64,000 nucleotides of DNA, from assembly GCF_900112935.1 (NCBI RefSeq), contig NZ_FONM01000003.1, positions 1 through 64,000 on the forward strand, given 5' to 3'. The notes below the pieces were generated by a model, which saw only the letters and a list, made by a program, of their open reading frames with translations, was not told where the DNA came from and made no database searches. Positions 1-64,000 of the stretch are shown in pieces. How positions within the stretch are numbered: position 1 is the first letter of the stretch; each line of letters opens with the position of its first letter. Source of the stretch: Trichococcus pasteurii (GTDB taxonomy: Bacteria > Bacillota > Bacilli > Lactobacillales > Aerococcaceae). The position numbers and the translations under genes were made by a program.

Positions 1-200
1 CGATAGTCCAACTTATCAACTTTTTCGATCAAGGGCAGTTCATCGATCTTTAGCTTCTGGTAATTTAAATTGTCCGGAGCAGTTAACTGAGGCATGCGGG
101 AGTTTCGCGTCAACAGGAGTACTAACTTCATCAACGCAAGAATAATCATTCGTTGACGCTTGATAATATCAACTAAATAGGTTAATAATAGAGGTAGCAA
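1..200 (-). CDS. Possible 5' end of a CDS running off the window
   Basis: An uninterrupted minus-strand frame of about 66 codons runs from a TTG at 200 to the window edge. An AAAGGAAG-like ribosome-binding site lies about 8 nt upstream of that TTG. The N-terminal residues are hydrophobic and basic (LLPLLLTYLVDIIKRQR), later turning charged (KLKIDELPLIEKVDKLDY). I do not recognise the family; the tone is that of some transposase N-termini, but no catalytic motif is visible. An ATG overlapping the same site stops after 8 codons. The frame could be fortuitous. The remaining sequence up to 382 shows no other gene. Confidence 0.3.
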   Translation of the reverse strand, partial: MLPLLLTYLVDIIKRQRMIILALMKLVLLLTRNSRMPQLTAPDNLNYQKLKIDELPLIEKVDKLDY

Positions 201-382
201 CTTGTCATCTTCCTTTCTTTTGGGGAAATAGTGCGGTGTCGTTACCATCACTATTGACCAAAAATTGGGGGGTGGCAAGTTGTTTTTGTCGTTAACCCCG
301 TTAAATCAACGAAAAAATACAAAATTGAACGTCTGGCAGAGCTAAACTTTGACAGTACGGGAGGAAGAGTAGGGGGAACTTT

Positions 383-1474
383 ATGAAAAAGTCATTTCTA
401 AGAATTGCCAGCTACATTTCAATTGCCTTCATCATGCTGTACGCATATCTGATCGCGAAAGGATTCAGCGACTGGGGGAAGCTTTTGTCTTTTGATCCCC
501 TTCTCATTCCGATTCTTTCGGCAGGCTTGTTCCTATCCATCTACGTGCATATTTTTCTTCATGAAGCGGGACATTTTCTGTTCGGAAAACTGAGCGGTTA
601 TCGGCTGGTCAGTTTTCAAGTCAGACATTACAAATATAGCCAAACGGATCACAGCCTGCATCATATGCAGACTGCCTCGCCTGTGCTGGCGGGCCAATGC
701 TTGATGGCGCCACCGAAAGGGGACTATGCGGAATTGCCGTATCGCAGTTATCTGCTGGGGGGCGTTATGGCAAATGCTTTGACGGGAGCATCCTTGTACG
801 GATCGGCTTTTATGATGGAGCTGAAGCTGGGCTCCCTGTTCGTTTTGTTCAGTCTTGTGCCTGTCTGGATGGCTTTAGCGAATCTGCTTCCGAAGGCGCA
901 GAACGATGGGGCCTTGTTGATGGAAGCAAGCCGATCTTTGCACGCGCGCAAGCTTATGTTCCGACAATTGGAAATGGCAAAGCTCATCGAAGAAAAAGTG
1001 CCCTTTGCTGATTTGCCGGATGCCTATTTCGCAAGCTTAAAAGACCCGCATTATCAAAAAAGCTTCTTGGTCGATTACTTCTACATGGTCGCTTATGTCC
1101 GTGCTTTGGGGGACTTGGATTTTGAAGAAGCCGATAGCTTGCTGCTGGCATTTTCAGCCAATCGTCCAGTCGAAGAATCGGTCTATTGGCCGGTTTATGT
1201 GATGGAATCTTTGTTTTGCGATGCGTTGTTCGGAAGGATCGAAGCTGCAAAGGGAAAATTCGTCCAAATACAAGCCCATCCTTTGTTGAAAAGGTACTGG
1301 ATTGCAAACAGCAGAATCAGAGCGGCCTATGCGTTTTTCTGCCTTGCCGATATTGAAGAAACGAAGAAATTGCTGGGACAGGGACCGGCAGTTGCCCAGG
1401 ATTCCTCTCCGGAAACGGATGCCAACATCGAACTGCGCCTGTACCGTTGGCTGAAGAGTTATTTTGAAAACTAG
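383..1474 (+). CDS. Membrane-embedded M50-type zinc metalloprotease-like protein
   Basis: A 363-aa protein with hydrophobic segments near residues 8-25 and 40-60, followed at once by HEAGH (residues 60-64), the zinc-binding HExxH of site-2-protease (peptidase M50) proteins. Further hydrophobic stretches lie near residues 120-170. The C-terminal 180 residues look soluble and helical, possibly TPR-like. M50 enzymes cleave substrates within or next to the membrane; the substrate here is unknown, and the classical second zinc ligand motif (NxxPxxxxDG) appears as NLLPKAQNDG near 167-176. The ribosome-binding site is AGGGGGA just before the ATG. It lies 30 bp upstream of the cysteine desulfurase gene and may be co-transcribed with it. 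Confidence 0.75.
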   Translation: MKKSFLRIASYISIAFIMLYAYLIAKGFSDWGKLLSFDPLLIPILSAGLFLSIYVHIFLHEAGHFLFGKLSGYRLVSFQVRHYKYSQTDHSLHHMQTASPVLAGQCLMAPPKGDYAELPYRSYLLGGVMANALTGASLYGSAFMMELKLGSLFVLFSLVPVWMALANLLPKAQNDGALLMEASRSLHARKLMFRQLEMAKLIEEKVPFADLPDAYFASLKDPHYQKSFLVDYFYMVAYVRALGDLDFEEADSLLLAFSANRPVEESVYWPVYVMESLFCDALFGRIEAAKGKFVQIQAHPLLKRYWIANSRIRAAYAFFCLADIEETKKLLGQGPAVAQDSSPETDANIELRLYRWLKSYFEN

Positions 1475-1504
1475 AAAGACAAGTGAAAGAAAGAAGGTAA
1501 CAAA

Positions 1505-2647
1505 TTGATCTATTTCGACCATGCCGCTACCACGCCGGTGCGCCCTGAAGTTGTGGCAGTCATTCAGGAATCGCTTATCGAAGATTACGGGAATCCTTCC
1601 AGCACCTATGCGCTTGGAAGACGAACAAGACAGCATATCGACCAAGCACGCAGAATTTTTGCGTCATCCGTCAAGGCGGATCCGGCTGACATCATCATCA
1701 CAAGCTGCGGTACTGAATCAAACAATACCGCAATCATACCGACTGCGTTGGCTTTGGAAGGGAAAGGCAAACATCTGATCACTTCTGCAACGGAACACCA
1801 CGCAGTCCTGCATCCGATGCATTATCTGGAAGAGCTAGGCTTTGAGGTGACGTATCTGTCTGTTGACGATACCGGGAGAGTAACTTTGCAATCCGTGATG
1901 GATGCGGTTCGCGAGGATACAATCCTGGTCTCATTGATGTATGCAAACAACGAGGTGGGCAGCATCAATCCGATTGCCGAAATCGGTTCATTTTTAGCGG
2001 AGAAGAACATCCTCTTCCACACGGATGCGGTTCAGGCATTTGGCAGCGAGACAATTGATGTTAGGCAACAGCACATCGATCTGTTGTCCGTTTCCGCGCA
2101 TAAAATCAACGGACCTAAAGGTATCGGATTTTTATACCGCAAAAATAGCCTACATCTGCCTAATTTCATCCATGGCGGCAGTCAGGAAAACGACCACCGT
2201 GGCGGTACGGAAAATACGCCTTATATCAGGGGATTTGCCAAGGCCATCGCTCTGATGGAAATCGAAAGGGAAGAGAGCAACCGCAAAAAACGTGGACTGG
2301 GTAATTATTTTCTGAGCGAATTAGAAAAGAGCGGAGTCCCATTTGAATGCAATGGCGTTTATCCTGAAGGGGTTCCCCATATTCTGAACCTTTGGCTGCC
2401 GGGTATGAGATCCGACAAAATGCTGATCCAGTGCGATCTAAAAGGAATCATGCTGGCAGCAGGATCGGCCTGTACAGCCGGCAGCCTTGAACCGAGTCAC
2501 GTTCTGGAAGCCATGTACGGAAAAGGGAACCCTCGTGCAACGGAATCCCTGCGCATTTCGTTCGGACCGGATAATACAACTGATGAGGCAGACACATTGA
2601 TTTCCTTGCTGAAAAGTATCCACAATAAGCAATACAAGAATGGCTGA
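1505..2647 (+). CDS. Cysteine desulfurase (NifS/IscS family)
   Basis: A 380-aa PLP-dependent class V aminotransferase-fold enzyme that takes sulfur from L-cysteine as an enzyme persulfide, giving alanine. It starts with TTG (MIYFDHAATTP, the usual N-terminus). The PLP-binding lysine is in SAHKINGPKG (about K200) and the persulfide cysteine in AAGSACTAGS (about C323). In many lactobacilli this gene sits with a DUF1831 gene and mnmA and supplies sulfur for 2-thiouridine in tRNA. Here DUF1831 follows after 53 bp and mnmA is 4.6 kb downstream, separated by unrelated genes, so that role is plausible but inferred. The upstream ribosome-binding site is AAGAAGG. Confidence 0.92.
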   Translation: MIYFDHAATTPVRPEVVAVIQESLIEDYGNPSSTYALGRRTRQHIDQARRIFASSVKADPADIIITSCGTESNNTAIIPTALALEGKGKHLITSATEHHAVLHPMHYLEELGFEVTYLSVDDTGRVTLQSVMDAVREDTILVSLMYANNEVGSINPIAEIGSFLAEKNILFHTDAVQAFGSETIDVRQQHIDLLSVSAHKINGPKGIGFLYRKNSLHLPNFIHGGSQENDHRGGTENTPYIRGFAKAIALMEIEREESNRKKRGLGNYFLSELEKSGVPFECNGVYPEGVPHILNLWLPGMRSDKMLIQCDLKGIMLAAGSACTAGSLEPSHVLEAMYGKGNPRATESLRISFGPDNTTDEADTLISLLKSIHNKQYKNG

Positions 2648-2700
2648 ACAAAGAAAAAAGTATGTTATGATAGAGAAAACGTTATCTTGGAGGACTGCAA

Positions 2701-3048
2701 ATGGCATTCGAAAATAATGTATCTTTAAAGGGATCAGGCAAAACTTTCCAAATGAATGAACAAGTGAAGCGCTACACTTTGCGCGACAATGGCTTTGAAG
2801 AAACCAAAAACGGCAATTTTCAAATGGTCCGCGATTTGGACAACAGCGTGCTGCATAAGCAAGGGATCAAAGTGAAGATTGTCGTCGCTTCCGATCTGAA
2901 AACTTTGAAAGTTTCCACAACGACGAGCAACGGATTGAAGATGGTGGATGTTTATGGCAAAGCAACCATGGCGGCTGCGAAAGAGCAGTTGGAATATATA
3001 TTGGACAGTCTGGTCGAAAATGGCGTCCTGGCTGAAGTGACTGAATGA
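2701..3048 (+). CDS. DUF1831 family protein
   Basis: A 115-aa soluble protein matching the DUF1831 pattern of lactobacilli, with the characteristic FQMNEQVKRYTLRDNGF near the N-terminus. The function is unknown. The gene is typically adjacent to the cysteine desulfurase, as here, which suggests an accessory role in sulfur transfer. The ribosome-binding site is GGAGGA 7 nt before the ATG. A rho-independent terminator follows at 3083-3121, closing the unit. Confidence 0.85.
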   Translation: MAFENNVSLKGSGKTFQMNEQVKRYTLRDNGFEETKNGNFQMVRDLDNSVLHKQGIKVKIVVASDLKTLKVSTTTSNGLKMVDVYGKATMAAAKEQLEYILDSLVENGVLAEVTE

Positions 3049-3082
3049 CCAGACTCTTTTAAGAGTCCGATAATGGCTAAGG

Positions 3083-3121
3083 ACCGGTTCTGTAAGAGCA
3101 ATTCTTACGACCGGTTTTTTT
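3083..3121 (+). terminator. Rho-independent terminator after DUF1831 gene
   Basis: Inverted repeat ACCGGT-CTGTAAGA / TCTTAC-ACCGGT with a short loop, followed by a run of seven T. Confidence 0.8.
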
Positions 3122-3226
3122 GCAACAAAATTAAAAATGAAACCCGTTTGGATCCATGTGCACCAAAAAAACACGATACACACTATAAGTACATTAATAT
3201 AATTATATAAACCGCTATTTTTTTCA

Positions 3227-3254
3227 TTCCATTTCCTATGAAATATGATATACT
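3227..3254 (+). promoter_or_regulatory. Likely promoter of the FNT channel gene
   Basis: A good -10 hexamer TATACT (3249-3254) is preceded at 16 bp by a weak -35 TTCCAT (3227-3232). It overlaps an in-frame ATG at 3245, one argument for placing the translation start of the channel gene further downstream. Confidence 0.4.
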
Positions 3255-3292
3255 TATTCAGAATCGCACAAACAATTCGGGAGATGAAGAAA

Positions 3293-4096
3293 GTGGAACA
3301 AAAATATCAAGGCGCAGCCATGACCACAGTTGATAAAAGCGCCCTCAAGAAGTCACATTTATTTGAGACTTCACAAGTAAAATATTTCATCAGATGTATG
3401 CTTGCCGGTATGTTTTTGACGTTGGGTACATCAATCGCTGTGATGGTCGCTGAAAAAGCAGAACACATGCTGCCCGGTAGCGGGAAATTTTTCTACTCAT
3501 TCATGTTTGCATGGTCTTTGGTCATGATCAATTACATGAACACAGAATTGGGTACATCCAACATGATGTACATGACAGCAGCCATTTACCGCAAGGTGTT
3601 GGCGCCAAAAAGAGCTTTAGCAATTTTATTCGCTTGTATCCTATTCAACCTTATCGGTGGCACAATCGCATCATTCATCATGTCATTCACAAATATTTTC
3701 CAAGATTTACCGGCTGAGCACTTCCTCTTCCATGCAGTTGAAGGCAAGTTGCTCAAAACGCCTATCCAGATGGTAGCCGAGGGTATTTTCGCAAACGTCA
3801 TCGTAAATACGACTGTATTTGTGAGCGCCCATATGAAGGATGACGCCGGCAAACTTTTCTCGACCATCTTCATCATCTTCATCTTTGCATTTTTAGGCTT
3901 TGAGCACGTTATCGCCAACTTCTCTTCCTTCAGCCTTGCGTTTTTCGCGTTCGGCGGCGCTTTGCCAGGGATGACGGTCGGCAGCGTTCTGACGAACTGG
4001 TTCTTCGCTATGATCGGAAATTACATCGGCGGCGGATTGATCATCGGGTTGCTTTACGCATGGATGAACAAAGATTCCGAAGTATACGTAGACTAA
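3293..4096 (+). CDS. Formate/nitrite transporter (FNT) family channel
   Basis: A 267-aa integral membrane protein with six hydrophobic segments. FNT landmarks are visible: MYMTAAIYRKVL after TM2, an LGFEHVIAN motif in the second half, and a buried DDAGKLF turn before it. FNT pentamers conduct formate, nitrite, hydrosulfide or lactate; the substrate cannot be read from sequence. I chose GTG at 3293 because CGGGAG sits about 8 nt upstream; the in-frame ATG at 3245 lies within the likely -10 region, and the ATG at 3284 overlaps the ribosome-binding site. The gene is a single-gene unit ending at a strong terminator. Confidence 0.82.
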   Translation: MEQKYQGAAMTTVDKSALKKSHLFETSQVKYFIRCMLAGMFLTLGTSIAVMVAEKAEHMLPGSGKFFYSFMFAWSLVMINYMNTELGTSNMMYMTAAIYRKVLAPKRALAILFACILFNLIGGTIASFIMSFTNIFQDLPAEHFLFHAVEGKLLKTPIQMVAEGIFANVIVNTTVFVSAHMKDDAGKLFSTIFIIFIFAFLGFEHVIANFSSFSLAFFAFGGALPGMTVGSVLTNWFFAMIGNYIGGGLIIGLLYAWMNKDSEVYVD

Positions 4097-4110
4097 GCTT
4101 CACAACTGAA

Positions 4111-4150
4111 AACGAGAAGGGTCCTGATGCCGGATCCTTCTCGTTTTTTT
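4111..4150 (+). terminator. Terminator after FNT gene
   Basis: Inverted repeat AACGAGAAGG-GTCC / GGA-TCCTTCTCGTT with a 7-nt loop and a T tract. The following 200 bp up to xpt contain a small hairpin (4301-4322) but no purine-riboswitch core that I can recognise. Confidence 0.85.
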
Positions 4151-4326
4151 CTGCGGATAAAAAACGGACCGAAAGAAGATTTGTTCGTTTTTCCGGGCGG
4201 ATGCTTGCCCCAACCGGCGAGAACGCTTACGGATGGTTGACAAAAACGAAGATTATCTGTATTGTTTTACTGTTATTTGTAAACGGAAATAAGTCATGCT
4301 AGCCGACTGTCGCAAGCGGCTGATAG

Positions 4327-4935
<609 letters not shown>

Positions 4936-4944
4936 CAAGTCCGG

Positions 4945-4970
4945 AAGACAGACACGCTCTGTCTTTTTTT
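4945..4970 (+). terminator. Terminator after xpt
   Basis: AAGACAGA / TCTGTCTT stem, CACGC loop, followed by a seven-T tract. Confidence 0.85.
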
Positions 4971-5085
4971 GTTCCTCAGGATCTTTCAATCAAGCTTCAA
5001 TATCTCCACAAAGCGTTTTGGAATTGTGGTAAAATGTTAAATATACATGAGATTATGAGCATTATCTTAATGAGGAGGTTCAACA

Positions 5086-6378
5086 ATGAGAATTGAAACA
5101 CAATGTTTACACGAAGGGTATCACCCAGGGAACGGTGAGCCAAGCGCTCTGCCGATTTACCAAAGCACGACATTCAGATATGACTCCACTGAGCATATCG
5201 GGAAATTATTTGATTTGACGGCTGCTGGACACATGTATTCGCGCATCTCAAATCCTACTGTTGCAGCTGTGGAAGAGAAAATTGCGGCGATGGAGGGTGG
5301 AGTAGGGGCTTTGTGCACAACTTCCGGACAGGCAGCCACTATGATCAGCTTGATGAACATCCTGAAGGAAGGCGATCATTTCATCAGCACCGCCTCCATT
5401 TATGGCGGAACCATCAATCTGTTTGCCGTAACCTTGAAGCGTTTCGGGATCGAATGCACCTTTGTCGATCAAGAACTGCCCGAGGAAGAAATCCAAAAAA
5501 TGTTCAAACCTAACACAAAAGCAGTATTCGGCGAAACCATCGCAAATCCAGCATTATCCGTTCTGGATATCGAAAAATGGGCAACGATTGCGCACAAAAA
5601 CAACGTGCCATTGATTGTGGACAACACGTTCCCGACGCCGTACCTCTGCAGACCGTTTGAGTTTGGAGCGGATATAGTGGTCCATTCCACTTCGAAATAC
5701 ATGGATGGCCACGCAGTGCAGATGGGCGGTGTCATTGTCGACAGCGGCAATTTTGATTGGAAAAACGGCAATTTCCCTGAATTCACCGAACCGGATGAGT
5801 CCTATCATGGCATCGTCTATACGGAAAGTTTTGAGAACGCTGCTTATATCACAAAAGCACGGGTACAAATGATGAGGGACATGGGGGCATACCCAACCGC
5901 CAACGCAGCCTTCTTGTTGAATCTGGGGCTTGAAACGCTCCCTGTAAGGATGGACAGACATTGCAGCAATGCCCTGAAAGTCGCTGAATATTTCAAACAG
6001 TCAGATAAAATCGAATTTGTGAATTATCCGGGCTTGGAGGGCGACAAGTACCACGAACTGGCAAATAAATATCTGCCGCTCGGAACTTGCGGCGTCATTT
6101 CGCTCTCGATCGAAGGAAGCCGGGAAAATGCCATCAAATTCATGGACAGTCTGAAATTGGCGTCCAATGAAGTGCATGTGGCCGACATCCGGACTTGCGT
6201 GCTCCATCCGGCAAGTTCGACCCACAGACAGCTGACCGACGAACAATTGGCAGCAGCAGGCATTACACCAGGTTTGATCCGCTTTTCGGTAGGACTTGAA
6301 AATGTGGATGATATCATCGAAGACATCGAGCAAGCTTTGGCACACTTGAATTTGGATGCAAAACCTTATACAGTCTGA
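5086..6378 (+). CDS. O-acetylhomoserine sulfhydrylase (Cys/Met metabolism PLP enzyme)
   Basis: A 430-aa enzyme of the MetY/CysD type that makes homocysteine from O-acetylhomoserine and sulfide. Typical features are the N-terminal ETQCLHEGYHP, QSTTFRYDS, YSRISNPTVAAVEEKIAAMEGG, and the PLP-lysine motif HSTSKYMDGH (K near residue 205). The length fits MetY (about 430) rather than cystathionine synthase or lyase (about 380). The ribosome-binding site GAGGAGG is 8 nt before the ATG. The leader is short and shows no SAM riboswitch or T-box. A hairpin-T terminator follows at 6400. The gene stands alone. Confidence 0.9.
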   Translation: MRIETQCLHEGYHPGNGEPSALPIYQSTTFRYDSTEHIGKLFDLTAAGHMYSRISNPTVAAVEEKIAAMEGGVGALCTTSGQAATMISLMNILKEGDHFISTASIYGGTINLFAVTLKRFGIECTFVDQELPEEEIQKMFKPNTKAVFGETIANPALSVLDIEKWATIAHKNNVPLIVDNTFPTPYLCRPFEFGADIVVHSTSKYMDGHAVQMGGVIVDSGNFDWKNGNFPEFTEPDESYHGIVYTESFENAAYITKARVQMMRDMGAYPTANAAFLLNLGLETLPVRMDRHCSNALKVAEYFKQSDKIEFVNYPGLEGDKYHELANKYLPLGTCGVISLSIEGSRENAIKFMDSLKLASNEVHVADIRTCVLHPASSTHRQLTDEQLAAAGITPGLIRFSVGLENVDDIIEDIEQALAHLNLDAKPYTV

Positions 6379-6399
6379 TTGAAAGTGCCCCTAACGATG

Positions 6400-6436
6400 A
6401 AGCAGAAATCCTTCCAAGGTTTTCTGCTTTGTTTTC
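6400..6436 (+). terminator. Terminator after the sulfhydrylase gene
   Basis: AAGCAGAAA / TTTCTGCTT stem enclosing a CCTTCCAAGG segment, followed by T-rich sequence. Confidence 0.7.
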
Positions 6437-6491
6437 TTTATTGCAAAAGATTTTTTCACTCATTCAATTTGAGAAGAACGGAAGTGACAGG

Positions 6492-8346
<1,855 letters not shown>

Positions 8347-8355
8347 ATAATAAGC

Positions 8356-8390
8356 GAGAGGTCGGTTTTTTCTCCGGCCTCTCTTTAATT
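8356..8390 (+). terminator. Terminator after mnmA
   Basis: GAGAGGTCGG / CCGGCCTCTC stem (one G-U) with a T-rich loop, then TTTAATTT. Confidence 0.75.
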
Positions 8391-8469
8391 TGGGCGGGAA
8401 TTGTGGTATCGTTCTTAAGGAATCTTGTTACAAGTCTGAATATTTTAAAAAAGGGAGGGGATCATCCGG

Positions 8470-10956
8470 ATGGATACAGAACAAGGCTTTATCGTTGGAG
8501 AAATCAAAGCGATTTTCTTTGAAAACGCGAGTAATTTCTACAAAGTCATGCTGATTTCAGTCAGTGAATCGAATCTCCCGCAAAAAAATGATGAAATTGT
8601 TGTGACGGGAAGCTTCGGGCAGATAACCGAAGATACAGCCTACCGCTTTTTCGGCGAAATCGTGGAGCATCCGCGATACGGCGTCCAATTCCAAGCCACT
8701 TCCTATCAGCAGGAAAAACCCACCTCCAAAAATGGGTTGATTGCATTCTTGTCGGGAGAACGGTTCCCGGGCATCGGCAAACGGACAGCCGAAAAGATCG
8801 TGGAGACTTTTGGCGAGGAGGCAGTCGACGTTATCCTCGATGACCCTGAGGCTCTGAAAAACATCAGCGGCATGACGCCCAAAAAAAGAGAAATGATGCG
8901 CGATGTCCTGATGCAGACGCAAGGAACCGAGAAGATCCTGATCGCTTTGGCGAACTATGGCTTCTCCAATAACCAGGCAGCGAATATCTTTCATTTTTAT
9001 CGGTCAGAAACACTGACCGTCCTGAACGAAAATCCATACCGCCTGCTTGAGGACATCGAAGGCATCGGTTTCAAGAAGTCCGATCAATTGGCGGAGGAGT
9101 TGAACTTCGCTCCGGACCACAGCAGCCGGCTGAAGGGTGGCTTGTTTGCGACATTGCAGGAACTTTGCCTGTCGAACGGGGATACGTATGTCGATGGGAC
9201 TGTCCTGCTTGAACGGACGATCCACCTGCTTGAGCAGAGCAGGCGCTTCATCATCGAGGATGCGCCTGTCATCGAAGCGTTGATGGAAATGGTGATGGAC
9301 ATGAAAGTGGTCGAGGATCACAGTCGTTTTGCCATTCCATCCCTTTATTTCGCTGAAGAAGGCATCGCATCATCGATCGACAGACTGCTGAAACGGAAAA
9401 CAAAAATTGCTTATCCAGGAGTGGATTTGGATCTGGAAATCGAGAATCTGCAATCAAACCTGCAGATCCGCTATGGGGCCTCCCAAATCGAAGCGATAAA
9501 AGCAGCTTTGCTTTCACCGTTCTTCATCCTGACAGGTGGCCCCGGTACCGGTAAAACGACTGTTCTGAAAGGGATCGTCCGCATGTTCTCCGAGTTGAAC
9601 GATCTGCCGGACGACCCGAACGACTATAAAGGCGGACTTTTCCCGATATTGCTTGCCGCTCCGACTGGCCGTGCCGCAAAACGGATGCAGGAAACGACAG
9701 GTTTGCCCGGAAGCACGATTCATCGCTTGCTGGGCTTGACGGGCCAGGAAAAGGAATCCGATGAGCTTTATACGCAAGAGCTGGAAGGCAAATTGTTGAT
9801 CATCGACGAAGTTTCGATGGTGGATACGTGGTTGATGCACAGGCTCCTGAAGTCCGTGCCGCCCGGTATGCAAGTGCTTTTTGTGGGTGATAAGGACCAA
9901 TTGCCATCGGTCGGTCCGGGCCAGGTGTTGTTCGATCTATTGAACTGCAAATCATTGCCGCAAGTCGAGCTGAACGAGATATTCAGGCAATCCGGCGATT
10001 CCTCGATCATCCCGTTGGCGCACGAAATCAAGAACGGTATCCTGCCCCGCGATTTCCGGAACAATCAAGCTGACCGCTCGTTTCTGCCTTGCCAAACGCA
10101 TCAGATCGAACCGGTGATCCGGCAAGTCGTCGAAAAGGCGAAATCAAAGGGTTTCACCGCGAAGGATATCCAGGTTCTGGCGCCGATGTACAAAGGCGCT
10201 GCCGGTATTGATGCCATCAATACGATGATGCAGGAAATCTTCAATCCGAAAGGGAACAAGAAAAGACGGGAAGTCGCTTTTTTTGATGTTGTCTATCGGG
10301 TAGGCGACAAAGTGCTCCAGTTGGTGAACCAGCCGGAAAATAACGTCTTCAACGGGGACATGGGAGAAATCACCGCCATCCAATTCGCAAAGGAAACGGA
10401 AGAGAAAGTCGATCAGATCACGATCCTGTTCGATACAGTCGAGGTCACCTACAATCGGAACAATTGGAACAAGTTTGTGTTGGCGTACTGCTGTTCCATC
10501 CATAAGTCCCAGGGAAGCGAATTTACGATGGTCATTCTGCCGATGGTGAAGCAGTACGGGCGGATGCTGCGGCGTAATCTGCTTTACACAGCCATCACCA
10601 GAAGCAAAAGCAAATTGATTTTGTGCGGGGATTACGAAGCTTTCGAAACGGCTGTTGTAAGCACGGGCGATATCCGGAAAACGATGCTGCATGAAAAACT
10701 GGAACGGAACCTAAACAATGACAAGGTCTTCACTGCGGAAGAACCTGCCGAGAGCAAGGAAAGGAAGGCACCCGACGCTGGGAATCAATCTGCTGAATCG
10801 ACTGCCGAATCCGCAAGCTTAAAAGCAGAAGATAAAAAAGCTCCAAAAATAGTACCCGTCTACCATTTGACCAGCGAACAGATTTCCGATGGGAGCATCG
10901 ATCCGATGGTCGGCATGGAAAATGTAACGCCGGAAATGTTCATGAATGAAAAATAA
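8470..10956 (+). CDS. recD2: RecD2-type ATP-dependent DNA helicase
   Basis: An 828-aa SF1B helicase of the stand-alone RecD2 (YrrC) type, moving 5'-3' on DNA and acting in repair and fork protection in RecBCD-less bacteria. The N-terminal OB/HhH half contains GERFPGIGKRTAEKIVE and EDIEGIGFKKSD. Walker A is GGPGTGKTT (about 355-363), Walker B LLIIDEVSMVD, motif III GDKDQLPSVGPG, and motif V/VI region HKSQGSEF and YTAITRSK. The C-terminal 70 residues (charged, E/A-rich) are not part of the helicase core. The ribosome-binding site is AGGGAGGGG. A terminator follows. Confidence 0.93.
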   Translation: MDTEQGFIVGEIKAIFFENASNFYKVMLISVSESNLPQKNDEIVVTGSFGQITEDTAYRFFGEIVEHPRYGVQFQATSYQQEKPTSKNGLIAFLSGERFPGIGKRTAEKIVETFGEEAVDVILDDPEALKNISGMTPKKREMMRDVLMQTQGTEKILIALANYGFSNNQAANIFHFYRSETLTVLNENPYRLLEDIEGIGFKKSDQLAEELNFAPDHSSRLKGGLFATLQELCLSNGDTYVDGTVLLERTIHLLEQSRRFIIEDAPVIEALMEMVMDMKVVEDHSRFAIPSLYFAEEGIASSIDRLLKRKTKIAYPGVDLDLEIENLQSNLQIRYGASQIEAIKAALLSPFFILTGGPGTGKTTVLKGIVRMFSELNDLPDDPNDYKGGLFPILLAAPTGRAAKRMQETTGLPGSTIHRLLGLTGQEKESDELYTQELEGKLLIIDEVSMVDTWLMHRLLKSVPPGMQVLFVGDKDQLPSVGPGQVLFDLLNCKSLPQVELNEIFRQSGDSSIIPLAHEIKNGILPRDFRNNQADRSFLPCQTHQIEPVIRQVVEKAKSKGFTAKDIQVLAPMYKGAAGIDAINTMMQEIFNPKGNKKRREVAFFDVVYRVGDKVLQLVNQPENNVFNGDMGEITAIQFAKETEEKVDQITILFDTVEVTYNRNNWNKFVLAYCCSIHKSQGSEFTMVILPMVKQYGRMLRRNLLYTAITRSKSKLILCGDYEAFETAVVSTGDIRKTMLHEKLERNLNNDKVFTAEEPAESKERKAPDAGNQSAESTAESASLKAEDKKAPKIVPVYHLTSEQISDGSIDPMVGMENVTPEMFMNEK

Positions 10957-10962
10957 TCCGGG

Positions 10963-11004
10963 AAAAGTCCGCAGGCAATGAAGAATGTGTCTGCGGACTT
11001 TTCT
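10963..11004 (+). terminator. Terminator after recD2
   Basis: Perfect 12-bp stem AAAAGTCCGCAG / CTGCGGACTTTT with a 16-nt loop. Confidence 0.75.
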
Positions 11005-11168
11005 GCTTCCAGAAAATCATTAAGCGCAGGGCGCTCCAATCAACGAAGCAGCCAAAGTCGGTCGATTCCGAAATAGAAATTAACTACTCGCCGCCTCAAT
11101 ATTCTGCTATACTGACAGTAAAGCAAGTTACTGGTTTTCCAATACAGCTACAAGAAGAGAGTGGTATA

Positions 11169-12275
11169 ATGGAACTATTTGATCAATTGATGAATCCGAA
11201 CTGGAAGAACATCCCGATGGAGCACAAGCTTGTTCTTGCCAGCAGCGTTGTCCGTTATTTTGTGAATCCCCTGTTGCCTGTCGCGGGTATCTGTCCGGCG
11301 TATTACCAGATGGGTGGAATCAAGACCGAGACGTTTACAGTGGACATCAACGGCGCACCGTTTGTTTTTGTGCCCGGGCACAAGGAGGCCGTCCTCGGAT
11401 GGGACAGCGGAATAAACGGCCTGGATCCATTGGACATCAGCTCCGACAGGAAAGAGATGTATCTCGCCATCGAAAATTGCCTGAAGCTGTCTGTTCAAGG
11501 CGCTGAGTTTTTGCATGACGATCATTGGATGAAGAAGAAAATCGAACCGATCCATTCTTTGGAGGAATTGGAAGATTTGGTCAACAGCCAAATGTCCCAG
11601 CTTCGGACGACAGAGATCCCCCCGCTTTTGGTGGAAGTCAGTCCGACTTATGTTGGAATGACGAAAGTCGGGAATTATGCAGTCATAAACGGAAAATTTG
11701 AAGGCCAGCGCGATTGGTTCGACATACACGAGAAGGCTATTCATCAGGCTTTGATGCCGAGCGCAAACGGCTCCTCGGTATTTGCGGACTTTCCGGCACA
11801 TCTGGTCCAAAACGATGATTTCTTCCTGAGGCAGAACGAAGACTTGGATTCGTACACGGTTTTCGCGCCTTACCAGACCACTTATGCAGAGATGCGCAAG
11901 CAATTGGAGAAAGACGGCATGGGATTGCTGTCCAGCAATGAATGGGAATATTGCTGCGGGGCGTCGACCCGCAGGCTTTTCCGTTGGGGCAATCAGTTGC
12001 ATCGCAACCTGTTCGAACCGGAAGACAGTCATCTCTACAAAAAAAACATGTTCGGTCTGGAAATCGCAAACATGGGTTGGGGACCGGAACTCGTCGAAGA
12101 CGGCTTGTTGGTCAAGGGCGGCTGGATTTCCATCCAAGCCGAGAATATTCTGGAGAAACTACTGCCATACGCTACCTATTATGAAAACCATGCGGATGCT
12201 TTAAATGAGAAGCGGCAAGAGCCGCTGACACCCGGCTATTACTGCGCCAGACGTTCCATCCGCATAGAAATCTGA
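11169..12275 (+). CDS. Uncharacterised protein with degenerate formylglycine-enzyme-like C-terminus
   Basis: A 368-aa soluble protein; I do not know an established function. The C-terminal third resembles the FGE-sulfatase (SUMF1/EgtB C-type-lectin) fold: NEWEYCCGASTRRLFRWG (about 257-274) corresponds to the family's EWEYAARxG...WG, NMFGLEIANMGWG to the N-x-x-GL-x-x-x-x-G-N-V-W-E-W segment, LVKGGW to R-G-G-S-W, and the final YYCARRSIRIEI to the closing arginine-rich strand. The N-terminal part (VDINGAPFVFVPG, LGWDSG) is also compatible with it. Whether metal or catalytic cysteines are kept is unclear. It is a single-gene unit with RBS AAGAGAG. Confidence 0.55.
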   Translation: MELFDQLMNPNWKNIPMEHKLVLASSVVRYFVNPLLPVAGICPAYYQMGGIKTETFTVDINGAPFVFVPGHKEAVLGWDSGINGLDPLDISSDRKEMYLAIENCLKLSVQGAEFLHDDHWMKKKIEPIHSLEELEDLVNSQMSQLRTTEIPPLLVEVSPTYVGMTKVGNYAVINGKFEGQRDWFDIHEKAIHQALMPSANGSSVFADFPAHLVQNDDFFLRQNEDLDSYTVFAPYQTTYAEMRKQLEKDGMGLLSSNEWEYCCGASTRRLFRWGNQLHRNLFEPEDSHLYKKNMFGLEIANMGWGPELVEDGLLVKGGWISIQAENILEKLLPYATYYENHADALNEKRQEPLTPGYYCARRSIRIEI

Positions 12276-12301
12276 CCTGTGCCGATTTTCTCAAGAACTG
12301 C

Positions 12302-12330
12302 TTGCATGCGGACGGGATTTTGGTTATACT
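12302..12330 (+). promoter_or_regulatory. Promoter of the alaS leader
   Basis: -35 TTGCAT (12302-12307), 17-bp spacer, -10 TATACT (12325-12330), placing the transcript start just before the T-box stem I. Confidence 0.6.
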
Positions 12331-12344
12331 AGTTTTTGATTGAA

Positions 12345-12555
12345 GCAGAGGATATAGGAATGGATAACAAAAGAGAGTTTCTGTTTGGTGAAAGGAAACG
12401 CATCCGTTTATGCTCCCTTTGCGTGAATATAGTAGAAATACTATCGCTTCCAGCGTTAACGGATCCGAGAGGTAATGAATGATCAAAACATTTCATTGCA
12501 AACAAGGTGGTACCGCGTGATTCGTCCTTGTATGCAGTGGGGTGTTTTTTATTTT
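12345..12555 (+). promoter_or_regulatory. T-box leader controlling alaS (Ala specifier GCU)
   Basis: The T-box sequence AAGGTGGTACCGCG (12504-12517) is followed by CGTCCTTG and a T-rich terminator arm ending near 12555. Upstream, stem I can be drawn with base pairing of GCAGAGG (12345-12351) to CCTTTGC (12416-12422), an AGAGAG/GGTGAAAG distal region, and a GCT triplet at 12412-12414 in the position expected for the specifier. GCU is an alanine codon, agreeing with the downstream alaS. Uncharged tRNA-Ala should pair with the leader and favour read-through. Confidence 0.94.
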
Positions 12556-12596
12556 TGTTCACTCAAAAAAACAATGAAGAGAAAAGGAAGGTAATA

Positions 12597-15248
12597 ATGA
12601 AGAATCTGACAAGCAGTGACATCCGTCAAATGTATCTTGATTTTTGGGCAACAAAAGGGTCAAAAGTGGAGCCGAGTGCTTCGCTGATACCCGTCAACGA
12701 CCCTACTTTATTATGGATCAATTCAGGCGTAGCGACATTGAAAAAATATTTTGATGGCACATTGATTCCTGAAAATCCGCGCATCACCAATGCCCAAAAG
12801 AGCATCCGCACAAACGATATCGAAAATGTTGGCGTGACCGCAAGACACCATACTTTATTCGAAATGTTGGGGAATTTCTCGATCGGGGACTACTTCAAAG
12901 AAGAAGCGATTCCTTGGGCTTGGGAATTCCTGACGGACGAAAAATGGTTGGCGTTCGATCCGGAGCTGCTTTATGTAACTTACTACCCTGAAGATACGGA
13001 TACGAAACGCATTTGGCAGGAAAAAGTCGGTTTGCCGGAAAATCATATCGTTCCGATCGCGGACAACTTTTGGGATATCGGTGCAGGCCCGTGCGGACCG
13101 GATACGGAAATTTTCTACGACCGCGGCCCAGCATTCCAAGACTTGCCTGACGGTGACCCTGAAATGTATCCGGGTGGTGAAAATGAACGCTATCTTGAAA
13201 TCTGGAACCTTGTGTTCTCCGAATTCAACCACAAACCGGACGGCACCTATGAGCCGCTTCCGCACAAGAACGTCGATACGGGGATGGGTCTGGAACGCGT
13301 CACGAGCGTAGTCCAAAACACACCGACCAACTTCGAAACGGATTTGTTCATGCCGATAATCAAAAAAATCGAAACGCTGAGTGACGGCAAGAAATACGGC
13401 GAAAACAAAATGCTGGATATTTCCTTCAAAGTCATCGCTGATCACGTGCGCGCCGTCAGTTTTGCGATCGGAGACCGTGCCTTGCCGTCCAATGAAGGCC
13501 GCGGCTACATTTTGCGTCGCTTGATCCGCCGATCTGTCATGCATGGCCAAAAATTGGGCATCGAAAAATTGTTCCTGAACGAATTGGTTCCGGTTGTGGC
13601 AGATATTATGGAATCCTATTATCCAGAAGTAAAAGCTGACCAGGATTTCATCATCAAAGTCATCACGAATGAAGAGCAACGTTTCCAGGAAACGATCCAC
13701 GAAGGGATGGACATCCTGAACAGCGTCTTTGAAGAGATGAACGAAAAGGGCGAAACGGTCGTAAACGGCACAAATGCCTTCAAACTGTACGATACATACG
13801 GCTTCCCGTTGGAATTGACGAGCGAATATGCCGAAGAAAAAGGCTTCAAAGTCGATACAGAAGGATTTAACCAGGAGATGCAGGAGCAACGGAACCGCGC
13901 CCGTGCAGCTAGACAAGTGGAAGACTCCTTCTCCGTGCAATCCCCAGTCTGGGCTGAAGTACTGGTTCCGAGCACTTTTTCAGGATATGCTCAAACGAAA
14001 ATTTCATCCGAGCTTTCAGTGATGGTGGCGAATGACGACATCGTCGAGAAAGCTGCTGCAGACGATCGCGTTCAGATCATTTTCCGCGAAACGCCTTTCT
14101 ACGCAGAAATGGGTGGACAAGTTGCGGATAAAGGAACAATCGAAACCGAAACTGGTGAAGTGGTTGCAGAAATCGAAGATGTCAAACGCGCTCCTAATGG
14201 CCAAACGATGCACATCGCGCGTGTCCTGAAGGAAATCCATTCGAACGAAACTTATGTTCTGCACGTGGATGAATCCCGCAGAAGAAACATCACGAAAAAC
14301 CATACAGCAACGCATCTGCTGCACCAAGCGCTGAAGGATGTTTTGGGAAATCATGCCAACCAAGCGGGCTCGTTGGTGAATCCGAATCAGCTTCGTTTTG
14401 ACTTCACGCATTTCGGCCAAGTAACAGCAGAAGAGTTGGTGCGGATGGAAGAAATCGTGAATGAAAAAATTTGGGAGGCCTTGCCGGTTGTGACTGTCGA
14501 AACAACCATCGATAAGGCGAAAGAAATGGGCGCCATGGCTTTGTTCGGCGAGAAATACGGCAAAGAAGTCCGTGTAGTCGATGTCGGCGGCTATTCAGTC
14601 GAGCTTTGCGGCGGAGTCCATGTTCAAAATTCGCAGGATATCGGCGTCTTCAAGATTTTGTCCGAATCCGGAATAGGTGCAGGTGTTCGACGCATCGAAG
14701 CAGTGACCGGACAGGCAGCTTATCAGTATTTCCGTACAAAAGAAGCTGAATTGAACGAAGCGGCTCACCTTGTGAAAGCCCAACAAACAAAAGAAGTGGC
14801 CGGTAAAATCAATCAACTTAAGCAAGAAATGAAGGAAATGCAAGGCGAAAACGAGTCCTTGAAAGCAAAAATCATGAATGCCGAAGCCAAAGATCTCTTT
14901 GAGAACGTGGAAACCGTCAACGGCGTCACTTACATCACCTATGAAACAAAGAATCAAGATATGAATGCATTGCGTCAATTGGCTGACCAATGGCGTCAAA
15001 AGGCTGTCTCTGACCTTTTCGTGGCAGCTTCAGCTACAGACGGTAAAGTCAATATGCTGGCTGCAGTTTCCAAAGACAAGTTGGAACAAGGCCTGAAAGC
15101 CGGCGATCTGATCAAGACGCTCGCTCCGTTTGCTGGAGGCAAAGGCGGCGGACGTCCGGATATGGCACAAGCCGGCGGCAATAATCCAGCAGGCATCCCG
15201 GATGCGCTGAAACACGTTGCTGTCTGGATCGCTGACAATACAAAATAA
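12597..15248 (+). CDS. alaS: Alanyl-tRNA synthetase
   Basis: An 883-aa class II synthetase charging tRNA-Ala. The catalytic domain carries RITNAQKSIRTNDIENVG and RHHTLFEMLGNFS. The editing domain has HTATHLLHQAL and CGGVHV zinc/editing motifs. The C-terminal DHHA1-type domain ends with GGKGGGRPDMAQAGG. The start at 12597 follows AAGGAAGG; the in-frame GTG at 12507 lies inside the T-box and is not used. The tRNA-Ala at 29268 in this window keeps the G3:U70 identity pair this enzyme needs. A 12-bp hairpin follows. Confidence 0.97.
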   Translation: MKNLTSSDIRQMYLDFWATKGSKVEPSASLIPVNDPTLLWINSGVATLKKYFDGTLIPENPRITNAQKSIRTNDIENVGVTARHHTLFEMLGNFSIGDYFKEEAIPWAWEFLTDEKWLAFDPELLYVTYYPEDTDTKRIWQEKVGLPENHIVPIADNFWDIGAGPCGPDTEIFYDRGPAFQDLPDGDPEMYPGGENERYLEIWNLVFSEFNHKPDGTYEPLPHKNVDTGMGLERVTSVVQNTPTNFETDLFMPIIKKIETLSDGKKYGENKMLDISFKVIADHVRAVSFAIGDRALPSNEGRGYILRRLIRRSVMHGQKLGIEKLFLNELVPVVADIMESYYPEVKADQDFIIKVITNEEQRFQETIHEGMDILNSVFEEMNEKGETVVNGTNAFKLYDTYGFPLELTSEYAEEKGFKVDTEGFNQEMQEQRNRARAARQVEDSFSVQSPVWAEVLVPSTFSGYAQTKISSELSVMVANDDIVEKAAADDRVQIIFRETPFYAEMGGQVADKGTIETETGEVVAEIEDVKRAPNGQTMHIARVLKEIHSNETYVLHVDESRRRNITKNHTATHLLHQALKDVLGNHANQAGSLVNPNQLRFDFTHFGQVTAEELVRMEEIVNEKIWEALPVVTVETTIDKAKEMGAMALFGEKYGKEVRVVDVGGYSVELCGGVHVQNSQDIGVFKILSESGIGAGVRRIEAVTGQAAYQYFRTKEAELNEAAHLVKAQQTKEVAGKINQLKQEMKEMQGENESLKAKIMNAEAKDLFENVETVNGVTYITYETKNQDMNALRQLADQWRQKAVSDLFVAASATDGKVNMLAAVSKDKLEQGLKAGDLIKTLAPFAGGKGGGRPDMAQAGGNNPAGIPDALKHVAVWIADNTK

Positions 15249-15262
15249 GCATACTTTCCCTA

Positions 15263-15299
15263 GGGCAGGCATCCAACAATGGATGCCTGCCCCAGTTTG
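15263..15299 (+). terminator. Hairpin after alaS
   Basis: Perfect 12-bp stem GGGCAGGCATCC / GGATGCCTGCCC with an AACAAT loop. The T tract is weak, so termination may be partial. Confidence 0.6.
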
Positions 15300-15398
15300 T
15301 AAGTCCGATCCGTATGCAAAAAAATGCGGAATATACAAACAGGAAGGAGAGTAGACAAGTTATGACGCCGATCCGCAAAGGCCAGCGTCATTTCTTTG

Positions 15399-15427
15399 TT
15401 GTAGTTTTTTGTGATTTCTTGTAAAAT
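15399..15427 (+). promoter_or_regulatory. Promoter of ireB-ruvX
   Basis: -35 TTGTAG (15399-15404), 17-bp spacer ending in TTG (extended -10), -10 TAAAAT (15422-15427). Confidence 0.5.
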
Positions 15428-15460
15428 GGTAAATATACTAAAGAAAACTGGGGTGTCGCT

Positions 15461-15730
15461 ATGAGTTCGAAAGATGAAACGATGTTGTTTAATTTTGATG
15501 ACAATCTTAAAAAGAATGTACAAGAGACATTAGCCCTTGTTTATGACGCATTGGAAGAAAAAGGATACAACCCTATCAACCAGATTGTGGGCTATCTGCT
15601 TTCTGGCGATCCAGCTTATATCCCGCGTCATAACGATGCCAGAAACTTGATCCGTCGTCACGAACGTGATGAAATAATGGAAGAATTAGTGAAAAGCTAT
15701 CTTTCTGGAACAGGCAGAATCATCCAATGA
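15461..15730 (+). CDS. IreB family regulatory phosphoprotein
   Basis: An 89-aa protein of the former DUF965/UPF0297 family: [45 protein letters not shown] is nearly the family consensus. In Enterococcus, IreB is phosphorylated by the Ser/Thr kinase IreK and affects intrinsic cephalosporin resistance; N-terminal Ser and Thr residues (SSKDETML) are the expected phosphorylation zone. It overlaps ruvX by 4 bp (ATGA), the conserved order in Firmicutes. Confidence 0.93.
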
Positions 15731-16143
15731 GGCTCATGGGCTTGGATGTCGGATCAAAAACGGTAGGAGTGGCCATCAGCGATCCGATGGGATGGACGGC
15801 GCAAGGGATAGAAATCGTCAAAATCGATGAGGCCAATGGAGAATTTGGACTTGATCGGATTGCCGAATTGGTTAAGCAGTATGAAGTTGAGAAGTTTGTA
15901 CTCGGCTTGCCAAAAAACATGGATAACAGCATCGGTTTTCGGGCGGAAGCTTCCATCGCCTACGGAAAGTTGCTTGAAAAAGAGCTAGGCTTACCGGTCG
16001 ATTACGTTGATGAGAGGCTGACCACTGTCCAAGCAGAAAAAATGTTGATCAATGAAGGAAACGTTTCCCGCAAAAAACGGAAAAAGGTAATCGACAAACT
16101 TGCTGCTGTCATACTTCTTCAGAATTATTTGGACAGCCAGTAA
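15727..16143 (+). CDS. ruvX: Putative Holliday junction resolvase RuvX/YqgF
   Basis: A 138-aa RNase H-fold protein. [19 protein letters not shown] carries the first catalytic Asp, [11 protein letters not shown] the central strand, and [17 protein letters not shown] the DERxT-type motif. YqgF proteins act in 16S rRNA 5' maturation and have been proposed to be resolvases. It is translationally coupled to ireB; the DUF1292 gene follows after 85 bp. Confidence 0.92.
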
Positions 16144-16228
16144 AGAGAGTGGTTTTTTTGTCCTATTTGCGTTACAATATCCTTTGTTTGAACGATAAAA
16201 ACAATACTTAGATAAAGAGGTGCACACC

Positions 16229-16567
16229 ATGACTGAACATAATCACGATCACGACCATAATCACGATCACGACCACGATCATGATCACGACCATAACCAC
16301 GAGCACATCACTATCGTGGATGAGAACGGGAATGAAGAGTTATTCGAAATCCTGTTCACTTTCGAATCAGAAGATTTTGGAAAGTCCTATGTTCTGGTTT
16401 ACCCAGCAGGAGCTCCTGAAGGGGAAGAAATCGAATTGCAGGCTTATTCCTATGTTGAAACAGAAGATGGCGGAGAAGGCGATTTGGAGCCAATCGAATC
16501 GGATGAAGAATGGGATATGATCGAAGAAGTCCTGAACACATTTATGGAAGACGAAGACCTTCAATAA
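16229..16567 (+). CDS. DUF1292 protein with a His/Asp-repeat N-terminus
   Basis: A 112-aa acidic protein. Residues 4-26 are almost only alternating His and Asp/Asn/Glu, followed by a normal DUF1292 (YrzB) domain: [29 protein letters not shown], and [15 protein letters not shown]. The domain's function is unknown and it is nearly always downstream of ruvX, as here. The His-rich head suggests Zn/Ni/Cu binding (inference). I start at ATG 16229, 8 nt after AAAGAGG; a GTG at 16220 overlaps the ribosome-binding site. The terminator is at 16594. Confidence 0.88.
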
Positions 16568-16593
16568 AATTGTAAGTGACTTGTAAAGAAGAT

Positions 16594-16636
16594 AAGAGAG
16601 GATCGGGACAATTGATGTCTGGATCCTCTTTTGTTT
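16594..16636 (+). terminator. Terminator after DUF1292 gene
   Basis: AAGAGAGGATC / GGATCCTCTT stem followed by TTGTTTTG. Confidence 0.65.
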
Positions 16637-16830
16637 TGTGGCCGCTGGCTTGTTTTTGAGCGGTCCGGATCCGAACTGAAAAACTGATGAGAAAACTGTC
16701 CAATATGCTCCATATGTCTATGCAAATAACAAAAAAGATTCAATTTATATAGGTTTTCGTGTATAATTACGGAAGTCGAATGGCTGATAGTCAACAAATA
16801 GCCACATACTCAAGTTAGGAGGCCTCGTCT

Positions 16831-18003
16831 TTGTCACAAAATAATCAGCAAGAACCTCAAGAGCAAAAAAAACTCATTCGTCCTACATTGGAAAAAGAAG
16901 CCGTAGACAAAATGAAAATACGCAAAAAAGAACGGTCACTTGTGCGGAAAATTGTTTTTGCAATCGTAACGATAGGGATCCTGTTAGGGGTCATTGTTGG
17001 CTTTGCCGGCTACAAATATATAACAGACGCACTTCAGCCACTAGAGCCAGAAAGTACGGAAGTCGTTGAAGTGGAAATTCCGATAGGGACGTCCACAAAA
17101 GGGATCACACAACTGTTGGAAGAAGGCAGCGTCATAAAAAACGCGACCATCTTCAACTACTACATCAAGACGCAAAACGTTTCTGATTTCCAAGCGGGAT
17201 TTTATGAATTATCGCCTTCCATGAGTCTGGACGACATCATTGCGACGCTTCAAGCGGGCGGCAGTCCTGTGCCACAATCGAGCGATCACAAAATCATCGT
17301 AAGAGAGGGAAATACGATCGAAGAAATCGCAGCGGAAGTCGAAGAGAAGACGGACTTCACAGCAGAGGAATTTTTGGCGAAAGTGAATGATGCGGAATTT
17401 TTGGCAAATGCTGCTGCACAATACCCTGGAATTTTGACGGAAGCCTCCCAACGTACCGATACGCGTTATCGTCTGGAAGGATACCTCTACCCGGCGACTT
17501 ATGATTATATGACCGGAAATAGTTTGGATGAAGTCATTCTGCAAATGCTGCAGAAGACGAATGAAGTGCTTACGCCATATGCAGAGCAAATCGCTTCTTC
17601 GGGCCATACGCTTCATGAAATTCTGACAATTGCCTCGCTTGTCGAAAAAGAAGGCGTCACTCCGGAAGATCGTGCGAACATTGCCGGCGTATTCTTTAAT
17701 CGTCTGGAAATCGATATGCCGATACAATCGGACATCAGTATTTTGTATGCATTGAATGAACACAAGGAATTAGTGACTTTTGAGGATCTTGAAATAGATT
17801 CACCATATAACCTGTATAAAAATACAGGAATGGGGCCTGGTCCGTTCAACAGTCCAAGCGAAGGATCCATTCAAGCTACATTGTCCCCAGCGGACACAGC
17901 CTATCTGTATTTCGTTGCAGACACAGAAACAGGCATTGTTTATTTTTCCGAAACATATGAAGAACATTTGCAATTGCAAAGCCAATACGTAGACAGCGAA
18001 TAA
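16831..18003 (+). CDS. mltG: Endolytic murein transglycosylase
   Basis: A 390-aa YceG-family enzyme that cuts nascent peptidoglycan glycan strands. It has a cytoplasmic basic head (residues 1-50), one TM helix (about 52-72), a LysM-like region (about 80-200), and the catalytic domain with LTIASLVEKEG (catalytic Glu), GVFFNRLEIDMPIQSDISILYA, and NLYKNTGMGPGPFNSPS. The TTG start has an excellent TTAGGAGG ribosome-binding site. It is followed 42 bp later by udk, probably in one operon. Confidence 0.93.
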   Translation: MSQNNQQEPQEQKKLIRPTLEKEAVDKMKIRKKERSLVRKIVFAIVTIGILLGVIVGFAGYKYITDALQPLEPESTEVVEVEIPIGTSTKGITQLLEEGSVIKNATIFNYYIKTQNVSDFQAGFYELSPSMSLDDIIATLQAGGSPVPQSSDHKIIVREGNTIEEIAAEVEEKTDFTAEEFLAKVNDAEFLANAAAQYPGILTEASQRTDTRYRLEGYLYPATYDYMTGNSLDEVILQMLQKTNEVLTPYAEQIASSGHTLHEILTIASLVEKEGVTPEDRANIAGVFFNRLEIDMPIQSDISILYALNEHKELVTFEDLEIDSPYNLYKNTGMGPGPFNSPSEGSIQATLSPADTAYLYFVADTETGIVYFSETYEEHLQLQSQYVDSE

Positions 18004-18045
18004 GCCGAATAAAGTGAGCTGCAAGAAGAGAGGAAGAATACACCA

Positions 18046-18675
18046 GTGAAAAAACCTATCGTTATTGGGGTGACAGGGGGATCGGGAAGCGGGAAAACCA
18101 GTGTCAGCCGGGCCATCTTAGACAAGTTTACCGATGTTTCCATTTTGCTGTTGGAACAGGATTTTTATTATAAAGATCAAAGCGACCTACCGTTTGAGGA
18201 ACGCCTGAAAACAAACTACGACCATCCATTTGCTTTTGATACGGATCTGTTCATCAAAGATCTTAAGAAATTAATCCAATATGAGAGCATTGAACAACCG
18301 GTTTACGACTATTCAAAACACACGCGCAGCGATCAAGTGATCCATCGCGAGCCGAAAGAAGTCATAATCGTTGAGGGAATACTCATTTTAGAGGATCAAC
18401 GACTGCGTGATCTGATGGACATCAAAGTCTATGTGGATACGGATGATGATATCCGTATCATCCGCCGAATCAAACGCGACATGGAATCAAGAGGCCGGAC
18501 CCTTGACTCTGTCATCCACCAATATCTGACAGTGGTCAAGCCGATGCATCAGCAATTCATCGAGCCGACCAAAAAATTTGCGGATATCATCATTCCTGAG
18601 GGTGGACAAAATCAAGTCGCAATCGATCTGATGACCACGAAAATTGCTTCAATTTTGTCTGAAAATGCAGAATAA
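18046..18675 (+). CDS. udk: Uridine kinase
   Basis: A 209-aa P-loop kinase phosphorylating uridine and cytidine in pyrimidine salvage. Walker A is GGSGSGKTS (residues 10-18); [28 protein letters not shown] and [14 protein letters not shown] are typical. The start is GTG with an AGAGAGGAAG site upstream. The mltG-udk-greA order is common in Bacilli. Confidence 0.95.
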
Positions 18676-18928
18676 CAATAAATGCCTGTAATATTTTAAA
18701 AATATAATTGCTTTTACTGGAATTAAGTGGTATTTTATATTCACTATTAATTAGGCAGACAATTAACGATATAGAGCTACAGGAAATGATTATTTCTCTT
18801 TGGATGACATGCTACCTGTTCCGGATCCGTTTGACTTTCGAGGACAGCTAGCAACAGATAAAAAGGGAACTGCATACTTGTGCTGAATATTGTATATTGA
18901 ATCATTACTTAAAAGGGGCATATTTCTT

Positions 18929-19408
18929 ATGATCGAAAAAGCATATCCGATGACAGCTGAAGGTAAAGCTAAATTAGAAGCTGAACTTGAAGATTTAAAA
19001 GTGAATAAAAGAAAAGAAATCGTTGAACGCATCAAGATTGCCAGAAGCTATGGGGATTTATCCGAAAATTCGGAATATGAATCCGCGAAAGACGAACAAG
19101 CTTTCGTTGAAGGCCGCATCACTACATTGGAAAAAATGATCCGTTTTGCGGAAATCATCGAAGTACAAAACGTCGACACTGATATGGTTTCACTTGGACG
19201 CAAAGTAACATTCGTGGAATTGCCGGATGGCGATGAAGAAACGTACATTATTGTCGGTAGTGCAGAAGCAGATCCGCTTGAAGGTAAGATTTCAAACGAT
19301 TCTCCGATCGCTAAAGCCTTGTTGGGCAAGCATATCGGTGAAGAAGTTGTCATTGGTACACCGGGCGGCGATATGAACGTGAAGATCGTCAGAGTGGAAC
19401 AAGCTTAG
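18929..19408 (+). CDS. greA: Transcript cleavage/elongation factor GreA
   Basis: A 159-aa factor that rescues backtracked RNA polymerase. The N-terminal coiled coil (about 8-75) includes [23 protein letters not shown] with the acidic tip, and the C-terminal FKBP-like domain includes [20 protein letters not shown]. The start at 18929 follows AAAAGGGG; an upstream in-frame ATG at 18890 has no ribosome-binding site. The 250-bp gap after udk shows AT-rich sequence but no recognisable element. A very strong terminator follows. Confidence 0.96.
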
Positions 19409-19423
19409 ACACAGCAATCAAGA

Positions 19424-19480
19424 AGAGGGTAGGACAAAAATCATTCCGTATGATTTTTGTCCTACCCTCTATTTGTTTAT
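19424..19480 (+). terminator. Strong terminator after greA
   Basis: A perfect 21-bp inverted repeat (19424-19444 with 19450-19470) around a TCCGT loop, then ATTTGTTT. The stem ends are U-rich on the 3' side and A-rich on the 5' side. Confidence 0.85.
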
Positions 19481-19538
19481 GTTTAGTTCCAACTCTTCGG
19501 GTATAATAAGTGGGTACATGATTTCAGTTGGCCTGTAC

Positions 19539-19603
19539 GACTTTAGTCTTAGCGAACAATCCACCCTTAGCGCACTGTCAAATCGGTCCAGGTAATCTAT
19601 AAT
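19539..19603 (+). promoter_or_regulatory. Promoter and candidate LiaR site of liaFSR
   Basis: -35 CTGTCA (19575-19580), 17-bp spacer, -10 TATAAT (19598-19603). About 60-70 bp upstream of the expected start is the inverted repeat GACTTTAGTC (19539-19548), resembling the AGTC-type half-sites bound by LiaR/VraR regulators. This would allow autoactivation (inference). Confidence 0.45.
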
Positions 19604-19682
19604 GGAAGCAGATATTTAGGCTGAGATTCGGCGGGAAATGTATACAATTTTATGGAACACCATAGAGGAAGGAGGGCCTGGG

Positions 19683-20417
19683 ATGAAAAAGAATGCCTTG
19701 AAATTATTTTTGCTCATTGAAGGGCTATTGGGGTTGGCTGTCCTGTTTCAATTGGTTCAGGACACAGATTTGCTGCTGGTCTTTGTGTTCGGGTTGATAT
19801 TCATCAAAGTCGGCACCATTAAAGGCGAGCGGCGCCAGATTCTTGGCTTGGTCGGTTGGTTCATGGTAGGCATGAGCATACTCTCCACTTTCTCAGTGTG
19901 GCTGATGCTGATTCTTTTCATACTGTTCGTTGTCATCAATGGAAAAGGGATCTGGTCTGAGTTGAAGCTGGATGCTTATGTAGATGTTCCTTGGGAAGAA
20001 AAAGCATTCCGTACAGTCAAAACGAAAGAGCCGGAGCAGCGGAACGGTTCCAGAAAGCGTCAGAAATGGATCGGAAACACCAGTATCGGGACGGATGTCT
20101 ATGAATGGGATGATGTCAATCTGACTGTATTCATGGGCGATACGATCATCGATTTGGGGAATACGTTGTTGCCGAAAGAGGAAAATATCATTCTGATCCG
20201 CAAAGGGTTCGGAAAGACCAGGGTAATCGTACCGTTGGGAATAGGGGTGTCTGTCCATCATTCCACCATCAAAGGCCAGCTTTTATTCAATGAAGATGAA
20301 ATTGACTTGACCAATGAAACGGTCAAATTATACAGTCAGGGCTACGATGAGGCAAACAGAAAAATCAAAATCGTGTCCAATAGCCTGCTGGGTGATCTGG
20401 AGGTGATCTACCTATGA
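19683..20417 (+). CDS. liaF: LiaF-like membrane regulator
   Basis: A 244-aa protein with three or four TM segments in the first 95 residues and a C-terminal cell-wall-active antibiotic response domain (IGNTSIGTDVYEWDDVNLTVFMGDTIIDLGNTLLP..., ending GDLEVIYL). LiaF/VraT restrains the LiaS kinase until the cell envelope is damaged. The start at 19683 follows GGAAGGAGGG; an in-frame ATG at 19638 precedes that site. The stop overlaps the liaS start by 4 bp. Confidence 0.88.
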   Translation: MKKNALKLFLLIEGLLGLAVLFQLVQDTDLLLVFVFGLIFIKVGTIKGERRQILGLVGWFMVGMSILSTFSVWLMLILFILFVVINGKGIWSELKLDAYVDVPWEEKAFRTVKTKEPEQRNGSRKRQKWIGNTSIGTDVYEWDDVNLTVFMGDTIIDLGNTLLPKEENIILIRKGFGKTRVIVPLGIGVSVHHSTIKGQLLFNEDEIDLTNETVKLYSQGYDEANRKIKIVSNSLLGDLEVIYL

Positions 20418-21484
20418 GGAGAAGCGCGGTTTTGATTCTGTTCAGCATGATACTCGGAGTCTTTGCATTGATCGTGGGCGGTGTTTTATTTGCCCTGAGG
20501 CCCTATTTAAGCTATCAGGAACTGATCGAGGTGGATCGTTTTTATGTGCCGGCATTTCTTTACATCATCGTATTGATGCTGTTTGCCGCCATCGTTGTAA
20601 CTTGGATCGCCCACTTTTACTTGAAAAATCAAGAAAACCGCATCAAGGACAAACTGCATTGGCTTTACCTTGGCAATTATGAGCATACGGTATTCAACAA
20701 AAAGCGGGATAAATCATTGTTTTTGGATCAGTATTGTCATGCGATCCATATCGAAATCGAAATGCTCCGGAAAAAGATGCTCAGCCTTTCCCGGGAAGTG
20801 CAGCATTTAAGCGCAAATCCGAAACAGATCGGCAACGAAACGAAAGAAGAAATACTCGAACAGGAAAGGCATCGCATCGCAAGGGAACTGCATGATTCCG
20901 TGAGCCAACAACTCTTTGCCGCCATGATGATGTTATCCGCAGTCAATGAGCGGGCGGATGATTTTCCGGAAAAAATACAGAAACAGATGCGTCTTATAGA
21001 AGGGATCATCAATGAGTCCCAGTCGGAAATGAGGGCGTTGCTCCTGCATCTTCGTCCAACCAAACTCGAAGGGAAATCCCTGAAAAAAGGGATAGAACAG
21101 TTGCTGGTGGAATTGAAGTCGAAAGTCCAAATCATGATCAAATGGGAAATCGATGATGTGCATACAATGAGTGGCATCGAGGATCATTTATTCCGTATTG
21201 TGCAAGAGCTGCTTTCGAACACTCTGAGGCACGCAAAGGCTAGCCATCTGGAAGTGTATCTGAAACAAACCTTGCAGGAAATCAGTCTCCGGGTTTATGA
21301 CGATGGCGTCGGCTTTGATACTTCGATTGAAAAATCCGGCAGTTATGGCCTTATGAACATCAAAGAACGTGTGCAAGGAATGGGAGGGAGCTGTAAAATC
21401 ATCAGTTTCCCCAAAAAAGGGACCGTGATCGAAATACGGATCCCGAATACCAATGTGAATACAAACAATGCAAGTGCTGAATAG
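20414..21484 (+). CDS. liaS: LiaS-like sensor histidine kinase
   Basis: A 356-aa kinase of the NarL-partner class. Two TM helices (about 8-30 and 45-70) with a short extracytoplasmic loop mark an intramembrane-sensing kinase. The HisKA_3 box is EQERHRIARELHDSVSQQLF with phospho-acceptor H160. The HATPase domain has EDHLFRIVQELLSNTLRHAKA, DDGVGFD and YGLMNIKERV. It phosphorylates the downstream LiaR in response to envelope stress such as lipid II-binding antibiotics (family knowledge). Confidence 0.9.
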   Translation: MRRSAVLILFSMILGVFALIVGGVLFALRPYLSYQELIEVDRFYVPAFLYIIVLMLFAAIVVTWIAHFYLKNQENRIKDKLHWLYLGNYEHTVFNKKRDKSLFLDQYCHAIHIEIEMLRKKMLSLSREVQHLSANPKQIGNETKEEILEQERHRIARELHDSVSQQLFAAMMMLSAVNERADDFPEKIQKQMRLIEGIINESQSEMRALLLHLRPTKLEGKSLKKGIEQLLVELKSKVQIMIKWEIDDVHTMSGIEDHLFRIVQELLSNTLRHAKASHLEVYLKQTLQEISLRVYDDGVGFDTSIEKSGSYGLMNIKERVQGMGGSCKIISFPKKGTVIEIRIPNTNVNTNNASAE

Positions 21485-21528
21485 GATGACGGAAGTTTTT
21501 GAAAAAAGTTTCTTTAGGAGGGTTCAGG

Positions 21529-22161
21529 TTGATACGTGTATTGATTATCGACGATCACGAAATGGTAAGGTTGGGTTACTCGGCTTATTTATCCATCCAA
21601 GATGACATTGAAGTGATAGGGGAAGCGGAAAACGGTTTGGTCGGATATGAAATGGCCTTGAATTTGCGTCCGGACATCATTTTGATGGATCTGGTCATGG
21701 AAGTCATGGACGGCATTGCTGCGACAAAAGCGATATTGAATGAATGGCCGAAAGCGAAAATTATCATCGTCACCAGCTTCATCGATGACGAGAAGGTCTA
21801 TCCGGCATTGGAAGCCGGGGCATCCAGTTACATGCTGAAAACCTCTTCAGCGCATGAAATTGCGGATGCTATCCGTTCCACTTACCACGGCGAGTCTGTC
21901 CTGGAGCCGGAAGTGACCGATAAGATGCTGGAGCGCTTCTCGAAAAGAAATATCCGTCCGTTGCATGAAGAGCTGACCGCCAGAGAGCGGGAAGTGTTGC
22001 TGCTCATAGCGCAAGGCTACTCCAACCAGGACATTGCCGATCAACTTTTCATCACACTGAAGACAGTCAAAACGCATGTCTCCAATATTTTGACAAAGTT
22101 GGAAGTGGATGACAGGACCCAAGCCACAATCTATGCTTTCAAGCATCATCTGATTCAGTGA
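21529..22161 (+). CDS. liaR: LiaR-like response regulator
   Basis: A 210-aa NarL/FixJ regulator. The receiver domain starts [16 protein letters not shown]; the phospho-acceptor is D54 in [10 protein letters not shown], with TSF and K in SSYMLKTSS. The LuxR-type HTH is [20 protein letters not shown] and [19 protein letters not shown] choose TTG at 21529, 6 nt after TAGGAGGG, giving the canonical N-terminus; a TTG at 21499 would add ten unrelated residues. Confidence 0.9.
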
Positions 22162-22260
22162 CTTTGAGCAAAGTGTTATAAAATGATGCTTCCTTATGAT
22201 AAGATGAATACGATAGATAGCATTGAGAGGGGGCAGGCTGATCATCTGATCAGCGACCAG

Positions 22261-22569
22261 ATGAAAATAGAAATCAGTGAACGCGCACAAAAGTGGTTTG
22301 AACAGGAAATGGGCATTTCAGGCAAAAAAGGGGTTCGTTTCCTTGGAAAGGTCTACGGCAGCAGCCAAATACATGAAGGGTTCTCCGTTGGGCTTGATGT
22401 GGATGAGCCAGTATCGCCGATCGGAAAAGCCGAATACAATGGCATTTTATATTATGTAGAGGATGCAGATGATTGGTTTTTTAATGGCTATGATCTGTAT
22501 GTCGGATTCGATGAAAAACAACGCGAACCGGAGTATAACTTCATCGCACAAAATAAAGAGGACAAATAG
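22261..22569 (+). CDS. HesB/YneR-like (IscA-fold) protein
   Basis: A 102-aa protein of the HesB-like YneR group: ISERAQKWFEQEMGISGKKGVRFLGKVYGSS, EGFSVGLDVDEP, YYVEDADDWFFNGYDLYVGFD. The three cysteines that IscA uses for iron-sulfur binding are absent, as in this subgroup, so the function is unknown. I start at ATG 22261 where the family alignment begins; the ribosome-binding site is not clear, and in-frame ATGs at 22183 and 22186 would extend it. A CTGATCA-TC-TGATCAG inverted repeat lies directly upstream (22238-22253) and could hide or set the start. Confidence 0.75.
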   Translation: MKIEISERAQKWFEQEMGISGKKGVRFLGKVYGSSQIHEGFSVGLDVDEPVSPIGKAEYNGILYYVEDADDWFFNGYDLYVGFDEKQREPEYNFIAQNKEDK

Positions 22570-22614
22570 AAAAAGAGGGCGCTGGATTTTTGATCCAGGC
22601 CCTCTTTTTCTATT
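22565..22614. terminator. Bidirectional terminator between YneR-like gene and rnjA
   Basis: AATAGAAAAAGAGGG-CGCTGGAT / ATCCAG-GCCCTCTTTTTCTATT, with A and T tracts on both sides, serving convergent genes. Confidence 0.85.
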
Positions 22615-22632
22615 CTGTTCAGGTTTTCAGGT

Positions 22633-24309
22633 TCAGACGCCCATGATGACGGGTACGATCATCGGACGGCGCTCCGTTTTTTCATACAGGTAAGGCTGGA
22701 TGGCATTCGTAACGGTGTCCTTTAATTTTTTCTCGGTGACCGCATCGGCACCCTTCAGCAAAGAAAGAACATCTTGGCGGACGATTGCTTGCGCTTCATG
22801 GATCAGATCGCCTGATTCGCGCATATAGATGAATCCTCGGGAAAGGATGTCCGGTCCTGCCAACAAATCTTTGTTGCGGAAATCGACAGTCAATACCACG
22901 ACCACAAGGCCATCTTCTGAAAGGACACGACGATCGCGCAATACGATGTTTCCGATGTCGCCGATGCCTTTTCCGTCCACATAGACATCCGTCGCCGTAA
23001 AGCTGCCGGCTCGTCTCGCGGAATCAGCCGTCAAAGCAAGGATTTCCCCGTTATCGGATATGAAGCAGTTCTCGGCTGGAATACCGACTGATTCTGCCAA
23101 TTCTGTATGAATCTTCAGCATCCGGTACTCGCCATGAACTGGCATGAAGTATTTTGGTTTCATCAATGTCAACATCAGTTTCTGCTCTTGTTGGCCACCA
23201 TGGCCGGAAGTGTGGACGTTGTTTACTTTACCGTGAATAACGGCTGCCCCAGCTTCCAAAAGTAGGTTGATGACGCGGTTGACACTGGTTGTGTTGCCCG
23301 GAATCGGAGAACTTGAGAAAATGACAGTATCGCCAGGTTGGATGGAAATCTGTCTATGTGTACCATTGGCTATTCGGCTCAAAGCAGCCATCGGCTCACC
23401 TTGGGAGCCTGTACACATGATCAGCACTTTATCCGCTGGAAGGCTGTTCAATTCGCGCGTGTCGATGAACAGGTCATCCGGAGCCACGATGAATCCCAAT
23501 TCTCTGGCCGTGCGGAAGTTCGTCTCCATACTGCGTCCGAATATTGCGATTTTCCGGCCCGTTTCGAGCGCGACTTCAGTGACTTGCTGCAATCTGTAGA
23601 TATTGGACGAGAAGGAAGCAAAAATGATTCTTCCCGAAACTTTTTGGATGATGTTTTTAAGGGATTGGCCAACAATTTGCTCTGATTGCGTAAATGTAGG
23701 TGTTTCTGCATTTGTGCTGTCGCTCAGAAGTAAAAGTACGCCTTCTTCCCCGATTTTCGCCATCTTATGGATATTCGCCGGTTTGCCGTTCGCAGGTGTG
23801 AAATCGAACTTGAAATCCCCTGTGAATACAATGTTACCTGGAGGAGTCTTGACCACGATCCCCATGGTGTCCGGTATGCTGTGCGTTGTTCCGAAGAAGC
23901 TGATGCTGGTTTTACGGAATTTGATGACAGAATCTTCATTGATTTCGTGCAGGATCGCATCCCTTAGCAAGCCGTGTTCATCCAGCTTGTTGCGGATCAT
24001 GGCGAGCGCCAATTTGCCTGCATAGATAGGGACATTCAATTCTTTCAAAAGAAAAGGAACACCGCCGATATGATCTTCGTGTCCATGAGAAATGAACAAT
24101 CCTTTGATTTTAGTTTGGTTTTGCACCAAATAACTGTAGTCGGGTATCACATAATCAATGCCCAGCAAATCATCTTCCGGAAACATGATCCCGGAATCAA
24201 GAATGATGATTTCATCCTGGAATTGTATGCCATACATATTTTTGCCGATTTCCCCTAAACCCCCGAGGGCAAATACACCGACTTCATTGTTTTTTATGTT
24301 AGGTTTCAT
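22633..24309 (-). CDS. rnjA: Ribonuclease J1
   Basis: A 558-aa metallo-beta-lactamase/beta-CASP RNase with endo- and 5'-3' exonuclease activity, central to mRNA decay and rRNA maturation. The zinc motif [10 protein letters not shown] is at residues 74-83; [30 protein letters not shown] and [10 protein letters not shown] are beta-CASP landmarks. The start codon overlaps the rpoY stop, so translation is coupled. The length and order match Bacilli. Confidence 0.95.
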
Positions 24310-24524
24310 ACATTGAACTCCGTGATTGTAAAATCAGGATTTTTTTGTTCATATTCCAAATGATTGCCTTCCAAAGGCTGGATGAATTCAATGTTGTAGG
24401 GGGTATTTTGTTCGACTAATCTTCTGGCTATTACGATATCGGATGCCTCCACGTAAAGAGATTCCGTGTTCTCTCTAGTCGGTGCATCAAATTTTGCTGG
24501 TTGGTATGTTACTTTGAATATCAT
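24306..24524 (-). CDS. rpoY: RNA polymerase epsilon subunit
   Basis: A 72-aa YkzG-family protein ([26 protein letters not shown]...), a small auxiliary RNA polymerase subunit in Firmicutes. I choose the ATG at 24524, six nt after GGAGTG; a GTG at 24533 overlaps that site. It overlaps rnjA by 4 bp, the usual pair. Confidence 0.93.
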
Positions 24525-24892
24525 ATAGTTCACTCCATTTTTCTTATTGTTTTTGATAGTACTGTACTTAAAAATTACAATCTTAGTTTGTTAACTTGGT
24601 CAATAGTTGTATTTTTTCATACAATCGGTACTGTAAGTTTACCACAATTAAGGCAGTTAGTATAGAAATGACTAGCAAAATCATTTTTGCCGGGGTGCAA
24701 GCCTTTCCAATAGTAAGGCAATTCTCTTTCGTTTTTTTTATCGAAAGCAATCAATATTTTTGTAGACTAAAACAGAGTAATTGGCTAGACTGGATACAGA
24801 GGGTTTGAGGGTTGGGCAGAAAGATGAGAACGTTCTTTTTTTTTGCCCTGAAGAAACCCGACGAATCGTTTCCATTAAGGTAGGTGTATGAA
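24525..24892. other. Divergent intergenic region
   Basis: About 370 AT-rich bases between the divergent rpoY and ABC exporter units. On the minus strand a TTGACC with TTGTAA at 17 bp (about 24575-24602) may be the rpoY promoter. On the plus strand I see a small CTTTCG/CGAAAG hairpin near 24730 but no convincing promoter, riboswitch or gene. Confidence 0.4.
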
Positions 24893-26623
24893 ATGTCTTT
24901 AATTTGGCGTTATATCAGTCGGTATAACAAATTATTCTTATTAAATGTGTTGGGAGCTTTCGGGTTCGTGTTTGTGGAACTGGGGTTGCCCACAATGCTT
25001 GCAGGCTTGATCAATGAAACGGTTGCTGGCGGCGGAAAAGAGAATATTCTGCGCGCGACTGCGGTTATGATCGGCTTGGCCTTGGTCGGGTTTATGGGGA
25101 GAATCATTGTCGCCTATGCAACCGGCAAAATCACTACCAATATGGTAGCGGATATGCGCAATGACATGTACCAAAATATCCAGACTTTTTCCCACGAAGA
25201 GTACGACCGCATCGGCGTATCATCGTTGGTGACGCGGGTCACCAATGATGCCTTCATTCTGATGCAATTCGCCCAGATGCTGCTGCGGATGGGGTTGATG
25301 ACTTTCATCATGATGTTCGCCAGCGCCTTCATGATAGCGCGCACGAGTCCGGACTTATCGATTATCCTGTTGCCGGCTTTTCCGGCGCTGCTTGTGATGA
25401 TTGTTGTGATCGGCAAAAAATCACAGCCGTTATCTGAGGCGCAACAGCAAAGTCTTGATGACATCAACGGGAATTTGAGGGAATCCCTGTCCGGCATGCG
25501 CGTCATCAGGGCGTTCGTGAAGGAAGCATTTCAAGCTGAGCGTTTTGAGGGAGTCAACAAATCGTACAGCGTGGTTTCAAAAAAACTGTTCCGTCTGATG
25601 GCTTGGAATCAGCCCGTATTTTCACATGTCATCAATCTGATCATCATCGCCATCATGTGGTTTGGCTCCGGGCAGATCGAAGGAGGCAGCCTTCAACTAG
25701 GGGATATGACCGCCTTCATCGAATACAGTTTCCATGCCTTGTTCTCGTTTCTGAATTTTGCGGTCGTTTTCATGATGTATCCGCGGGCCTCGGTTTCTGC
25801 GAAGCGGGTCCGGGAAGTGTTGGAAACGACCAGCAGCATTTCCCCGAATGAGGGAGGGATCACGGAAACCAGTACGCATGGTTATCTGAGCTTTGAGGCT
25901 GTCAGTTTTGCTTATCCGGGGAATACCGAAACCCCTGTGATCAAAGATATTTCCTTTTCGGCGGGACCAGGGCAAACGATTGCCTTCATCGGGAGCACAG
26001 GGAGCGGCAAGTCGACGTTGATCCAGTTGATTCCGCGTTTTTATGATGTCACAAAAGGGCGCATCCTGATCGATGGGCACGATGTGCGCGACTATAATCT
26101 GAAAGCTCTACGCAAGAAAATCGGCTTCATTCCGCAGAAAGCCTTGCTTTTCACCGGAACGATCTCCGAAAACCTTCGTTACGGTAAATGGGACGCCTCA
26201 AAAAAAGAAATCGAAGAAGCCTCCGATATTTCCCAAGCCAAAGAATTCATTGCGCGCAAACCAAAACGTTTCGATGAGCATTTGGCGGAGGGCGGAAGCA
26301 ATCTTTCCGGAGGACAAAAGCAGCGGCTGTCCATTGCCAGAGCCATCGTCCGCAAACCGGATATTTATATATTCGATGACAGCTTCTCTGCGTTGGATTA
26401 CAAGACGGATGCGACCTTGCGCGCGCGGCTCAATAAAGAGACCGGGAAAGCGACGGTCATCATTGTGGCCCAACGCGTCAGCACAATCATGCATGCAGAC
26501 AAGATCATTGTGATGAATGAAGGTGAGGTCGTCGGTCAGGGGACCCACAAAGAGCTGTTGCGGAATTGTGGGATCTATTATGATATTGCATCCTCTCAGA
26601 TGAGCAAGGAGGAACTCGCATGA
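24893..26623 (+). CDS. ABC exporter half-transporter, degenerate-site subunit
   Basis: A 576-aa fused membrane-ATPase subunit: six TM helices (about 15-300), then an NBD with Walker A GSTGSGKST (about 367-375), signature [16 protein letters not shown] and Walker B IYIFDDSFSALD. The residue after Walker B is Asp instead of the catalytic Glu, the hallmark of one half of heterodimeric exporters such as LmrCD/BmrCD; the partner is the next gene, overlapping by 4 bp. It probably exports drugs, peptides or lipids; the substrate is unknown. I start at ATG 24893; a GTG at 24884 falls inside the ribosome-binding region. Confidence 0.9.
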   Translation: MSLIWRYISRYNKLFLLNVLGAFGFVFVELGLPTMLAGLINETVAGGGKENILRATAVMIGLALVGFMGRIIVAYATGKITTNMVADMRNDMYQNIQTFSHEEYDRIGVSSLVTRVTNDAFILMQFAQMLLRMGLMTFIMMFASAFMIARTSPDLSIILLPAFPALLVMIVVIGKKSQPLSEAQQQSLDDINGNLRESLSGMRVIRAFVKEAFQAERFEGVNKSYSVVSKKLFRLMAWNQPVFSHVINLIIIAIMWFGSGQIEGGSLQLGDMTAFIEYSFHALFSFLNFAVVFMMYPRASVSAKRVREVLETTSSISPNEGGITETSTHGYLSFEAVSFAYPGNTETPVIKDISFSAGPGQTIAFIGSTGSGKSTLIQLIPRFYDVTKGRILIDGHDVRDYNLKALRKKIGFIPQKALLFTGTISENLRYGKWDASKKEIEEASDISQAKEFIARKPKRFDEHLAEGGSNLSGGQKQRLSIARAIVRKPDIYIFDDSFSALDYKTDATLRARLNKETGKATVIIVAQRVSTIMHADKIIVMNEGEVVGQGTHKELLRNCGIYYDIASSQMSKEELA

Positions 26624-28401
26624 AAAAAGTGGACAAAAAAACGTTGCTCCGGGTATGGGATTACCTCAAATTTTACAAAATGAAGTTCTTCGGCTCCATC
26701 CTACTGACCATCGCAATGACGATACTGAACGTACTGGAGCCTTTTGTTATCGGATTTGCCATCACGGAAATCGGCAGAAATGTTTCGGATATGTTGAAAG
26801 GCGTGGAGGGCGCCGGCATCAATTATGATTATTTAGCGAAAGTGTTGCTCATATATTTTATTCGGGCACTGCTTTACCAAGCTACGAATCTCTACTCGCA
26901 ATTGTTTATGACGGATGTCGTTCAGGAGGCCATGCATGATTTGCGCAAGGATTTGAGCGACAAATTGAACCGGTTGCCGATTGCCTATTTTGACCGCAAC
27001 CAATTCGGGGACATATTGAGCAAAGTGACGAACGATGTCGACTCCATCGCCAATGCGCTGCAGCAATCCTTGCTGCAGGTGCTGAATGCTGTTTTGGGGA
27101 TCACCTTCGCGCTCATCATGATGTTCACGATCAGTTGGAAGTTGGCTGTCGCCATGGTCGTGCTGATTCCGGTGGCGAGCGTCCTTTCCCAAAAAATCAC
27201 GCAGCTGTCGCAGCCGTATTTCCGCGGACAGGCGAAATATCTGGGGCAACTGAACGGATTTGTTCAGGAATCGCTCACTGGCTTCTCCATCATCAAGCTT
27301 TACGGTAAAGAAGAGGATGTTTATGCCGACTTCCATTCCATCAATGATTCATTGAAAAAGAATGGTTTCAAGGCAGCCTTCATTTCCGGCTTGCTGTCAC
27401 CGGCTGTGGCACTCGTAACCAATGCTTCCTATATACTAATTGCTGTGCTCGGGATCCTTCAAGCGATTGCCGGGGCGATGACGATCGGTAATGTGCAGGC
27501 CATGGTGCAGTACGTCTGGCAAGTCAACCAGCCGATCTCAACGATCACACAATTATCAGCCATCATCCAATCGGCTGCTTCTTCCATCCAACGCGTGTTC
27601 GATCTCCTTGATGAAGAAGAGGAGATGCAGGGTGCAGTGAAAGCGAGTTTGCCGAAGGAAATCCGCGGAGACGTCACTTTTGAAAATGTTTCCTTCAGCT
27701 ATGACAAAGAAAACCCGCTGATCAAGAACTTCAACATCAATGTCAAAAGCGGGGAAACAGTGGCGATCGTCGGTCCGACCGGCGCCGGCAAGACCACGAT
27801 GATCAATCTGCTGATGCGCTTCTATGAGGTGGATTCGGGCGCAATCAAAATAGATGGACACGACACAAAAGAACTGACCCGTGCTGATTTGCGCTCCCAG
27901 TTCGGGATGGTGCTGCAGGACGCATGGCTTTACAAGGACACGATCACAGGGAATATCCGCTTCGGAAAACTGGATGCAACCTTCGAAGAGGTAGTGGATG
28001 CCGCGACCACAGCCAATGTCCATCATTTCATCCAAACTTTGGGCGCAGGCTACGATACGGTCATAAACCAGGAGGCCTCCAATATCTCCTTGGGGCAAAA
28101 GCAATTGCTGACGATTGCCCGCGCCTTTATCGCGGATCCCAAAATCTTAATACTTGACGAAGCGACAAGTTCCGTAGATACTAGACTGGAAGCTTTGATC
28201 CAAAAAGCGATGAAACGCATCATGCAAGGCAGGACCAGTTTTGTGATCGCGCACCGCCTTTCCACCATCCGCGATGCCGATTTGATTCTCGTCATGGACC
28301 AAGGCGAAATAATCGAACATGGCAAACACGCAGAGCTGCTGGAAAGAAAAGGGTTTTACTACGATTTGTACACCAGTCAATTCAAAAACGAGTCAGAATA
28401 A
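26620..28401 (+). CDS. ABC exporter half-transporter, catalytic-site subunit
   Basis: A 593-aa partner of the preceding gene. Six TM helices; Walker A GPTGAGKTT (about 385-393); Walker B ILILDEATSSVD with the catalytic Glu; but the signature is NISLGQKQLLTIARAF, with LSLGQ in place of LSGGQ. The mirror-image defects of the two subunits (Asp for Glu here absent, signature changed) fit one consensus and one degenerate ATP site in a heterodimer. Confidence 0.92.
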   Translation: MKKVDKKTLLRVWDYLKFYKMKFFGSILLTIAMTILNVLEPFVIGFAITEIGRNVSDMLKGVEGAGINYDYLAKVLLIYFIRALLYQATNLYSQLFMTDVVQEAMHDLRKDLSDKLNRLPIAYFDRNQFGDILSKVTNDVDSIANALQQSLLQVLNAVLGITFALIMMFTISWKLAVAMVVLIPVASVLSQKITQLSQPYFRGQAKYLGQLNGFVQESLTGFSIIKLYGKEEDVYADFHSINDSLKKNGFKAAFISGLLSPAVALVTNASYILIAVLGILQAIAGAMTIGNVQAMVQYVWQVNQPISTITQLSAIIQSAASSIQRVFDLLDEEEEMQGAVKASLPKEIRGDVTFENVSFSYDKENPLIKNFNINVKSGETVAIVGPTGAGKTTMINLLMRFYEVDSGAIKIDGHDTKELTRADLRSQFGMVLQDAWLYKDTITGNIRFGKLDATFEEVVDAATTANVHHFIQTLGAGYDTVINQEASNISLGQKQLLTIARAFIADPKILILDEATSSVDTRLEALIQKAMKRIMQGRTSFVIAHRLSTIRDADLILVMDQGEIIEHGKHAELLERKGFYYDLYTSQFKNESE

Positions 28402-28415
28402 GGGGAGCAGAAAAT

Positions 28416-29198
28416 TTGAACAACAAAAAATTCATTTTCTTTGATATCGACGGAACATTGCTGAACGATGAAAAGACGCCGCTTGAGAGCACTGTCCAAG
28501 CATTGCGCCAACTGCAGAAGAATGGGCATGAAATCGCGATCGCGACAGGGCGGAATCTGTTTCTGGCGCGAGAGGTCATCGATACGTTCCAATTGGATAA
28601 TTACATCGTCTGCAACGGCGCTGCAGGTTACTTCAAGCATGAACTAAAGTATGAAAACAAATTGGATTTGAATGCATTTGAAAAATTGCTGCAGATTTCC
28701 GATGAGAGCGGCCATCAGGTTGTCTACGAATCAGCGCATGCTCTGGCTCGTCGCCATGAATTGATCGAGAACAACGCAAGCGAAGCGATGCGCAGCATCG
28801 AGTTCGAAGTCCCTGACCACGATGTGTCTTTCTATCAAAACAATCCGCTTTATCAAGCACTTTTGTTCTACAAAGAAGAAGAGAAAGCAATCTATGAAGA
28901 CGGCGCTTTTCCGGAATTCCGCTTTGTGCGTTGGCACGACGCAGGCGTCGATGTGTTGCCGAATCCGGGGTCCAAAGCACAAACTGCTCTGTGGATGGCG
29001 AAACACCTGGGTTTTGCGCATGAAGATACAATAGCTTTCGGGGACGGAAACAATGATTATGAACTCATTTCCAGCGTCGGCTATGGCGTCGCAATGGGAA
29101 ATGCGGTCGATCCCGTCAAGGATGTCGCCAAATTTGTCACGAAAGATTGCAATTCAGGCGGAATTGCCTACGCACTTGAAAAATTAGGCTTGTTATAG
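28416..29198 (+). CDS. Cof-type HAD phosphatase
   Basis: A 260-aa HAD-superfamily IIB hydrolase: nucleophile motif FFDIDGTLL (residues 7-15), motif II IATGR, motif III lysine in NPGSKAQTA and motif IV AFGDGNNDYELI. Family members dephosphorylate sugar phosphates or flavin precursors; specificity is not readable. TTG start with GGGGAG site, 14 bp after the exporter, probably the same transcript. Confidence 0.88.
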   Translation: MNNKKFIFFDIDGTLLNDEKTPLESTVQALRQLQKNGHEIAIATGRNLFLAREVIDTFQLDNYIVCNGAAGYFKHELKYENKLDLNAFEKLLQISDESGHQVVYESAHALARRHELIENNASEAMRSIEFEVPDHDVSFYQNNPLYQALLFYKEEEKAIYEDGAFPEFRFVRWHDAGVDVLPNPGSKAQTALWMAKHLGFAHEDTIAFGDGNNDYELISSVGYGVAMGNAVDPVKDVAKFVTKDCNSGGIAYALEKLGLL

Positions 29199-29267
29199 AA
29201 GCGAAAATAGGGTATCATATTATTCATAAGGCGTTTTTGCTGAACGTCGTTGATACCCTGTTGTTTC

Positions 29268-29340
29268 GGGGGCGTAGCTCAGTTGGGAGAGTGCTTGACT
29301 GGCAGTCAAGAGGTCGTGGGTTCGAGCCCCATCGTCTCCA
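29268..29340 (+). tRNA. tRNA-Ala(GGC)
   Basis: A 73-nt cloverleaf. Acceptor GGGGGCG pairs with CGTCTCC including the G3:U70 alanine identity pair; the anticodon arm is CTTGA-CTGGCAG-TCAAG giving anticodon GGC; the T arm has GGGTTCGAGCCCC. CCA is not encoded. Its last 13 bases are the start of the attachment core used by the two elements downstream, and the gene is left intact. Confidence 0.96.
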
Positions 29341-29341
29341 T
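29328..29341 (+). repeat. Attachment core, copy A (attL of element 1)
   Basis: CCCATCGTCTCCAT at the tRNA-Ala 3' end. Identical 14-bp copies occur at 41387 and 54686. Copies A and B are identical for 36 bp (to about 29363) because both continue into the similar left ends of the two elements. Confidence 0.92.
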
Positions 29342-29357
29342 ACATCATTAATTAAAA

Positions 29358-29413
29358 AGCCTTAGAAACGTTGATAGGACGCTACTTATCCAATGTTTCA
29401 AGGCTCTTTTTTT
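29358..29413 (+). terminator. Element-borne terminator for tRNA-Ala
   Basis: AGCCTTAGAAACGTTG / CAATGTTTCAAGGCT hairpin plus seven T, immediately after att copy A. Equivalent hairpins follow att copies B and C, so the element carries a diverged copy of the tRNA's own terminator. Confidence 0.8.
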
Positions 29414-29419
29414 GTTTTC

Positions 29420-29438
29420 CACTCAGAAAAGCACTCAG
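29420..29438. repeat. Arm-type repeats, left end of element 1
   Basis: CACTCAG twice (29420-29426, 29432-29438), 12 bp apart. The same pair with the same 12-bp spacing recurs at 41259 and, inverted, at 32056. Probable binding sites for the integrase N-terminal arm domain. Confidence 0.65.
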
Positions 29439-29454
29439 ATTGCATAAAATACCA

Positions 29455-30609
29455 TCAAAAACCAACGAAGGCGGCGAACTTTTCAGCCGTTTTTTCTTTG
29501 GCTTTTTTTGTTACGTGCGTGTAAATGTTCATGGTGGTTTGAATATCCGAGTGTCCTAAGCGTTCCTTCACTTCCTGGATCGGCACACCCGCCTCAAACA
29601 ATAAACTGCAATGGGTATGCCGTAGGCCGTGAGTAGTAATTTTCTTTAGATCATGCTTTTTTATGATCCGATTGATTCGGTTCGTTATGGTGGCATGCTG
29701 AATATATCCATTCTTGTAAGTGGTGAAAATTGGTTGCGTTTTACTCAGGGTATTGTAGCCGCATTTCAACAGATCAAGGGCCTGTTCTTTTTTCCAGTCC
29801 TTCAAGATGCCAAGCGTCACCTCATCAACGGCGATAGTCCTCATGCTGTTCTTAGTCTTCGGTAATTGGATGATAAGCGTGTTATCTGCCCCCCTGGCAA
29901 GCGTTTTGCTCACGGTAATAGTTCCGTGCAGGAAGTCGATATCTTTCCATTCTAGGGCCAAGGCTTCCCCTTTACGGAATCCAGTAAACGAGAGGAGACG
30001 GAAGAGGGCGAACCAGCGCAGCATGCCATCCGATCGGACACACTCCAGGAAGTGCTGCAACTCTTCTTTAGAGTAGAAGTTTTCTACTTTCTCCTCATCA
30101 ACGTTTACTTTCCTCTTAGGTGTAACAACCTTCTTCATCGGATTATCGCGGATTAAGCCAAGCATAACAGCATAGTCCAGAACCGTAGAAACATAATTCT
30201 TCATGACCTTGTATTTAGAATGCGTATCACACCATGTTTTAACAGTACGCTGACAGTAGGTGACTGAAATCTTCTCAGCCCTCAGATGGCCAAAAGCGGG
30301 CAGAATGTGATTCTTGAATAATTCTTGTGTTTTAACGTAAGTACTTTCTTTTACATTATGCTTGTATACCGATTCGAACCACAATTCATAGAGTTCCCCA
30401 AAGGTGGTATAACTGGCCTTTTGATAGCCGCGGTCCTCAACTTCCACCTTCAAACGTGATATAGCAAGTTCTGCATCCTTCTTCGATGCGAACCCTTGCC
30501 GTGTCACGTTTATTTCTTTTCCCGTCTCCGGGTTCATGCCCATGTATGCTTTGATTTTATAGTACGTCTTGCCGTCTTTTTTCTTGTATTTGCTGATAAT
30601 TGTAGCCAT
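29455..30609 (-). CDS. int: Tyrosine-recombinase integrase of element 1
   Basis: A 384-aa phage-type integrase. The N-terminal arm-binding domain (about 1-58) is KKKDGKTYYKIKAYMG...INVTRQGFASKKDAELAISRL; the SAM-like core-binding domain spans about 65-160. The catalytic residues are in GFRKGEALALEW (R), THGLRHTHCSLLFEAG (H-x-x-R), LGHSDIQTTMNIYTHV (H and nucleophile Tyr). It faces the tRNA attachment site, as in satellites and prophages. It resembles the element 2 integrase along its full length, with the arm domain among the more divergent parts, fitting the different arm repeats. The leader before its GGAAAGAGGG ribosome-binding site contains the motif noted at 30629. Confidence 0.95.
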   Translation of the reverse strand: MATIISKYKKKDGKTYYKIKAYMGMNPETGKEINVTRQGFASKKDAELAISRLKVEVEDRGYQKASYTTFGELYELWFESVYKHNVKESTYVKTQELFKNHILPAFGHLRAEKISVTYCQRTVKTWCDTHSKYKVMKNYVSTVLDYAVMLGLIRDNPMKKVVTPKRKVNVDEEKVENFYSKEELQHFLECVRSDGMLRWFALFRLLSFTGFRKGEALALEWKDIDFLHGTITVSKTLARGADNTLIIQLPKTKNSMRTIAVDEVTLGILKDWKKEQALDLLKCGYNTLSKTQPIFTTYKNGYIQHATITNRINRIIKKHDLKKITTHGLRHTHCSLLFEAGVPIQEVKERLGHSDIQTTMNIYTHVTKKAKEKTAEKFAAFVGF

Positions 30610-30628
30610 GATTTTTCCCTCTTTCCAA

Positions 30629-30640
30629 CGCAGGCAGCGG
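30629..30640. repeat. Shared motif in integrase leader, element 1
   Basis: CGCAGGCAGCGG, identical over 12 bp to 32020-32031, with a one-mismatch inverted copy (CCGCTGCCTAC) at 41239-41249 by the right-end arm repeats. On the integrase mRNA it reads as the complement, directly upstream of the ribosome-binding site. Confidence 0.6.
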
Positions 30641-30696
30641 TTTTCAAGAGGTGGCCTTGTTCCGGATGGTTACGGGTTCGACCATTATTATATATG

Positions 30697-31344
30697 CTAG
30701 TTCTTTTTGTACTTTTGAGTGAGTATTTCTGCAGAAATACGAGCATCCTCAATCAAATCATAGAGCTTAACTTCAAGTTCAGGATCCAATTTCTCGGTTA
30801 TGATAGTTGTCGCTCTTTCTGGATCGTAAGAAAAATAGTCATCGATGAAAAATTGGATACTTTCTAGTTTATTTATTACAAGACTGATAGCATTTTCATT
30901 CGAAATAACTTCTTTTATAAAGTAATCATCGAAATGAATCTCAAACATTACCGTGATGTATTCCTTATATTTCGGAGACAGATAATCCATTCTTTTAGAA
31001 ATGGGTGAATTTGTAACTCTTTGTAAAATATCCTCCATGATTGCTTCTCGTTTGTCTTCGCTGAGCACCTTTTTAGAAGCATCTAATTGATCGTATAGAT
31101 CATTTATTAGATTGTAAGCATACTCGTATTGATTTCCGTGTAGTAATTCATCTACAGTGATTCCACCTAAATCAGCTATTATTTTTAATCGTTCATTGTT
31201 GGGTAGGCTTTGTCCTTTTTCCCATTTTGAAACAAGGCTTTTATGTGCGTTGCTAATTTTTTCCCCGAATAATTCTTGATTAAGTCCAAGCTGCTTTCTG
31301 ATGCTAGATATTCGAAAACCTACTTCATTCTTGTTTATATCCAT
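30697..31344 (-). CDS. CI-like repressor of element 1
   Basis: A 215-aa protein with an N-terminal Xre HTH (FRISSIRKQLGLNQELFGEKISNAHKSLVSKWEKGQSLPNNERL, about 9-55) and a long helical C-terminal part without an S24 peptidase domain, so it is not a classical RecA-cleaved CI. Such repressors in satellites are usually inactivated by a helper-phage protein (inference). It is divergent from the Cro-like gene with operators between. TAG stop. Confidence 0.85.
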   Translation of the reverse strand: MDINKNEVGFRISSIRKQLGLNQELFGEKISNAHKSLVSKWEKGQSLPNNERLKIIADLGGITVDELLHGNQYEYAYNLINDLYDQLDASKKVLSEDKREAIMEDILQRVTNSPISKRMDYLSPKYKEYITVMFEIHFDDYFIKEVISNENAISLVINKLESIQFFIDDYFSYDPERATTIITEKLDPELEVKLYDLIEDARISAEILTQKYKKN

Positions 31345-31386
31345 TCCAAGCCCCCATTTTGTTTATTTCCTTTATTATAAATAAAA

Positions 31387-31464
31387 TAGCAAAAAGTAGC
31401 AAGTTAATCTTGACTTTTGAATAGTTATACTTTAACATTTAGTTTGTAAGTAGCAAAAAGTAGC
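31387..31464. promoter_or_regulatory. Switch region of element 1: promoter and operators O1, O2
   Basis: TAGCAAAAAGTAGC occurs at 31387-31400 and 31451-31464 on either side of a rightward promoter: TTGACT (31410-31415), 17 bp, TAACAT. The TAGC half-sites are 10 bp apart, one helical turn. A third, variant copy (TAGCAAATTGTAGC) is at 31704-31717 after the Cro-like gene. Probable operators of the CI/Cro pair. Confidence 0.65.
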
Positions 31465-31481
31465 GAAAAGAGGTGTGAGAT

Positions 31482-31706
31482 ATGTTAAAAGCAGTAGCGA
31501 AAACCAAGGTAAGAGGTTATAGGGTCATGCTAGGGAAAACTCAGCAAGAGATGGCAGATTTATTCAATATCTCGAAACAATCATATTCTGCAAAAGAAAG
31601 AGGTGTTACCCGATTTTCCGAAGATGAAATGATCACTTTAAAAGAAATGCTACAAGGCTTATTCCCTGGCATAACGATTGATGAAATTTTTTTAGTTAAA
31701 AAGTAG
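31482..31706 (+). CDS. Cro-like HTH regulator of element 1
   Basis: A 74-aa Xre-family protein: VRGYRVMLGKTQQEMADLFNISKQSYSAKERGVTRFSEDEM is a complete HTH_3 domain. Divergent from the repressor and first gene of the rightward transcript. RBS AAAGAGGTG. Operator O3 overlaps its stop codon region. Confidence 0.85.
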   Translation: MLKAVAKTKVRGYRVMLGKTQQEMADLFNISKQSYSAKERGVTRFSEDEMITLKEMLQGLFPGITIDEIFLVKK

Positions 31707-31736
31707 CAAATTGTAGCGTTTGGAGGCGGTGAGAAC

Positions 31737-32012
31737 ATGGCAGAACTGAGGGTAAAGATCGATGATGCCTTCAATGATGAATTCAAAGCAATGTTGCGAA
31801 GTGCGGCGAAGGAAGTTGTTGAAGAGGTAATCAGTCAAGAGACCAGGCTAAAAGATTGGGTAACGGTGAAGGAGATTCAAGAATACTTCGACGTTTCCCC
31901 TAACACTGTAGCCGCATGGATTAGAAGTGGATTAGCGGTTTCGACGGTCGGGCAAAAAAGGTTTGTCAGTAAAGCAAACTTAAGCAAATTTTTAGCGGAT
32001 CACGAAAAATAA
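31737..32012 (+). CDS. Excisionase/AlpA-like HTH protein of element 1
   Basis: A 91-aa protein: N-terminal helix (about 1-40, likely dimerising) and a MerR/HTH_17-type domain DWVTVKEIQEYFDVSPNTVAAWIRSGLAVS...KRFVSKANLSKFL. This is the layout of recombination directionality factors and AlpA-like activators. It is homologous in position and architecture to 44219-44503 of element 2. In both elements a motif and an arm-repeat pair follow right after the stop codon, suggesting that the gene product, the integrase or both bind there. RBS GGAGGCGGTGAG. Confidence 0.8.
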   Translation: MAELRVKIDDAFNDEFKAMLRSAAKEVVEEVISQETRLKDWVTVKEIQEYFDVSPNTVAAWIRSGLAVSTVGQKRFVSKANLSKFLADHEK

Positions 32013-32019
32013 AACTAAT

Positions 32020-32074
32020 CGCAGGCAGCGGTAAACACGCTAAAAAATAATGTTTCTGAGTGCAAAGTTGAGTG
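32020..32074. repeat. Internal arm-type repeat pair with companion motif, element 1
   Basis: CGCAGGCAGCGG at 32020-32031, then CTGAGTG (32056-32062) and TTGAGTG (32068-32074), 12 bp apart and inverted relative to the end-type CACTCAG pairs. The region to 32186 has no gene. Confidence 0.6.
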
Positions 32075-32186
32075 AAGTTTAACCCTTCATCAATAGAAGG
32101 ACCGGGAAAAGCTGAATTATCAAGGATTTATATAAAATGGGTTGCGAGTGTAGGAGAATCGAACCCACTTAAAAAGAGGTGATGAA

Positions 32187-32294
32187 ATGAACGGATTAGA
32201 GGAAGCCTTCACGGCCGGAATTATGTTATCGGTGCTGACCTGGGGAACGTTGAAGATCGTAGTTAAAAATATCAGAGAGGAGTGGAACCAATGA
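32187..32294 (+). CDS. 35-aa single-pass membrane microprotein, element 1
   Basis: Sequence pattern MNGLEEAFTAGIMLSVLTW...REEWNQ: one hydrophobic helix (about 9-24) and a basic/acidic tail. A clearly homologous 35-aa protein is encoded at 44662-44769 in element 2 (MNDLEAAFTAGMMLAFFTW...REEWNQ), with the same AAAAGAGGTGA ribosome-binding site, length and ATGA overlap with the next gene. Conservation between diverged elements argues that this short frame is real. Function unknown. Confidence 0.75.
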   Translation: MNGLEEAFTAGIMLSVLTWGTLKIVVKNIREEWNQ

Positions 32295-32458
32295 ACGCAG
32301 CAGAGAAAGCGGCACTTGATCGGATTCGCGAAAGTCTGGAAGAATTCCCGGACAGTAGGATGGCGCAATATGTCACGGCTGAGGATTTGAAAACACTATT
32401 GAAGTTGGTTGAAAAAATGACTCACATTGAAAAGGAGCAGAAAACATGGGGAAAATAA
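32291..32458 (+). CDS. Small helical protein, element 1
   Basis: A 55-aa, charged, helical protein (MNAAEKAALDRIRESLEEF...LKTLLKLVEKM). It starts in the ATGA overlap with the microprotein, which provides GGAGTGG as ribosome-binding site, and overlaps the next gene by 13 bp. Not recognised. The positional counterpart in element 2 is 44766-44972. Confidence 0.65.
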   Translation: MNAAEKAALDRIRESLEEFPDSRMAQYVTAEDLKTLLKLVEKMTHIEKEQKTWGK

Positions 32459-32697
32459 AAAAAGCTTATTTAGAAGAAGTCGGTGCAGTTGATGCGGTAA
32501 TAGAATCGCTTAGTAGTGCTTTGCAGTCCGATGATACAGAATTTGAAATCATCACAGACGAAGGGCAGCCGAATGAGAGAAGCGAGTGGATCAACCGGGA
32601 AGCATTTCTTGAATTCATGATTGAACATGCGATTAATATATTATCCGGAAGCGTTGGTTATCTATTCCAGGATGATGAAAAAAATGCAAAAAAATAA
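32446..32697 (+). CDS. Hypothetical protein, element 1
   Basis: An 83-aa acidic protein (MGKIKKAYLEEVGAVDAVIE..., ending DDEKNAKK). The C-terminal EEKCAKK/DEKNAKK ending recurs in the 44766 gene of element 2, and both are followed by a similar GAAGCTTTAGGAGGCTTC-type hairpin, so these genes occupy the same locus. Function unknown. RBS AAGGAG. Confidence 0.65.
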   Translation: MGKIKKAYLEEVGAVDAVIESLSSALQSDDTEFEIITDEGQPNERSEWINREAFLEFMIEHAINILSGSVGYLFQDDEKNAKK

Positions 32698-32737
32698 CCC
32701 TCAGCAGCCGGACAAGCAAGAGAGGGTAAACGGATAT

Positions 32738-32766
32738 TTGAAGCTTTAGGAGGCTTCTTTATCCCC
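32738..32766 (+). terminator. Hairpin after the small early genes, element 1
   Basis: GAAGC-TTTAGGAG-GCTTC followed by TTTATC. The equivalent in element 2 is AAGCTTTAGACGGCTTCTTTT near 45023-45044. Confidence 0.5.
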
Positions 32767-32804
32767 AATTATACCACAAATTCGAATATAAGGGGAAATT
32801 AAAA

Positions 32805-33101
32805 ATGGAAACAATTACTAATAAAGAACTAAAAACTCAAGCGAATGAAATCTTTCAACAAGTGCAATCACTAGGGAATTACGCAGCTATCATCCGATCA
32901 ATGGATAACTCGATATTTGAATTAGCCTCATCGTATGACGTGATTGACGATAACCATCCTGAAGCGGAGAAGTTCAAACAGCATATAGGCGATTTAATAA
33001 GCCTCTCAGCAATTTTGCTATCTAGGTATGAGAATGATATAGAGAACCTTTCCGACATCGCTGACGGCTTGAGCACTTGCTTAGCGAAGGGCTTGGAATG
33101 A
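32805..33101 (+). CDS. Hypothetical helical protein, element 1
   Basis: A 98-aa protein, mostly helix (LKTQANEIFQQVQSLGNYAAIIRSMDNSIFELASSYDV...). Weak cysteine content, no known domain. RBS AAGGGG. It precedes the replication initiator by 55 bp. Confidence 0.65.
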   Translation: METITNKELKTQANEIFQQVQSLGNYAAIIRSMDNSIFELASSYDVIDDNHPEAEKFKQHIGDLISLSAILLSRYENDIENLSDIADGLSTCLAKGLE

Positions 33102-33155
33102 ATACGAGACCCAGGAAGGCATAAACAAATACTTTAAAGGTGAGTAGGTGAAATT

Positions 33156-33992
33156 TTGCAAGGTTGGATAAAACTTTATAGGGAGTTAGGCGATAAGCCG
33201 ATATGGTTGGAATCAACCCCGGAGCAAAAAGTCATTTTGATAACCTTGCTGATGATGGCTAATCACGATAGCAAGGAATGGGAATGGATGGGTAAACCAT
33301 ATAAGGCAGAAGCCGGGCAATTCGTTACTTCATTACAGAAGATAGCAGCTAAAAGTGGCAAAGGTATATCAATTCAGAATGTCAGAACTGCTTTAAAGCG
33401 ATTCGAAAAATACGATTTTTTAACAGACGAATCAACAAAGGTGAATAGGCTTATAACCATTGTTAATTGGGGATTATATCAAGGTTCAGGCGATAGGGCT
33501 AACAAAGCAACTAACAGTCAGCTAACAGACGACCAACAGAGCGCTAACAGTCAGCTAACAACTAACAAGAATGTAAGAACTAAAGAAGGTAAGAATGAAA
33601 GAATAAAAGATAATGTCGAGCTAAAGCCCGACCCCATTCCTTACAAAGAGATTATCGACTATCTGAATCAAAAGGCCGGGAAGTCCTTCAGGCATTCCGC
33701 GCCAAGCAATAAGAAGCTTATTAAGGCACGATGGAACGAAGATTACACCTTAGAGCAATTCAAGCGGGTTATTGATAACAAGTGTGAAGACTGGCTCAAT
33801 GATCCGCATTGGAGCCAATACTTGCAGCCGTCTACTCTCTTTGGAAATAAATTCGATCAGTACTTGAACCAACAGAGCAAAAACGTCAAGCGGATCCCCG
33901 AGAAGTCCGATGAGGAAAAAATGCTTGATGAACTATCCCGGCAACGGTTGGCAAATATCCCGATACCGGACGATTTTGAATTTCCATTTTGA
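33156..33992 (+). CDS. Phage-type replication initiator (Phg_2220_C/DnaD-like)
   Basis: A 278-aa protein. The N-terminal winged-helix part (MQGWIKLYRELGDKPIWLEST...) is typical of phage replisome organisers; the C-terminal EIIDYLNQKAGKSFRHS...LIKARWNEDYTLEQFKRVIDNKCEDWLNDPHWSQYLQPSTLFG is the Phg_2220_C consensus. The linker (about 118-140, TNSQLTDDQQSANSQLTTNKN) is encoded by iterons, so the origin probably lies inside the gene, as in lambda O. It partners with the DnaC-like loader 12 bp downstream. TTG start. Confidence 0.88.
   Translation: MQGWIKLYRELGDKPIWLESTPEQKVILITLLMMANHDSKEWEWMGKPYKAEAGQFVTSLQKIAAKSGKGISIQNVRTALKRFEKYDFLTDESTKVNRLITIVNWGLYQGSGDRANKATNSQLTDDQQSANSQLTTNKNVRTKEGKNERIKDNVELKPDPIPYKEIIDYLNQKAGKSFRHSAPSNKKLIKARWNEDYTLEQFKRVIDNKCEDWLNDPHWSQYLQPSTLFGNKFDQYLNQQSKNVKRIPEKSDEEKMLDELSRQRLANIPIPDDFEFPF
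33511..33560. repeat. Iterons inside the initiator gene (candidate origin of element 1)
   Basis: CTAACAGTCAGCTAACA is repeated exactly at 33511-33527 and 33544-33560 (33-bp period), flanked by further CTAACA copies at 33499 and 33562. Located in the flexible linker of the initiator protein. Confidence 0.65.
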
Positions 33993-34003
33993 GAGGTGAG
34001 AAG

Positions 34004-34870
34004 ATGATTAACACAAATAGGATTATGTCCGATCGTAAAGAGTTTGAACGGTTGGCCATTGAAAAAGCCGGATTGCTACCAACAGGCGAATACAGTAAGT
34101 GCGACTGGCATGGCAAGTTTGAACTCTTTCAGATCCTGGCGACTGATGAAGTTGTCTGCCCCAAGTGTTACCTGGAAGCACGAAATAAACGCTTTGAGCA
34201 AACAGAAACGGCGGGCAGCATCCAATGGCAAGACAAGGAGAAAAAACGCTTCTTTGGACGGCATTCGATCTATGGGGGGCGTTCCTTTCTGGACAAAGGC
34301 TTCAAGAAGTTCGATGCCCATTCAAAGCAAGAGGTTGAAGCGCGAGACAAAGCAATGGCGGTCAGCAAAGATATTGCGGCCGGAAAAATATCGAATGTGA
34401 TTCTGACCGGACCAGCAGGAACCGGAAAGAGCCATATAGCCCATGCGATGCTATTCAACATCAATGAAATGTCAGCTTCCTACAAGAAGCAGCTGACTTG
34501 CTTGTTCATTGACTTTACGAGCGTGATGGAGTTAATCCTTGCATCCTACAGCAACACGGCCACAGATAAGAAGACGGCAGATTATTACATAGACCTGATG
34601 AAAACGGTTGACGTGCTTGTTTTGGATGATTTAGGAACGGACGTAGGAAAGACCGATACCAAGAAGCAGGCAAGCGACCACACTTATAAAACACTCTTCA
34701 AGGTGCTGAATGCGAGGGAAGGCACGAAAAGCACAATCATCAGCACGAACCTCAGCTATGAACAACTGAAGGCGGCCTATGATGAGCGGATCACTTCCAG
34801 AATCTCCATGAATCTGATTCTACTGGATTTTTCTTCCATCCAGGATAAGCGGCCCGGCTTCGGGTTCTAA
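34004..34870 (+). CDS. DnaC/IstB-like helicase-loader ATPase
   Basis: A 288-aa AAA+ protein. A zinc-finger-like segment CDWHGKF...VCPKCYLEAR (about 27-55), Walker A GPAGTGKSH (about 136-144), Walker B DVLVLDDLGTD, sensor STNLSYEQL and arginine-finger DERITSRI. Loads the host DnaB helicase onto the satellite or phage origin (family knowledge). I use ATG 34004 after GAGAGGTGAG rather than a TTG at 33989 overlapping the previous stop. A terminator follows. Confidence 0.9.
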   Translation: MINTNRIMSDRKEFERLAIEKAGLLPTGEYSKCDWHGKFELFQILATDEVVCPKCYLEARNKRFEQTETAGSIQWQDKEKKRFFGRHSIYGGRSFLDKGFKKFDAHSKQEVEARDKAMAVSKDIAAGKISNVILTGPAGTGKSHIAHAMLFNINEMSASYKKQLTCLFIDFTSVMELILASYSNTATDKKTADYYIDLMKTVDVLVLDDLGTDVGKTDTKKQASDHTYKTLFKVLNAREGTKSTIISTNLSYEQLKAAYDERITSRISMNLILLDFSSIQDKRPGFGF

Positions 34871-34882
34871 AATATCAAAATT

Positions 34883-34916
34883 AAGGGGCATTAGAAAGCT
34901 TTTGCCCCTTTAATGG
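34883..34916 (+). terminator. Terminator after the loader gene
   Basis: AAGGGGCA / TGCCCCTT stem with T-rich 3' flank, ending the early transcript of element 1. Confidence 0.75.
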
Positions 34917-34974
34917 GTAAATTGCTCAAAGTTGTAATAAAAATACCGTGTGACTTATAAGGCGAGGTGTGAGG

Positions 34975-35481
34975 GTGATAAATGAAGATATAATAGCTTA
35001 TTATTTCAGTTTGAATAAACGTATCACGCGAATCAAGTGGCGGCTGAGGGAATTGCAGATAGACTTCTATCAGCAGACCATGTGCAGCTATTGCACATCA
35101 GACGAAAATAAGTTGTATAGCAAAGGCTTCCCCGTTGAAAGCAAAGTTATTGAATTGGTAGATAGCGAAGAACAAGCCAAGAGCCGAATGGCCGTGATGA
35201 AATTCAAGCAGAGGCATTTTCTCGCATACTTGAAGCAAATTTCAAGCGCGGACAGGTATTTCCTCACTCACAAATACAAATGGCAGGAAGGCGGTTCAAA
35301 TGACCGTGTAGAACGTGAGTGTTTTGAGGAGATTCAAGAAATTGAAGAAGCTGCCCGGCATCGGTTCAAGTTGGTTGATGATAACCGGGGATCCAAACTT
35401 GAAAAAGTATGCGCAGCCCCCACTACTGGCGAACAATTCACGGCACATTTTGAGGATATGCTGAAACTATTGGAGGTATAA
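34975..35481 (+). CDS. Phage-type regulator with sigma-region-4-like segment, element 1 (first of pair)
   Basis: A 168-aa protein beginning MINEDIIAYYFSLNKRI. It is homologous to 48982-49521 of element 2 (MLNVDMIEYYFSL...), sharing FKQRHFLAYLKQISSADRYFLTHKY and FEEIQEIEEAARHRFK. The DRYFL-HKY...EIQEIEEAA part looks like sigma-70 region 4. Such proteins resemble ArpU/LmaC-like late regulators of Firmicute phages (inference). I use GTG 34975, which aligns with the element 2 start; a GTG at 34969 is also possible. Confidence 0.7.
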   Translation: MINEDIIAYYFSLNKRITRIKWRLRELQIDFYQQTMCSYCTSDENKLYSKGFPVESKVIELVDSEEQAKSRMAVMKFKQRHFLAYLKQISSADRYFLTHKYKWQEGGSNDRVERECFEEIQEIEEAARHRFKLVDDNRGSKLEKVCAAPTTGEQFTAHFEDMLKLLEV

Positions 35482-35486
35482 CGATC

Positions 35487-35840
35487 ATGAGTGAAACAAG
35501 GGAAACGCGGTATATTCTGCGGACGTGGTACAAAGCTTTACGAGATCCGGAGGGGTATTGGTTCAAGCGCAATCTGAAATGGCTATATGGTGGATTGAAG
35601 AACGTATCTGATGAAGACCGCCTTCTACTGGCCTATCACTACCTATCAAACGATGGCCGACCGTTGACCGTAGCGGAAGCTGCCAAAAGGAAGCAGATGA
35701 GCGTCAAGGATTATAACCGGATGCGTAAAGCGGCAGAAATGCGACTATCCAAAGAAGTGCAGCCGCTGATTGATGCGGACAGACCGAAGAGAAAGGAGTT
35801 CCCCATGAACCAGGCGAGAGCAGAACCCGGAAAGAGTTAA
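35487..35840 (+). CDS. Sigma-region-4-like regulator, element 1 (second of pair)
   Basis: A 117-aa protein with NVSDEDRLLLAYHYLSNDG...TVAEAAKRKQMSVKDYNRMRKAAEMRL, a sigma-4/ArpU-like HTH. It is homologous to 49533-49904 of element 2 (MSEENRLILAEKYYTRNQ...MKLKDYQKILRAAQ). The two regulators are adjacent in both elements and may act as a pair on late transcription. A perfect palindrome follows its stop codon. Confidence 0.7.
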   Translation: MSETRETRYILRTWYKALRDPEGYWFKRNLKWLYGGLKNVSDEDRLLLAYHYLSNDGRPLTVAEAAKRKQMSVKDYNRMRKAAEMRLSKEVQPLIDADRPKRKEFPMNQARAEPGKS

Positions 35841-35843
35841 ATG

Positions 35844-35857
35844 CGACAACGTTGTCG
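35844..35857. promoter_or_regulatory. Perfect 14-bp palindrome before the late genes of element 1
   Basis: CGACAACGTTGTCG, 4 bp after the stop of the sigma-4-like gene and 47 bp before the next start. Possible operator of the late unit. It is not a DinR/LexA box (which would be CGAAC-N4-GTTCG). Confidence 0.45.
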
Positions 35858-35904
35858 TATATGGACACACTACATAAAAAATAAAACGAGAAGAGGAAAT
35901 AAAA

Positions 35905-36486
35905 ATGAACGCATACACTAAAAAAGTAAGAGACACTTCACTAGCATTATACGCAGCACTGAATTTATACGATCAAAAGAAAGCCGAATTAGTGAAAAAA
36001 CAAGCGGCCGGAATGATTGCGCCAGTGGATTCTATGAGACAACTAGAAGAAAATGCAGCGATTTTCAATAATGCAAAAAGTGCCCACTTCGTAAAATTGG
36101 ATCAGCTTATAAATGAATATGCTGCCGCTTATGAATCATGGGCAACACCAAGCGGTAAAGACGTTACGGAAGATATGGCACTACTGACAAGCGGCCTGAA
36201 ACTAAGCCCTGAGGATTATGAGAAGTTGGAAGCCAAATACAAAAATAATTACACCATGCTAAAAGCGATCAAGAGCAACGCGCAAACAAATAAAGTAGAT
36301 TATGCTTCATCCGCAAGTATCGACAGAGACCAAAAAACGCGCGCGTTCCTGGAATTAGTCGGGGTTGCTAGGAAGGTTTATCAAGGCGCAGAAACAGGCT
36401 TTTCCCTGAATAACGTTATCTTTGAAGATGAATCCGAGTTTATGAAGTGGTATGGGGAATTAGATAGAATCATTGAATTGGGATAA
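35905..36486 (+). CDS. Hypothetical helical protein, element 1
   Basis: A 193-aa, largely helical protein (MNAYTKKVRDTSLALYAALNLYDQKKAEL...). The segment LSPEDYEKLEAKYKNNYTMLKAIKS (about 93-118) resembles DEILSILKEYKFHPHLLKMV in the 299-aa protein of element 2, so the two may be distant counterparts. Capsid-size redirection or scaffolding would be a possible role for such a protein in a satellite; this is speculation. RBS AAGAGGAAAT. Confidence 0.6.
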   Translation: MNAYTKKVRDTSLALYAALNLYDQKKAELVKKQAAGMIAPVDSMRQLEENAAIFNNAKSAHFVKLDQLINEYAAAYESWATPSGKDVTEDMALLTSGLKLSPEDYEKLEAKYKNNYTMLKAIKSNAQTNKVDYASSASIDRDQKTRAFLELVGVARKVYQGAETGFSLNNVIFEDESEFMKWYGELDRIIELG

Positions 36487-36524
36487 ATCGTAATTACAAA
36501 ATAAGACGAAATGGGGAAATAATC

Positions 36525-37118
36525 ATGACAGAAAACACATTACCGGAAATCAAAGGCCTGGCAGCACAAGTAAAAAATTTGAAAGACACATTCGGTGTCA
36601 TGCAGCAAGATCTGGAAGAAATGGAAGCAAGACAAGCCGAGTTGCTGAATCAATTAGCAAATAAAGGCCTATTGAACCTATCTAGTGTGAAAAAGAATGC
36701 TGAACTGCAATTAGAGTATGACCAACTGACGGTTGCTATCCAAAGCCTGACCGACAGAATCAAAGAAATGAAGATGGCGCTCACGGCTTCCGATGGTTCC
36801 GGACTCTCTCAAGCAGAAACGATCACACGATTATTCTCAGAATATGGGCAGCAACTAGCAACGGAAAAACACCGGACATTGGTTGAGAAATTATCTCCCC
36901 TTTGGAATGAAATGGTGAAGATCCAGGTAGAAGCCTTAAAAGAAAATAACGAAATTCACAGCTTTATGGTTGATGAAGCATCTAAGGTTACTGGCTATCT
37001 ACCGTTTGAGTCACAAGTAAGAATTAAAAATGCTATTGAGTCATGGGGTTATCCAGTCAAGAATGTTCTGGAAAGTCCACAAGCCATGTACAGCAATCCA
37101 GAGTTCACAAGAATTTAG
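36525..37118 (+). CDS. Coiled-coil protein, element 1
   Basis: A 197-aa protein with a strong N-terminal coiled coil (about 8-90; IKGLAAQVKNLKDTFGVMQQDLEEMEARQAELLNQL). The C-terminal third (EIHSFMVDEASKVTGYLPFESQVRIKNAIE) is globular. No known family. It is separated by 38 bp from the previous gene and followed by a terminator, so both form a unit upstream of the tape measure module. Confidence 0.6.
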   Translation: MTENTLPEIKGLAAQVKNLKDTFGVMQQDLEEMEARQAELLNQLANKGLLNLSSVKKNAELQLEYDQLTVAIQSLTDRIKEMKMALTASDGSGLSQAETITRLFSEYGQQLATEKHRTLVEKLSPLWNEMVKIQVEALKENNEIHSFMVDEASKVTGYLPFESQVRIKNAIESWGYPVKNVLESPQAMYSNPEFTRI

Positions 37119-37129
37119 CAAAAAAACAT

Positions 37130-37160
37130 AGGGGTATCGTGCAACGCGAGCCCCTTTTCT
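37130..37160 (+). terminator. Terminator after the coiled-coil gene
   Basis: AGGGG / CCCCTTTTCT hairpin with a 16-nt loop. Confidence 0.55.
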
Positions 37161-37255
37161 AATAAAGTGAGCGTGATCTATATGAGGTTCATCCGCACGA
37201 CAAACTGGGTGAGAGACGAGACACGAAAGCAAATACAAGAAACGAGGGGTAAAGC

Positions 37256-37501
37256 ATGAAGCCAAATAAAGCGCTATTAAACCGACTAACGAAAGAAAAG
37301 GCCACAAGGAAAAGCATGATCGGAAAAACGGACAAACAGAAGGTTATCGAGATCCTGCAGGGATTGGATGACAGCGATGCTTTTGTCTTACTGACCGCAG
37401 GGAAAGAAAACAGGCTAGTAACCAATATCAGCGATCGAAATTATTATTATGGGGTCCTGATGAATGGCATGTTATCGGTCCCGAAAGAAGGTGAAATCTG
37501 A
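37256..37501 (+). CDS. Hypothetical protein, element 1
   Basis: An 81-aa protein (MKPNKALLNRLTKEKATRKSMIGKTDKQKVIEIL...). The middle (DKQKVIEILQGLDDSDAFVLLTAGKEN) is a plausible small alpha/beta domain. A 25-aa frame (37182-37259, starting MRFIRTTNWVRDE) ends by ATGA overlap at its start and may be a leader peptide. Its stop overlaps the next start by 1 bp. Confidence 0.6.
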   Translation: MKPNKALLNRLTKEKATRKSMIGKTDKQKVIEILQGLDDSDAFVLLTAGKENRLVTNISDRNYYYGVLMNGMLSVPKEGEI

Positions 37502-37626
37502 TGCTAGAAAAATTACTGGCAAGCACAAAGGCGCTGACCGTCTTAATGCTCATGATCTTCTTGCTGGCATTAGCCGGAATAACGACATATAAGGGTGTTC
37601 TGCTTATCTGGAACGTTCTTCTATAG
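37501..37626 (+). CDS. 41-aa single-pass membrane protein upstream of the tape measure gene
   Basis: MLEKLLASTKALTVLMLMIF... with one hydrophobic helix (about 12-38). Translationally coupled to the 81-aa gene (TGATG) with AAGAAGGTGAA as ribosome-binding site, 44 bp before the tape measure gene. Too short for a family call; it could be a tail-region or holin-like small protein. Confidence 0.6.
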   Translation: MLEKLLASTKALTVLMLMIFLLALAGITTYKGVLLIWNVLL

Positions 37627-37670
37627 GGCCTATGGAAATAGGCAAATAACAAAGAAAACGAGGTGATAAA

Positions 37671-39755
37671 ATGGCAACAGGTGGAGAGGTGACATACGTC
37701 ATCAATTCAGACGACAAAGATTTCACGAGAGCGTTAGACTCAGCAGACTCCAAAATGGACGCATTCGACAAAAAAAGCCGCAATTTAGGCGGGCTGGTAA
37801 AAGGATTGTTCACCTATGACGCGATAAAAGGCGCGATTACCGGAATGGCCGATCTGGTGAGCAACACGCTCAGTTATACAGGCGCGCTTGAGCAGTCTCA
37901 AATAGCGTGGAACACGTTACTCGGTTCGCAAGAAGCTGCGAAAGAAATGCAGAAGGACCTGCAGGACCTGGCCGAAAAGACTCCCTTCGATTATGCCGGA
38001 GTGGATCAGATGGCTAAGAGCCTAAGCATGGCCGGGTTTGAGGGTCAAGACTTACTTGATGCCGTGGTGAGCATCGGGGATGCCGTGTCCGCAGTAGGTG
38101 GGAACACAGACACAGCTACAAGCGCGACCCGGGCGCTCTATCAAATGTATTCGAAAGGGAAAGTACAGGCCGAGGAGATGATGCAATTATCTGAGGCAGG
38201 CATCCCGGTATGGCAAATACTCGCAAAAGAAACAGGCAAGTCAGTTGCCGAATTGCAAGCAATGGGATCCGCGGGTGAATTATTGGCCGAGGACATCCTG
38301 CCGATGCTTGTCAAGGGTATGGGAACCGAATTCGGCGGGGCGATGGAAGAACAAAGCAAATCCTTCAATGGCCTCATGGCTACTTTCCAGGATCAACTCG
38401 GACAGGTTGGGTCATGGCTCACGTTACCGCTATTCGATGGCCTGAAAAAGGGCTTATCCGGCATTACAGGATGGGCTTCCGGGGTACTGGATATTATTCA
38501 AACAGAAGGCGCAAGCCGTCCGGAAATGTGGGATTCACTCAAAGATTACCTTTTCGAAACATTCAAGAGTATGACAAAAGGCGGTGGCATCAAGACAAAA
38601 ATAGTCGAAATGCTGACGGGCGTTGTTGAAAGTATCAAAACAAACGCGCCGCAACTGATAGCGTCCGGCGGTGATATGATTGCCAATCTGATAACCGGGC
38701 TGCTGGATAATCTGCCAGTATTTTATGGGGCTTTGGGCACGCTGATTACTACCATTCTCGGATTGATTACCGAAAATCTGCCCCTGATATTGGAACAAGG
38801 GAGCAACATTCTGGGGGCGCTTGTCCAGGGGGTTTTTGAAAACCTTCCGAAAATTTTAGATGTTGTTTTCCAGATCATCGCAGCTTTAACGACTGCATTA
38901 ATTGAGAACTTTCCGACCATCATGCAGTACGGTATGGAGATGCTTTTCAAACTGGTTGACGGCATTATCGAAAATCTTCCGGCCATTGGCGAGTCGGTCC
39001 TTCTAATTATTTCTAAATTGATTACCGGGATAACAGAAAATCTTCCGTCCATTGTCGATAAGGGCATGGAGATGCTGACAAGCCTAGTAAGCGGAATAGG
39101 CGAAAGACTGCCGGAAATAACAACGGCCGCAATGGAAATTATTCTAAAATTCCTGCAAATCATCGTTGACAACCTGCCGGAAATCATCAGCGCCGGGGTG
39201 GAGATCATCTTAAGTCTGATTGATGGACTCTTCGATATGTTCGATGATCTGGGCGGGGCGGTTGATGAAGCAGTAGCCATCATCATAGATGCGATTGCAG
39301 GTATTGACCTATTCGAAATCGGGGCGAATATCATCAAAGGCTTATGGGAAGGCATCAAATCCGTTTCGAAATGGCTGGGTGATAAAATCGGCGGCTTTGT
39401 GGACGGTATAACGGACGATATCAAAAATTTCTTTGGCATCGCATCCCCGTCGAAGCTCATGCGCGACGAGGTGGGGAAATGGATTCCTGAGGGGATTGCG
39501 GTAGGTATCGAAGGCAATGCAAGAAGCCTATTCGGGGCCATTGACAGCATGAATAAGAAGGTGCAGATGTCGGCTGAGGGAGTCGTAACGCCTTACAGCA
39601 AGGATATCGTTGCAACGAACGCGGCAACGGCGAAGGCTGGCAATGTATTCAATCAAACGAATACCTTTATCAGTCCGGATCCGATCAATGCGCGAGAGGC
39701 GGCAAGGTTGACACGTCTCCAAGCACAAAGAATGGGTTATGAAATGGGATTCTAG
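37671..39755 (+). CDS. Phage tail tape measure protein
   Basis: A 694-aa protein. The N-terminal tape-measure domain (about 60-260) is typical: LEQSQIAWNTLLGSQEAAKEM, DLAEKTPFDYAGVDQMAKSL, ATSATRALYQMYSKGKVQAEEM, LSEAGIPVWQILAKETG, SFNGLMATFQDQLG. The central part (about 325-525) has eight 22-residue repeats of the type NLPxI-x(7)-hydrophobic-x(5)-GI. The C-terminal IASPSKLMRDEVGKWIPEGIAVGIEGNA is the usual tape-measure ending. In phages it sets tail length and helps eject DNA. Here no tail tube, sheath, chaperone or baseplate gene accompanies it, which is odd for a satellite. RBS AACGAGGTGA. Confidence 0.92.
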   Translation: MATGGEVTYVINSDDKDFTRALDSADSKMDAFDKKSRNLGGLVKGLFTYDAIKGAITGMADLVSNTLSYTGALEQSQIAWNTLLGSQEAAKEMQKDLQDLAEKTPFDYAGVDQMAKSLSMAGFEGQDLLDAVVSIGDAVSAVGGNTDTATSATRALYQMYSKGKVQAEEMMQLSEAGIPVWQILAKETGKSVAELQAMGSAGELLAEDILPMLVKGMGTEFGGAMEEQSKSFNGLMATFQDQLGQVGSWLTLPLFDGLKKGLSGITGWASGVLDIIQTEGASRPEMWDSLKDYLFETFKSMTKGGGIKTKIVEMLTGVVESIKTNAPQLIASGGDMIANLITGLLDNLPVFYGALGTLITTILGLITENLPLILEQGSNILGALVQGVFENLPKILDVVFQIIAALTTALIENFPTIMQYGMEMLFKLVDGIIENLPAIGESVLLIISKLITGITENLPSIVDKGMEMLTSLVSGIGERLPEITTAAMEIILKFLQIIVDNLPEIISAGVEIILSLIDGLFDMFDDLGGAVDEAVAIIIDAIAGIDLFEIGANIIKGLWEGIKSVSKWLGDKIGGFVDGITDDIKNFFGIASPSKLMRDEVGKWIPEGIAVGIEGNARSLFGAIDSMNKKVQMSAEGVVTPYSKDIVATNAATAKAGNVFNQTNTFISPDPINAREAARLTRLQAQRMGYEMGF

Positions 39756-39766
39756 GCAATGAATGA

Positions 39767-39798
39767 GGGTGTCGGTGAAATGCCGATACCCTTCTTCT
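39767..39798 (+). terminator. Terminator after the tape measure gene
   Basis: GGGTGTCGG / CCGATACCC stem with a TGAAATG loop, then TTCTTCT. Confidence 0.65.
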
Positions 39799-39819
39799 AA
39801 ATAAAAGAGAGGTGAGAAA

Positions 39820-40389
39820 ATGCAGAAACTTACTGCAAAACAAGAATTGTTCGTGCAAAATTTAATCAGCGGTATGAGCCAAAGTGAAGCCTATAAACAG
39901 GCATATCCTAATACCCGGATGAAAGATAAAACGATTCGAGAAGCCGCAAGCCGTCTAATGCGAAATAGCAACGTCATAGCAACATATAACGAAATGATGG
40001 ACGAGCATAAGCAAAAGGCTTTATGGACCCGGGAACAGGCCTCTATGGAACTATTAGCGCTATTGGAAGAAGCTAAGAACGATGTGAAGGAAGTAGGCCT
40101 GACTCCGGTATCAAAATCAGCCCTTATTGATGCGATTAGGGAACTGAATAAGATCGAGGGAATCAATACCACTCGCGAGGAACAAAGGGAATTAATCAAG
40201 GCGCAAACGGAACATATCAAAGCCAAAACGAAATTGATCGTAGGCGCAGAACATGACTTCAGCTTAATGCAATCGTTAGTGGACGTTGTGAAAGGATATG
40301 AACCACACGAAACGAGTGCATATAGTTCTTATAACGATTGGCTATTAACAGAGGGGAGACAAGAAGATGGACCTGGAAATGAAATATAA
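39820..40389 (+). CDS. terS: Terminase small subunit
   Basis: A 189-aa protein with the terminase_2 pattern: LTAKQELFVQNLISGMSQSEAYKQAYPNTRMKDKTIREAASRLMRNSNVIATYNEMM, an HTH DNA-binding domain, then a helical oligomerisation region. In satellites TerS replaces the helper's small subunit and redirects packaging to the satellite genome. No large subunit is present, as expected. RBS GAGAGGTGAG. It overlaps the next gene by 23 bp. Confidence 0.9.
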   Translation: MQKLTAKQELFVQNLISGMSQSEAYKQAYPNTRMKDKTIREAASRLMRNSNVIATYNEMMDEHKQKALWTREQASMELLALLEEAKNDVKEVGLTPVSKSALIDAIRELNKIEGINTTREEQRELIKAQTEHIKAKTKLIVGAEHDFSLMQSLVDVVKGYEPHETSAYSSYNDWLLTEGRQEDGPGNEI

Positions 40390-40633
40390 AAAAATGAAGC
40401 TTTCCTTCGATCTGATGGAAAAAACGGCAATTAAGGCAATGGATGTACTGGCAGATTATCATTTTAACCCTGAGGAAGTGGACGAAAAAACGCTTCGAAA
40501 TGCGAGATACCACATCGGCGAATACCTCAAAGAAAAGGAACGGATGCAGGATCTTGCTGAAATAGATAGCATCCAAAAGCGGACGGATGATATTTTATTG
40601 AAATTTGAATTATCAAGACAAGAGCAGCCTTAA
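40367..40633 (+). CDS. Hypothetical protein downstream of terS
   Basis: An 88-aa helical, charged protein (MDLEMKYKKMKLSFDLMEKTAIKAMDVLADYHFNPEEVDEKTLRNARYHIGEYLKEKERM). Overlaps terS and is probably co-translated. No family recognised; a TerS accessory role is only positional inference. Confidence 0.65.
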   Translation: MDLEMKYKKMKLSFDLMEKTAIKAMDVLADYHFNPEEVDEKTLRNARYHIGEYLKEKERMQDLAEIDSIQKRTDDILLKFELSRQEQP

Positions 40634-40647
40634 CAGGTTGCTTTTTT
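40624..40647 (+). terminator. Terminator of the terS transcript
   Basis: GCAGCC-TTAACA-GGTTGC then TTTTTT, overlapping the last codons of the 88-aa gene. Confidence 0.8.
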
Positions 40648-40654
40648 GCTCTTC

Positions 40655-41200
40655 CTGGTGTCGCGAATCACGACGGCATCCATCGCATAAAAATGGTGTC
40701 ATTTCAAATGACGGCAGCCGGACGACCTAACGAAACGTTATGCCGCTATGGGGCAGAGCCATACCCGACAATTTAACGGATATGAAATCCGCTATCGGTT
40801 AAAGCGATAGCGGTTGGGCCGTAGCGATTTAAATTCCGCCACGTGGCACAATTTGCAAAAAGTTCCGTCGTAAATCGCGACGCATCCCATTGCAAAGCTA
40901 TGTTCCCAAAATGGGAATGCAGATATGCTCAAAATTGAGCCGGACTCGATAACGATTTGTTATTGAGGTTCTCCTCAACATCAGATGTGTCCAAAATTGG
41001 ACTGATCTATCCGCGCCTTAGCGAATCGCTACCCCGGCCAAAAGTGGATTGAGCGATGAGCTGAATTTTCAGCCGGTTCAATATGCAGGCTATCACACAA
41101 ACATGTGCAACAGCTAAAAAGGTGTAGCGTTTTCATCCAGATAGATATATAATAAGTGAAGGCTGATTTATGCCCCCAAGGTTAATCAGTCTATTTTTTT
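40655..41200 (+). ncRNA. Candidate large structured RNA (hairpin array; ROOL/GOLLD-like)
   Basis: About 545 bp without a gene but with at least a dozen perfect, closely packed hairpins with short A-rich loops. Examples: GTCATTTCAAATGAC (40698), TAACG-AAA-CGTTA (40728), CCGCTATCG-GTTAAAG-CGATAGCGG (40788), CGTCG-N7-CGACG (40866), TTCCCA-AAA-TGGGAA (40902), GCTCAA-AA-TTGAGC (40926), TTGAGG-TTCT-CCTCAA (40963), GTCCAA-AA-TTGGAC (40988), TAGCG-AAT-CGCTA (41019) and GCTGA-ATTT-TCAGC (41059). A terminator hairpin with seven T ends it at 41161-41200. Isolation by terminators on both sides and location in a satellite suggest a large ornate RNA; class assignment is untested. Confidence 0.55.
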
Positions 41201-41236
41201 GCAATAAAAAAGATCCCCTCAAAACTGAGGAGATCA
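41161..41236. terminator. Back-to-back terminators at the right end of element 1
   Basis: Plus strand: GGCTGATT / AATCAGTC then TATTTTTTT (41161-41200). Minus strand: GATC-CCTCA-AAAC-TGAGG-GATC (41212-41235) followed, reading leftward, by TTTTTTATT. The second would stop integrase-2 read-through from entering the RNA region antisense. Confidence 0.65.
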
Positions 41237-41238
41237 GA

Positions 41239-41277
41239 CCGCTGCCTACTAAAAAATGCACTCAGAAAAGCACTCGA
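41239..41277. repeat. Right-end arm-type repeats and companion motif, element 1
   Basis: CCGCTGCCTAC (41239-41249, inverted one-mismatch copy of the motif at 30629/32020), then CACTCAG (41259-41265) and CACTCGA (41271-41277), 12 bp apart. Confidence 0.6.
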
Positions 41278-41386
41278 AATGGTTTGAAGTGCTATCATTC
41301 CGTTTGAATAGGGTATTATTTCCCTTCTATTATATAAGCTTTTTATTTGATTGGGGTTGCTTCCGTTGAAACGCGGTACTTTAATA

Positions 41387-41400
41387 CCCATCGTCTCCAT
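41387..41400 (+). repeat. Attachment core, copy B (junction of elements 1 and 2)
   Basis: CCCATCGTCTCCAT, attR of element 1 and attL of element 2. The 22 bp after it equal those after copy A. Confidence 0.92.
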
Positions 41401-41416
41401 ACATCATTAATTAAAA

Positions 41417-41474
41417 AGCCTTGTAAACGTTGATAGGACGGCATTTCCTAAACGTTTATGAGGCTCTTTTTTTG
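41417..41474 (+). terminator. Left-end terminator of element 2
   Basis: AGCCTTGTAAACGT / ACGTTTATGAGGCT hairpin with seven T, the element 2 version of the tRNA terminator at 29358. It also faces the end of the integrase gene. Confidence 0.75.
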
Positions 41475-41476
41475 CA

Positions 41477-41497
41477 TTGAATACCAGATTGAATACC
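41477..41497. repeat. Arm-type repeats, left end of element 2
   Basis: TTGAATACC at 41477-41485 and 41489-41497, 12 bp apart. Copies recur at the right end (54547-54578) and, inverted, at 44531-44552. Confidence 0.65.
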
Positions 41498-41512
41498 ATA
41501 TCTGTTTTTAGC

Positions 41513-42670
41513 CTAAAAATTGACGTATCTCGCGAAGTTTTCGGCCGTCTTTTCTTTTGCCTTTTCAGTTACGTGGGCATAGATATTCATGGTTGTTTGA
41601 ATATCCGAGTGGCCGAGGCGGTCCTGCACTTCTTTTAATGAGGCGCCTGATTCGAAGAGTAGGCTGCAGTGAGTATGCCGGAAGCCGTGGACCGTTATTT
41701 TCTTCAGATCGTGCTTCTTGATAATACGGTGCAGACGAGTCAAAACATTACTAGGCTGCAAAAAGCCATTGCTGGTATTAGTGAAAATATACTGATCCGG
41801 CTGCATGGTATTGAAGCCCAGCTTCAGATAGTCTTTTGCCTGCGTTCTTCTCCAGGTCTGCAGCATGGATAGGGTGATTTCATCGAACGCGATCGTCCGG
41901 ACTCCACTTTTTGTTTTTGGTTCCTGGATGATAAGCGCGTTTTTTTGGCCTCTCGTGAGCGTTTTATTAACCGTGACCGTTTGCTCCTGGAAGTCGATAT
42001 CTTTCCAGGTGAGGGCTAAGACTTCGCCTACGCGCATCCCAGAGAAGGCGAGGACTCGGTAAATAGTGGTCCACTTATAAGACCAACCTTCTTCTTTGGC
42101 CAAACAGCTGAAAAACTCCTGCAGCTCTTCCTTGGTGAAGAACTTTTCTAGCTTTTCTCCGCTCACGTCCACTTTCTTTCTCGGCAAGATGACCTTCCGC
42201 ATTGGGTTACTCTTAATCAATTCCAGGGTGACAGCATAGTCCAGGACTTTCGAAGTATAATTCTTCAGCTGCGGGAACTTCGATAATTTCTCAGCCCAGG
42301 CATTAACCGTTTTTTGGCAGTAGGGGATTGTTATCTTGTCCAGGTAAAGGGCGCCGAACTTCTTCAGGATGTGATTATTAAACAGTTCCTGCGTCTTTGT
42401 ATAGGTGCTTTCCTTTACCGTGTTTCTGTATGCTGATTCGAACCATAACTCATAAAGTTCATTGAACGTGTATCGCTTTGTTTCCTTGAAGCCTTCTTCC
42501 TCTATCTCCAGTTTCAAGCGGGATAGGGCAAGCTGGGCTTCTTTTTTTGTCTGAAAACCGCGGCGGGTGGTCCGCTTCGGCTTTCCGGTTGCTGGATCTA
42601 CTCCAAGATAAGCATTGAACTGATAGGCGGCGCTGCCGTCTTTTTTTGTGTATTTCTTGATGACTGTCAT
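41513..42670 (-). CDS. int: Tyrosine-recombinase integrase of element 2
   Basis: A 385-aa integrase closely related to that of element 1. Catalytic motifs: GMRVGEVLALTW (R), VHGFRHTHCSLLFESG (H-x-x-R), LGHSDIQTTMNIYAHV (H/W and Tyr). The arm domain differs in the DNA-contact strand (KPKRTTRRGF here, KEINVTRQGF in element 1), in keeping with arm repeats TTGAATACC here and CACTCAG there. Shared catalytic and core-binding regions explain use of the same tRNA site. Leader motif at 42689. Confidence 0.95.
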   Translation of the reverse strand: MTVIKKYTKKDGSAAYQFNAYLGVDPATGKPKRTTRRGFQTKKEAQLALSRLKLEIEEEGFKETKRYTFNELYELWFESAYRNTVKESTYTKTQELFNNHILKKFGALYLDKITIPYCQKTVNAWAEKLSKFPQLKNYTSKVLDYAVTLELIKSNPMRKVILPRKKVDVSGEKLEKFFTKEELQEFFSCLAKEEGWSYKWTTIYRVLAFSGMRVGEVLALTWKDIDFQEQTVTVNKTLTRGQKNALIIQEPKTKSGVRTIAFDEITLSMLQTWRRTQAKDYLKLGFNTMQPDQYIFTNTSNGFLQPSNVLTRLHRIIKKHDLKKITVHGFRHTHCSLLFESGASLKEVQDRLGHSDIQTTMNIYAHVTEKAKEKTAENFARYVNF

Positions 42671-42688
42671 TTGTTTTTCCTCTTTCCA

Positions 42689-42704
42689 CCGCGGGCAACG
42701 GGGC
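42689..42704. repeat. Shared motif in integrase leader, element 2
   Basis: CCGCGGGCAACGGGGC; recurs as CCGCGGGCAAACGGGGC at 44510-44526 and, inverted with two differences, as GCCTCGTTACCCGC at 54528-54541. Same three locations as the motif of element 1. Confidence 0.6.
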
Positions 42705-42735
42705 TATAAGAGGCGCCTGGAGACCAGGCATTATA

Positions 42736-43371
42736 TTATTTTTGTTCTTGTAAATCCTTTACCTCAGCAATGAACTTTTCAATCAGTTGGATCCATCGCT
42801 CATACTCTTCTTTTTCGTCCTCGTGCAATAGCATGCCTTCTTTCAATCCGTTGATATGTTTTTCTAAGTCGTCGGTTAGGTAGACTGAGAACATACTCGG
42901 ATCATATAAAGCGAAGTCGTTAAAATAATTGGTGATTATTCTTTCAAGTTCAGATTCAAGCTCTTTGCCTACTCTGTTGTGCGTACTTTCAATATAGCTG
43001 AGTAGCATGTTAGATATTGATTGCAGTTCTTGGGGCGCTTCTGATGCCAGGTCTTTTAAAGACTTGGCTAAAAAAGCATTTTCTCCATTATCCTGGTATT
43101 CCTTGATGAGAGAACTTACTAATTCAAGATCCTTAACATTATGCACAGAGTAATTTGCAGCGGACATTAGCAGCGTGAAAATAGATTCATAACTATGTAC
43201 GGAGTTTTCCAGAGCCGCAGAAAGTTTTTTCACCAGATCTACACTAGGATTGTAGCGGTTGTTCTCAACGTCACTTAGATAAGTCCTAGAAACTCCGGCT
43301 GCTTTTGCAAGCCCTGCTTGTGTCATTTTAGCTTCTTTACGAAGCCTTTTTAAAACGTTTCCAAAATTCAA
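42736..43371 (-). CDS. CI-like repressor of element 2
   Basis: A 211-aa protein with an N-terminal Xre HTH (FGNVLKRLRKEAKMTQAGLAKAAGVSRTYLSDVENNRYNPSVDLVKKL) and a long helical C-terminus without a peptidase domain, like its element 1 counterpart. I choose TTG at 43371, 7 nt after GGAAGGGGG; an ATG at 43401 would place that site inside the gene. Divergent from the Cro-like gene. Confidence 0.85.
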   Translation of the reverse strand: MNFGNVLKRLRKEAKMTQAGLAKAAGVSRTYLSDVENNRYNPSVDLVKKLSAALENSVHSYESIFTLLMSAANYSVHNVKDLELVSSLIKEYQDNGENAFLAKSLKDLASEAPQELQSISNMLLSYIESTHNRVGKELESELERIITNYFNDFALYDPSMFSVYLTDDLEKHINGLKEGMLLHEDEKEEYERWIQLIEKFIAEVKDLQEQK

Positions 43372-43414
43372 ACATAGGCCCCCTTCCATTATATAAATCA
43401 ATCATAGAATATAA

Positions 43415-43468
43415 ATGACGGAAATACAAGTAATTCTTATTGACAATATGACGGAAATACCATACAAT
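43415..43468. promoter_or_regulatory. Switch region of element 2: promoter and operators
   Basis: ATGACGGAAATAC at 43415-43427 and 43448-43460 (33-bp period). Rightward promoter TTGACA (43440-43445), 17 bp, TACAAT (43463-43468); the second operator fills the spacer. A variant (ATGACGGAAAAAC) at 43688-43700 lies inside the Cro-like gene. Confidence 0.7.
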
Positions 43469-43500
43469 TAGACACATAAAAGGGCTAGGAGGTGTAAAAA

Positions 43501-43803
43501 ATGTCAGATATCGGAACAGTACTTAAAAATGAACGGAAAAAGCGTGGACTAACCCAACTTGAGGCATCTAAATTAGTGGGGATATCTCGCTCTTATCTCG
43601 CCGATATTGAGGCCAACAGGTACAACCCAGGAGGCAAACTTATGATGAAGCTAGATAAGCAATTCAATCTTTTTTATTTACTTGTCAATGACGGAAAAAC
43701 CTTGCAAAACGAAAGGCAGCCACCAGAAAATCGTTCGAAAGCAAAAGCCCGAAAGGGGAGTGATCCGCATGCTAAAACTGAAAAAGTATTACCTGGCGCA
43801 TGA
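43501..43803 (+). CDS. Cro-like HTH regulator of element 2
   Basis: A 100-aa Xre-family protein: IGTVLKNERKKRGLTQLEASKLVGISRSYLADIEANRYNPGGKLMMKL. The HTH recognition region (SRSYLADIEANRYNP) is very similar to that of its repressor partner (SRTYLSDVENNRYNP), so both should bind the same operators. The basic C-terminal tail overlaps the next gene by 35 bp. RBS AGGAGGTG. Confidence 0.88.
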   Translation: MSDIGTVLKNERKKRGLTQLEASKLVGISRSYLADIEANRYNPGGKLMMKLDKQFNLFYLLVNDGKTLQNERQPPENRSKAKARKGSDPHAKTEKVLPGA

Positions 43804-44203
43804 AGGCACCGGAGAGCCCGTTTTGGTTGGGTATAAGGTGAAGAACCTGGAAGAGCTGGAAGAACTCGGCTATCGCGTATCAAGATCGGCAGAAGAGGAT
43901 TTCCTCAAGACCCGGCGGCGCGGACTGGTGTACATCAGTAGGGGACAATACGATGCAGCTGAACCGGAAGCGGCCCTTTACAACAATAAAGGAATGCAGA
44001 TAGCAGTCGCGTATCGTATTAAGCCGGATTTAAGCGATACCAGGTATATAAAGGATTGCTATTCAATCGAGTTAGACGGCTACCAGGTAAAAGCGCTCCA
44101 GGCATACCTGGAAGAGACCTGGGAAGAAAGAAGCGCGCCGGACCAGCTGCCGCTTGAAACGCAGATAAGCCTGGCGGTCTACAATCTAATCGAAAATATT
44201 TAA
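43769..44203 (+). CDS. Hypothetical protein, element 2 regulatory region
   Basis: A 144-aa protein (MLKLKKYYLAHEGTGEPVLVGYKVKNLEELEELGYRVSRSAEEDF...), mixed alpha/beta. It starts at ATG 43769 after GAAAGGGGAG and overlaps the Cro-like gene by 35 bp. No counterpart in element 1. Its position in the switch could suit an antirepressor or regulatory helper, but there is no direct evidence. Confidence 0.65.
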   Translation: MLKLKKYYLAHEGTGEPVLVGYKVKNLEELEELGYRVSRSAEEDFLKTRRRGLVYISRGQYDAAEPEAALYNNKGMQIAVAYRIKPDLSDTRYIKDCYSIELDGYQVKALQAYLEETWEERSAPDQLPLETQISLAVYNLIENI

Positions 44204-44218
44204 GGGGGTGTATAGCAC

Positions 44219-44503
44219 ATGGCGACACTGAACATTGACAATATCGAGATAGGGGACCTTTTGCAGAAATCCCTGGAAGGTTCAGTAAAAGAAATGGTCC
44301 GCAAGGCCATCGATGAAGTTGCGGCTGATCCGCTACAGCGAAAAGATTACCTGAATAAACGCGAGGCGTGTGACTTCTTGGGAGTTTCCTTTACTACATT
44401 GCAGCGGCTTGAAGTTCTCGGCCTGCCGATTATCCATATCGAGGGCAAGCAACTAATCTCAAAAGAAACGCTAAAATCGTTCTTGAAAACTTTGGAAAAA
44501 TAA
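44219..44503 (+). CDS. Excisionase/AlpA-like HTH protein of element 2
   Basis: A 94-aa protein with an N-terminal helix (about 1-35) and HTH_17 domain YLNKREACDFLGVSFTTLQRLEVLGLPIIHIEGKQLISKETLKSFL. Same length and layout as 31737-32012. The companion motif and inverted arm repeats follow the stop codon at 44510-44552. RBS AAGGGGGTG. Confidence 0.8.
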   Translation: MATLNIDNIEIGDLLQKSLEGSVKEMVRKAIDEVAADPLQRKDYLNKREACDFLGVSFTTLQRLEVLGLPIIHIEGKQLISKETLKSFLKTLEK

Positions 44504-44509
44504 AAATAG

Positions 44510-44552
44510 CCGCGGGCAAACGGGGCCAAAGGTATTCAATGAAGGTATTCAA
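44510..44552. repeat. Internal arm-type repeat pair with companion motif, element 2
   Basis: CCGCGGGCAAACGGGGC (44510-44526), then GGTATTCAA at 44531-44539 and 44544-44552 (13 bp apart), the reverse complement of the end-type TTGAATACC repeats. Confidence 0.6.
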
Positions 44553-44661
44553 AAGCGAAAAAAGAGAGAAGTTTCGGCTAGAATCGGCGGCCTATAAGCG
44601 TTATCCGGTTTTGAGGTTGGAGACAGTGAGTATAAAACCCACCGAAAAGAGGTGAAGAATT

Positions 44662-44769
44662 ATGAATGATTTAGAGGCAGCCTTCACGGCTGGAATGATG
44701 CTCGCGTTCTTTACGTGGGGAGTTTGTAAGATCGTACTAAAAAATCTTCGGGAGGAGTGGAACCAATGA
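44662..44769 (+). CDS. 35-aa single-pass membrane microprotein, element 2
   Basis: MNDLEAAFTAGMMLAFFTW...REEWNQ, homologous to the 35-aa product at 32187-32294 with about two thirds identity. One hydrophobic helix (about 9-25). Same ribosome-binding site type and ATGA overlap with the next gene. Function unknown. Confidence 0.75.
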   Translation: MNDLEAAFTAGMMLAFFTWGVCKIVLKNLREEWNQ

Positions 44770-44972
44770 ACGCGAACGAAAGCGAAAATGAACTAACCCG
44801 CGTTGAGGTTGTTTTGCATAATTTCAACAGGGCCGCCATCGACACGTTTCTTCAAGCTTACGGCTTTGAAACGGCTGACGATGATTGGGGACGGAAAATA
44901 AAAGTAGTGTTGCTGATAATCGATGAGGTTCAGCAAGGTGTTCGGAATGAAGAAAAATGTGCAAAAAAATAG
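44766..44972 (+). CDS. Small hypothetical protein, element 2
   Basis: A 68-aa protein (MNANESENELTRVEVVLHNFNRAAIDTFLQAYGFETADDDWGRKIKVVLLIIDEVQQ..., ending EEKCAKK). It begins in the ATGA overlap with the microprotein, the arrangement of element 1. Function unknown; a GTG at 44757 is an alternative start. Confidence 0.65.
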   Translation: MNANESENELTRVEVVLHNFNRAAIDTFLQAYGFETADDDWGRKIKVVLLIIDEVQQGVRNEEKCAKK

Positions 44973-45077
44973 CCTTGTACCCATGAGCAGCGAACTCAGT
45001 ACAAGGCAACGAGGATATTTTAAGCTTTAGACGGCTTCTTTTATCCCTAATATTACAATACAAGGGAGCTAATTGCA

Positions 45078-45326
45078 ATGACAAAAAATAATTTACATAC
45101 AGTTGAGGGCCATAAGGCTGCTGCTGATGCGGTCAATAGAGAATCATTCATCATACTTTTTGGAAGAGCGCCTCAGGGCACAGAGCTGCAGGACTGGATC
45201 AGCGGACTGCGAGAAACTGCAGAGGCTGACATCGAGAGATCGTTTCCTGATAGACTAGTACAAATCAGAGAAGGCCAGTGGCGGGTGGAACGCGACCTAT
45301 GTGCATGGCAGGAAGGGGGTATCTGA
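45078..45326 (+). CDS. Hypothetical protein, element 2
   Basis: An 82-aa protein (MTKNNLHTVEGHKAAADAVNRESFIILFGRAPQGTELQDWISGLRETAEADIER...). RBS AAGGGAG. Unrecognised. Ends 1 bp before the next start. Confidence 0.6.
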   Translation: MTKNNLHTVEGHKAAADAVNRESFIILFGRAPQGTELQDWISGLRETAEADIERSFPDRLVQIREGQWRVERDLCAWQEGGI

Positions 45327-45327
45327 C

Positions 45328-45579
45328 ATGAGAGACCACAAATCACGTCTGAACTTCATCCCTACATTATTGGAGCAGGTGTTAGATAACACGGATCGGA
45401 TAGGTTCCCTGGTAGCTGATGCCGAGAGTGCTGAATCAATCGACTTGTTGAAACGCGAGACCGAAAAGCTGAGTGCCCGAAACGAGAACCTGCTGCACCT
45501 CATAGCGAACCTATTGGAAGAAGAACAACACAAGCACCCGAGAGCGGCGCCTAAGGCAGAGGGAATGCTCATATATTAA
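45328..45579 (+). CDS. Coiled-coil hypothetical protein, element 2
   Basis: An 83-aa protein with a coiled-coil-like middle (LLKRETEKLSARNENLLHLIANLLEEEQ). I use ATG 45328 after AGGAAGGGGG. Function unknown; it is the last gene before the replication protein. Confidence 0.6.
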   Translation: MRDHKSRLNFIPTLLEQVLDNTDRIGSLVADAESAESIDLLKRETEKLSARNENLLHLIANLLEEEQHKHPRAAPKAEGMLIY

Positions 45580-45616
45580 CCATAAAGTAAAGAAAGTGAG
45601 AAAGGAGGGTTATTGT

Positions 45617-48085
45617 TTGAACAAAGCTGATGAACAACAAGCGGCTTCACCGCCGCGCTTGAAGCATGACAAAGAAATAAATTTAGCAATGGCCAGCCGC
45701 AAAACGGCGACCGAATGGAAGAACAGGACAATGATCTGGAGTGAGTTCCTGCAGCGGCTATCTGAGCCGACCAGGACACAAGAAACGGCTGCAGAGTATA
45801 AAAGTATGCCCAAGTCTGAAAAGGACGCAGCCAAAGATGTTGGGGGCTATGTAGGAGGCTTCTTGAAAGGCGGGCGCCGAAAGGCCGATGCAGTGCAGTC
45901 CCGCAGCTTGCTAACACTGGATGCCGACCATCTGACTATGGACCTCTGGGAAAGCGTTCCGCTTCTGTTTGAACATGCGGCAGCGATATACAGCACTCAT
46001 AGCCATACACCTGAGAAGCCCCGGGAACGGCTGATTATCCCACTATCCAGACCAGTAACACCGGACGAGTACGAACCGATAGCACGGAAAGTGGCTGAGA
46101 TTTTTGGACTTAATCTCTTCGATGATACAACGTACCAGGCAAGCCGCCTTATGTTTTGGCCAAGCTGCCCGAGAGACGGCGAGTATATATTCGAGTACCA
46201 GGACGAAAATTTTCTAGATCCCGATACCATCCTTGCTAAATACGAGGACTGGACAGACATATCTTCCTGGCCGACCAGCGAGCGAGAGAATGCAGTAAAA
46301 GTTCATGAACGAAAGAAGGCGGGAGATCCTGCAGCGAAGCCGGGCATCATTGGTGCATTCTGCCGGGTGTACGACATAGCGACCGCGATCGAGACGTTCC
46401 TGCAGGACGTGTACGAGCCTACTAAACGAGCAGATCGATATTCCTTCATTGGTGGCAGCACCAGCGGCGGATTGGTCTTGTATGATAACCAGTTTGCTTA
46501 TTCGAATCACGCAACGGATCCGACAGGCGGCAAGCTGACTAACGCGTTTGACCTGGTCCGTATCCACCGCTTCGGCGATCAAGACGAAGGGGCAAAGCTG
46601 GGAACGCCCAGCACGCGCTTACCTTCATTCCTGGCTATGAATGAGTTTGTTGCTGCAGATAAGAACGTTTCTTTTGAATTGAAAAGGCAGGCTCTTGCCA
46701 GTGCCGACGAAGATTTTGCCGCGTCTCTGCAGGATGATACTGGAGCCCGCTGGATAGCGGATCTGCGGACAACTAAAGCGGGCAAAGTGATGAACAATAT
46801 TTACAATCTTACGTTAATCCTGGCGAATGATCCCGAGTTCAAAGGCTTGCTAGGCTTTAATGAATTTACCGGAACTATAGAGAAGGTACGAAAGCCTTCC
46901 TGGGAAACGGTTTTCCTGAAGGATTTCTCCGATCGTGATGCCTCAGAAATCCGAACTCGTGTAGATACCAGGTATGATTGCACGTTCTCCAGTAAAAACC
47001 TGGATGATGCGGTTGTAACTGAGGCCCGAAGGCAGGCTTTCAATCCAGTAAAGGATTACATCGAGAAAGCCGAGTGGGACCATATACCACGTATAGGCAA
47101 GTTGCTGATGGATTATTTCGGGGTTCCGGACGAGCCGCCCTATACAGCTGAAATAATGGAATTGTTCTTCGCTGGAGCAGTAAGCCGAATCTACAAGCCG
47201 GGGTGCAAGTTTGATTTTGTACTAACGCTGATCGGGACGCAGGGGATAGGAAAGAGTACGTTTTTCCGGAAGCTGGCGCCGGATTTCTTCACGGACTCAC
47301 TCACAAGCTTGGACAGCAAGGACGATATTCAAATCATTTCGGATAACTGGCTGATCGAACTTGGAGAGCTGGCTGCTGCAAAGCGTACTGATATTACGAA
47401 ACAGAAAAACTTCTTATCCAGGACCGAGGACGTGTATCGCAAGCCTTACGAGAAAAACAATATCCGCATGAAACGCCACTGCGTATTTGTGGCCACCACG
47501 AACGAATACAGACCACTGAAAGATGAGACAGGCGGCAGGCGCTGGCTATATGCCATATCCGATAAAGACAACCGAACTAAGTCAGTATTCGACGGCAGCC
47601 TGGAGGCGGTTATCGCTCAACTTTGGGCCGAGGCGGTGCATTTGTATAAGACCCGCTACAAATACGGTAACTGGCTGGACTTAACAGAAGAGGCCCAAAA
47701 AATCGCCAGAGAGAAGCAAAACGAGGCAAAAGCCGACGATCCCATGCGCGACGACATAGCTTTGTATTTGGAAATTCAAATACCTGAGGATTTCTATGAG
47801 TGGGGTGCAGGTGAGAAAAGCGACTACATCCAAAGCAGACTCCGCGGAGAAGAGGGATTCTATAAAAAGGAGTACGAAGAACTCGCGCCTCGGGAGAAAG
47901 TCACTTCCCGAGAGATTATGCAGGAGCTATTCAACTTCCAAGTCGGAAGTACTGATATGAGATCAGTGAGTGTGTCGAAAAAAATCGGCATGATAATGAA
48001 TAACTCGATGCCAGGATGGAAAAGTTCGACTGTCAGGATACCAGGATTCGAGAAACCGATACAGGGCTTTAAGAGGGTAAATTGA
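45617..48085 (+). CDS. VapE-type primase/SF3-like replication protein of element 2
   Basis: An 822-aa protein. The N-terminal part (about 30-250) contains RSLLTLDADH and SHTPEKPRERLIIPLSRPV, in keeping with an archaeo-eukaryotic-type primase domain. The C-terminal half is virulence-associated protein E: WDHIPRIGKLLMDYFG, Walker A LTLIGTQGIGKST (about 540), WLIELGELAAAKRTDITKQKNFLSRTEDVYRKPYEK, and CVFVATTNEYRPLKDETGGRRW. Such proteins replicate satellites and plasmid-like phage elements together with an adjacent origin. TTG start at 45617 behind AAAGGAGGG. The iteron region follows immediately. Confidence 0.88.
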   Translation: MNKADEQQAASPPRLKHDKEINLAMASRKTATEWKNRTMIWSEFLQRLSEPTRTQETAAEYKSMPKSEKDAAKDVGGYVGGFLKGGRRKADAVQSRSLLTLDADHLTMDLWESVPLLFEHAAAIYSTHSHTPEKPRERLIIPLSRPVTPDEYEPIARKVAEIFGLNLFDDTTYQASRLMFWPSCPRDGEYIFEYQDENFLDPDTILAKYEDWTDISSWPTSERENAVKVHERKKAGDPAAKPGIIGAFCRVYDIATAIETFLQDVYEPTKRADRYSFIGGSTSGGLVLYDNQFAYSNHATDPTGGKLTNAFDLVRIHRFGDQDEGAKLGTPSTRLPSFLAMNEFVAADKNVSFELKRQALASADEDFAASLQDDTGARWIADLRTTKAGKVMNNIYNLTLILANDPEFKGLLGFNEFTGTIEKVRKPSWETVFLKDFSDRDASEIRTRVDTRYDCTFSSKNLDDAVVTEARRQAFNPVKDYIEKAEWDHIPRIGKLLMDYFGVPDEPPYTAEIMELFFAGAVSRIYKPGCKFDFVLTLIGTQGIGKSTFFRKLAPDFFTDSLTSLDSKDDIQIISDNWLIELGELAAAKRTDITKQKNFLSRTEDVYRKPYEKNNIRMKRHCVFVATTNEYRPLKDETGGRRWLYAISDKDNRTKSVFDGSLEAVIAQLWAEAVHLYKTRYKYGNWLDLTEEAQKIAREKQNEAKADDPMRDDIALYLEIQIPEDFYEWGAGEKSDYIQSRLRGEEGFYKKEYEELAPREKVTSREIMQELFNFQVGSTDMRSVSVSKKIGMIMNNSMPGWKSSTVRIPGFEKPIQGFKRVN

Positions 48086-48372
48086 TTTGTAATATGTAAT
48101 TTCGATGTAATATAGGACGTTCTGAAAGCACGTAATATGTAATAAGAGTGTAATACGTCCTATATTACAAAATCGAAGCCTTAAAAAGCCGATGCAACAA
48201 CGTTTAACAAGCTATGTAATATGTAATATGTAATTTATATATAAAAGTATATTTAGATGATTAAAGGGTAATTAGGCTGTATATAGTACCTGTCGTCTCC
48301 TTAAATCAGTATTTTAACTTTTTTGGAAAGTTATATATTACATCCAAAATCAGGAATTAGAGAGGTGAGAAT
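48086..48372. other. Candidate replication origin of element 2
   Basis: Noncoding AT-rich region after the replication gene. GTAATATGTAAT occurs at 48089, 48132, 48216 and 48223 (the last two overlapping). A perfect 15-bp inverted repeat, TGTAATATAGGACGT (48106-48120) with ACGTCCTATATTACA (48155-48169), lies among them and extends imperfectly outward. An AT-rich stretch follows to 48260. Layout fits an iteron origin recognised by the VapE-type protein. Confidence 0.65.
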
Positions 48373-48675
48373 GTGAAACGAAAAAGACGGATTGAGGTTC
48401 TGGCAGAAGATCTGGGAGAAGCGTACAGCATTCAAATTATCGATGGGGTTGATTGTGTTTATCGTAAGTTAAATAAGTTCTGTGATGTCGAAATCTCAGG
48501 TGCCTTATCTAGAAAAAAGGTACCTGAAATGATGGTTTGCGTGTGGGATATCAGCCGAGGAGAGACGTATCGTTCCCGCAGCTTAGAGTACTTTTGGTTT
48601 GCTGGTATAGACGTTCTGAAGAAAGAATTACCCGGAATCATCGAGAAATATAAAGATTACAAGCCTGAAAATTAG
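48373..48675 (+). CDS. Hypothetical protein, element 2
   Basis: A 100-aa basic protein (MKRKRRIEVLAEDLGEAYSIQIIDGVDCVYRKLNKFCDVEISGAL...), predicted beta-rich N-terminus and helical C-terminus. GTG start after GAGAGGTGAG. Not recognised. Confidence 0.6.
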   Translation: MKRKRRIEVLAEDLGEAYSIQIIDGVDCVYRKLNKFCDVEISGALSRKKVPEMMVCVWDISRGETYRSRSLEYFWFAGIDVLKKELPGIIEKYKDYKPEN

Positions 48676-48690
48676 AGAGGGGAAACCGTG

Positions 48691-48942
48691 ATGAAAAAGA
48701 TGGAAGAATATGAAATATTAGACTGGGTATGCGTGGTAGACGAATCGATGTATGACAAAGTGGCCTGGTTCCGTCTGAATGGGGTAGATACGAAACTGAA
48801 AGAGATCCGCTTGTATCATGATCGGGTGCAGCTCCACTACCTGCCACCGAAGGATACTAAAGGATATCATTTCACGTATCCTATGCACAAAATCATTAAG
48901 TACAAGATCATGAATGTAGATACAGCTGAATTCTTTGAATAG
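48691..48942 (+). CDS. Hypothetical protein, element 2
   Basis: An 83-aa protein (MKKMEEYEILDWVCVVDESMYDKVAWFRLNGVDTKLKEIRLYHDRVQLHYLP...). Beta-rich, no known domain. RBS GAGAGGGG. 15 bp after the previous gene, likely one transcript. Confidence 0.6.
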   Translation: MKKMEEYEILDWVCVVDESMYDKVAWFRLNGVDTKLKEIRLYHDRVQLHYLPPKDTKGYHFTYPMHKIIKYKIMNVDTAEFFE

Positions 48943-48981
48943 TAGCGACCGATGCCGCTAAGAAGGGTGGTGGTGTTTTGA

Positions 48982-49521
48982 GTGTTAAATGTGGACATGA
49001 TCGAATATTATTTCTCTCTTCAATATAAACTGCCAAACGCGCGGTTGCGGGTATTGCAATACCGGGAAGAGTTTTACCGGAATCAAACGCTGCATAGTTA
49101 TTTCACATACTCGGAAGGTCGCTGGATGGTAAGAGGCTTCCGGCAGGATGTTCAGGTAGTTAATCTGTTGGATACACTGTTAGCCCTGGAGCGGTATATC
49201 GAGATACTGGAGTTTAAGCTGAAGCATTTCCGGCTTTTTCTCCAGGAGCTGCCACGGGAAGATAGGGTAATGCTGAATAAGAAATACTTCCATAAACGCG
49301 AACTACCGGACACTGAGAACCTAAGGAATGTAGAGAAGCTATGCTTCAGCGAAGTACAAGAAATCGAAGAGGCCGCTTGCTTCCGGTTTAAGTTTTACGA
49401 GATGCCTGACTTCCTGATAGAGGCAGCGGAAATTCTTGATTTGGAAGATGAAAACTTCACGGAATCCTTCAGCGTGAACTTCGCCGCCATGCTGGAACTG
49501 CTAGGAGTTGGTTCCGAATAG
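48982..49521 (+). CDS. Phage-type regulator with sigma-region-4-like segment, element 2 (first of pair)
   Basis: A 179-aa protein homologous to 34975-35481 in element 1: MLNVDMIEYYFSLQYKL, LEFKLKHFRLFLQELPREDRVMLNKKYF, and CFSEVQEIEEAACFRFKFYE align. The C-terminus FSVNFAAMLELL matches FTAHFEDMLKLL. Probably a transcription regulator of the ArpU/late-regulator kind. GTG start. Confidence 0.7.
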   Translation: MLNVDMIEYYFSLQYKLPNARLRVLQYREEFYRNQTLHSYFTYSEGRWMVRGFRQDVQVVNLLDTLLALERYIEILEFKLKHFRLFLQELPREDRVMLNKKYFHKRELPDTENLRNVEKLCFSEVQEIEEAACFRFKFYEMPDFLIEAAEILDLEDENFTESFSVNFAAMLELLGVGSE

Positions 49522-49532
49522 AACCCTGGCAA

Positions 49533-49904
49533 TTGGTCCTAAAAAAGTGGCCAAAATACCAAGCAAGACTAAGCAGCCTGAGCGAGTTGAACACACGGCG
49601 AGTGAAGAACCTATACCAGGCATTAAGCGCCATGAGTGAAGAAAACCGCCTGATTTTGGCGGAGAAATACTACACCCGAAATCAGATAAGCATCAGTGAT
49701 CTGCGAATGGCTCAGATCAAAAAGATGAAGCTGAAGGATTATCAGAAAATTCTGAGAGCGGCCCAGGCGGAATTTTGTACGCATTATAACCCGCTGGATA
49801 AGCTGCTTATTGAAGAGTATGAGAACAAGCGCAGGCAGGAACAGGAAAGAAGAATTAAAGCATTTGAGAAATGGCAGCAGAACTGGAAAAACAGCAGTTA
49901 CTGA
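49533..49904 (+). CDS. Sigma-region-4-like regulator, element 2 (second of pair)
   Basis: A 123-aa basic protein with ALSAMSEENRLILAEKYYTRNQISISDLRMAQIKKMKLKDYQKILRAAQAEF, aligned with the 117-aa protein of element 1. The C-terminus is a charged helix. The start is uncertain: TTG 49533 gives MVLKKWPKYQ, and the frame is open further upstream. Confidence 0.65.
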   Translation: MVLKKWPKYQARLSSLSELNTRRVKNLYQALSAMSEENRLILAEKYYTRNQISISDLRMAQIKKMKLKDYQKILRAAQAEFCTHYNPLDKLLIEEYENKRRQEQERRIKAFEKWQQNWKNSSY

Positions 49905-49977
49905 GGGTAGCGTACTAAATGAAGTCTGAAGTGAACAGGGTAAACCAAAAAACGATGAGACGGGAAGGTGGGTATAA

Positions 49978-50208
49978 ATGGACTACAGGACAAGGAAGAA
50001 GCTGGAGAGGCTAGAAGAAATCGCTGAGAGAGTGAAAGAGAATGCGTACATCGTTGATCTGATGGATGGGGGATATTCCGTGTTAAACGTGGTGAAGCAT
50101 AAGTATCTGGGCGAGATGAGCCCGAAAGCTTTCGAAGCCTGGATGGTTACGATAAAGCAGAAAGAGCCGAACAGCGTCATCATTATAGACGATATCCCAT
50201 GGGACTAG
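49978..50208 (+). CDS. Hypothetical protein, element 2
   Basis: A 76-aa protein (MDYRTRKKLERLEEIAERVKENAYIVDLMDGGYSVLNVVKHKYLGEMSPKAFEAW...). Helical N-terminus, then a beta hairpin. RBS GGAAGGTGG. Not recognised. Confidence 0.6.
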   Translation: MDYRTRKKLERLEEIAERVKENAYIVDLMDGGYSVLNVVKHKYLGEMSPKAFEAWMVTIKQKEPNSVIIIDDIPWD

Positions 50209-50236
50209 GGCGGTCGAAGCAGAAAGGAGAGGAGAT

Positions 50237-50455
50237 ATGAACGAAGATGAGAGCAATCAAAAGTTACTGAATCTGATTTGTAGCAATTTTACCGGGTTGA
50301 CCATGACTGAGGCCATGATCGGGACTGGGCTTGATTATCAGTCAGTGAAGGATGCCGTAGAAGGTTTGTGTGCAGCCGGCCATCCAATCGGAGTTGTAAA
50401 AGTGGGTCGATCGATATGCAGGCTTTACCCTTTGGAAGATGCAGGATCTTCCTGA
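50237..50455 (+). CDS. Small winged-helix-like protein, element 2
   Basis: A 72-aa protein (NQKLLNLICSNFTGLTMTEAMIGTGLDYQSVKDAVEGLCAAGHPIGVVKVGRSICRLYP) with the look of a winged helix: a helix-turn-helix followed by a GHPIGVVKVGR wing. Possibly DNA-binding; based only on pattern. RBS AGAAAGGAGAGG. Confidence 0.55.
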   Translation: MNEDESNQKLLNLICSNFTGLTMTEAMIGTGLDYQSVKDAVEGLCAAGHPIGVVKVGRSICRLYPLEDAGSS

Positions 50456-50499
50456 ATCGATACGAAAATGCACAAATTTGAACGTTTGGAGGTGATTTT

Positions 50500-50865
50500 T
50501 TGACAAAAACTAATGCTAAGCATGAAAAATTTATCCTGGCGTTAATGAGTACCAGCACGATAGAGGACGCAGCGAAAATGGCGAAAATTGCAAGAGGTAC
50601 CGCGTTTCAATATTTACGTGATCCCGAATTCAATGAAGCTTACCTGACCTTCAGAAGAGAAACCATGCAGCAAGTGACAGCTAACCTGCAGCGGGTCTCG
50701 CACAAAGCCCTAGCGACTTTGGAAGAGGTAATAGAAGATCAAGCGGCTCCGACTTCATCGCGCGTACAAGCTGCAAGAGCAGTGCTGGATAACGCCTATA
50801 AAGGTCTTGAATTAGACGACCTGATACAACGTCTGGCCAAAATAGAGGAAAGGTTAGGTTCATGA
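50500..50865 (+). CDS. HTH protein of the phBC6A51/small-terminase-like kind, element 2
   Basis: A 121-aa protein: KHEKFILALMSTSTIEDAAKMAKIARGTAFQYLRDPEFNEAYLTFRRETMQQVTANLQRVSHKALATLEEVI is the phBC6A51-like pattern seen in phages and satellites at the small-terminase position. It may be the packaging specificity factor of element 2, which lacks a canonical TerS. TTG start after TTTGGAGGTG. Overlaps the next gene by 4 bp. Confidence 0.7.
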   Translation: MTKTNAKHEKFILALMSTSTIEDAAKMAKIARGTAFQYLRDPEFNEAYLTFRRETMQQVTANLQRVSHKALATLEEVIEDQAAPTSSRVQAARAVLDNAYKGLELDDLIQRLAKIEERLGS

Positions 50866-51137
50866 TGAGAAAAGCGAGTGCAGACTCAATAAAACGGATC
50901 GCGCAGTTAGAAAAGCAGATCGGTAATAAAGGTGATACGGCAGAACTATTTCAGAAAGCTTTGTCCGAAGTTCTGCAGGAGGCGACAGATGAAGAATTAA
51001 GAACCGCCGCAGGATCCGGGAAGTTTGGGAAAGATCCTGCTCCTGACGAGCTGTTTGCCATGCACGAACTGTTTCGAAGTAGGGCAGAACGAAAAGTAAA
51101 CCAATACAGAGACGAAAAGGGGAAAAATCATGATTAA
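50862..51137 (+). CDS. Hypothetical protein, element 2 late unit
   Basis: A 91-aa helical protein (MMRKASADSIKRIAQLEKQIGNKGDTAELFQKALSEVLQEATDEELRTAAG...). Linked by 4-bp and 8-bp overlaps to its neighbours, so translated as a unit with the packaging-type HTH protein and the 299-aa protein. Not recognised. Confidence 0.65.
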   Translation: MMRKASADSIKRIAQLEKQIGNKGDTAELFQKALSEVLQEATDEELRTAAGSGKFGKDPAPDELFAMHELFRSRAERKVNQYRDEKGKNHD

Positions 51138-52029
51138 CCACGAAGAAGAAAAATTTCAAGCTGCATACAAAGAGAGCGTAATGGATTCCACGCAAGAGGT
51201 GCCACTTACCGAAGAAGAAGCTTACGCTAAAGAAAAGATTCTGGAGCATTACGATGACAAAGAAGAAGGTACGTTAGTATTCACGCAGGCAATGGCCGAA
51301 GCTGCAGCAGATGCCATCCTAAAGGCTGAATCTTATATATACAATACCAGAATTGAAAAGCATGAAAAAGTGGTCAACACTTTAGGCGAACAGGCCCAGG
51401 CACTATCCAATGAATTCAGCACAAAGAAAGAAGCCATCCTAAACCGTAATGAATATACGGACGTAGCGAAGGCTGAACGGCTGAACGATCTGTATGACGA
51501 GTACGAGAAGAAAATGAAAGCCATCATGGGTGAGCAATACACGGCAACGATGCAGCATCAGAAAGACCGCCGCGAAAAGGCGCAGCAAGCACTCGATGGC
51601 ATCGTGAAAAAAGCGAGCATCAACGATTTTGACGCGAAGGATATGACTTATATTACTTACATGTTGGATCATGGGAGCAATGACGAAATTCTAAGCATCC
51701 TGAAGGAGTATAAGTTCCACCCGCATCTGCTGAAAATGGTAAATGCCCGGGACAGGAAGAAACCGCTGCAGTATGACGCGAAAGGCCGCCCGATGGATAA
51801 CCGTTTGAGCATTAAGCACCCACTGCAGATGATTGCGGAGGAACAGCCTTATAGACCGAACACGAATACAATCAGCGTAGCCCTTGGCGACAGCCGACTA
51901 CAACGGACTTTGACAGATATGATCCCTACTGCAGGTATTCCGAAAAAAGATGCCTGGTCTTTCCAGAATTTAGAAGGGGCGCAGCGTGACAAAAATTTGC
52001 GATTGGATCCGTGGGGGATGCCGTACTGA
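51130..52029 (+). CDS. Helical late protein, element 2 (possible scaffold/structural modifier)
   Basis: A 299-aa protein: long helical and coiled-coil N-terminal two thirds (about 30-165), then NDFDAKDMTYITYMLDHGSNDEILSILKEYKFHPHLLKMVNARDRKK, and a C-terminal tail ending LRLDPWGMPY. The EYKFHPHLLKMV part recalls KYKNNYTMLKAI in the 193-aa protein of element 1. A particle-assembly role is possible from its position after the packaging gene but is not shown. Confidence 0.6.
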   Translation: MINHEEEKFQAAYKESVMDSTQEVPLTEEEAYAKEKILEHYDDKEEGTLVFTQAMAEAAADAILKAESYIYNTRIEKHEKVVNTLGEQAQALSNEFSTKKEAILNRNEYTDVAKAERLNDLYDEYEKKMKAIMGEQYTATMQHQKDRREKAQQALDGIVKKASINDFDAKDMTYITYMLDHGSNDEILSILKEYKFHPHLLKMVNARDRKKPLQYDAKGRPMDNRLSIKHPLQMIAEEQPYRPNTNTISVALGDSRLQRTLTDMIPTAGIPKKDAWSFQNLEGAQRDKNLRLDPWGMPY

Positions 52030-52054
52030 ATCCGAGCCGAAAGGATGCGAATGA

Positions 52055-52288
52055 ATGAGGATGAGTGAAAGAATCCGGAACCTGGAACAGAAAACGCATG
52101 TAGACGCACTGCCGGCCCTGATTATCGAGGTCTTGGAAGATGGAATGGTAGAAATCTATGGGGACAATGAAGGCGAGAAAGTCCGCATGACGGAAGCGGA
52201 ATACACTTCCTGGGCGAAACGTTATCAGAAGAAACGGGATCAGATGAATATTACCATCGAAATGGGTGAATGGGATTTAGAGGAATAA
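52055..52288 (+). CDS. Hypothetical protein, element 2
   Basis: A 77-aa acidic protein (MRMSERIRNLEQKTHVDALPALIIEVLEDGMVEIYGDNEGEKVRMTEAEYTSWAKRYQ...). RBS AAGGA. ATG 52061 is an alternative start. Unrecognised; the beta-strand-rich middle reads like a small sensor or capping fold, but this is weak. Confidence 0.55.
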   Translation: MRMSERIRNLEQKTHVDALPALIIEVLEDGMVEIYGDNEGEKVRMTEAEYTSWAKRYQKKRDQMNITIEMGEWDLEE

Positions 52289-52413
52289 TTGTCCGTTAGT
52301 TCGGAGGGTGGGTGGCAGGGAATACTGAGGCATAGTTTTTTGATTTACGGTTTTCCTCCTTTTCGGGCCGTCGTCCAAGGCAGCGGCGGTCTGATAATTT
52401 TAAAATGCATATT

Positions 52414-52449
52414 CAGGCTATCGGATAATCCGGTAGCCTTCTTTTTGAT
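52414..52449 (+). terminator. Terminator after the late unit of element 2
   Basis: AGGCTATCGGA / TCCGGTAGCCT stem then TTCTTTTTG. The 210 bp between 52288 and 52501 otherwise hold no convincing gene. Confidence 0.75.
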
Positions 52450-52500
52450 TTATAATAGGCTCCAGAACAGCTACAAATTAAATAGCGGAGATGTGATCCT

Positions 52501-52830
52501 ATGGCCCAAAAATTACAGTTAACTGTGGAGATACCTGATGAATATGTGCTGATAACGAAAGTCGAATATGAAAAGCTAAAAAAGAATGCAGATCGGGGGA
52601 ACAGCTGGGAAACGATAGCCTGGTTCAAGCAGCAGGTAGGGATCAAGCATCCGGACACGCTGAAAACGAGGATTCTTTATCCGTACCGGAGCGAACTCGA
52701 GAAGTTTGTGAAGTACCCGGAAAAGAAGGGAAGTCCCTGGAGATTTCACAAGGGCGCTACCCTGGACTGGCTCGAAAACAATTTCGAAAGGCTCATCCGA
52801 GGAAACAACACGCTCCAGGGTACAAAATAA
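52501..52830 (+). CDS. DUF771 family phage protein
   Basis: A 109-aa protein matching DUF771: LQLTVEIPDEYVLITKVEYEKLKKNADRG, WETIAWFKQQVGIKHPDTLKTRILYPYRSELEKF and GSPWRFHKGATLDWLENNFERLI. DUF771 proteins are found beside regulators in Firmicute prophages and satellites; many look like excisionase-type HTH proteins. RBS AGCGGAGATGTG. Confidence 0.8.
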   Translation: MAQKLQLTVEIPDEYVLITKVEYEKLKKNADRGNSWETIAWFKQQVGIKHPDTLKTRILYPYRSELEKFVKYPEKKGSPWRFHKGATLDWLENNFERLIRGNNTLQGTK

Positions 52831-53011
52831 GGACGTTTGGGAGCGGGTCAATCTTTAAGACCGGGTAACAGATCAACAAATTTTTTCGTATTTATAACAG
52901 AGAAAGAGGTGCCTTTATCGGATGTTTTTTTAATTTAACGGGAAGGAAGACTTGAAAACGAGCCTCCGAGATAGCCGATTCATTAAGGGGGCTTATTAAA
53001 TGAATGCCCTG

Positions 53012-53064
53012 TTGCAAATTTTTAAAAGTATGATAAAATGATAGTAGTTTACCAATGTGGTAAA
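53012..53064 (+). promoter_or_regulatory. Promoter and operator of the HigBA-like module
   Basis: -35 TTGCAA (53012-53017), 16 bp, -10 TAAAAT (53034-53039). Directly downstream is the perfect inverted repeat TTTACCA-ATG-TGGTAAA (53048-53064), a likely autoregulatory operator for the HTH antitoxin. Between 52831 and 53011 I see only AT-rich sequence. Confidence 0.65.
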
Positions 53065-53086
53065 TCCTTTTTTGAGGGGTGCATTG

Positions 53087-53434
53087 ATGGAAATAGGATA
53101 CGATAAGCCGAAGTTAGAAAAATACTTCGATAATTATACAGAAATGCAGAAAAAGATTGGGCCGCCATTAACAAAGTGTGTTAAATTGAGGATCAATCAA
53201 TTAGGTGCTGCTACTACATTTCAAGAATATTTAGATATTGGGTTAGGAAAACCCCATGATTTATCAGGAGTAGATCACGGATGTTATGGAATTAGTTTAA
53301 CTGCTAATTATAGATTAGTTGTTTATCCTGACGCTGATGATTTAAGTTCGGAGTCCTTATCGAATTGCAAAAAGGTTTTTATAAAAGGAGTGATAGATTA
53401 TCATGGCTCACACCGTTCCGTTCTTATCCCCTGA
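53087..53434 (+). CDS. HigB-like (RelE-fold) toxin
   Basis: A 115-aa protein: CVKLRINQLGAATTFQEYLDIGLGKPHDLSGVDHGCYGISLTANYRLVVYPD is the plasmid-maintenance-killer/HigB pattern (ribosome-dependent mRNA cleavage). The N-terminus (DKPKLEKYFDNYTEM) also fits. I use ATG 53087 after GAGGGG. The antitoxin gene overlaps by 32 bp in another frame. Confidence 0.82.
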   Translation: MEIGYDKPKLEKYFDNYTEMQKKIGPPLTKCVKLRINQLGAATTFQEYLDIGLGKPHDLSGVDHGCYGISLTANYRLVVYPDADDLSSESLSNCKKVFIKGVIDYHGSHRSVLIP

Positions 53435-54491
53435 ATTGATTATACATCCCGGAGAAACGCTTGAAGAATTACTACAGGACAGAGAAATGACACAAAAAGA
53501 GTTAGCCAGCAGGACTGGCACCTCTGAGAAACATGTAAGTCAGATTATTAACGGGAGAAAGAATATCTCTAATGCATTTGCTAAAAAGTTAGAGTACGCT
53601 TTGGGTGTAAATGCTCGTTTTTGGGTCAATCTACAATCAAACTACGACCAAGAACTTATTGAGTATCAAGAAGTTAACGGTATTTCTCAAGAAGAAATCG
53701 ACATTCTCAAACCGTTGAAAGACATACTTAATTATTTTAAAGAGATCAGCTTGGTCCCTAATACGTCTAATAAACCAGAGTTAGTGCTGAATTTGAGAAG
53801 GTTATTAGGTGTAAGTGATTTGGCGGTTATCCCCTCGATTGAATCAAATGTTGCTTATCGTGCACAAGTCTCTGATAAGATTGATCCTTTCGTTCTTTTC
53901 GCATGGGAAAAATTATGCGAAGTTCAGACAAATGCTGCGAAGGTTGAAAGGCCTTTAGACTTAGAGGTTTTAAAATTACGTATTCCTGATATGAAGAGTA
54001 TCATGGATGAGGATCCAAACGAAATCATCAAAAAGTTAACTGCTATTTTCGATGAGTGCGGAATATCCTTTAAAGTCGTGCGCAACTTTAAAGGAGCACC
54101 TGTGCAAGGGTTTATTAAAAAGACACATGACGGCAAGCTCTTATTGGGAATGACTATTAGGCAGCACTTCGCAGACATATTCTGGTTTACTCTTTTTCAT
54201 GAAATAGGACATATCTTAAACGGGGATATCAAAAACAAATTTATAGATTTTGATAACTATGAATCGGATGTGGAGAGAAAAGCGGATTATTTCGCTAGAA
54301 ATACCTTGATACCAGATTCGTTATTCGAAGAGTTTTGCTCAAAAAAAGACCTTTCCGAGGCTAGTATAAAAGATTTTTCTGCTGAATGTGGAGTACCCTC
54401 TTTTATACTTGTAGGGAGATTACAAAAGGAAGGCCATCTCGATTGGAATATGTCTCGTCTTAAACCTAGGTATGTTTGGGCTAATCATTAG
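53403..54491 (+). CDS. HigA-type HTH antitoxin fused to an ImmA/IrrE metallopeptidase domain
   Basis: A 362-aa protein. Residues 1-100 are HigA/VapI-like: IHPGETLEELLQDREMTQKELASRTGTSEKHVSQIINGRKNIS. Residues about 200-330 form an ImmA/IrrE zinc peptidase domain with HEIGH at 266-270 and a downstream acidic segment (YESDVERKADYFARNTLIP). HTH-ImmA fusions are known as antitoxins and as regulators cleaving phage-type repressors. Here it could both neutralise the toxin and sense phage or damage signals (inference). Confidence 0.85.
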   Translation: MAHTVPFLSPELIIHPGETLEELLQDREMTQKELASRTGTSEKHVSQIINGRKNISNAFAKKLEYALGVNARFWVNLQSNYDQELIEYQEVNGISQEEIDILKPLKDILNYFKEISLVPNTSNKPELVLNLRRLLGVSDLAVIPSIESNVAYRAQVSDKIDPFVLFAWEKLCEVQTNAAKVERPLDLEVLKLRIPDMKSIMDEDPNEIIKKLTAIFDECGISFKVVRNFKGAPVQGFIKKTHDGKLLLGMTIRQHFADIFWFTLFHEIGHILNGDIKNKFIDFDNYESDVERKADYFARNTLIPDSLFEEFCSKKDLSEASIKDFSAECGVPSFILVGRLQKEGHLDWNMSRLKPRYVWANH

Positions 54492-54527
54492 TTGGAAATT
54501 AGACTAAAAAAAAGAGACTATAAAATA

Positions 54528-54578
54528 GCCTCGTTACCCGCTTATTTTGAATACTAATTGAATACGTGATTGAATACC
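54528..54578. repeat. Right-end arm-type repeats and companion motif, element 2
   Basis: GCCTCGTTACCCGC (54528-54541, inverted relative of the 42689 motif), then TTGAATAC at 54547, 54558 and 54570. The stretch 54492-54699 contains no gene. Confidence 0.6.
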
Positions 54579-54685
54579 AAATAGAATAACGCTATGGAAT
54601 CGCATTTAATGATAAAGGAATTACTTCTATAGTATACGCTATTTCACGTAACCTTTTAAAACGTCACAAATTCGGAAACGTGGTA

Positions 54686-54699
54686 CCCATCGTCTCCAT
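54686..54699 (+). repeat. Attachment core, copy C (attR of element 2)
   Basis: CCCATCGTCTCCAT. The sequence beyond differs from copies A and B and marks the return to chromosome. Confidence 0.9.
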
Positions 54700-54711
54700 C
54701 AAATTAAATTA

Positions 54712-54770
54712 ACAGACCCTAGGAACTTTGATACAGAGCCATTTCTGTGTTTTCTAAGGTCTGTTTTTTT
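54712..54770 (+). terminator. Original chromosomal terminator of tRNA-Ala
   Basis: CAGACC-CTAGGAAC ... TTTCTAAGGTCTG hairpin with seven T. It shares the internal pattern GGAAC-TTTGATA with the element-borne hairpins at 29358 and 41417, so all three seem homologous. Confidence 0.75.
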
Positions 54771-54876
54771 GATCATGCAATGGACCATGTAAGGCTAAAA
54801 ATTCATATATGCATAAATATTCATAAGCACGGGTGTATCAATAACTTAAAGAGGCTAGCTAGAAGGAAGAGATGAA

Positions 54877-55095
54877 ATGATGAGAAAAACAAAATATTAT
54901 GTAACGACGAGGACGAATCGGAAAAATTTCCTTTTGAAATACGGTGACTGGATGTTTAAGTATGTTCCGGAGAGCAAAACCTGGGAAGCATCCGATTATT
55001 GGTACGAAGAAATAATCATGAACGCTTCTGCAGATTTTGAGGAGATAACCGAGGAGCGCGCGAAAAAGATAATCGCGGACGACGGTCTCTTTTAA
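54877..55095 (+). CDS. Hypothetical protein beside the attachment site
   Basis: A 72-aa protein (MMRKTKYYVTTRTNRKNFLLKYGDWMFKYVPESKTWEASDYWYEEII...). Basic N-terminus, acidic C-terminus. RBS AGAAGGAAGAG 6 nt before the first of two adjacent ATGs. Not recognised. It lies outside the third att copy and so is probably chromosomal, unless it is the remnant of an older element. Confidence 0.6.
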   Translation: MMRKTKYYVTTRTNRKNFLLKYGDWMFKYVPESKTWEASDYWYEEIIMNASADFEEITEERAKKIIADDGLF

Positions 55096-55305
55096 ATTTA
55101 GTGACAAAAATGGAAGCAGCATCTAAGGCATCCCCATAATACAGTAACAGGCAAAAAGGGAAGGTGGACACAGAGCGGTTTAAGCGTGTGGATATCCGCG
55201 AATGAAACTTTCCAAACTGCTGTCTTGGAGCTGAAACGCTCGTTAGGCAAGTTTAGAGTGTTCACCCAGAATCTCGTTGCTTCAGTGCTGATGCAATTCA
55301 CCTGT

Positions 55306-55443
55306 TTATTTTTGCTTCTTTTTTAAATACTCCGCACGTATTTTTTCAAGTTGCTGCTTTCTATCAAATTTGGCAGGCGTCTGTTTTTCATGATACTTCG
55401 TCACAGCTGCCTGACCTTTGTAATCCAATTGATATTTCCCCAT
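55306..55443 (-). CDS. 45-aa basic hypothetical protein
   Basis: Reads MGKYQLDYKGQAAVTKYHEK..., ending in KKKQK; very basic. The ribosome-binding site is TAGGTGAAC. Codon use and a complete start-to-stop frame support a real small gene. The bases between it and 55096, and between it and panB, hold nothing I recognise. Confidence 0.5.
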   Translation of the reverse strand: MGKYQLDYKGQAAVTKYHEKQTPAKFDRKQQLEKIRAEYLKKKQK

Positions 55444-55768
55444 TTTGTTCACCTACTTTTCTTGTTCTTAAAGAGAAACTCTTCGACCAATAGATTATAC
55501 CTTATTTTAGTGAAGTTAACCTTATTACTTTATTGTCACTGAGTGTAGTGAATTCGCTCTACTGAAGACAGTAGGTGGTCGGCTATCTAAACGTTATTTT
55601 TTTGTCCACTCCTATTTCCGCTGCATTCCAATCGGAATATACAGTTATCATGACAGGAAATGTTTTTTTCCGGACTTTCATCTTCAAAAAGTTATTGACA
55701 TTATTCCCCGCAGAACGTAATGTGTGAATAATATATTATATTGGGATGAAGAGAGGATGAGAATTCGG

Positions 55769-56596
55769 GTGAAAAAATCGGTTTTGACTTTCCGCAACGC
55801 CAAGCAGAAGAATGAGCGGCTGACGATGCTGACTGCTTATGATTATTCCACTGCCAAACTGATCGATGCTTCAGGGATTGACTCGGTACTGGTGGGCGAT
55901 TCGTTGGGAATGGTGATGTTGGGGTATGAAGACACCCTATCGGTAACGATGGAGGATATGATCCACCACACGAAAGCTGTCTCCAGAGGAGTGAAGGATG
56001 CCTTGGTCGTAAGCGATCTGCCGTTCATGTCCTATCAGACTTCCGTTTATGATGCGGTCACAAATGCAGGCCGGCTGATCAAGGAAGGCCGGGCACAGGC
56101 GGTCAAACTGGAAGGCGGGATTGAAGTCTGCCCGCAGATCAAAGCGATCGTGGAAGCTTCCATTCCGGTCATGGCGCATCTCGGCCTGACACCCCAATCC
56201 GTCAATGCTTTCGGCGGATTCAAGGTCCAAGGGAAAGATGAAGAAGCGGCGCGCAGCCTGATCGAGCAAGCGAAGGCAGTGGAAGCGGCAGGAGCTTTTG
56301 CGGTGGTGCTCGAATGCATCCCGGCCAAATTGGCTGAGCTGATCACACAAAGCATTTCGATTCCGACAATCGGCATCGGCGCCGGGAACGGCTGCGACGG
56401 CCAAGTGTTGGTCTACCAGGACATGCTGGGGCTCTATTCCGATTTCACGCCGAAGTTCGTCAAACGCTATGCAGAAATAGGACCGCAGATGGAGAAAGCC
56501 ATCGAAAAATACATATCCGAAGTGAAAAGCGGCGCGTTCCCGGCAGCGGAGCACACGTTTGCGCTGTCCGATGCGGTCATCGAAAAATTATATTAG
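55769..56596 (+). CDS. panB: 3-methyl-2-oxobutanoate hydroxymethyltransferase
   Basis: A 275-aa TIM-barrel enzyme making ketopantoate from alpha-ketoisovalerate and methylene-THF, first step to pantothenate. [42 protein letters not shown] carries the metal-binding Asp residues; VKLEGG and [22 protein letters not shown] are family motifs. I choose GTG 55769, which gives the usual N-terminus with GAGAGG about 10 nt upstream; ATG 55757 directly abuts that site. First gene of panBCD. Confidence 0.95.
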
Positions 56597-56610
56597 AGGG
56601 GTAATCACTG

Positions 56611-57453
56611 ATGAAGATTGCAGCAACGGTTGAAGAAATCCGCAGTGCCGTGAAGGCCTGGAAAAAGGAAGGTTTGTCGGTCGGCTTCGTGCCGACGATG
56701 GGCTATCTGCATGAAGGCCATCAAAGTTTGATGCAGAAAGCCGTCAGCGAAAACGATCGGGTGGTCGTCAGTATTTTTGTGAATCCGATGCAGTTCGGCC
56801 CATCCGAAGACCTGGAAAGCTACCCAAGAGATCTGGAAAAGGATGCAACTTTGTGCGAAGCCAGTGGAGTGGATCTGATTTTCCATCCCGAGCCGAAGGA
56901 AATGTACCATCCCGATTTCAGCAGCTTTGTGGATATGCATAGTCTGACGGATAGCCTGTGCGGTAAGAGCAGACCGGCCCATTTCCGGGGCGTCTGCACC
57001 GTCGTGACAAAGTTGTTCAACATCGTGCAGCCGGACCGTGCCTATTTTGGGCAGAAGGACGCCCAACAATTGGCGGTCATCCAGCAGATGGTCCGCGATC
57101 TGAATATGGACGTCACTGTCATCGGCTGCCCGATCATCCGGGAAGCGGACGGTTTGGCGAAAAGCTCGCGCAACAGTTATCTTTCAGCGGATGAGCGGAA
57201 GGCAGCGTTGGTGCTGAGCCGAGCGCTTGAAGTCGCGAAGCAGCTGCTTGCGAACGGAGAACGGGATGCTGCCAAGATCCGCAACACGGTTTCGGAAACG
57301 ATCCAAGCAGAATCGATGGCGAAGATCGACTATGTGGAGTTGGTGGATGCGCGAACGCTGCAGCAAGTGGACAGCGTCGAGCGACCTGTGTTGGTGGCTT
57401 TGGCGGTTTATATCGGGAAAACGCGTCTGATCGATAATTTTATCACGGAATAA
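56611..57453 (+). CDS. panC: Pantothenate synthetase
   Basis: A 280-aa HIGH-type ligase joining pantoate and beta-alanine with [18 protein letters not shown] (HxGH), [40 protein letters not shown] and SSRNSYL are diagnostic. RBS AGAGGGG. 14 bp after panB. Confidence 0.96.
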
Positions 57454-57467
57454 GTGGGGGGAAAACA

Positions 57468-57854
57468 ATGCAACTCAATATGCTAAAAAGTAAAATACAC
57501 CGCGCCGTCGTGGTCCAGGCGGAGCTTTCTTATGTGGGCAGCATCACTGTCGACAAGGATCTGCTGGACGCTGCAGGGCTGATCGAATATGAAAAAGTGC
57601 AGATCGTCGACATCGATAATGGTGCCCGGTTTGAAACTTACGTCATTGCAGGCGAACGCGGATCGGGCATGATTTGTCTGAACGGTGCCGCCGCCCGTTG
57701 CGTTCAGGTGTCGGACAAAATCATCATCATGGCTTACTGCATGATGGATGAACAGGAAGCGAAGGAACATAAACCGCTTGTGGTGTTTGTGGATGAGCAG
57801 AATGCCATCACAACAGTGACAAGATATGAAGAACACGGAAGGCTCAGTATGTAG
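57468..57854 (+). CDS. panD: Aspartate 1-decarboxylase
   Basis: A 128-aa pyruvoyl-dependent enzyme making beta-alanine from aspartate. The self-cleavage site is Gly24-Ser25 in [15 protein letters not shown] and [17 protein letters not shown] are conserved. 14 bp after panC, completing the pantothenate operon. Confidence 0.95.
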
Positions 57855-57873
57855 CCTGTCCTTACGGAAACAA

Positions 57874-57926
57874 AAGAAGCGCAACCGCATCGAGCCAATC
57901 GGCCATGACGCAGTTGCGCTTTTTCT
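57874..57926. terminator. Bidirectional terminator between panD and the dehydrogenase gene
   Basis: AAGCGCAAC / GTTGCGCTTTTTC stem with an inner CATCGAGCCAATCGGCCATG loop; convergent genes. Confidence 0.75.
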
Positions 57927-58885
57927 TATCGTACGTTTTGCAAGGTGTGCTGAATATCTTTGATGGAGAGCTGCAGTTTTTCGTATTCCTCATCATCCAA
58001 CGGCAAGGGAATCTGTTTCTCCAAGCCGTTCCTGCCGATGATGCAAGGCATGCTGAAGGCTGCTTCGCCATGACAATTGTAAAAGCCATCGACAGTTGCG
58101 GTCACTGGGAAGATGCTTTTCTCGTCCAGCATGACCGCGCGGGCCAGGGCCGCTGCGACTTCACCAATGCCTGAATTGGTCCAGCCTTTCCAGTTGAAGA
58201 CATCGGAAGCTGTGTGCACCACTTCTTGGCTTACGAATTCCAAGTCCAATGGTTCCGCAGGGGCCAACAAGGCATCGCATTGGGCAAGGGTGAGTGCACC
58301 AACAGTCGTGCTGCTGAGTGCCGGGAAGGCGGTGCTGCCGTGTTCGCCCATGATATAACCGCTGACGTTTTTGGGATCGACCTGATAGTGGGCTGCAACA
58401 ATTTGACGGTAACGGAAAGTATCCAAGGTCGTTCCGGTGCCGAAAATTTTGCCTTTCGGATAGTCAAACTCAGTTTCGGCGATATAGGTGATCGTATCTA
58501 CCGGATTCGTTATCAGGATGATGATCGCATCCTTTGTGTGTTGGGTGATACCTGTCATGATTTTGCGTATTTCAATGGCATTCTCTTTGCCCATCAATGC
58601 TCTTGGCGGCATATCCTCACCCGGGCGGGGCTTCTCGCTGACTCCCGCGGAAATGATGATGATGTCGGCATCGGCGCAGTCCGCATAATCGCTGGCGTAT
58701 ATTTTGCTGTTTGTCCGGTAGCTGGCTGCCAGTGCGTGGCGGTGGTCCAGCGCCTCGCCTCTTGCCGTGTCATCATTGCTGTCGATCAGGACGATATCGG
58801 AAAATAGGTTGAGGTGGCTGCAGTCGGTCAATACTTGGGAACCGACATGACCGACCCCGATGATGGCTAATTTTGTCTGGTTCAT
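57926..58885 (-). CDS. L-lactate/L-2-hydroxyisocaproate dehydrogenase family enzyme
   Basis: A 319-aa NAD-dependent L-2-hydroxyacid dehydrogenase. GVGHVGSQV is the nucleotide-binding glycine motif (11-19), ITNPVDT the substrate-binding loop, GTGTTLDTFRYR and GEHGSTAFP (catalytic His). The substrate-loop region (SEKPRPGEDMPPRALMGKEN) is not the classical GxxQKPGETR of lactate dehydrogenase, so a broader hydroxyacid specificity like L-HicDH is likely. 3 bp separate it from the upstream HAD gene on the same strand. Confidence 0.85.
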   Translation of the reverse strand: MNQTKLAIIGVGHVGSQVLTDCSHLNLFSDIVLIDSNDDTARGEALDHRHALAASYRTNSKIYASDYADCADADIIIISAGVSEKPRPGEDMPPRALMGKENAIEIRKIMTGITQHTKDAIIILITNPVDTITYIAETEFDYPKGKIFGTGTTLDTFRYRQIVAAHYQVDPKNVSGYIMGEHGSTAFPALSSTTVGALTLAQCDALLAPAEPLDLEFVSQEVVHTASDVFNWKGWTNSGIGEVAAALARAVMLDEKSIFPVTATVDGFYNCHGEAAFSMPCIIGRNGLEKQIPLPLDDEEYEKLQLSIKDIQHTLQNVR

Positions 58886-58888
58886 AGG

Positions 58889-59602
58889 TCACATTTCCTT
58901 TCGTTTTGAGATGTTGTCATTTATGGCTTGGTGCATTTCCGCTACAGAATAGAAGGTTGGCTCCAACACCGCTTTTTCATCTTCCGGCTTCCGGCGATGG
59001 TTGAACCACAATGTTGTCCACCCGGCAGCCTGACCGCCGATGACATCCGTTTCGTAAGTGTCCCCGATGAAAAGCAGCTCGTCAGAAGTGGCCTTCAAAG
59101 CCTCCTGCACATGCGCGAATGCTTCGGCGTGGGGTTTTGGGAAACCGATTTTTTCGGAAATGAAGATGCGTGATGGCGGCAACCATCTCTCCAAACCCAA
59201 GGCATTGAATTTTTTCATTTGGTGCTTTTCAGGGCCGTTTGTGAAGACTGCAATCGGAATGTGTCGATTTTCCAACTCATTCAATAGCTGCTCGATGCCT
59301 GGGCTCAAGACGATTTCTCCCTGCCTTTTTTGGTAGGTTTCCTGGAAGTACATCGCCTCTTCGTCGGTGAGCGGAAGACCCAAGTCGGCGAACGTATGCT
59401 GTGTGCGCATGATGTGGGACTCGGCCAGGGTCAGCTCCCCGCTGGAGAACAGGTCGAAAGCGGCATCGCAATGCTCGCGGAAAAGTGCGAAGGTTTCTGC
59501 GTCGCTATGGCTGTGCTCCAAGCGGTAATTTCCCAACACTTGGAAGAACGGACTTGCTGTGTCGTATAAAGTATCGTCCAAATCGAATAGAATAGTAAGC
59601 AT
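58889..59602 (-). CDS. YjjG-family HAD nucleotidase
   Basis: A 237-aa HAD hydrolase: ILFDLDDTLYDT (nucleophile Asp 8 and Asp 10 region), AVFTNGPEKHQMKKFNALGL (motif II Thr), ISEKIGFPKPHAEAF (motif III Lys) and LLFIGDTYETDVIGGQAAGW (motif IV). Pyrimidine 5'-nucleotidase activity is typical of the YjjG group. Co-transcribed with the dehydrogenase. Confidence 0.88.
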   Translation of the reverse strand: MLTILFDLDDTLYDTASPFFQVLGNYRLEHSHSDAETFALFREHCDAAFDLFSSGELTLAESHIMRTQHTFADLGLPLTDEEAMYFQETYQKRQGEIVLSPGIEQLLNELENRHIPIAVFTNGPEKHQMKKFNALGLERWLPPSRIFISEKIGFPKPHAEAFAHVQEALKATSDELLFIGDTYETDVIGGQAAGWTTLWFNHRRKPEDEKAVLEPTFYSVAEMHQAINDNISKRKEM

Positions 59603-59745
59603 TATTAAGGTAGTTCCTCCCTTTTGTCGTTGCAGTCAGTATAGCATCCAAAACCGGTTTTTTAAAATGGACAAAATAGGGACGATCAACAATGGTGCCT
59701 GTCGCCGAGCGTGGTCCGTCGGATGGCGGGCCAAAGCGCTTTTTG

Positions 59746-59774
59746 TTGCAAATTAAAATCCCGTACAGTATAAT
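59746..59774 (+). promoter_or_regulatory. Promoter of the lysine-riboswitch leader
   Basis: -35 TTGCAA (59746-59751), 17 bp, -10 TATAAT (59769-59774). Confidence 0.65.
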
Positions 59775-59806
59775 AGCATACAATAATGTCATACGATCAT
59801 ACAATA

Positions 59807-59960
59807 ATGGAAGAGGCTGCGAACATCAAGAGTAAAATGCCCGTTTGAAAGGGGTGTTCGCCGAAATACAGCGTTTGCTGTGTTGGGGTCAGGGTTAAGA
59901 ATCCTGGCACTGTCAGAACGATTTGCCCAAAATCGTTTGTGGAGTACTTTCGGTATTGCG
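59807..59960 (+). promoter_or_regulatory. Lysine riboswitch (L-box)
   Basis: The conserved core is readable in order: GAGGCTGCGAACATCAAGAG, TA, then GAAAGG...TTCGCCGAA, the GCTG...TTGGGGTC hairpin region, the ACTGTCA box with a long pairing arm, and the closing GGAGTAC. P1 forms from GGAAG and CTTTC. A terminator hairpin follows at 59976. Lysine binding should end transcription before the ABC transporter genes. Confidence 0.93.
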
Positions 59961-59975
59961 GGCAGAAGGAAGCTG

Positions 59976-60011
59976 GATTATAGGGCCTTTTGCTTTATAG
60001 TCTATTTTTTT
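59976..60011 (+). terminator. Riboswitch-controlled terminator
   Basis: GATTATAGGG / CTTTATAGTC (with G-U pairs), CCTTTTG loop, then TATTTTTTT. Confidence 0.8.
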
Positions 60012-60204
60012 GCACAAAAAGGGACTGAATTAGCATTGTTATGACGCTCTATGGGTCGAAAGGTGGACAAAAACGCAGCTGGATAAGAGGGTTATTTAAT
60101 TATATTAAGGAATTAATGGAATTTTTTAACAAAAAAGCGCATCACCGTAGGTGTTGCATAAATTCGCAAAATGTTTCATGCATCTAAAATGATGGCTAGC
60201 GGTC

Positions 60205-60376
60205 CAAGCCTGCCTCTCGGAAATTAGATAAATCTGACCCATTGCGCTCTGCGATGCTCATTTGCATGGGAGTCTTAGGGATTCATTCCTTAGACTCCCA
60301 GTACAAGGTGACCGCAGGGAACGTTGCGAGGCCAGATTTCCTAAATTTCTTTCGAGGCAGAGCGGGCTTGTCCCGC
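60205..60376. repeat. Cruciform/MITE-like insertion in the transporter leader
   Basis: Imperfect terminal inverted repeats of about 35 bp (60205-60238 and 60332-60370, both beginning CAAGCC toward the outside) enclose a strong inner hairpin, GGGAGTCTTAGGG ... CCTTAGACTCCC (60268-60299). A small GCGGG/CCCGC hairpin overlaps the right end. No ORF inside. It looks like a nonautonomous repeat inserted between the riboswitch terminator and the first gene. Confidence 0.5.
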
Positions 60377-60424
60377 ATTTCTAAGCATGTAAAATAGGAC
60401 TATAAACATTAGGAGGAAATAGAG

Positions 60425-61279
60425 ATGAAAGTAAAAACATGGAAAAAAACAATGGCAGCTTTGATGGGTTTGTTTATTTTGGCGGGTTGCGGAAACGGAG
60501 CCACTGAGGAATCATCCGCAGCGAATGGTTCGGCGGATTCAGATACATTCGTGGTCGGAATGGAAGCAGGATACCCTCCTTTCAACTGGACCCAAAATGA
60601 TGACAGCAACGGCGCGGTGAAAATCGAGGGAGCTGACGGTTACGCAAATGGCTATGATGTTCAGATGGCCCAAAAAGTGGCGGATGGCTTAGGCAAGGAA
60701 TTGGTCATCGTCAAAACAGAATGGGATGGCCTGGTGCCGGCATTGGTTTCATCCAAAATCGATGCTATCGTTGCAGGTATGTCGCCGACAGACGAGCGCA
60801 AAGAAGCAATCGATTTCTCGGATTCCTACTATACAACTGAATTGGTAATGGTCGTAAAATCAGATGGAGCTTATGCAGATGCGACAACTTTGGCCGACTT
60901 TGCAGACGCAAAAGTCACAGCGCAGTTGAATACGTTGCACTATGGCGTTATCGATCAGATTGAAGGCGTGCAAAAGCAACCGGCAATGGACAGTTTCACT
61001 TCCATGCGCGTAGCTTTGGAATCGGGCACTATTGATGCCTACGTTTCGGAACGTCCTGAAGCCATCAGTGCTTCAGCAGCTAATTCTGCTTTCAAAATGG
61101 TCGAATTGGATGAAGCGGATACGTTTGAATTGTCCGTGGCTGATTCAGAAATCGCAATCGGTTTGATCAAAGAAAGCGAATTGAAAGATCAGATCAATGA
61201 GATTCTGAGCGGCATCACTGAAGAAGAACGCATCCAAATGATGGATGAAGCAATCCAAAACCAACCATCAGCTGAATAA
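60425..61279 (+). CDS. Amino-acid ABC transporter substrate-binding lipoprotein (probably lysine)
   Basis: A 284-aa SBP_bac_3 protein. Signal peptide with lipobox LAGC (Cys22). FVVGMEAGYPPFNW, GYDVQMAQKVADGLGKELV, WDGLVPALVSSKIDAIVAGMSPTDERKEAIDFSDSYY are typical of polar amino-acid receptors. The upstream lysine riboswitch argues for lysine as substrate. RBS AGGAGGAAAT. First gene of a three-gene unit. Confidence 0.9.
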   Translation: MKVKTWKKTMAALMGLFILAGCGNGATEESSAANGSADSDTFVVGMEAGYPPFNWTQNDDSNGAVKIEGADGYANGYDVQMAQKVADGLGKELVIVKTEWDGLVPALVSSKIDAIVAGMSPTDERKEAIDFSDSYYTTELVMVVKSDGAYADATTLADFADAKVTAQLNTLHYGVIDQIEGVQKQPAMDSFTSMRVALESGTIDAYVSERPEAISASAANSAFKMVELDEADTFELSVADSEIAIGLIKESELKDQINEILSGITEEERIQMMDEAIQNQPSAE

Positions 61280-61317
61280 TCTAGGTGGACGGAACATCAA
61301 AAAGGGGCATAAATTAA

Positions 61318-62103
61318 ATGGAGTTTAGTTGGGTTATCCGCATCATCGAAGAAAACTGGAGACAGTTTTTATCAGGTGCGTGGACAACATTATATATAGC
61401 TTTAATCGGAACAATCATCGGACTGGGGATCGGTCTGATGATCGGCGTCATCCGTACGATCCCGGTTGCTGAATCGGGATGGAAAAAACACGTGTACAAC
61501 GTGGTGAATTTCTTGCTGTCATGCTACATCGAAATTTTCCGCGGAACGCCAATGATCGTGCAAGCGATGGTCATCTATTATGGGGCGGCTTTGGCGTTTG
61601 ATATTGATATGAACCGCATCTTCGCAGCGTTGCTGATCGTATCGGTCAATACGGGTGCTTATATGTCGGAGATTGTCCGCGGCGGAATCATTTCCATCGA
61701 CAAAGGGCAATTCGAAGCTGCTCAAGCAATCGGGATGAATCACTTGCAAACGATGCGGAATGTCGTCATGCCGCAAGTGATCCGGAATATCTTGCCGGCG
61801 ACAGGGAACGAATTCGTCATCAACATCAAAGATACGTCCGTATTGAACGTCATCTCCGTTTCGGAACTGTTCTTTACGACCAAATCGATTTCCGGGAATA
61901 ATTTCCGTTATTTCGAATCATTCTTCGTGGCTTCAATCATTTACTTCGTCATGACCTTCACAGTGACGCGCGTCCTGCGTGCCATCGAAAGAAAAATGCA
62001 AGGCCCTGATAATTATCAGATGATGGGTGCAGGTCAAGACCAATTGACTACACCAGAATTAATGGCTCGCAAAAAACAAGCAGGAAGAGACAGAGCAAAT
62101 TAA
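61318..62103 (+). CDS. Amino-acid ABC transporter permease
   Basis: A 261-aa HisM-type permease with about five TM helices, opening [23 protein letters not shown], with [14 protein letters not shown] and the ATPase-contact EAA motif [24 protein letters not shown]. Second subunit of the lysine-riboswitch operon; probably a homodimer. Confidence 0.92.
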
Positions 62104-62125
62104 TTGCCACAGGAGGAATCATTTG

Positions 62126-62863
62126 ATGGAAAAAGTAATTGACGTACAGCATCTGAAGAAGAGCTTCGGTCAACATGAAGTGCTGAAGGACATCGATTTC
62201 AGTGTGAACAAGGGAGAAGTTGTGTGCATCATCGGTTCATCGGGATCCGGTAAATCGACGCTGTTGCGCTGCATCAATCTGCTTGAAAAACCAACAGCGG
62301 GAGAAATCATCTACAACGGCGAGAACGTCTTGGACTCGAAGCATGATATCTTCAAATACCGCAGTAAATTGGGGATGGTGTTCCAGCAGTTCAATTTGTT
62401 CAACAACTTGGATGTGCTGCATAATTGTACGGTAGGGCCTGTGAAGATCCTGAAAAAGTCTCAGCAGGAAGCCGAAAAGATTGCCATGGGCTATCTGGAG
62501 CAGGTTGGGATGGGGAAATTCATAAACGCCAAACCGGATCAGTTGTCAGGCGGCCAAAAACAACGCGTCGCTATCGCCCGCGCTTTGACGATGGAGCCGG
62601 ATGCGCTGTTGTTCGATGAGCCGACATCGGCTTTGGACCCGGAAATGGTGGGGGAAGTATTGAAGGTCATGAAGGACCTTGCCAACAGCGGCTTGACGAT
62701 GATTGTCGTGACGCATGAAATGGAGTTCGCGAGGGAAGTTTCCGATCGCGTCATCTTCATGGATCAAGGCGTTATCCTTGAACAGGGAGCTCCTGAGGAA
62801 ATCTTCTATCATCCAAAAGAGGATCGCACGAAGCAATTCCTGGAAAGATATCTTACAAAATAA
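62126..62863 (+). CDS. Amino-acid ABC transporter ATP-binding protein
   Basis: A 245-aa ATPase: Walker [10 protein letters not shown] (about 37-45), [13 protein letters not shown] (Q-loop), [16 protein letters not shown], Walker [15 protein letters not shown] and the H-loop [11 protein letters not shown]. The C-terminal [21 protein letters not shown] is typical of polar amino-acid importers. ATG 62126 follows AGGAGGAA; an adjacent TTG is less likely. Confidence 0.95.
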
Positions 62864-62866
62864 CAA

Positions 62867-62914
62867 AAGAAGAACGGTTCTGCAGAAACTGCAGGTTCCG
62901 TTCTTCTTTTTCAT
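62867..62914. terminator. Bidirectional terminator between the transporter and def
   Basis: AGAAGAACGG / CCGTTCTTCT stem with an inner CTGCAG pairing, T tract on the plus strand and A tract on the other. Confidence 0.8.
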
Positions 62915-62916
62915 TT

Positions 62917-63477
62917 TTATTCGATGATGATGATATCGTCTGCAACTGCAAAGGGTGCTTGTTCATTGATGTGATCGTAGAACATGACGCCATTGAGATG
63001 ATCGATTTCGTGCTGGACTACAATGGCCGTGTAGCCTTTGTAGCGGGCTTTGTGTGTCGCTCCTTCGGCATCTTGATAAGCTACCGTAATGCGGCTATGT
63101 CTGACGACGAATCCTGGTACTTCGCGATCCACTGAAAGGCAACCTTCGCCGCCTTTAAGGCAGGCACTTTCAACCGAGTGGCTGATGATTTTAGGGTTGA
63201 ACATCACTTTAGCCAATTCCGGAGGATCATCTTCATATTCCCCTGGTATCAGCAGCGCAATAATGCGCTTGGATACGTCGATTTGCGGAGCTGCCAAACC
63301 GACACCTGCGCGCAAGTTGAGTTGCTCGGCGATTTTTTCATCCTGACTGTTCGAAAGGAACTCCATCATTTCTGCGGCGATTTTCCGATCCTCCGCGGAT
63401 AAAGGGAAAGTGACCAAGTCAGCCGACCTCCGCAATGTAGGATGACCTTCACGGATGATGTTATCCATAGTGATCAT
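62917..63477 (-). CDS. def: Peptide deformylase (type II)
   Basis: A 186-aa metalloenzyme removing the formyl group from nascent proteins. Motif 1 GVGLAAPQ, motif 2 EGCLSVD, motif 3 [12 protein letters not shown]. The long loop between motifs 1 and 2 ([15 protein letters not shown]) is the Gram-positive type II insertion. RBS AAGGAGGA. Single gene. Confidence 0.96.
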
Positions 63478-63697
63478 GCATGCATTCCTCCTTTTGCTGG
63501 TTTTTATATTGAAATGATTGGGCTAGCAAACTGCAAAACACTTCACGTTACATAGTACACGTTTCGAAAAAAAAAAGCTAGACTCATCTTTTTCCTTGTA
63601 ATAAAGAAGAGGTATGTGTAAAATAGGAAAATGAAAAAATGATTACACGACGGTGTGAGGTTTTTTTGACTCTATAGCGAAAGAAGAGATGGTTTTT

Positions 63698-64000
63698 ATG
63701 ACAGTTGCTAAAGATTACATTGAAAAAGTCTATAAAAAGGTTGAAGATAGAGGCCCGCATCAAAAAGAATTCTTACAGGCGGTAAGAGAGTTGTTCGACA
63801 CGATCGAACCAGCTTTGGAAAAGAATCCGCACTACATAAAATGGAACATTCTTGAAAGAATGGTAGAACCTGAACGCATTGTTTCCTTCCGAGTTCCTTG
63901 GATGGATGACAAAGGGGATGTCCAAGTCAGCAAAGGTTTCCGGGTCCAGTTCAATTCAGCTATCGGACCATATAAAGGCGGTTTGCGCTTCCACCCGACC
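63698..64000 (+). CDS. gdhA: Glutamate dehydrogenase, 5' part (runs off the window)
   Basis: 101 codons of an NADP-type glutamate dehydrogenase: MTVAKDYIEKVYKKVEDRGPHQKEFLQAVRELF is cut here only by the window; further on come ERIVSFRVPWMDDKGDVQVSKGFRVQFNSAIGPYKGGLRFHP, the hexameric GDH consensus including the substrate-binding GGLRF region. RBS AAGAAGAGATGG. The 220-bp leader from 63478 shows no clear regulatory element. Confidence 0.93.
   Translation, partial: MTVAKDYIEKVYKKVEDRGPHQKEFLQAVRELFDTIEPALEKNPHYIKWNILERMVEPERIVSFRVPWMDDKGDVQVSKGFRVQFNSAIGPYKGGLRFHPT

Follow-up and report, generated by a model that had tools for sequence, protein, structure and literature searches.

Modules of the HigBA kind have a toxin-first gene order and a palindromic operator, and in the CapHP, ImmAR and IrrE-DdrO systems an M78 peptidase works with an HTH repressor, the peptidase and the repressor being separate proteins. 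Operons in which RelE-family genes lie beside Xre-COG2856 (HTH-Zn-peptidase) fusions have been reported by Makarova et al. (2009, PMC2701414). The NetFlax network places ImmA-type antitoxins at a hub, and its authors suggest HTH cleavage for Rosmer-like antitoxins and describe RosmerTA systems with ImmA-type antitoxins that act against phage (PMC10440598). The closest characterised homologue of the present locus, judged by sequence, is PD-lambda-2 of E. coli, described as an abortive-infection defence in which the B protein is toxic alone when overexpressed, A rescues, and defence needs a third gene, C (Vassallo et al. 2022, PMC9519451).

The locus examined here, A-B, lies near the right end of a mobile element in the window, which is the whole 64,000-nucleotide stretch of Trichococcus pasteurii DNA that was analysed. 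It is a solid further example of a known module rather than a new system; in literature other than subscription journals and preprints, nothing more specific to its architecture than PD-lambda-2, Makarova et al. 2009 and NetFlax was found. We consider it probable that A and B form an autoregulated type II toxin-antitoxin module of the HigBA kind, made up of these two genes, with a protease-bearing antitoxin and with A as the toxin. The features of the locus are as follows.

53012-53039, forward strand: promoter-like -35/-10 pair, TTGCAA-16-TAAAAT, from a consensus scan
53048-53064, no strand assigned: operator-like perfect inverted repeat, TTTACCA-ATG-TGGTAAA, with a similar motif before A in relatives
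53087-53434, forward strand: gene A, 115-aa RelE/HigB-fold protein with an ATG start, presumed ribosome-dependent mRNA endonuclease toxin
53403-54491, forward strand: gene B, 362-aa protein with a HigA-family HTH, a helical middle and an M78 metallopeptidase, presumed antitoxin and autorepressor
53439-53657, forward strand: HigA-type HTH domain, B residues 13-85, from TIGR02607 (residues 14-84) and VIA Z to GraA
54198-54275, forward strand: predicted zinc site H266-E267-x-x-H270 ... E291, B residues 266-291, from Pfam M78 and conservation

Gene content and predicted folds

Protein A on its own is too divergent to reach the Pfam cut-off for HigB (PF05015, 15.1 bits against a cut-off of 27); it is also under the cut-off for YoeB, and PADLOC returned no match for it. 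At the level of the family, 26 of 51 members match PF05015 at E<=0.01, and a profile search with the A family gave HigB at 1.2e-3 and YoeB at 1.7e-5. The family phrog_3066, a toxin of a toxin-antitoxin system, is matched by A itself (1.3e-5) and by 49 of the 51 aligned members at E<=1e-3. A structure model of A built on these 51 aligned sequences (pLDDT 94) had solved P. vulgaris HigB as its best match (VIA Z 10.9, rmsd 2.4, 93 residues) and YoeB as its next best (VIA Z 10.1), which count as tied since VIA Z rows within 1 are so treated; Foldseek gave HigB at 2.4e-3 and a YoeB/ParE toxin at 5.8e-4. The sequence-only reading had called this small protein HigB-like, a description borne out by the family profile and by the predicted fold, which is of the HigB/YoeB type. 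In the structural alignment A is covered over 1..106 and the aligned range stops at HigB residue 92, which puts A Tyr105 and His106 on HigB Tyr91 and His92, the residues that we take to be catalytic in HigB; titles of PDB entries name both positions as mutated (Y91A and delta-H92 variants). Among the 51 A sequences, Y105, H106 and R76 are each conserved in 50, and D104 in 47.

The reading frame of A overlaps that of B by 32 nt. Protein B exceeds the Pfam cut-offs for both HTH_3 (6.8e-10) and Peptidase_M78 (1e-7, residues 261-332), and the NCBIfam cut-off for HigA (TIGR02607, 59.5 bits against 47.7), a family matched by all 47 aligned B sequences at E<=1e-4. The open reading frames, Pfam and NCBIfam thus agree with the earlier description of an overlapping 362-aa partner with an HTH and a metallopeptidase (HEIGH at residues 266-270), and the two cut-offs for TIGR02607 and Peptidase_M78 uphold its assignment as a HigA antitoxin type fused to an ImmA/IrrE protease. 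In the predicted model of B (pLDDT 89), the HigA-family antitoxin GraA aligns with residues 7-105 at VIA Z 14.4, further HigA proteins score VIA Z 13-14, and Foldseek gave CapP (5.1e-4) and IrrE (5.6e-3), both with the same type of peptidase. The zinc-site residues H266, E267 and H270 are conserved in 47/47 aligned sequences and E291 in 46/47, and HExxH is kept in all 93 B proteins of the related loci. The middle region (residues ~106-205) has no recognised domain in Pfam, and its sequence matches nothing in the PDB below E 0.4; it could serve as a sensor.

The palindrome lies behind the promoter-like pair and ends 22 nt 5' of the A start codon. The 120 nt upstream of A were scanned in 83 regions, the window included. 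The longest inverted repeats 5' of A in relatives share a core, TTACC...GGTAA or TTAACC...GGTTAA, and a similar palindrome occurs in a similar place in 66 of the 83 regions, a count that is descriptive because the pattern was written after the repeats of the relatives had been viewed; the pattern occurs in 44 of 8300 dinucleotide shuffles. There is good evidence at this level that the operator motif has been kept across a long divergence, and the predicted operator would most simply be bound by the HTH of B. A promoter with a perfect operator had been proposed from the window: the operator holds (66/83 against 44/8300), and the promoter pair is present yet hardly enriched, as the region holds 8 promoter-like matches and shuffles hold 6.3 on average (sd 3.0).

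Comparison with described systems

The A-B locus has the same architecture as the operons of Makarova et al. (2009), a RelE gene adjoining an HTH-Zn-peptidase fusion; that paper treats a general class without assaying function, whereas a single locus is described here, with modelled folds, an operator motif and its position. It shares with HigBA of P. vulgaris and with GraTA the folds of toxin and antitoxin, and with HigBA also the toxin-first order and a palindromic operator-like motif, but the HigBA and GraTA antitoxin chains that were matched are ~100 aa, to which B adds the helical region and the M78 peptidase. The B model likewise matches the CapP and IrrE folds of the CapHP and IrrE-DdrO group to which ImmAR also belongs, but B joins the peptidase and the HTH in one chain. 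RosmerTA (RmrT/RmrA) and the NetFlax systems resemble A-B in pairing a toxin with an antitoxin composed of an HTH and an ImmA-type protease; they are linked to phage defence. The RmrT characterised in PMC10440598 is, however, a membrane-depolarising protein and not HigB-like. RmrA models match B in part (best 3.5e-11, residues 209-308), and at E<=1e-10 RmrA is matched by 2/47 B members, against 47/47 for PD-Lambda-2_B. These matches being weaker and partial, B was not assigned to RmrA.

The likeness to PD-lambda-2 extends to the gene order, a HigB-like gene followed by a HigA HTH-peptidase fusion, and residues 18-344 of the 362 in B align with 62-377 of the 402 in PD-Lambda-2_B at 9e-28, a model matched by all 47 aligned B sequences. 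The two differ in that A lies outside the PD-Lambda-2_A model, which matched none of 51 A-family members (P0001 and 50 other members) at E<=0.1, and in that the A-B locus is without gene C, for which no match was found in the T. pasteurii genome. For PD-Lambda-2_A, a search with PDLC03981 matched none of 14 A-B genomes and did match two control genomes. The C model is able to detect its target, as it matches 11 of 398 genomes of the phylum; none of these 11 is among the 50 B-positive genomes, and as about 1.4 would be expected by chance, the zero overlap means only that C is not linked to B in this sample. Since A fails the PD-Lambda-2_A model and C is absent and unlinked, the locus was not filed under PD-lambda-2, and membership in PD-lambda-2 proper was ruled out on A and C.

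Distribution and linkage of A and B

With B as the query, matches at E<=1e-20 were found in 50 of the 398 genomes of the phylum; relatives of B are encoded on 208 stretches of genome_contigs, from which the best 80 were kept. Some relatives lie on plasmids, and 13 were found in viral contigs of IMG/VR. Direct searches with A gave no phage record at E<=1e-5 and two plasmid records at E<=0.01. Directly 5' of B there is an A relative in 40 of 42 loci of one set, which includes the window and in which one of the misses falls at a contig edge, and in 87 of 93 in a second set of related loci; the two sets share part of their members. The overlap between the genes is usually short and fixed, with the offset of the window in 44 of 87 pairs. 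The idea that A is an unrelated orphan ORF was ruled out by this linkage and by the fold. Across 56 loci, A co-diverges with each domain of B (r 0.73-0.77) and the partial correlation peaks at the HTH (0.38); such co-divergence also follows from the shared descent of adjoining genes. No third gene is conserved 3' of A-B, the largest downstream cluster covering 4 of 93 loci.

Intact B without a usable A was found with B as the query in five of the 93 loci (L087, L132, L135, L136 and L137), with remnants of A left in L087, L135 and L136; in a sixth (L139) both genes are broken. In L132 and L137, where no A is detectable 5', the intact B-like genes are possibly solitary antitoxins or regulators. 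With A as the query, 41 places were found in 37 of the 398 genomes, and the five that lack an obvious adjoining B were each inspected. One sits at a contig edge (G423:C220), one has both genes decayed (G269), one has B masked by N (G259) and one, with neither gene, is a probable false match (G374:C127). In the fifth (G364), B is cut inside the HTH by an IS3-like insertion and the adjoining A is still open; a second A-B pair lies ~25 kb away, with the two A proteins identical at 110/113 residues (L206 and L052 are the loci of these two pairs). As proof of polarity the asymmetry between orphans of A and B was rejected as too weak: the count of A losses is small (5/93), and little weight was given to it because the searches with A and with B differ in ascertainment, a B query favouring intact B.

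Position in a tandem mobile element

The module is bounded on the right by an attachment site, and the following features define the element that carries it.

41388-41400, no strand assigned: left/middle att core, a recurrence of CCATCGTCTCCAT, at the junction of the A-B element with the left element
41513-42670, reverse strand: integrase of the A-B element (phrog_1, 3.7e-82)
54687-54699, no strand assigned: attR core CCATCGTCTCCAT, a repeat of the tRNA-Ala 3' end, at the right end of the A-B element

A tRNA-Ala(GGC) gene (29268-29340) carries the core CCATCGTCTCCAT at its 3' end, and further copies begin at 41388 and 54687. This indicates two tandem elements, ~29341-41400 and 41401-54699, each with its own integrase. 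In five genomes of the same genus (G001, G003, G005, G006 and G007) the site is uninterrupted and tRNA-Ala continues directly into the right-flank DNA, and two others (G004 and G011) have other DNA at the tRNA-Ala site. No further operon lies between A-B and attR, which is 195 nt 3' of B; the placement of the module at the element end, proposed from the window, is confirmed by the cores and the five uninterrupted sites. Also encoded on the right element are a primase/helicase (phrog_256, 1.8e-279), an HTH protein resembling a repressor and a protein with a weak match to a small terminase (1.4e-7). Capsid and tail genes were absent from the part of its ORFs that was scanned, and the element is likely a satellite.

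Repeats of ATTGAATAC at 41476-41501 and 54557-54594, close to either end of the right element, are possible arm-type sites of the integrase. The scanned ORFs of the left element include an integrase/repressor/DnaD/DnaC/small-terminase set, and a 694-aa tail tape-measure-like gene lies at 37671-39755 (phrog_5493, 1.6e-64). An IMG/VR provirus contig (L001, 24215 long), which probably starts near the tRNA, is 100% identical over 48087-53434. Its end coincides with the A stop codon, which leaves B and attR outside the predicted provirus. Just right of attR, a conserved 72-aa ORF (54877-55095; phrog_3514, 2.3e-10) is found that also lies by the same att site in G004, G006 and G011, and further right is a lysine riboswitch (59803-59957; RF00168, 88.7 bits).

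Proposed mechanism and biological role

The assignment of A as toxin and B as antitoxin is based on the conserved active site of A, the HigA domain and the operator motif, and also on the occasional loci in which B persists with no usable A, as expected of an antitoxin. If HigB-like in action, A would cut mRNA on the ribosome, and the N-terminal HigA domain of B would bind both A and the operator, thereby silencing the toxin and repressing the promoter. The likeliest role of the peptidase, to judge from ImmA/ImmR, IrrE/DdrO and CapP/CapH, would be to cut its own chain within the HigA part. Upon a signal, which may be infection or excision of the element, the M78 zinc peptidase would make this cut, whereby A would be freed and the promoter opened.

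Two roles are compatible with this HigBA reading. As phage-defence cargo, infection would activate the B peptidase and A would stop the infected cell, a role to which we give a somewhat less than even chance; defence and protease-triggered release are both plausible. PD-lambda-2 and the RosmerTA systems provide described precedents, the pair sits at the element end by attR with a GC content of 36.7% against 45.4% in the rest of its element, and the 13 relatives in viral contigs point the same way. Against it, the C gene that PD-lambda-2 needs is absent from the genome, no downstream gene is conserved among the 93 loci, and C-positive and B-positive genomes do not coincide (0 of 11). A simple addiction role, in which the module would keep the element stable and the peptidase would serve ordinary regulation, appears rather unlikely: the integrase and att sites and the mobile setting of some relatives (plasmids, viral contigs) speak for it, but many relatives lie on large chromosomal contigs, whose mobile context was outside the comparison, and a peptidase motif kept in 47/47 aligned sequences would be superfluous for simple addiction.

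The PD-lambda-2 overexpression assay stands against A as the toxin, and would fit a reversed polarity in which B does the harm, as a peptidase or repressor acting without control, and is inhibited by A. The sequence-only reading, which took the small protein for the toxin, did not name PD-lambda-2, whose published polarity is the opposite. Near full-length homology of B to PD-Lambda-2_B and the presence of HExxH in every B protein also fit such an arrangement, which we nevertheless hold to be quite improbable, as A keeps the HigB active-site residues that an inhibitor would not need, intact B survives without usable A in the five loci, and A is unmatched by the PADLOC PD-Lambda-2_A model; an overexpressed DNA-binding peptidase may, moreover, do harm without being the native toxin. 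That the pair is a decayed or inactive remnant is highly improbable, for the weak scores of A alone against curated families are set against two open frames with the catalytic positions and the operator motif kept.

Under the preferred HigBA reading, we tentatively propose that one protein would act as antitoxin, autorepressor and its own inactivating protease, so that a signal frees a HigB ribonuclease and a third component is not needed. If true, A-B would be a widespread relative of PD-lambda-2 that works without C and has the polarity reversed, serving defence or addiction. PD-lambda-2 poses a puzzle in that toxicity came from the fusion that looks like an antitoxin, and a search outside subscription journals and preprints found no paper that explains what its peptidase does. 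A relative that consists of two genes, lacks C and has both active sites intact offers a simpler test case, one that would reveal which component is the toxin, whether the peptidase cuts the HTH domain of its own chain, and whether defence depends on C.
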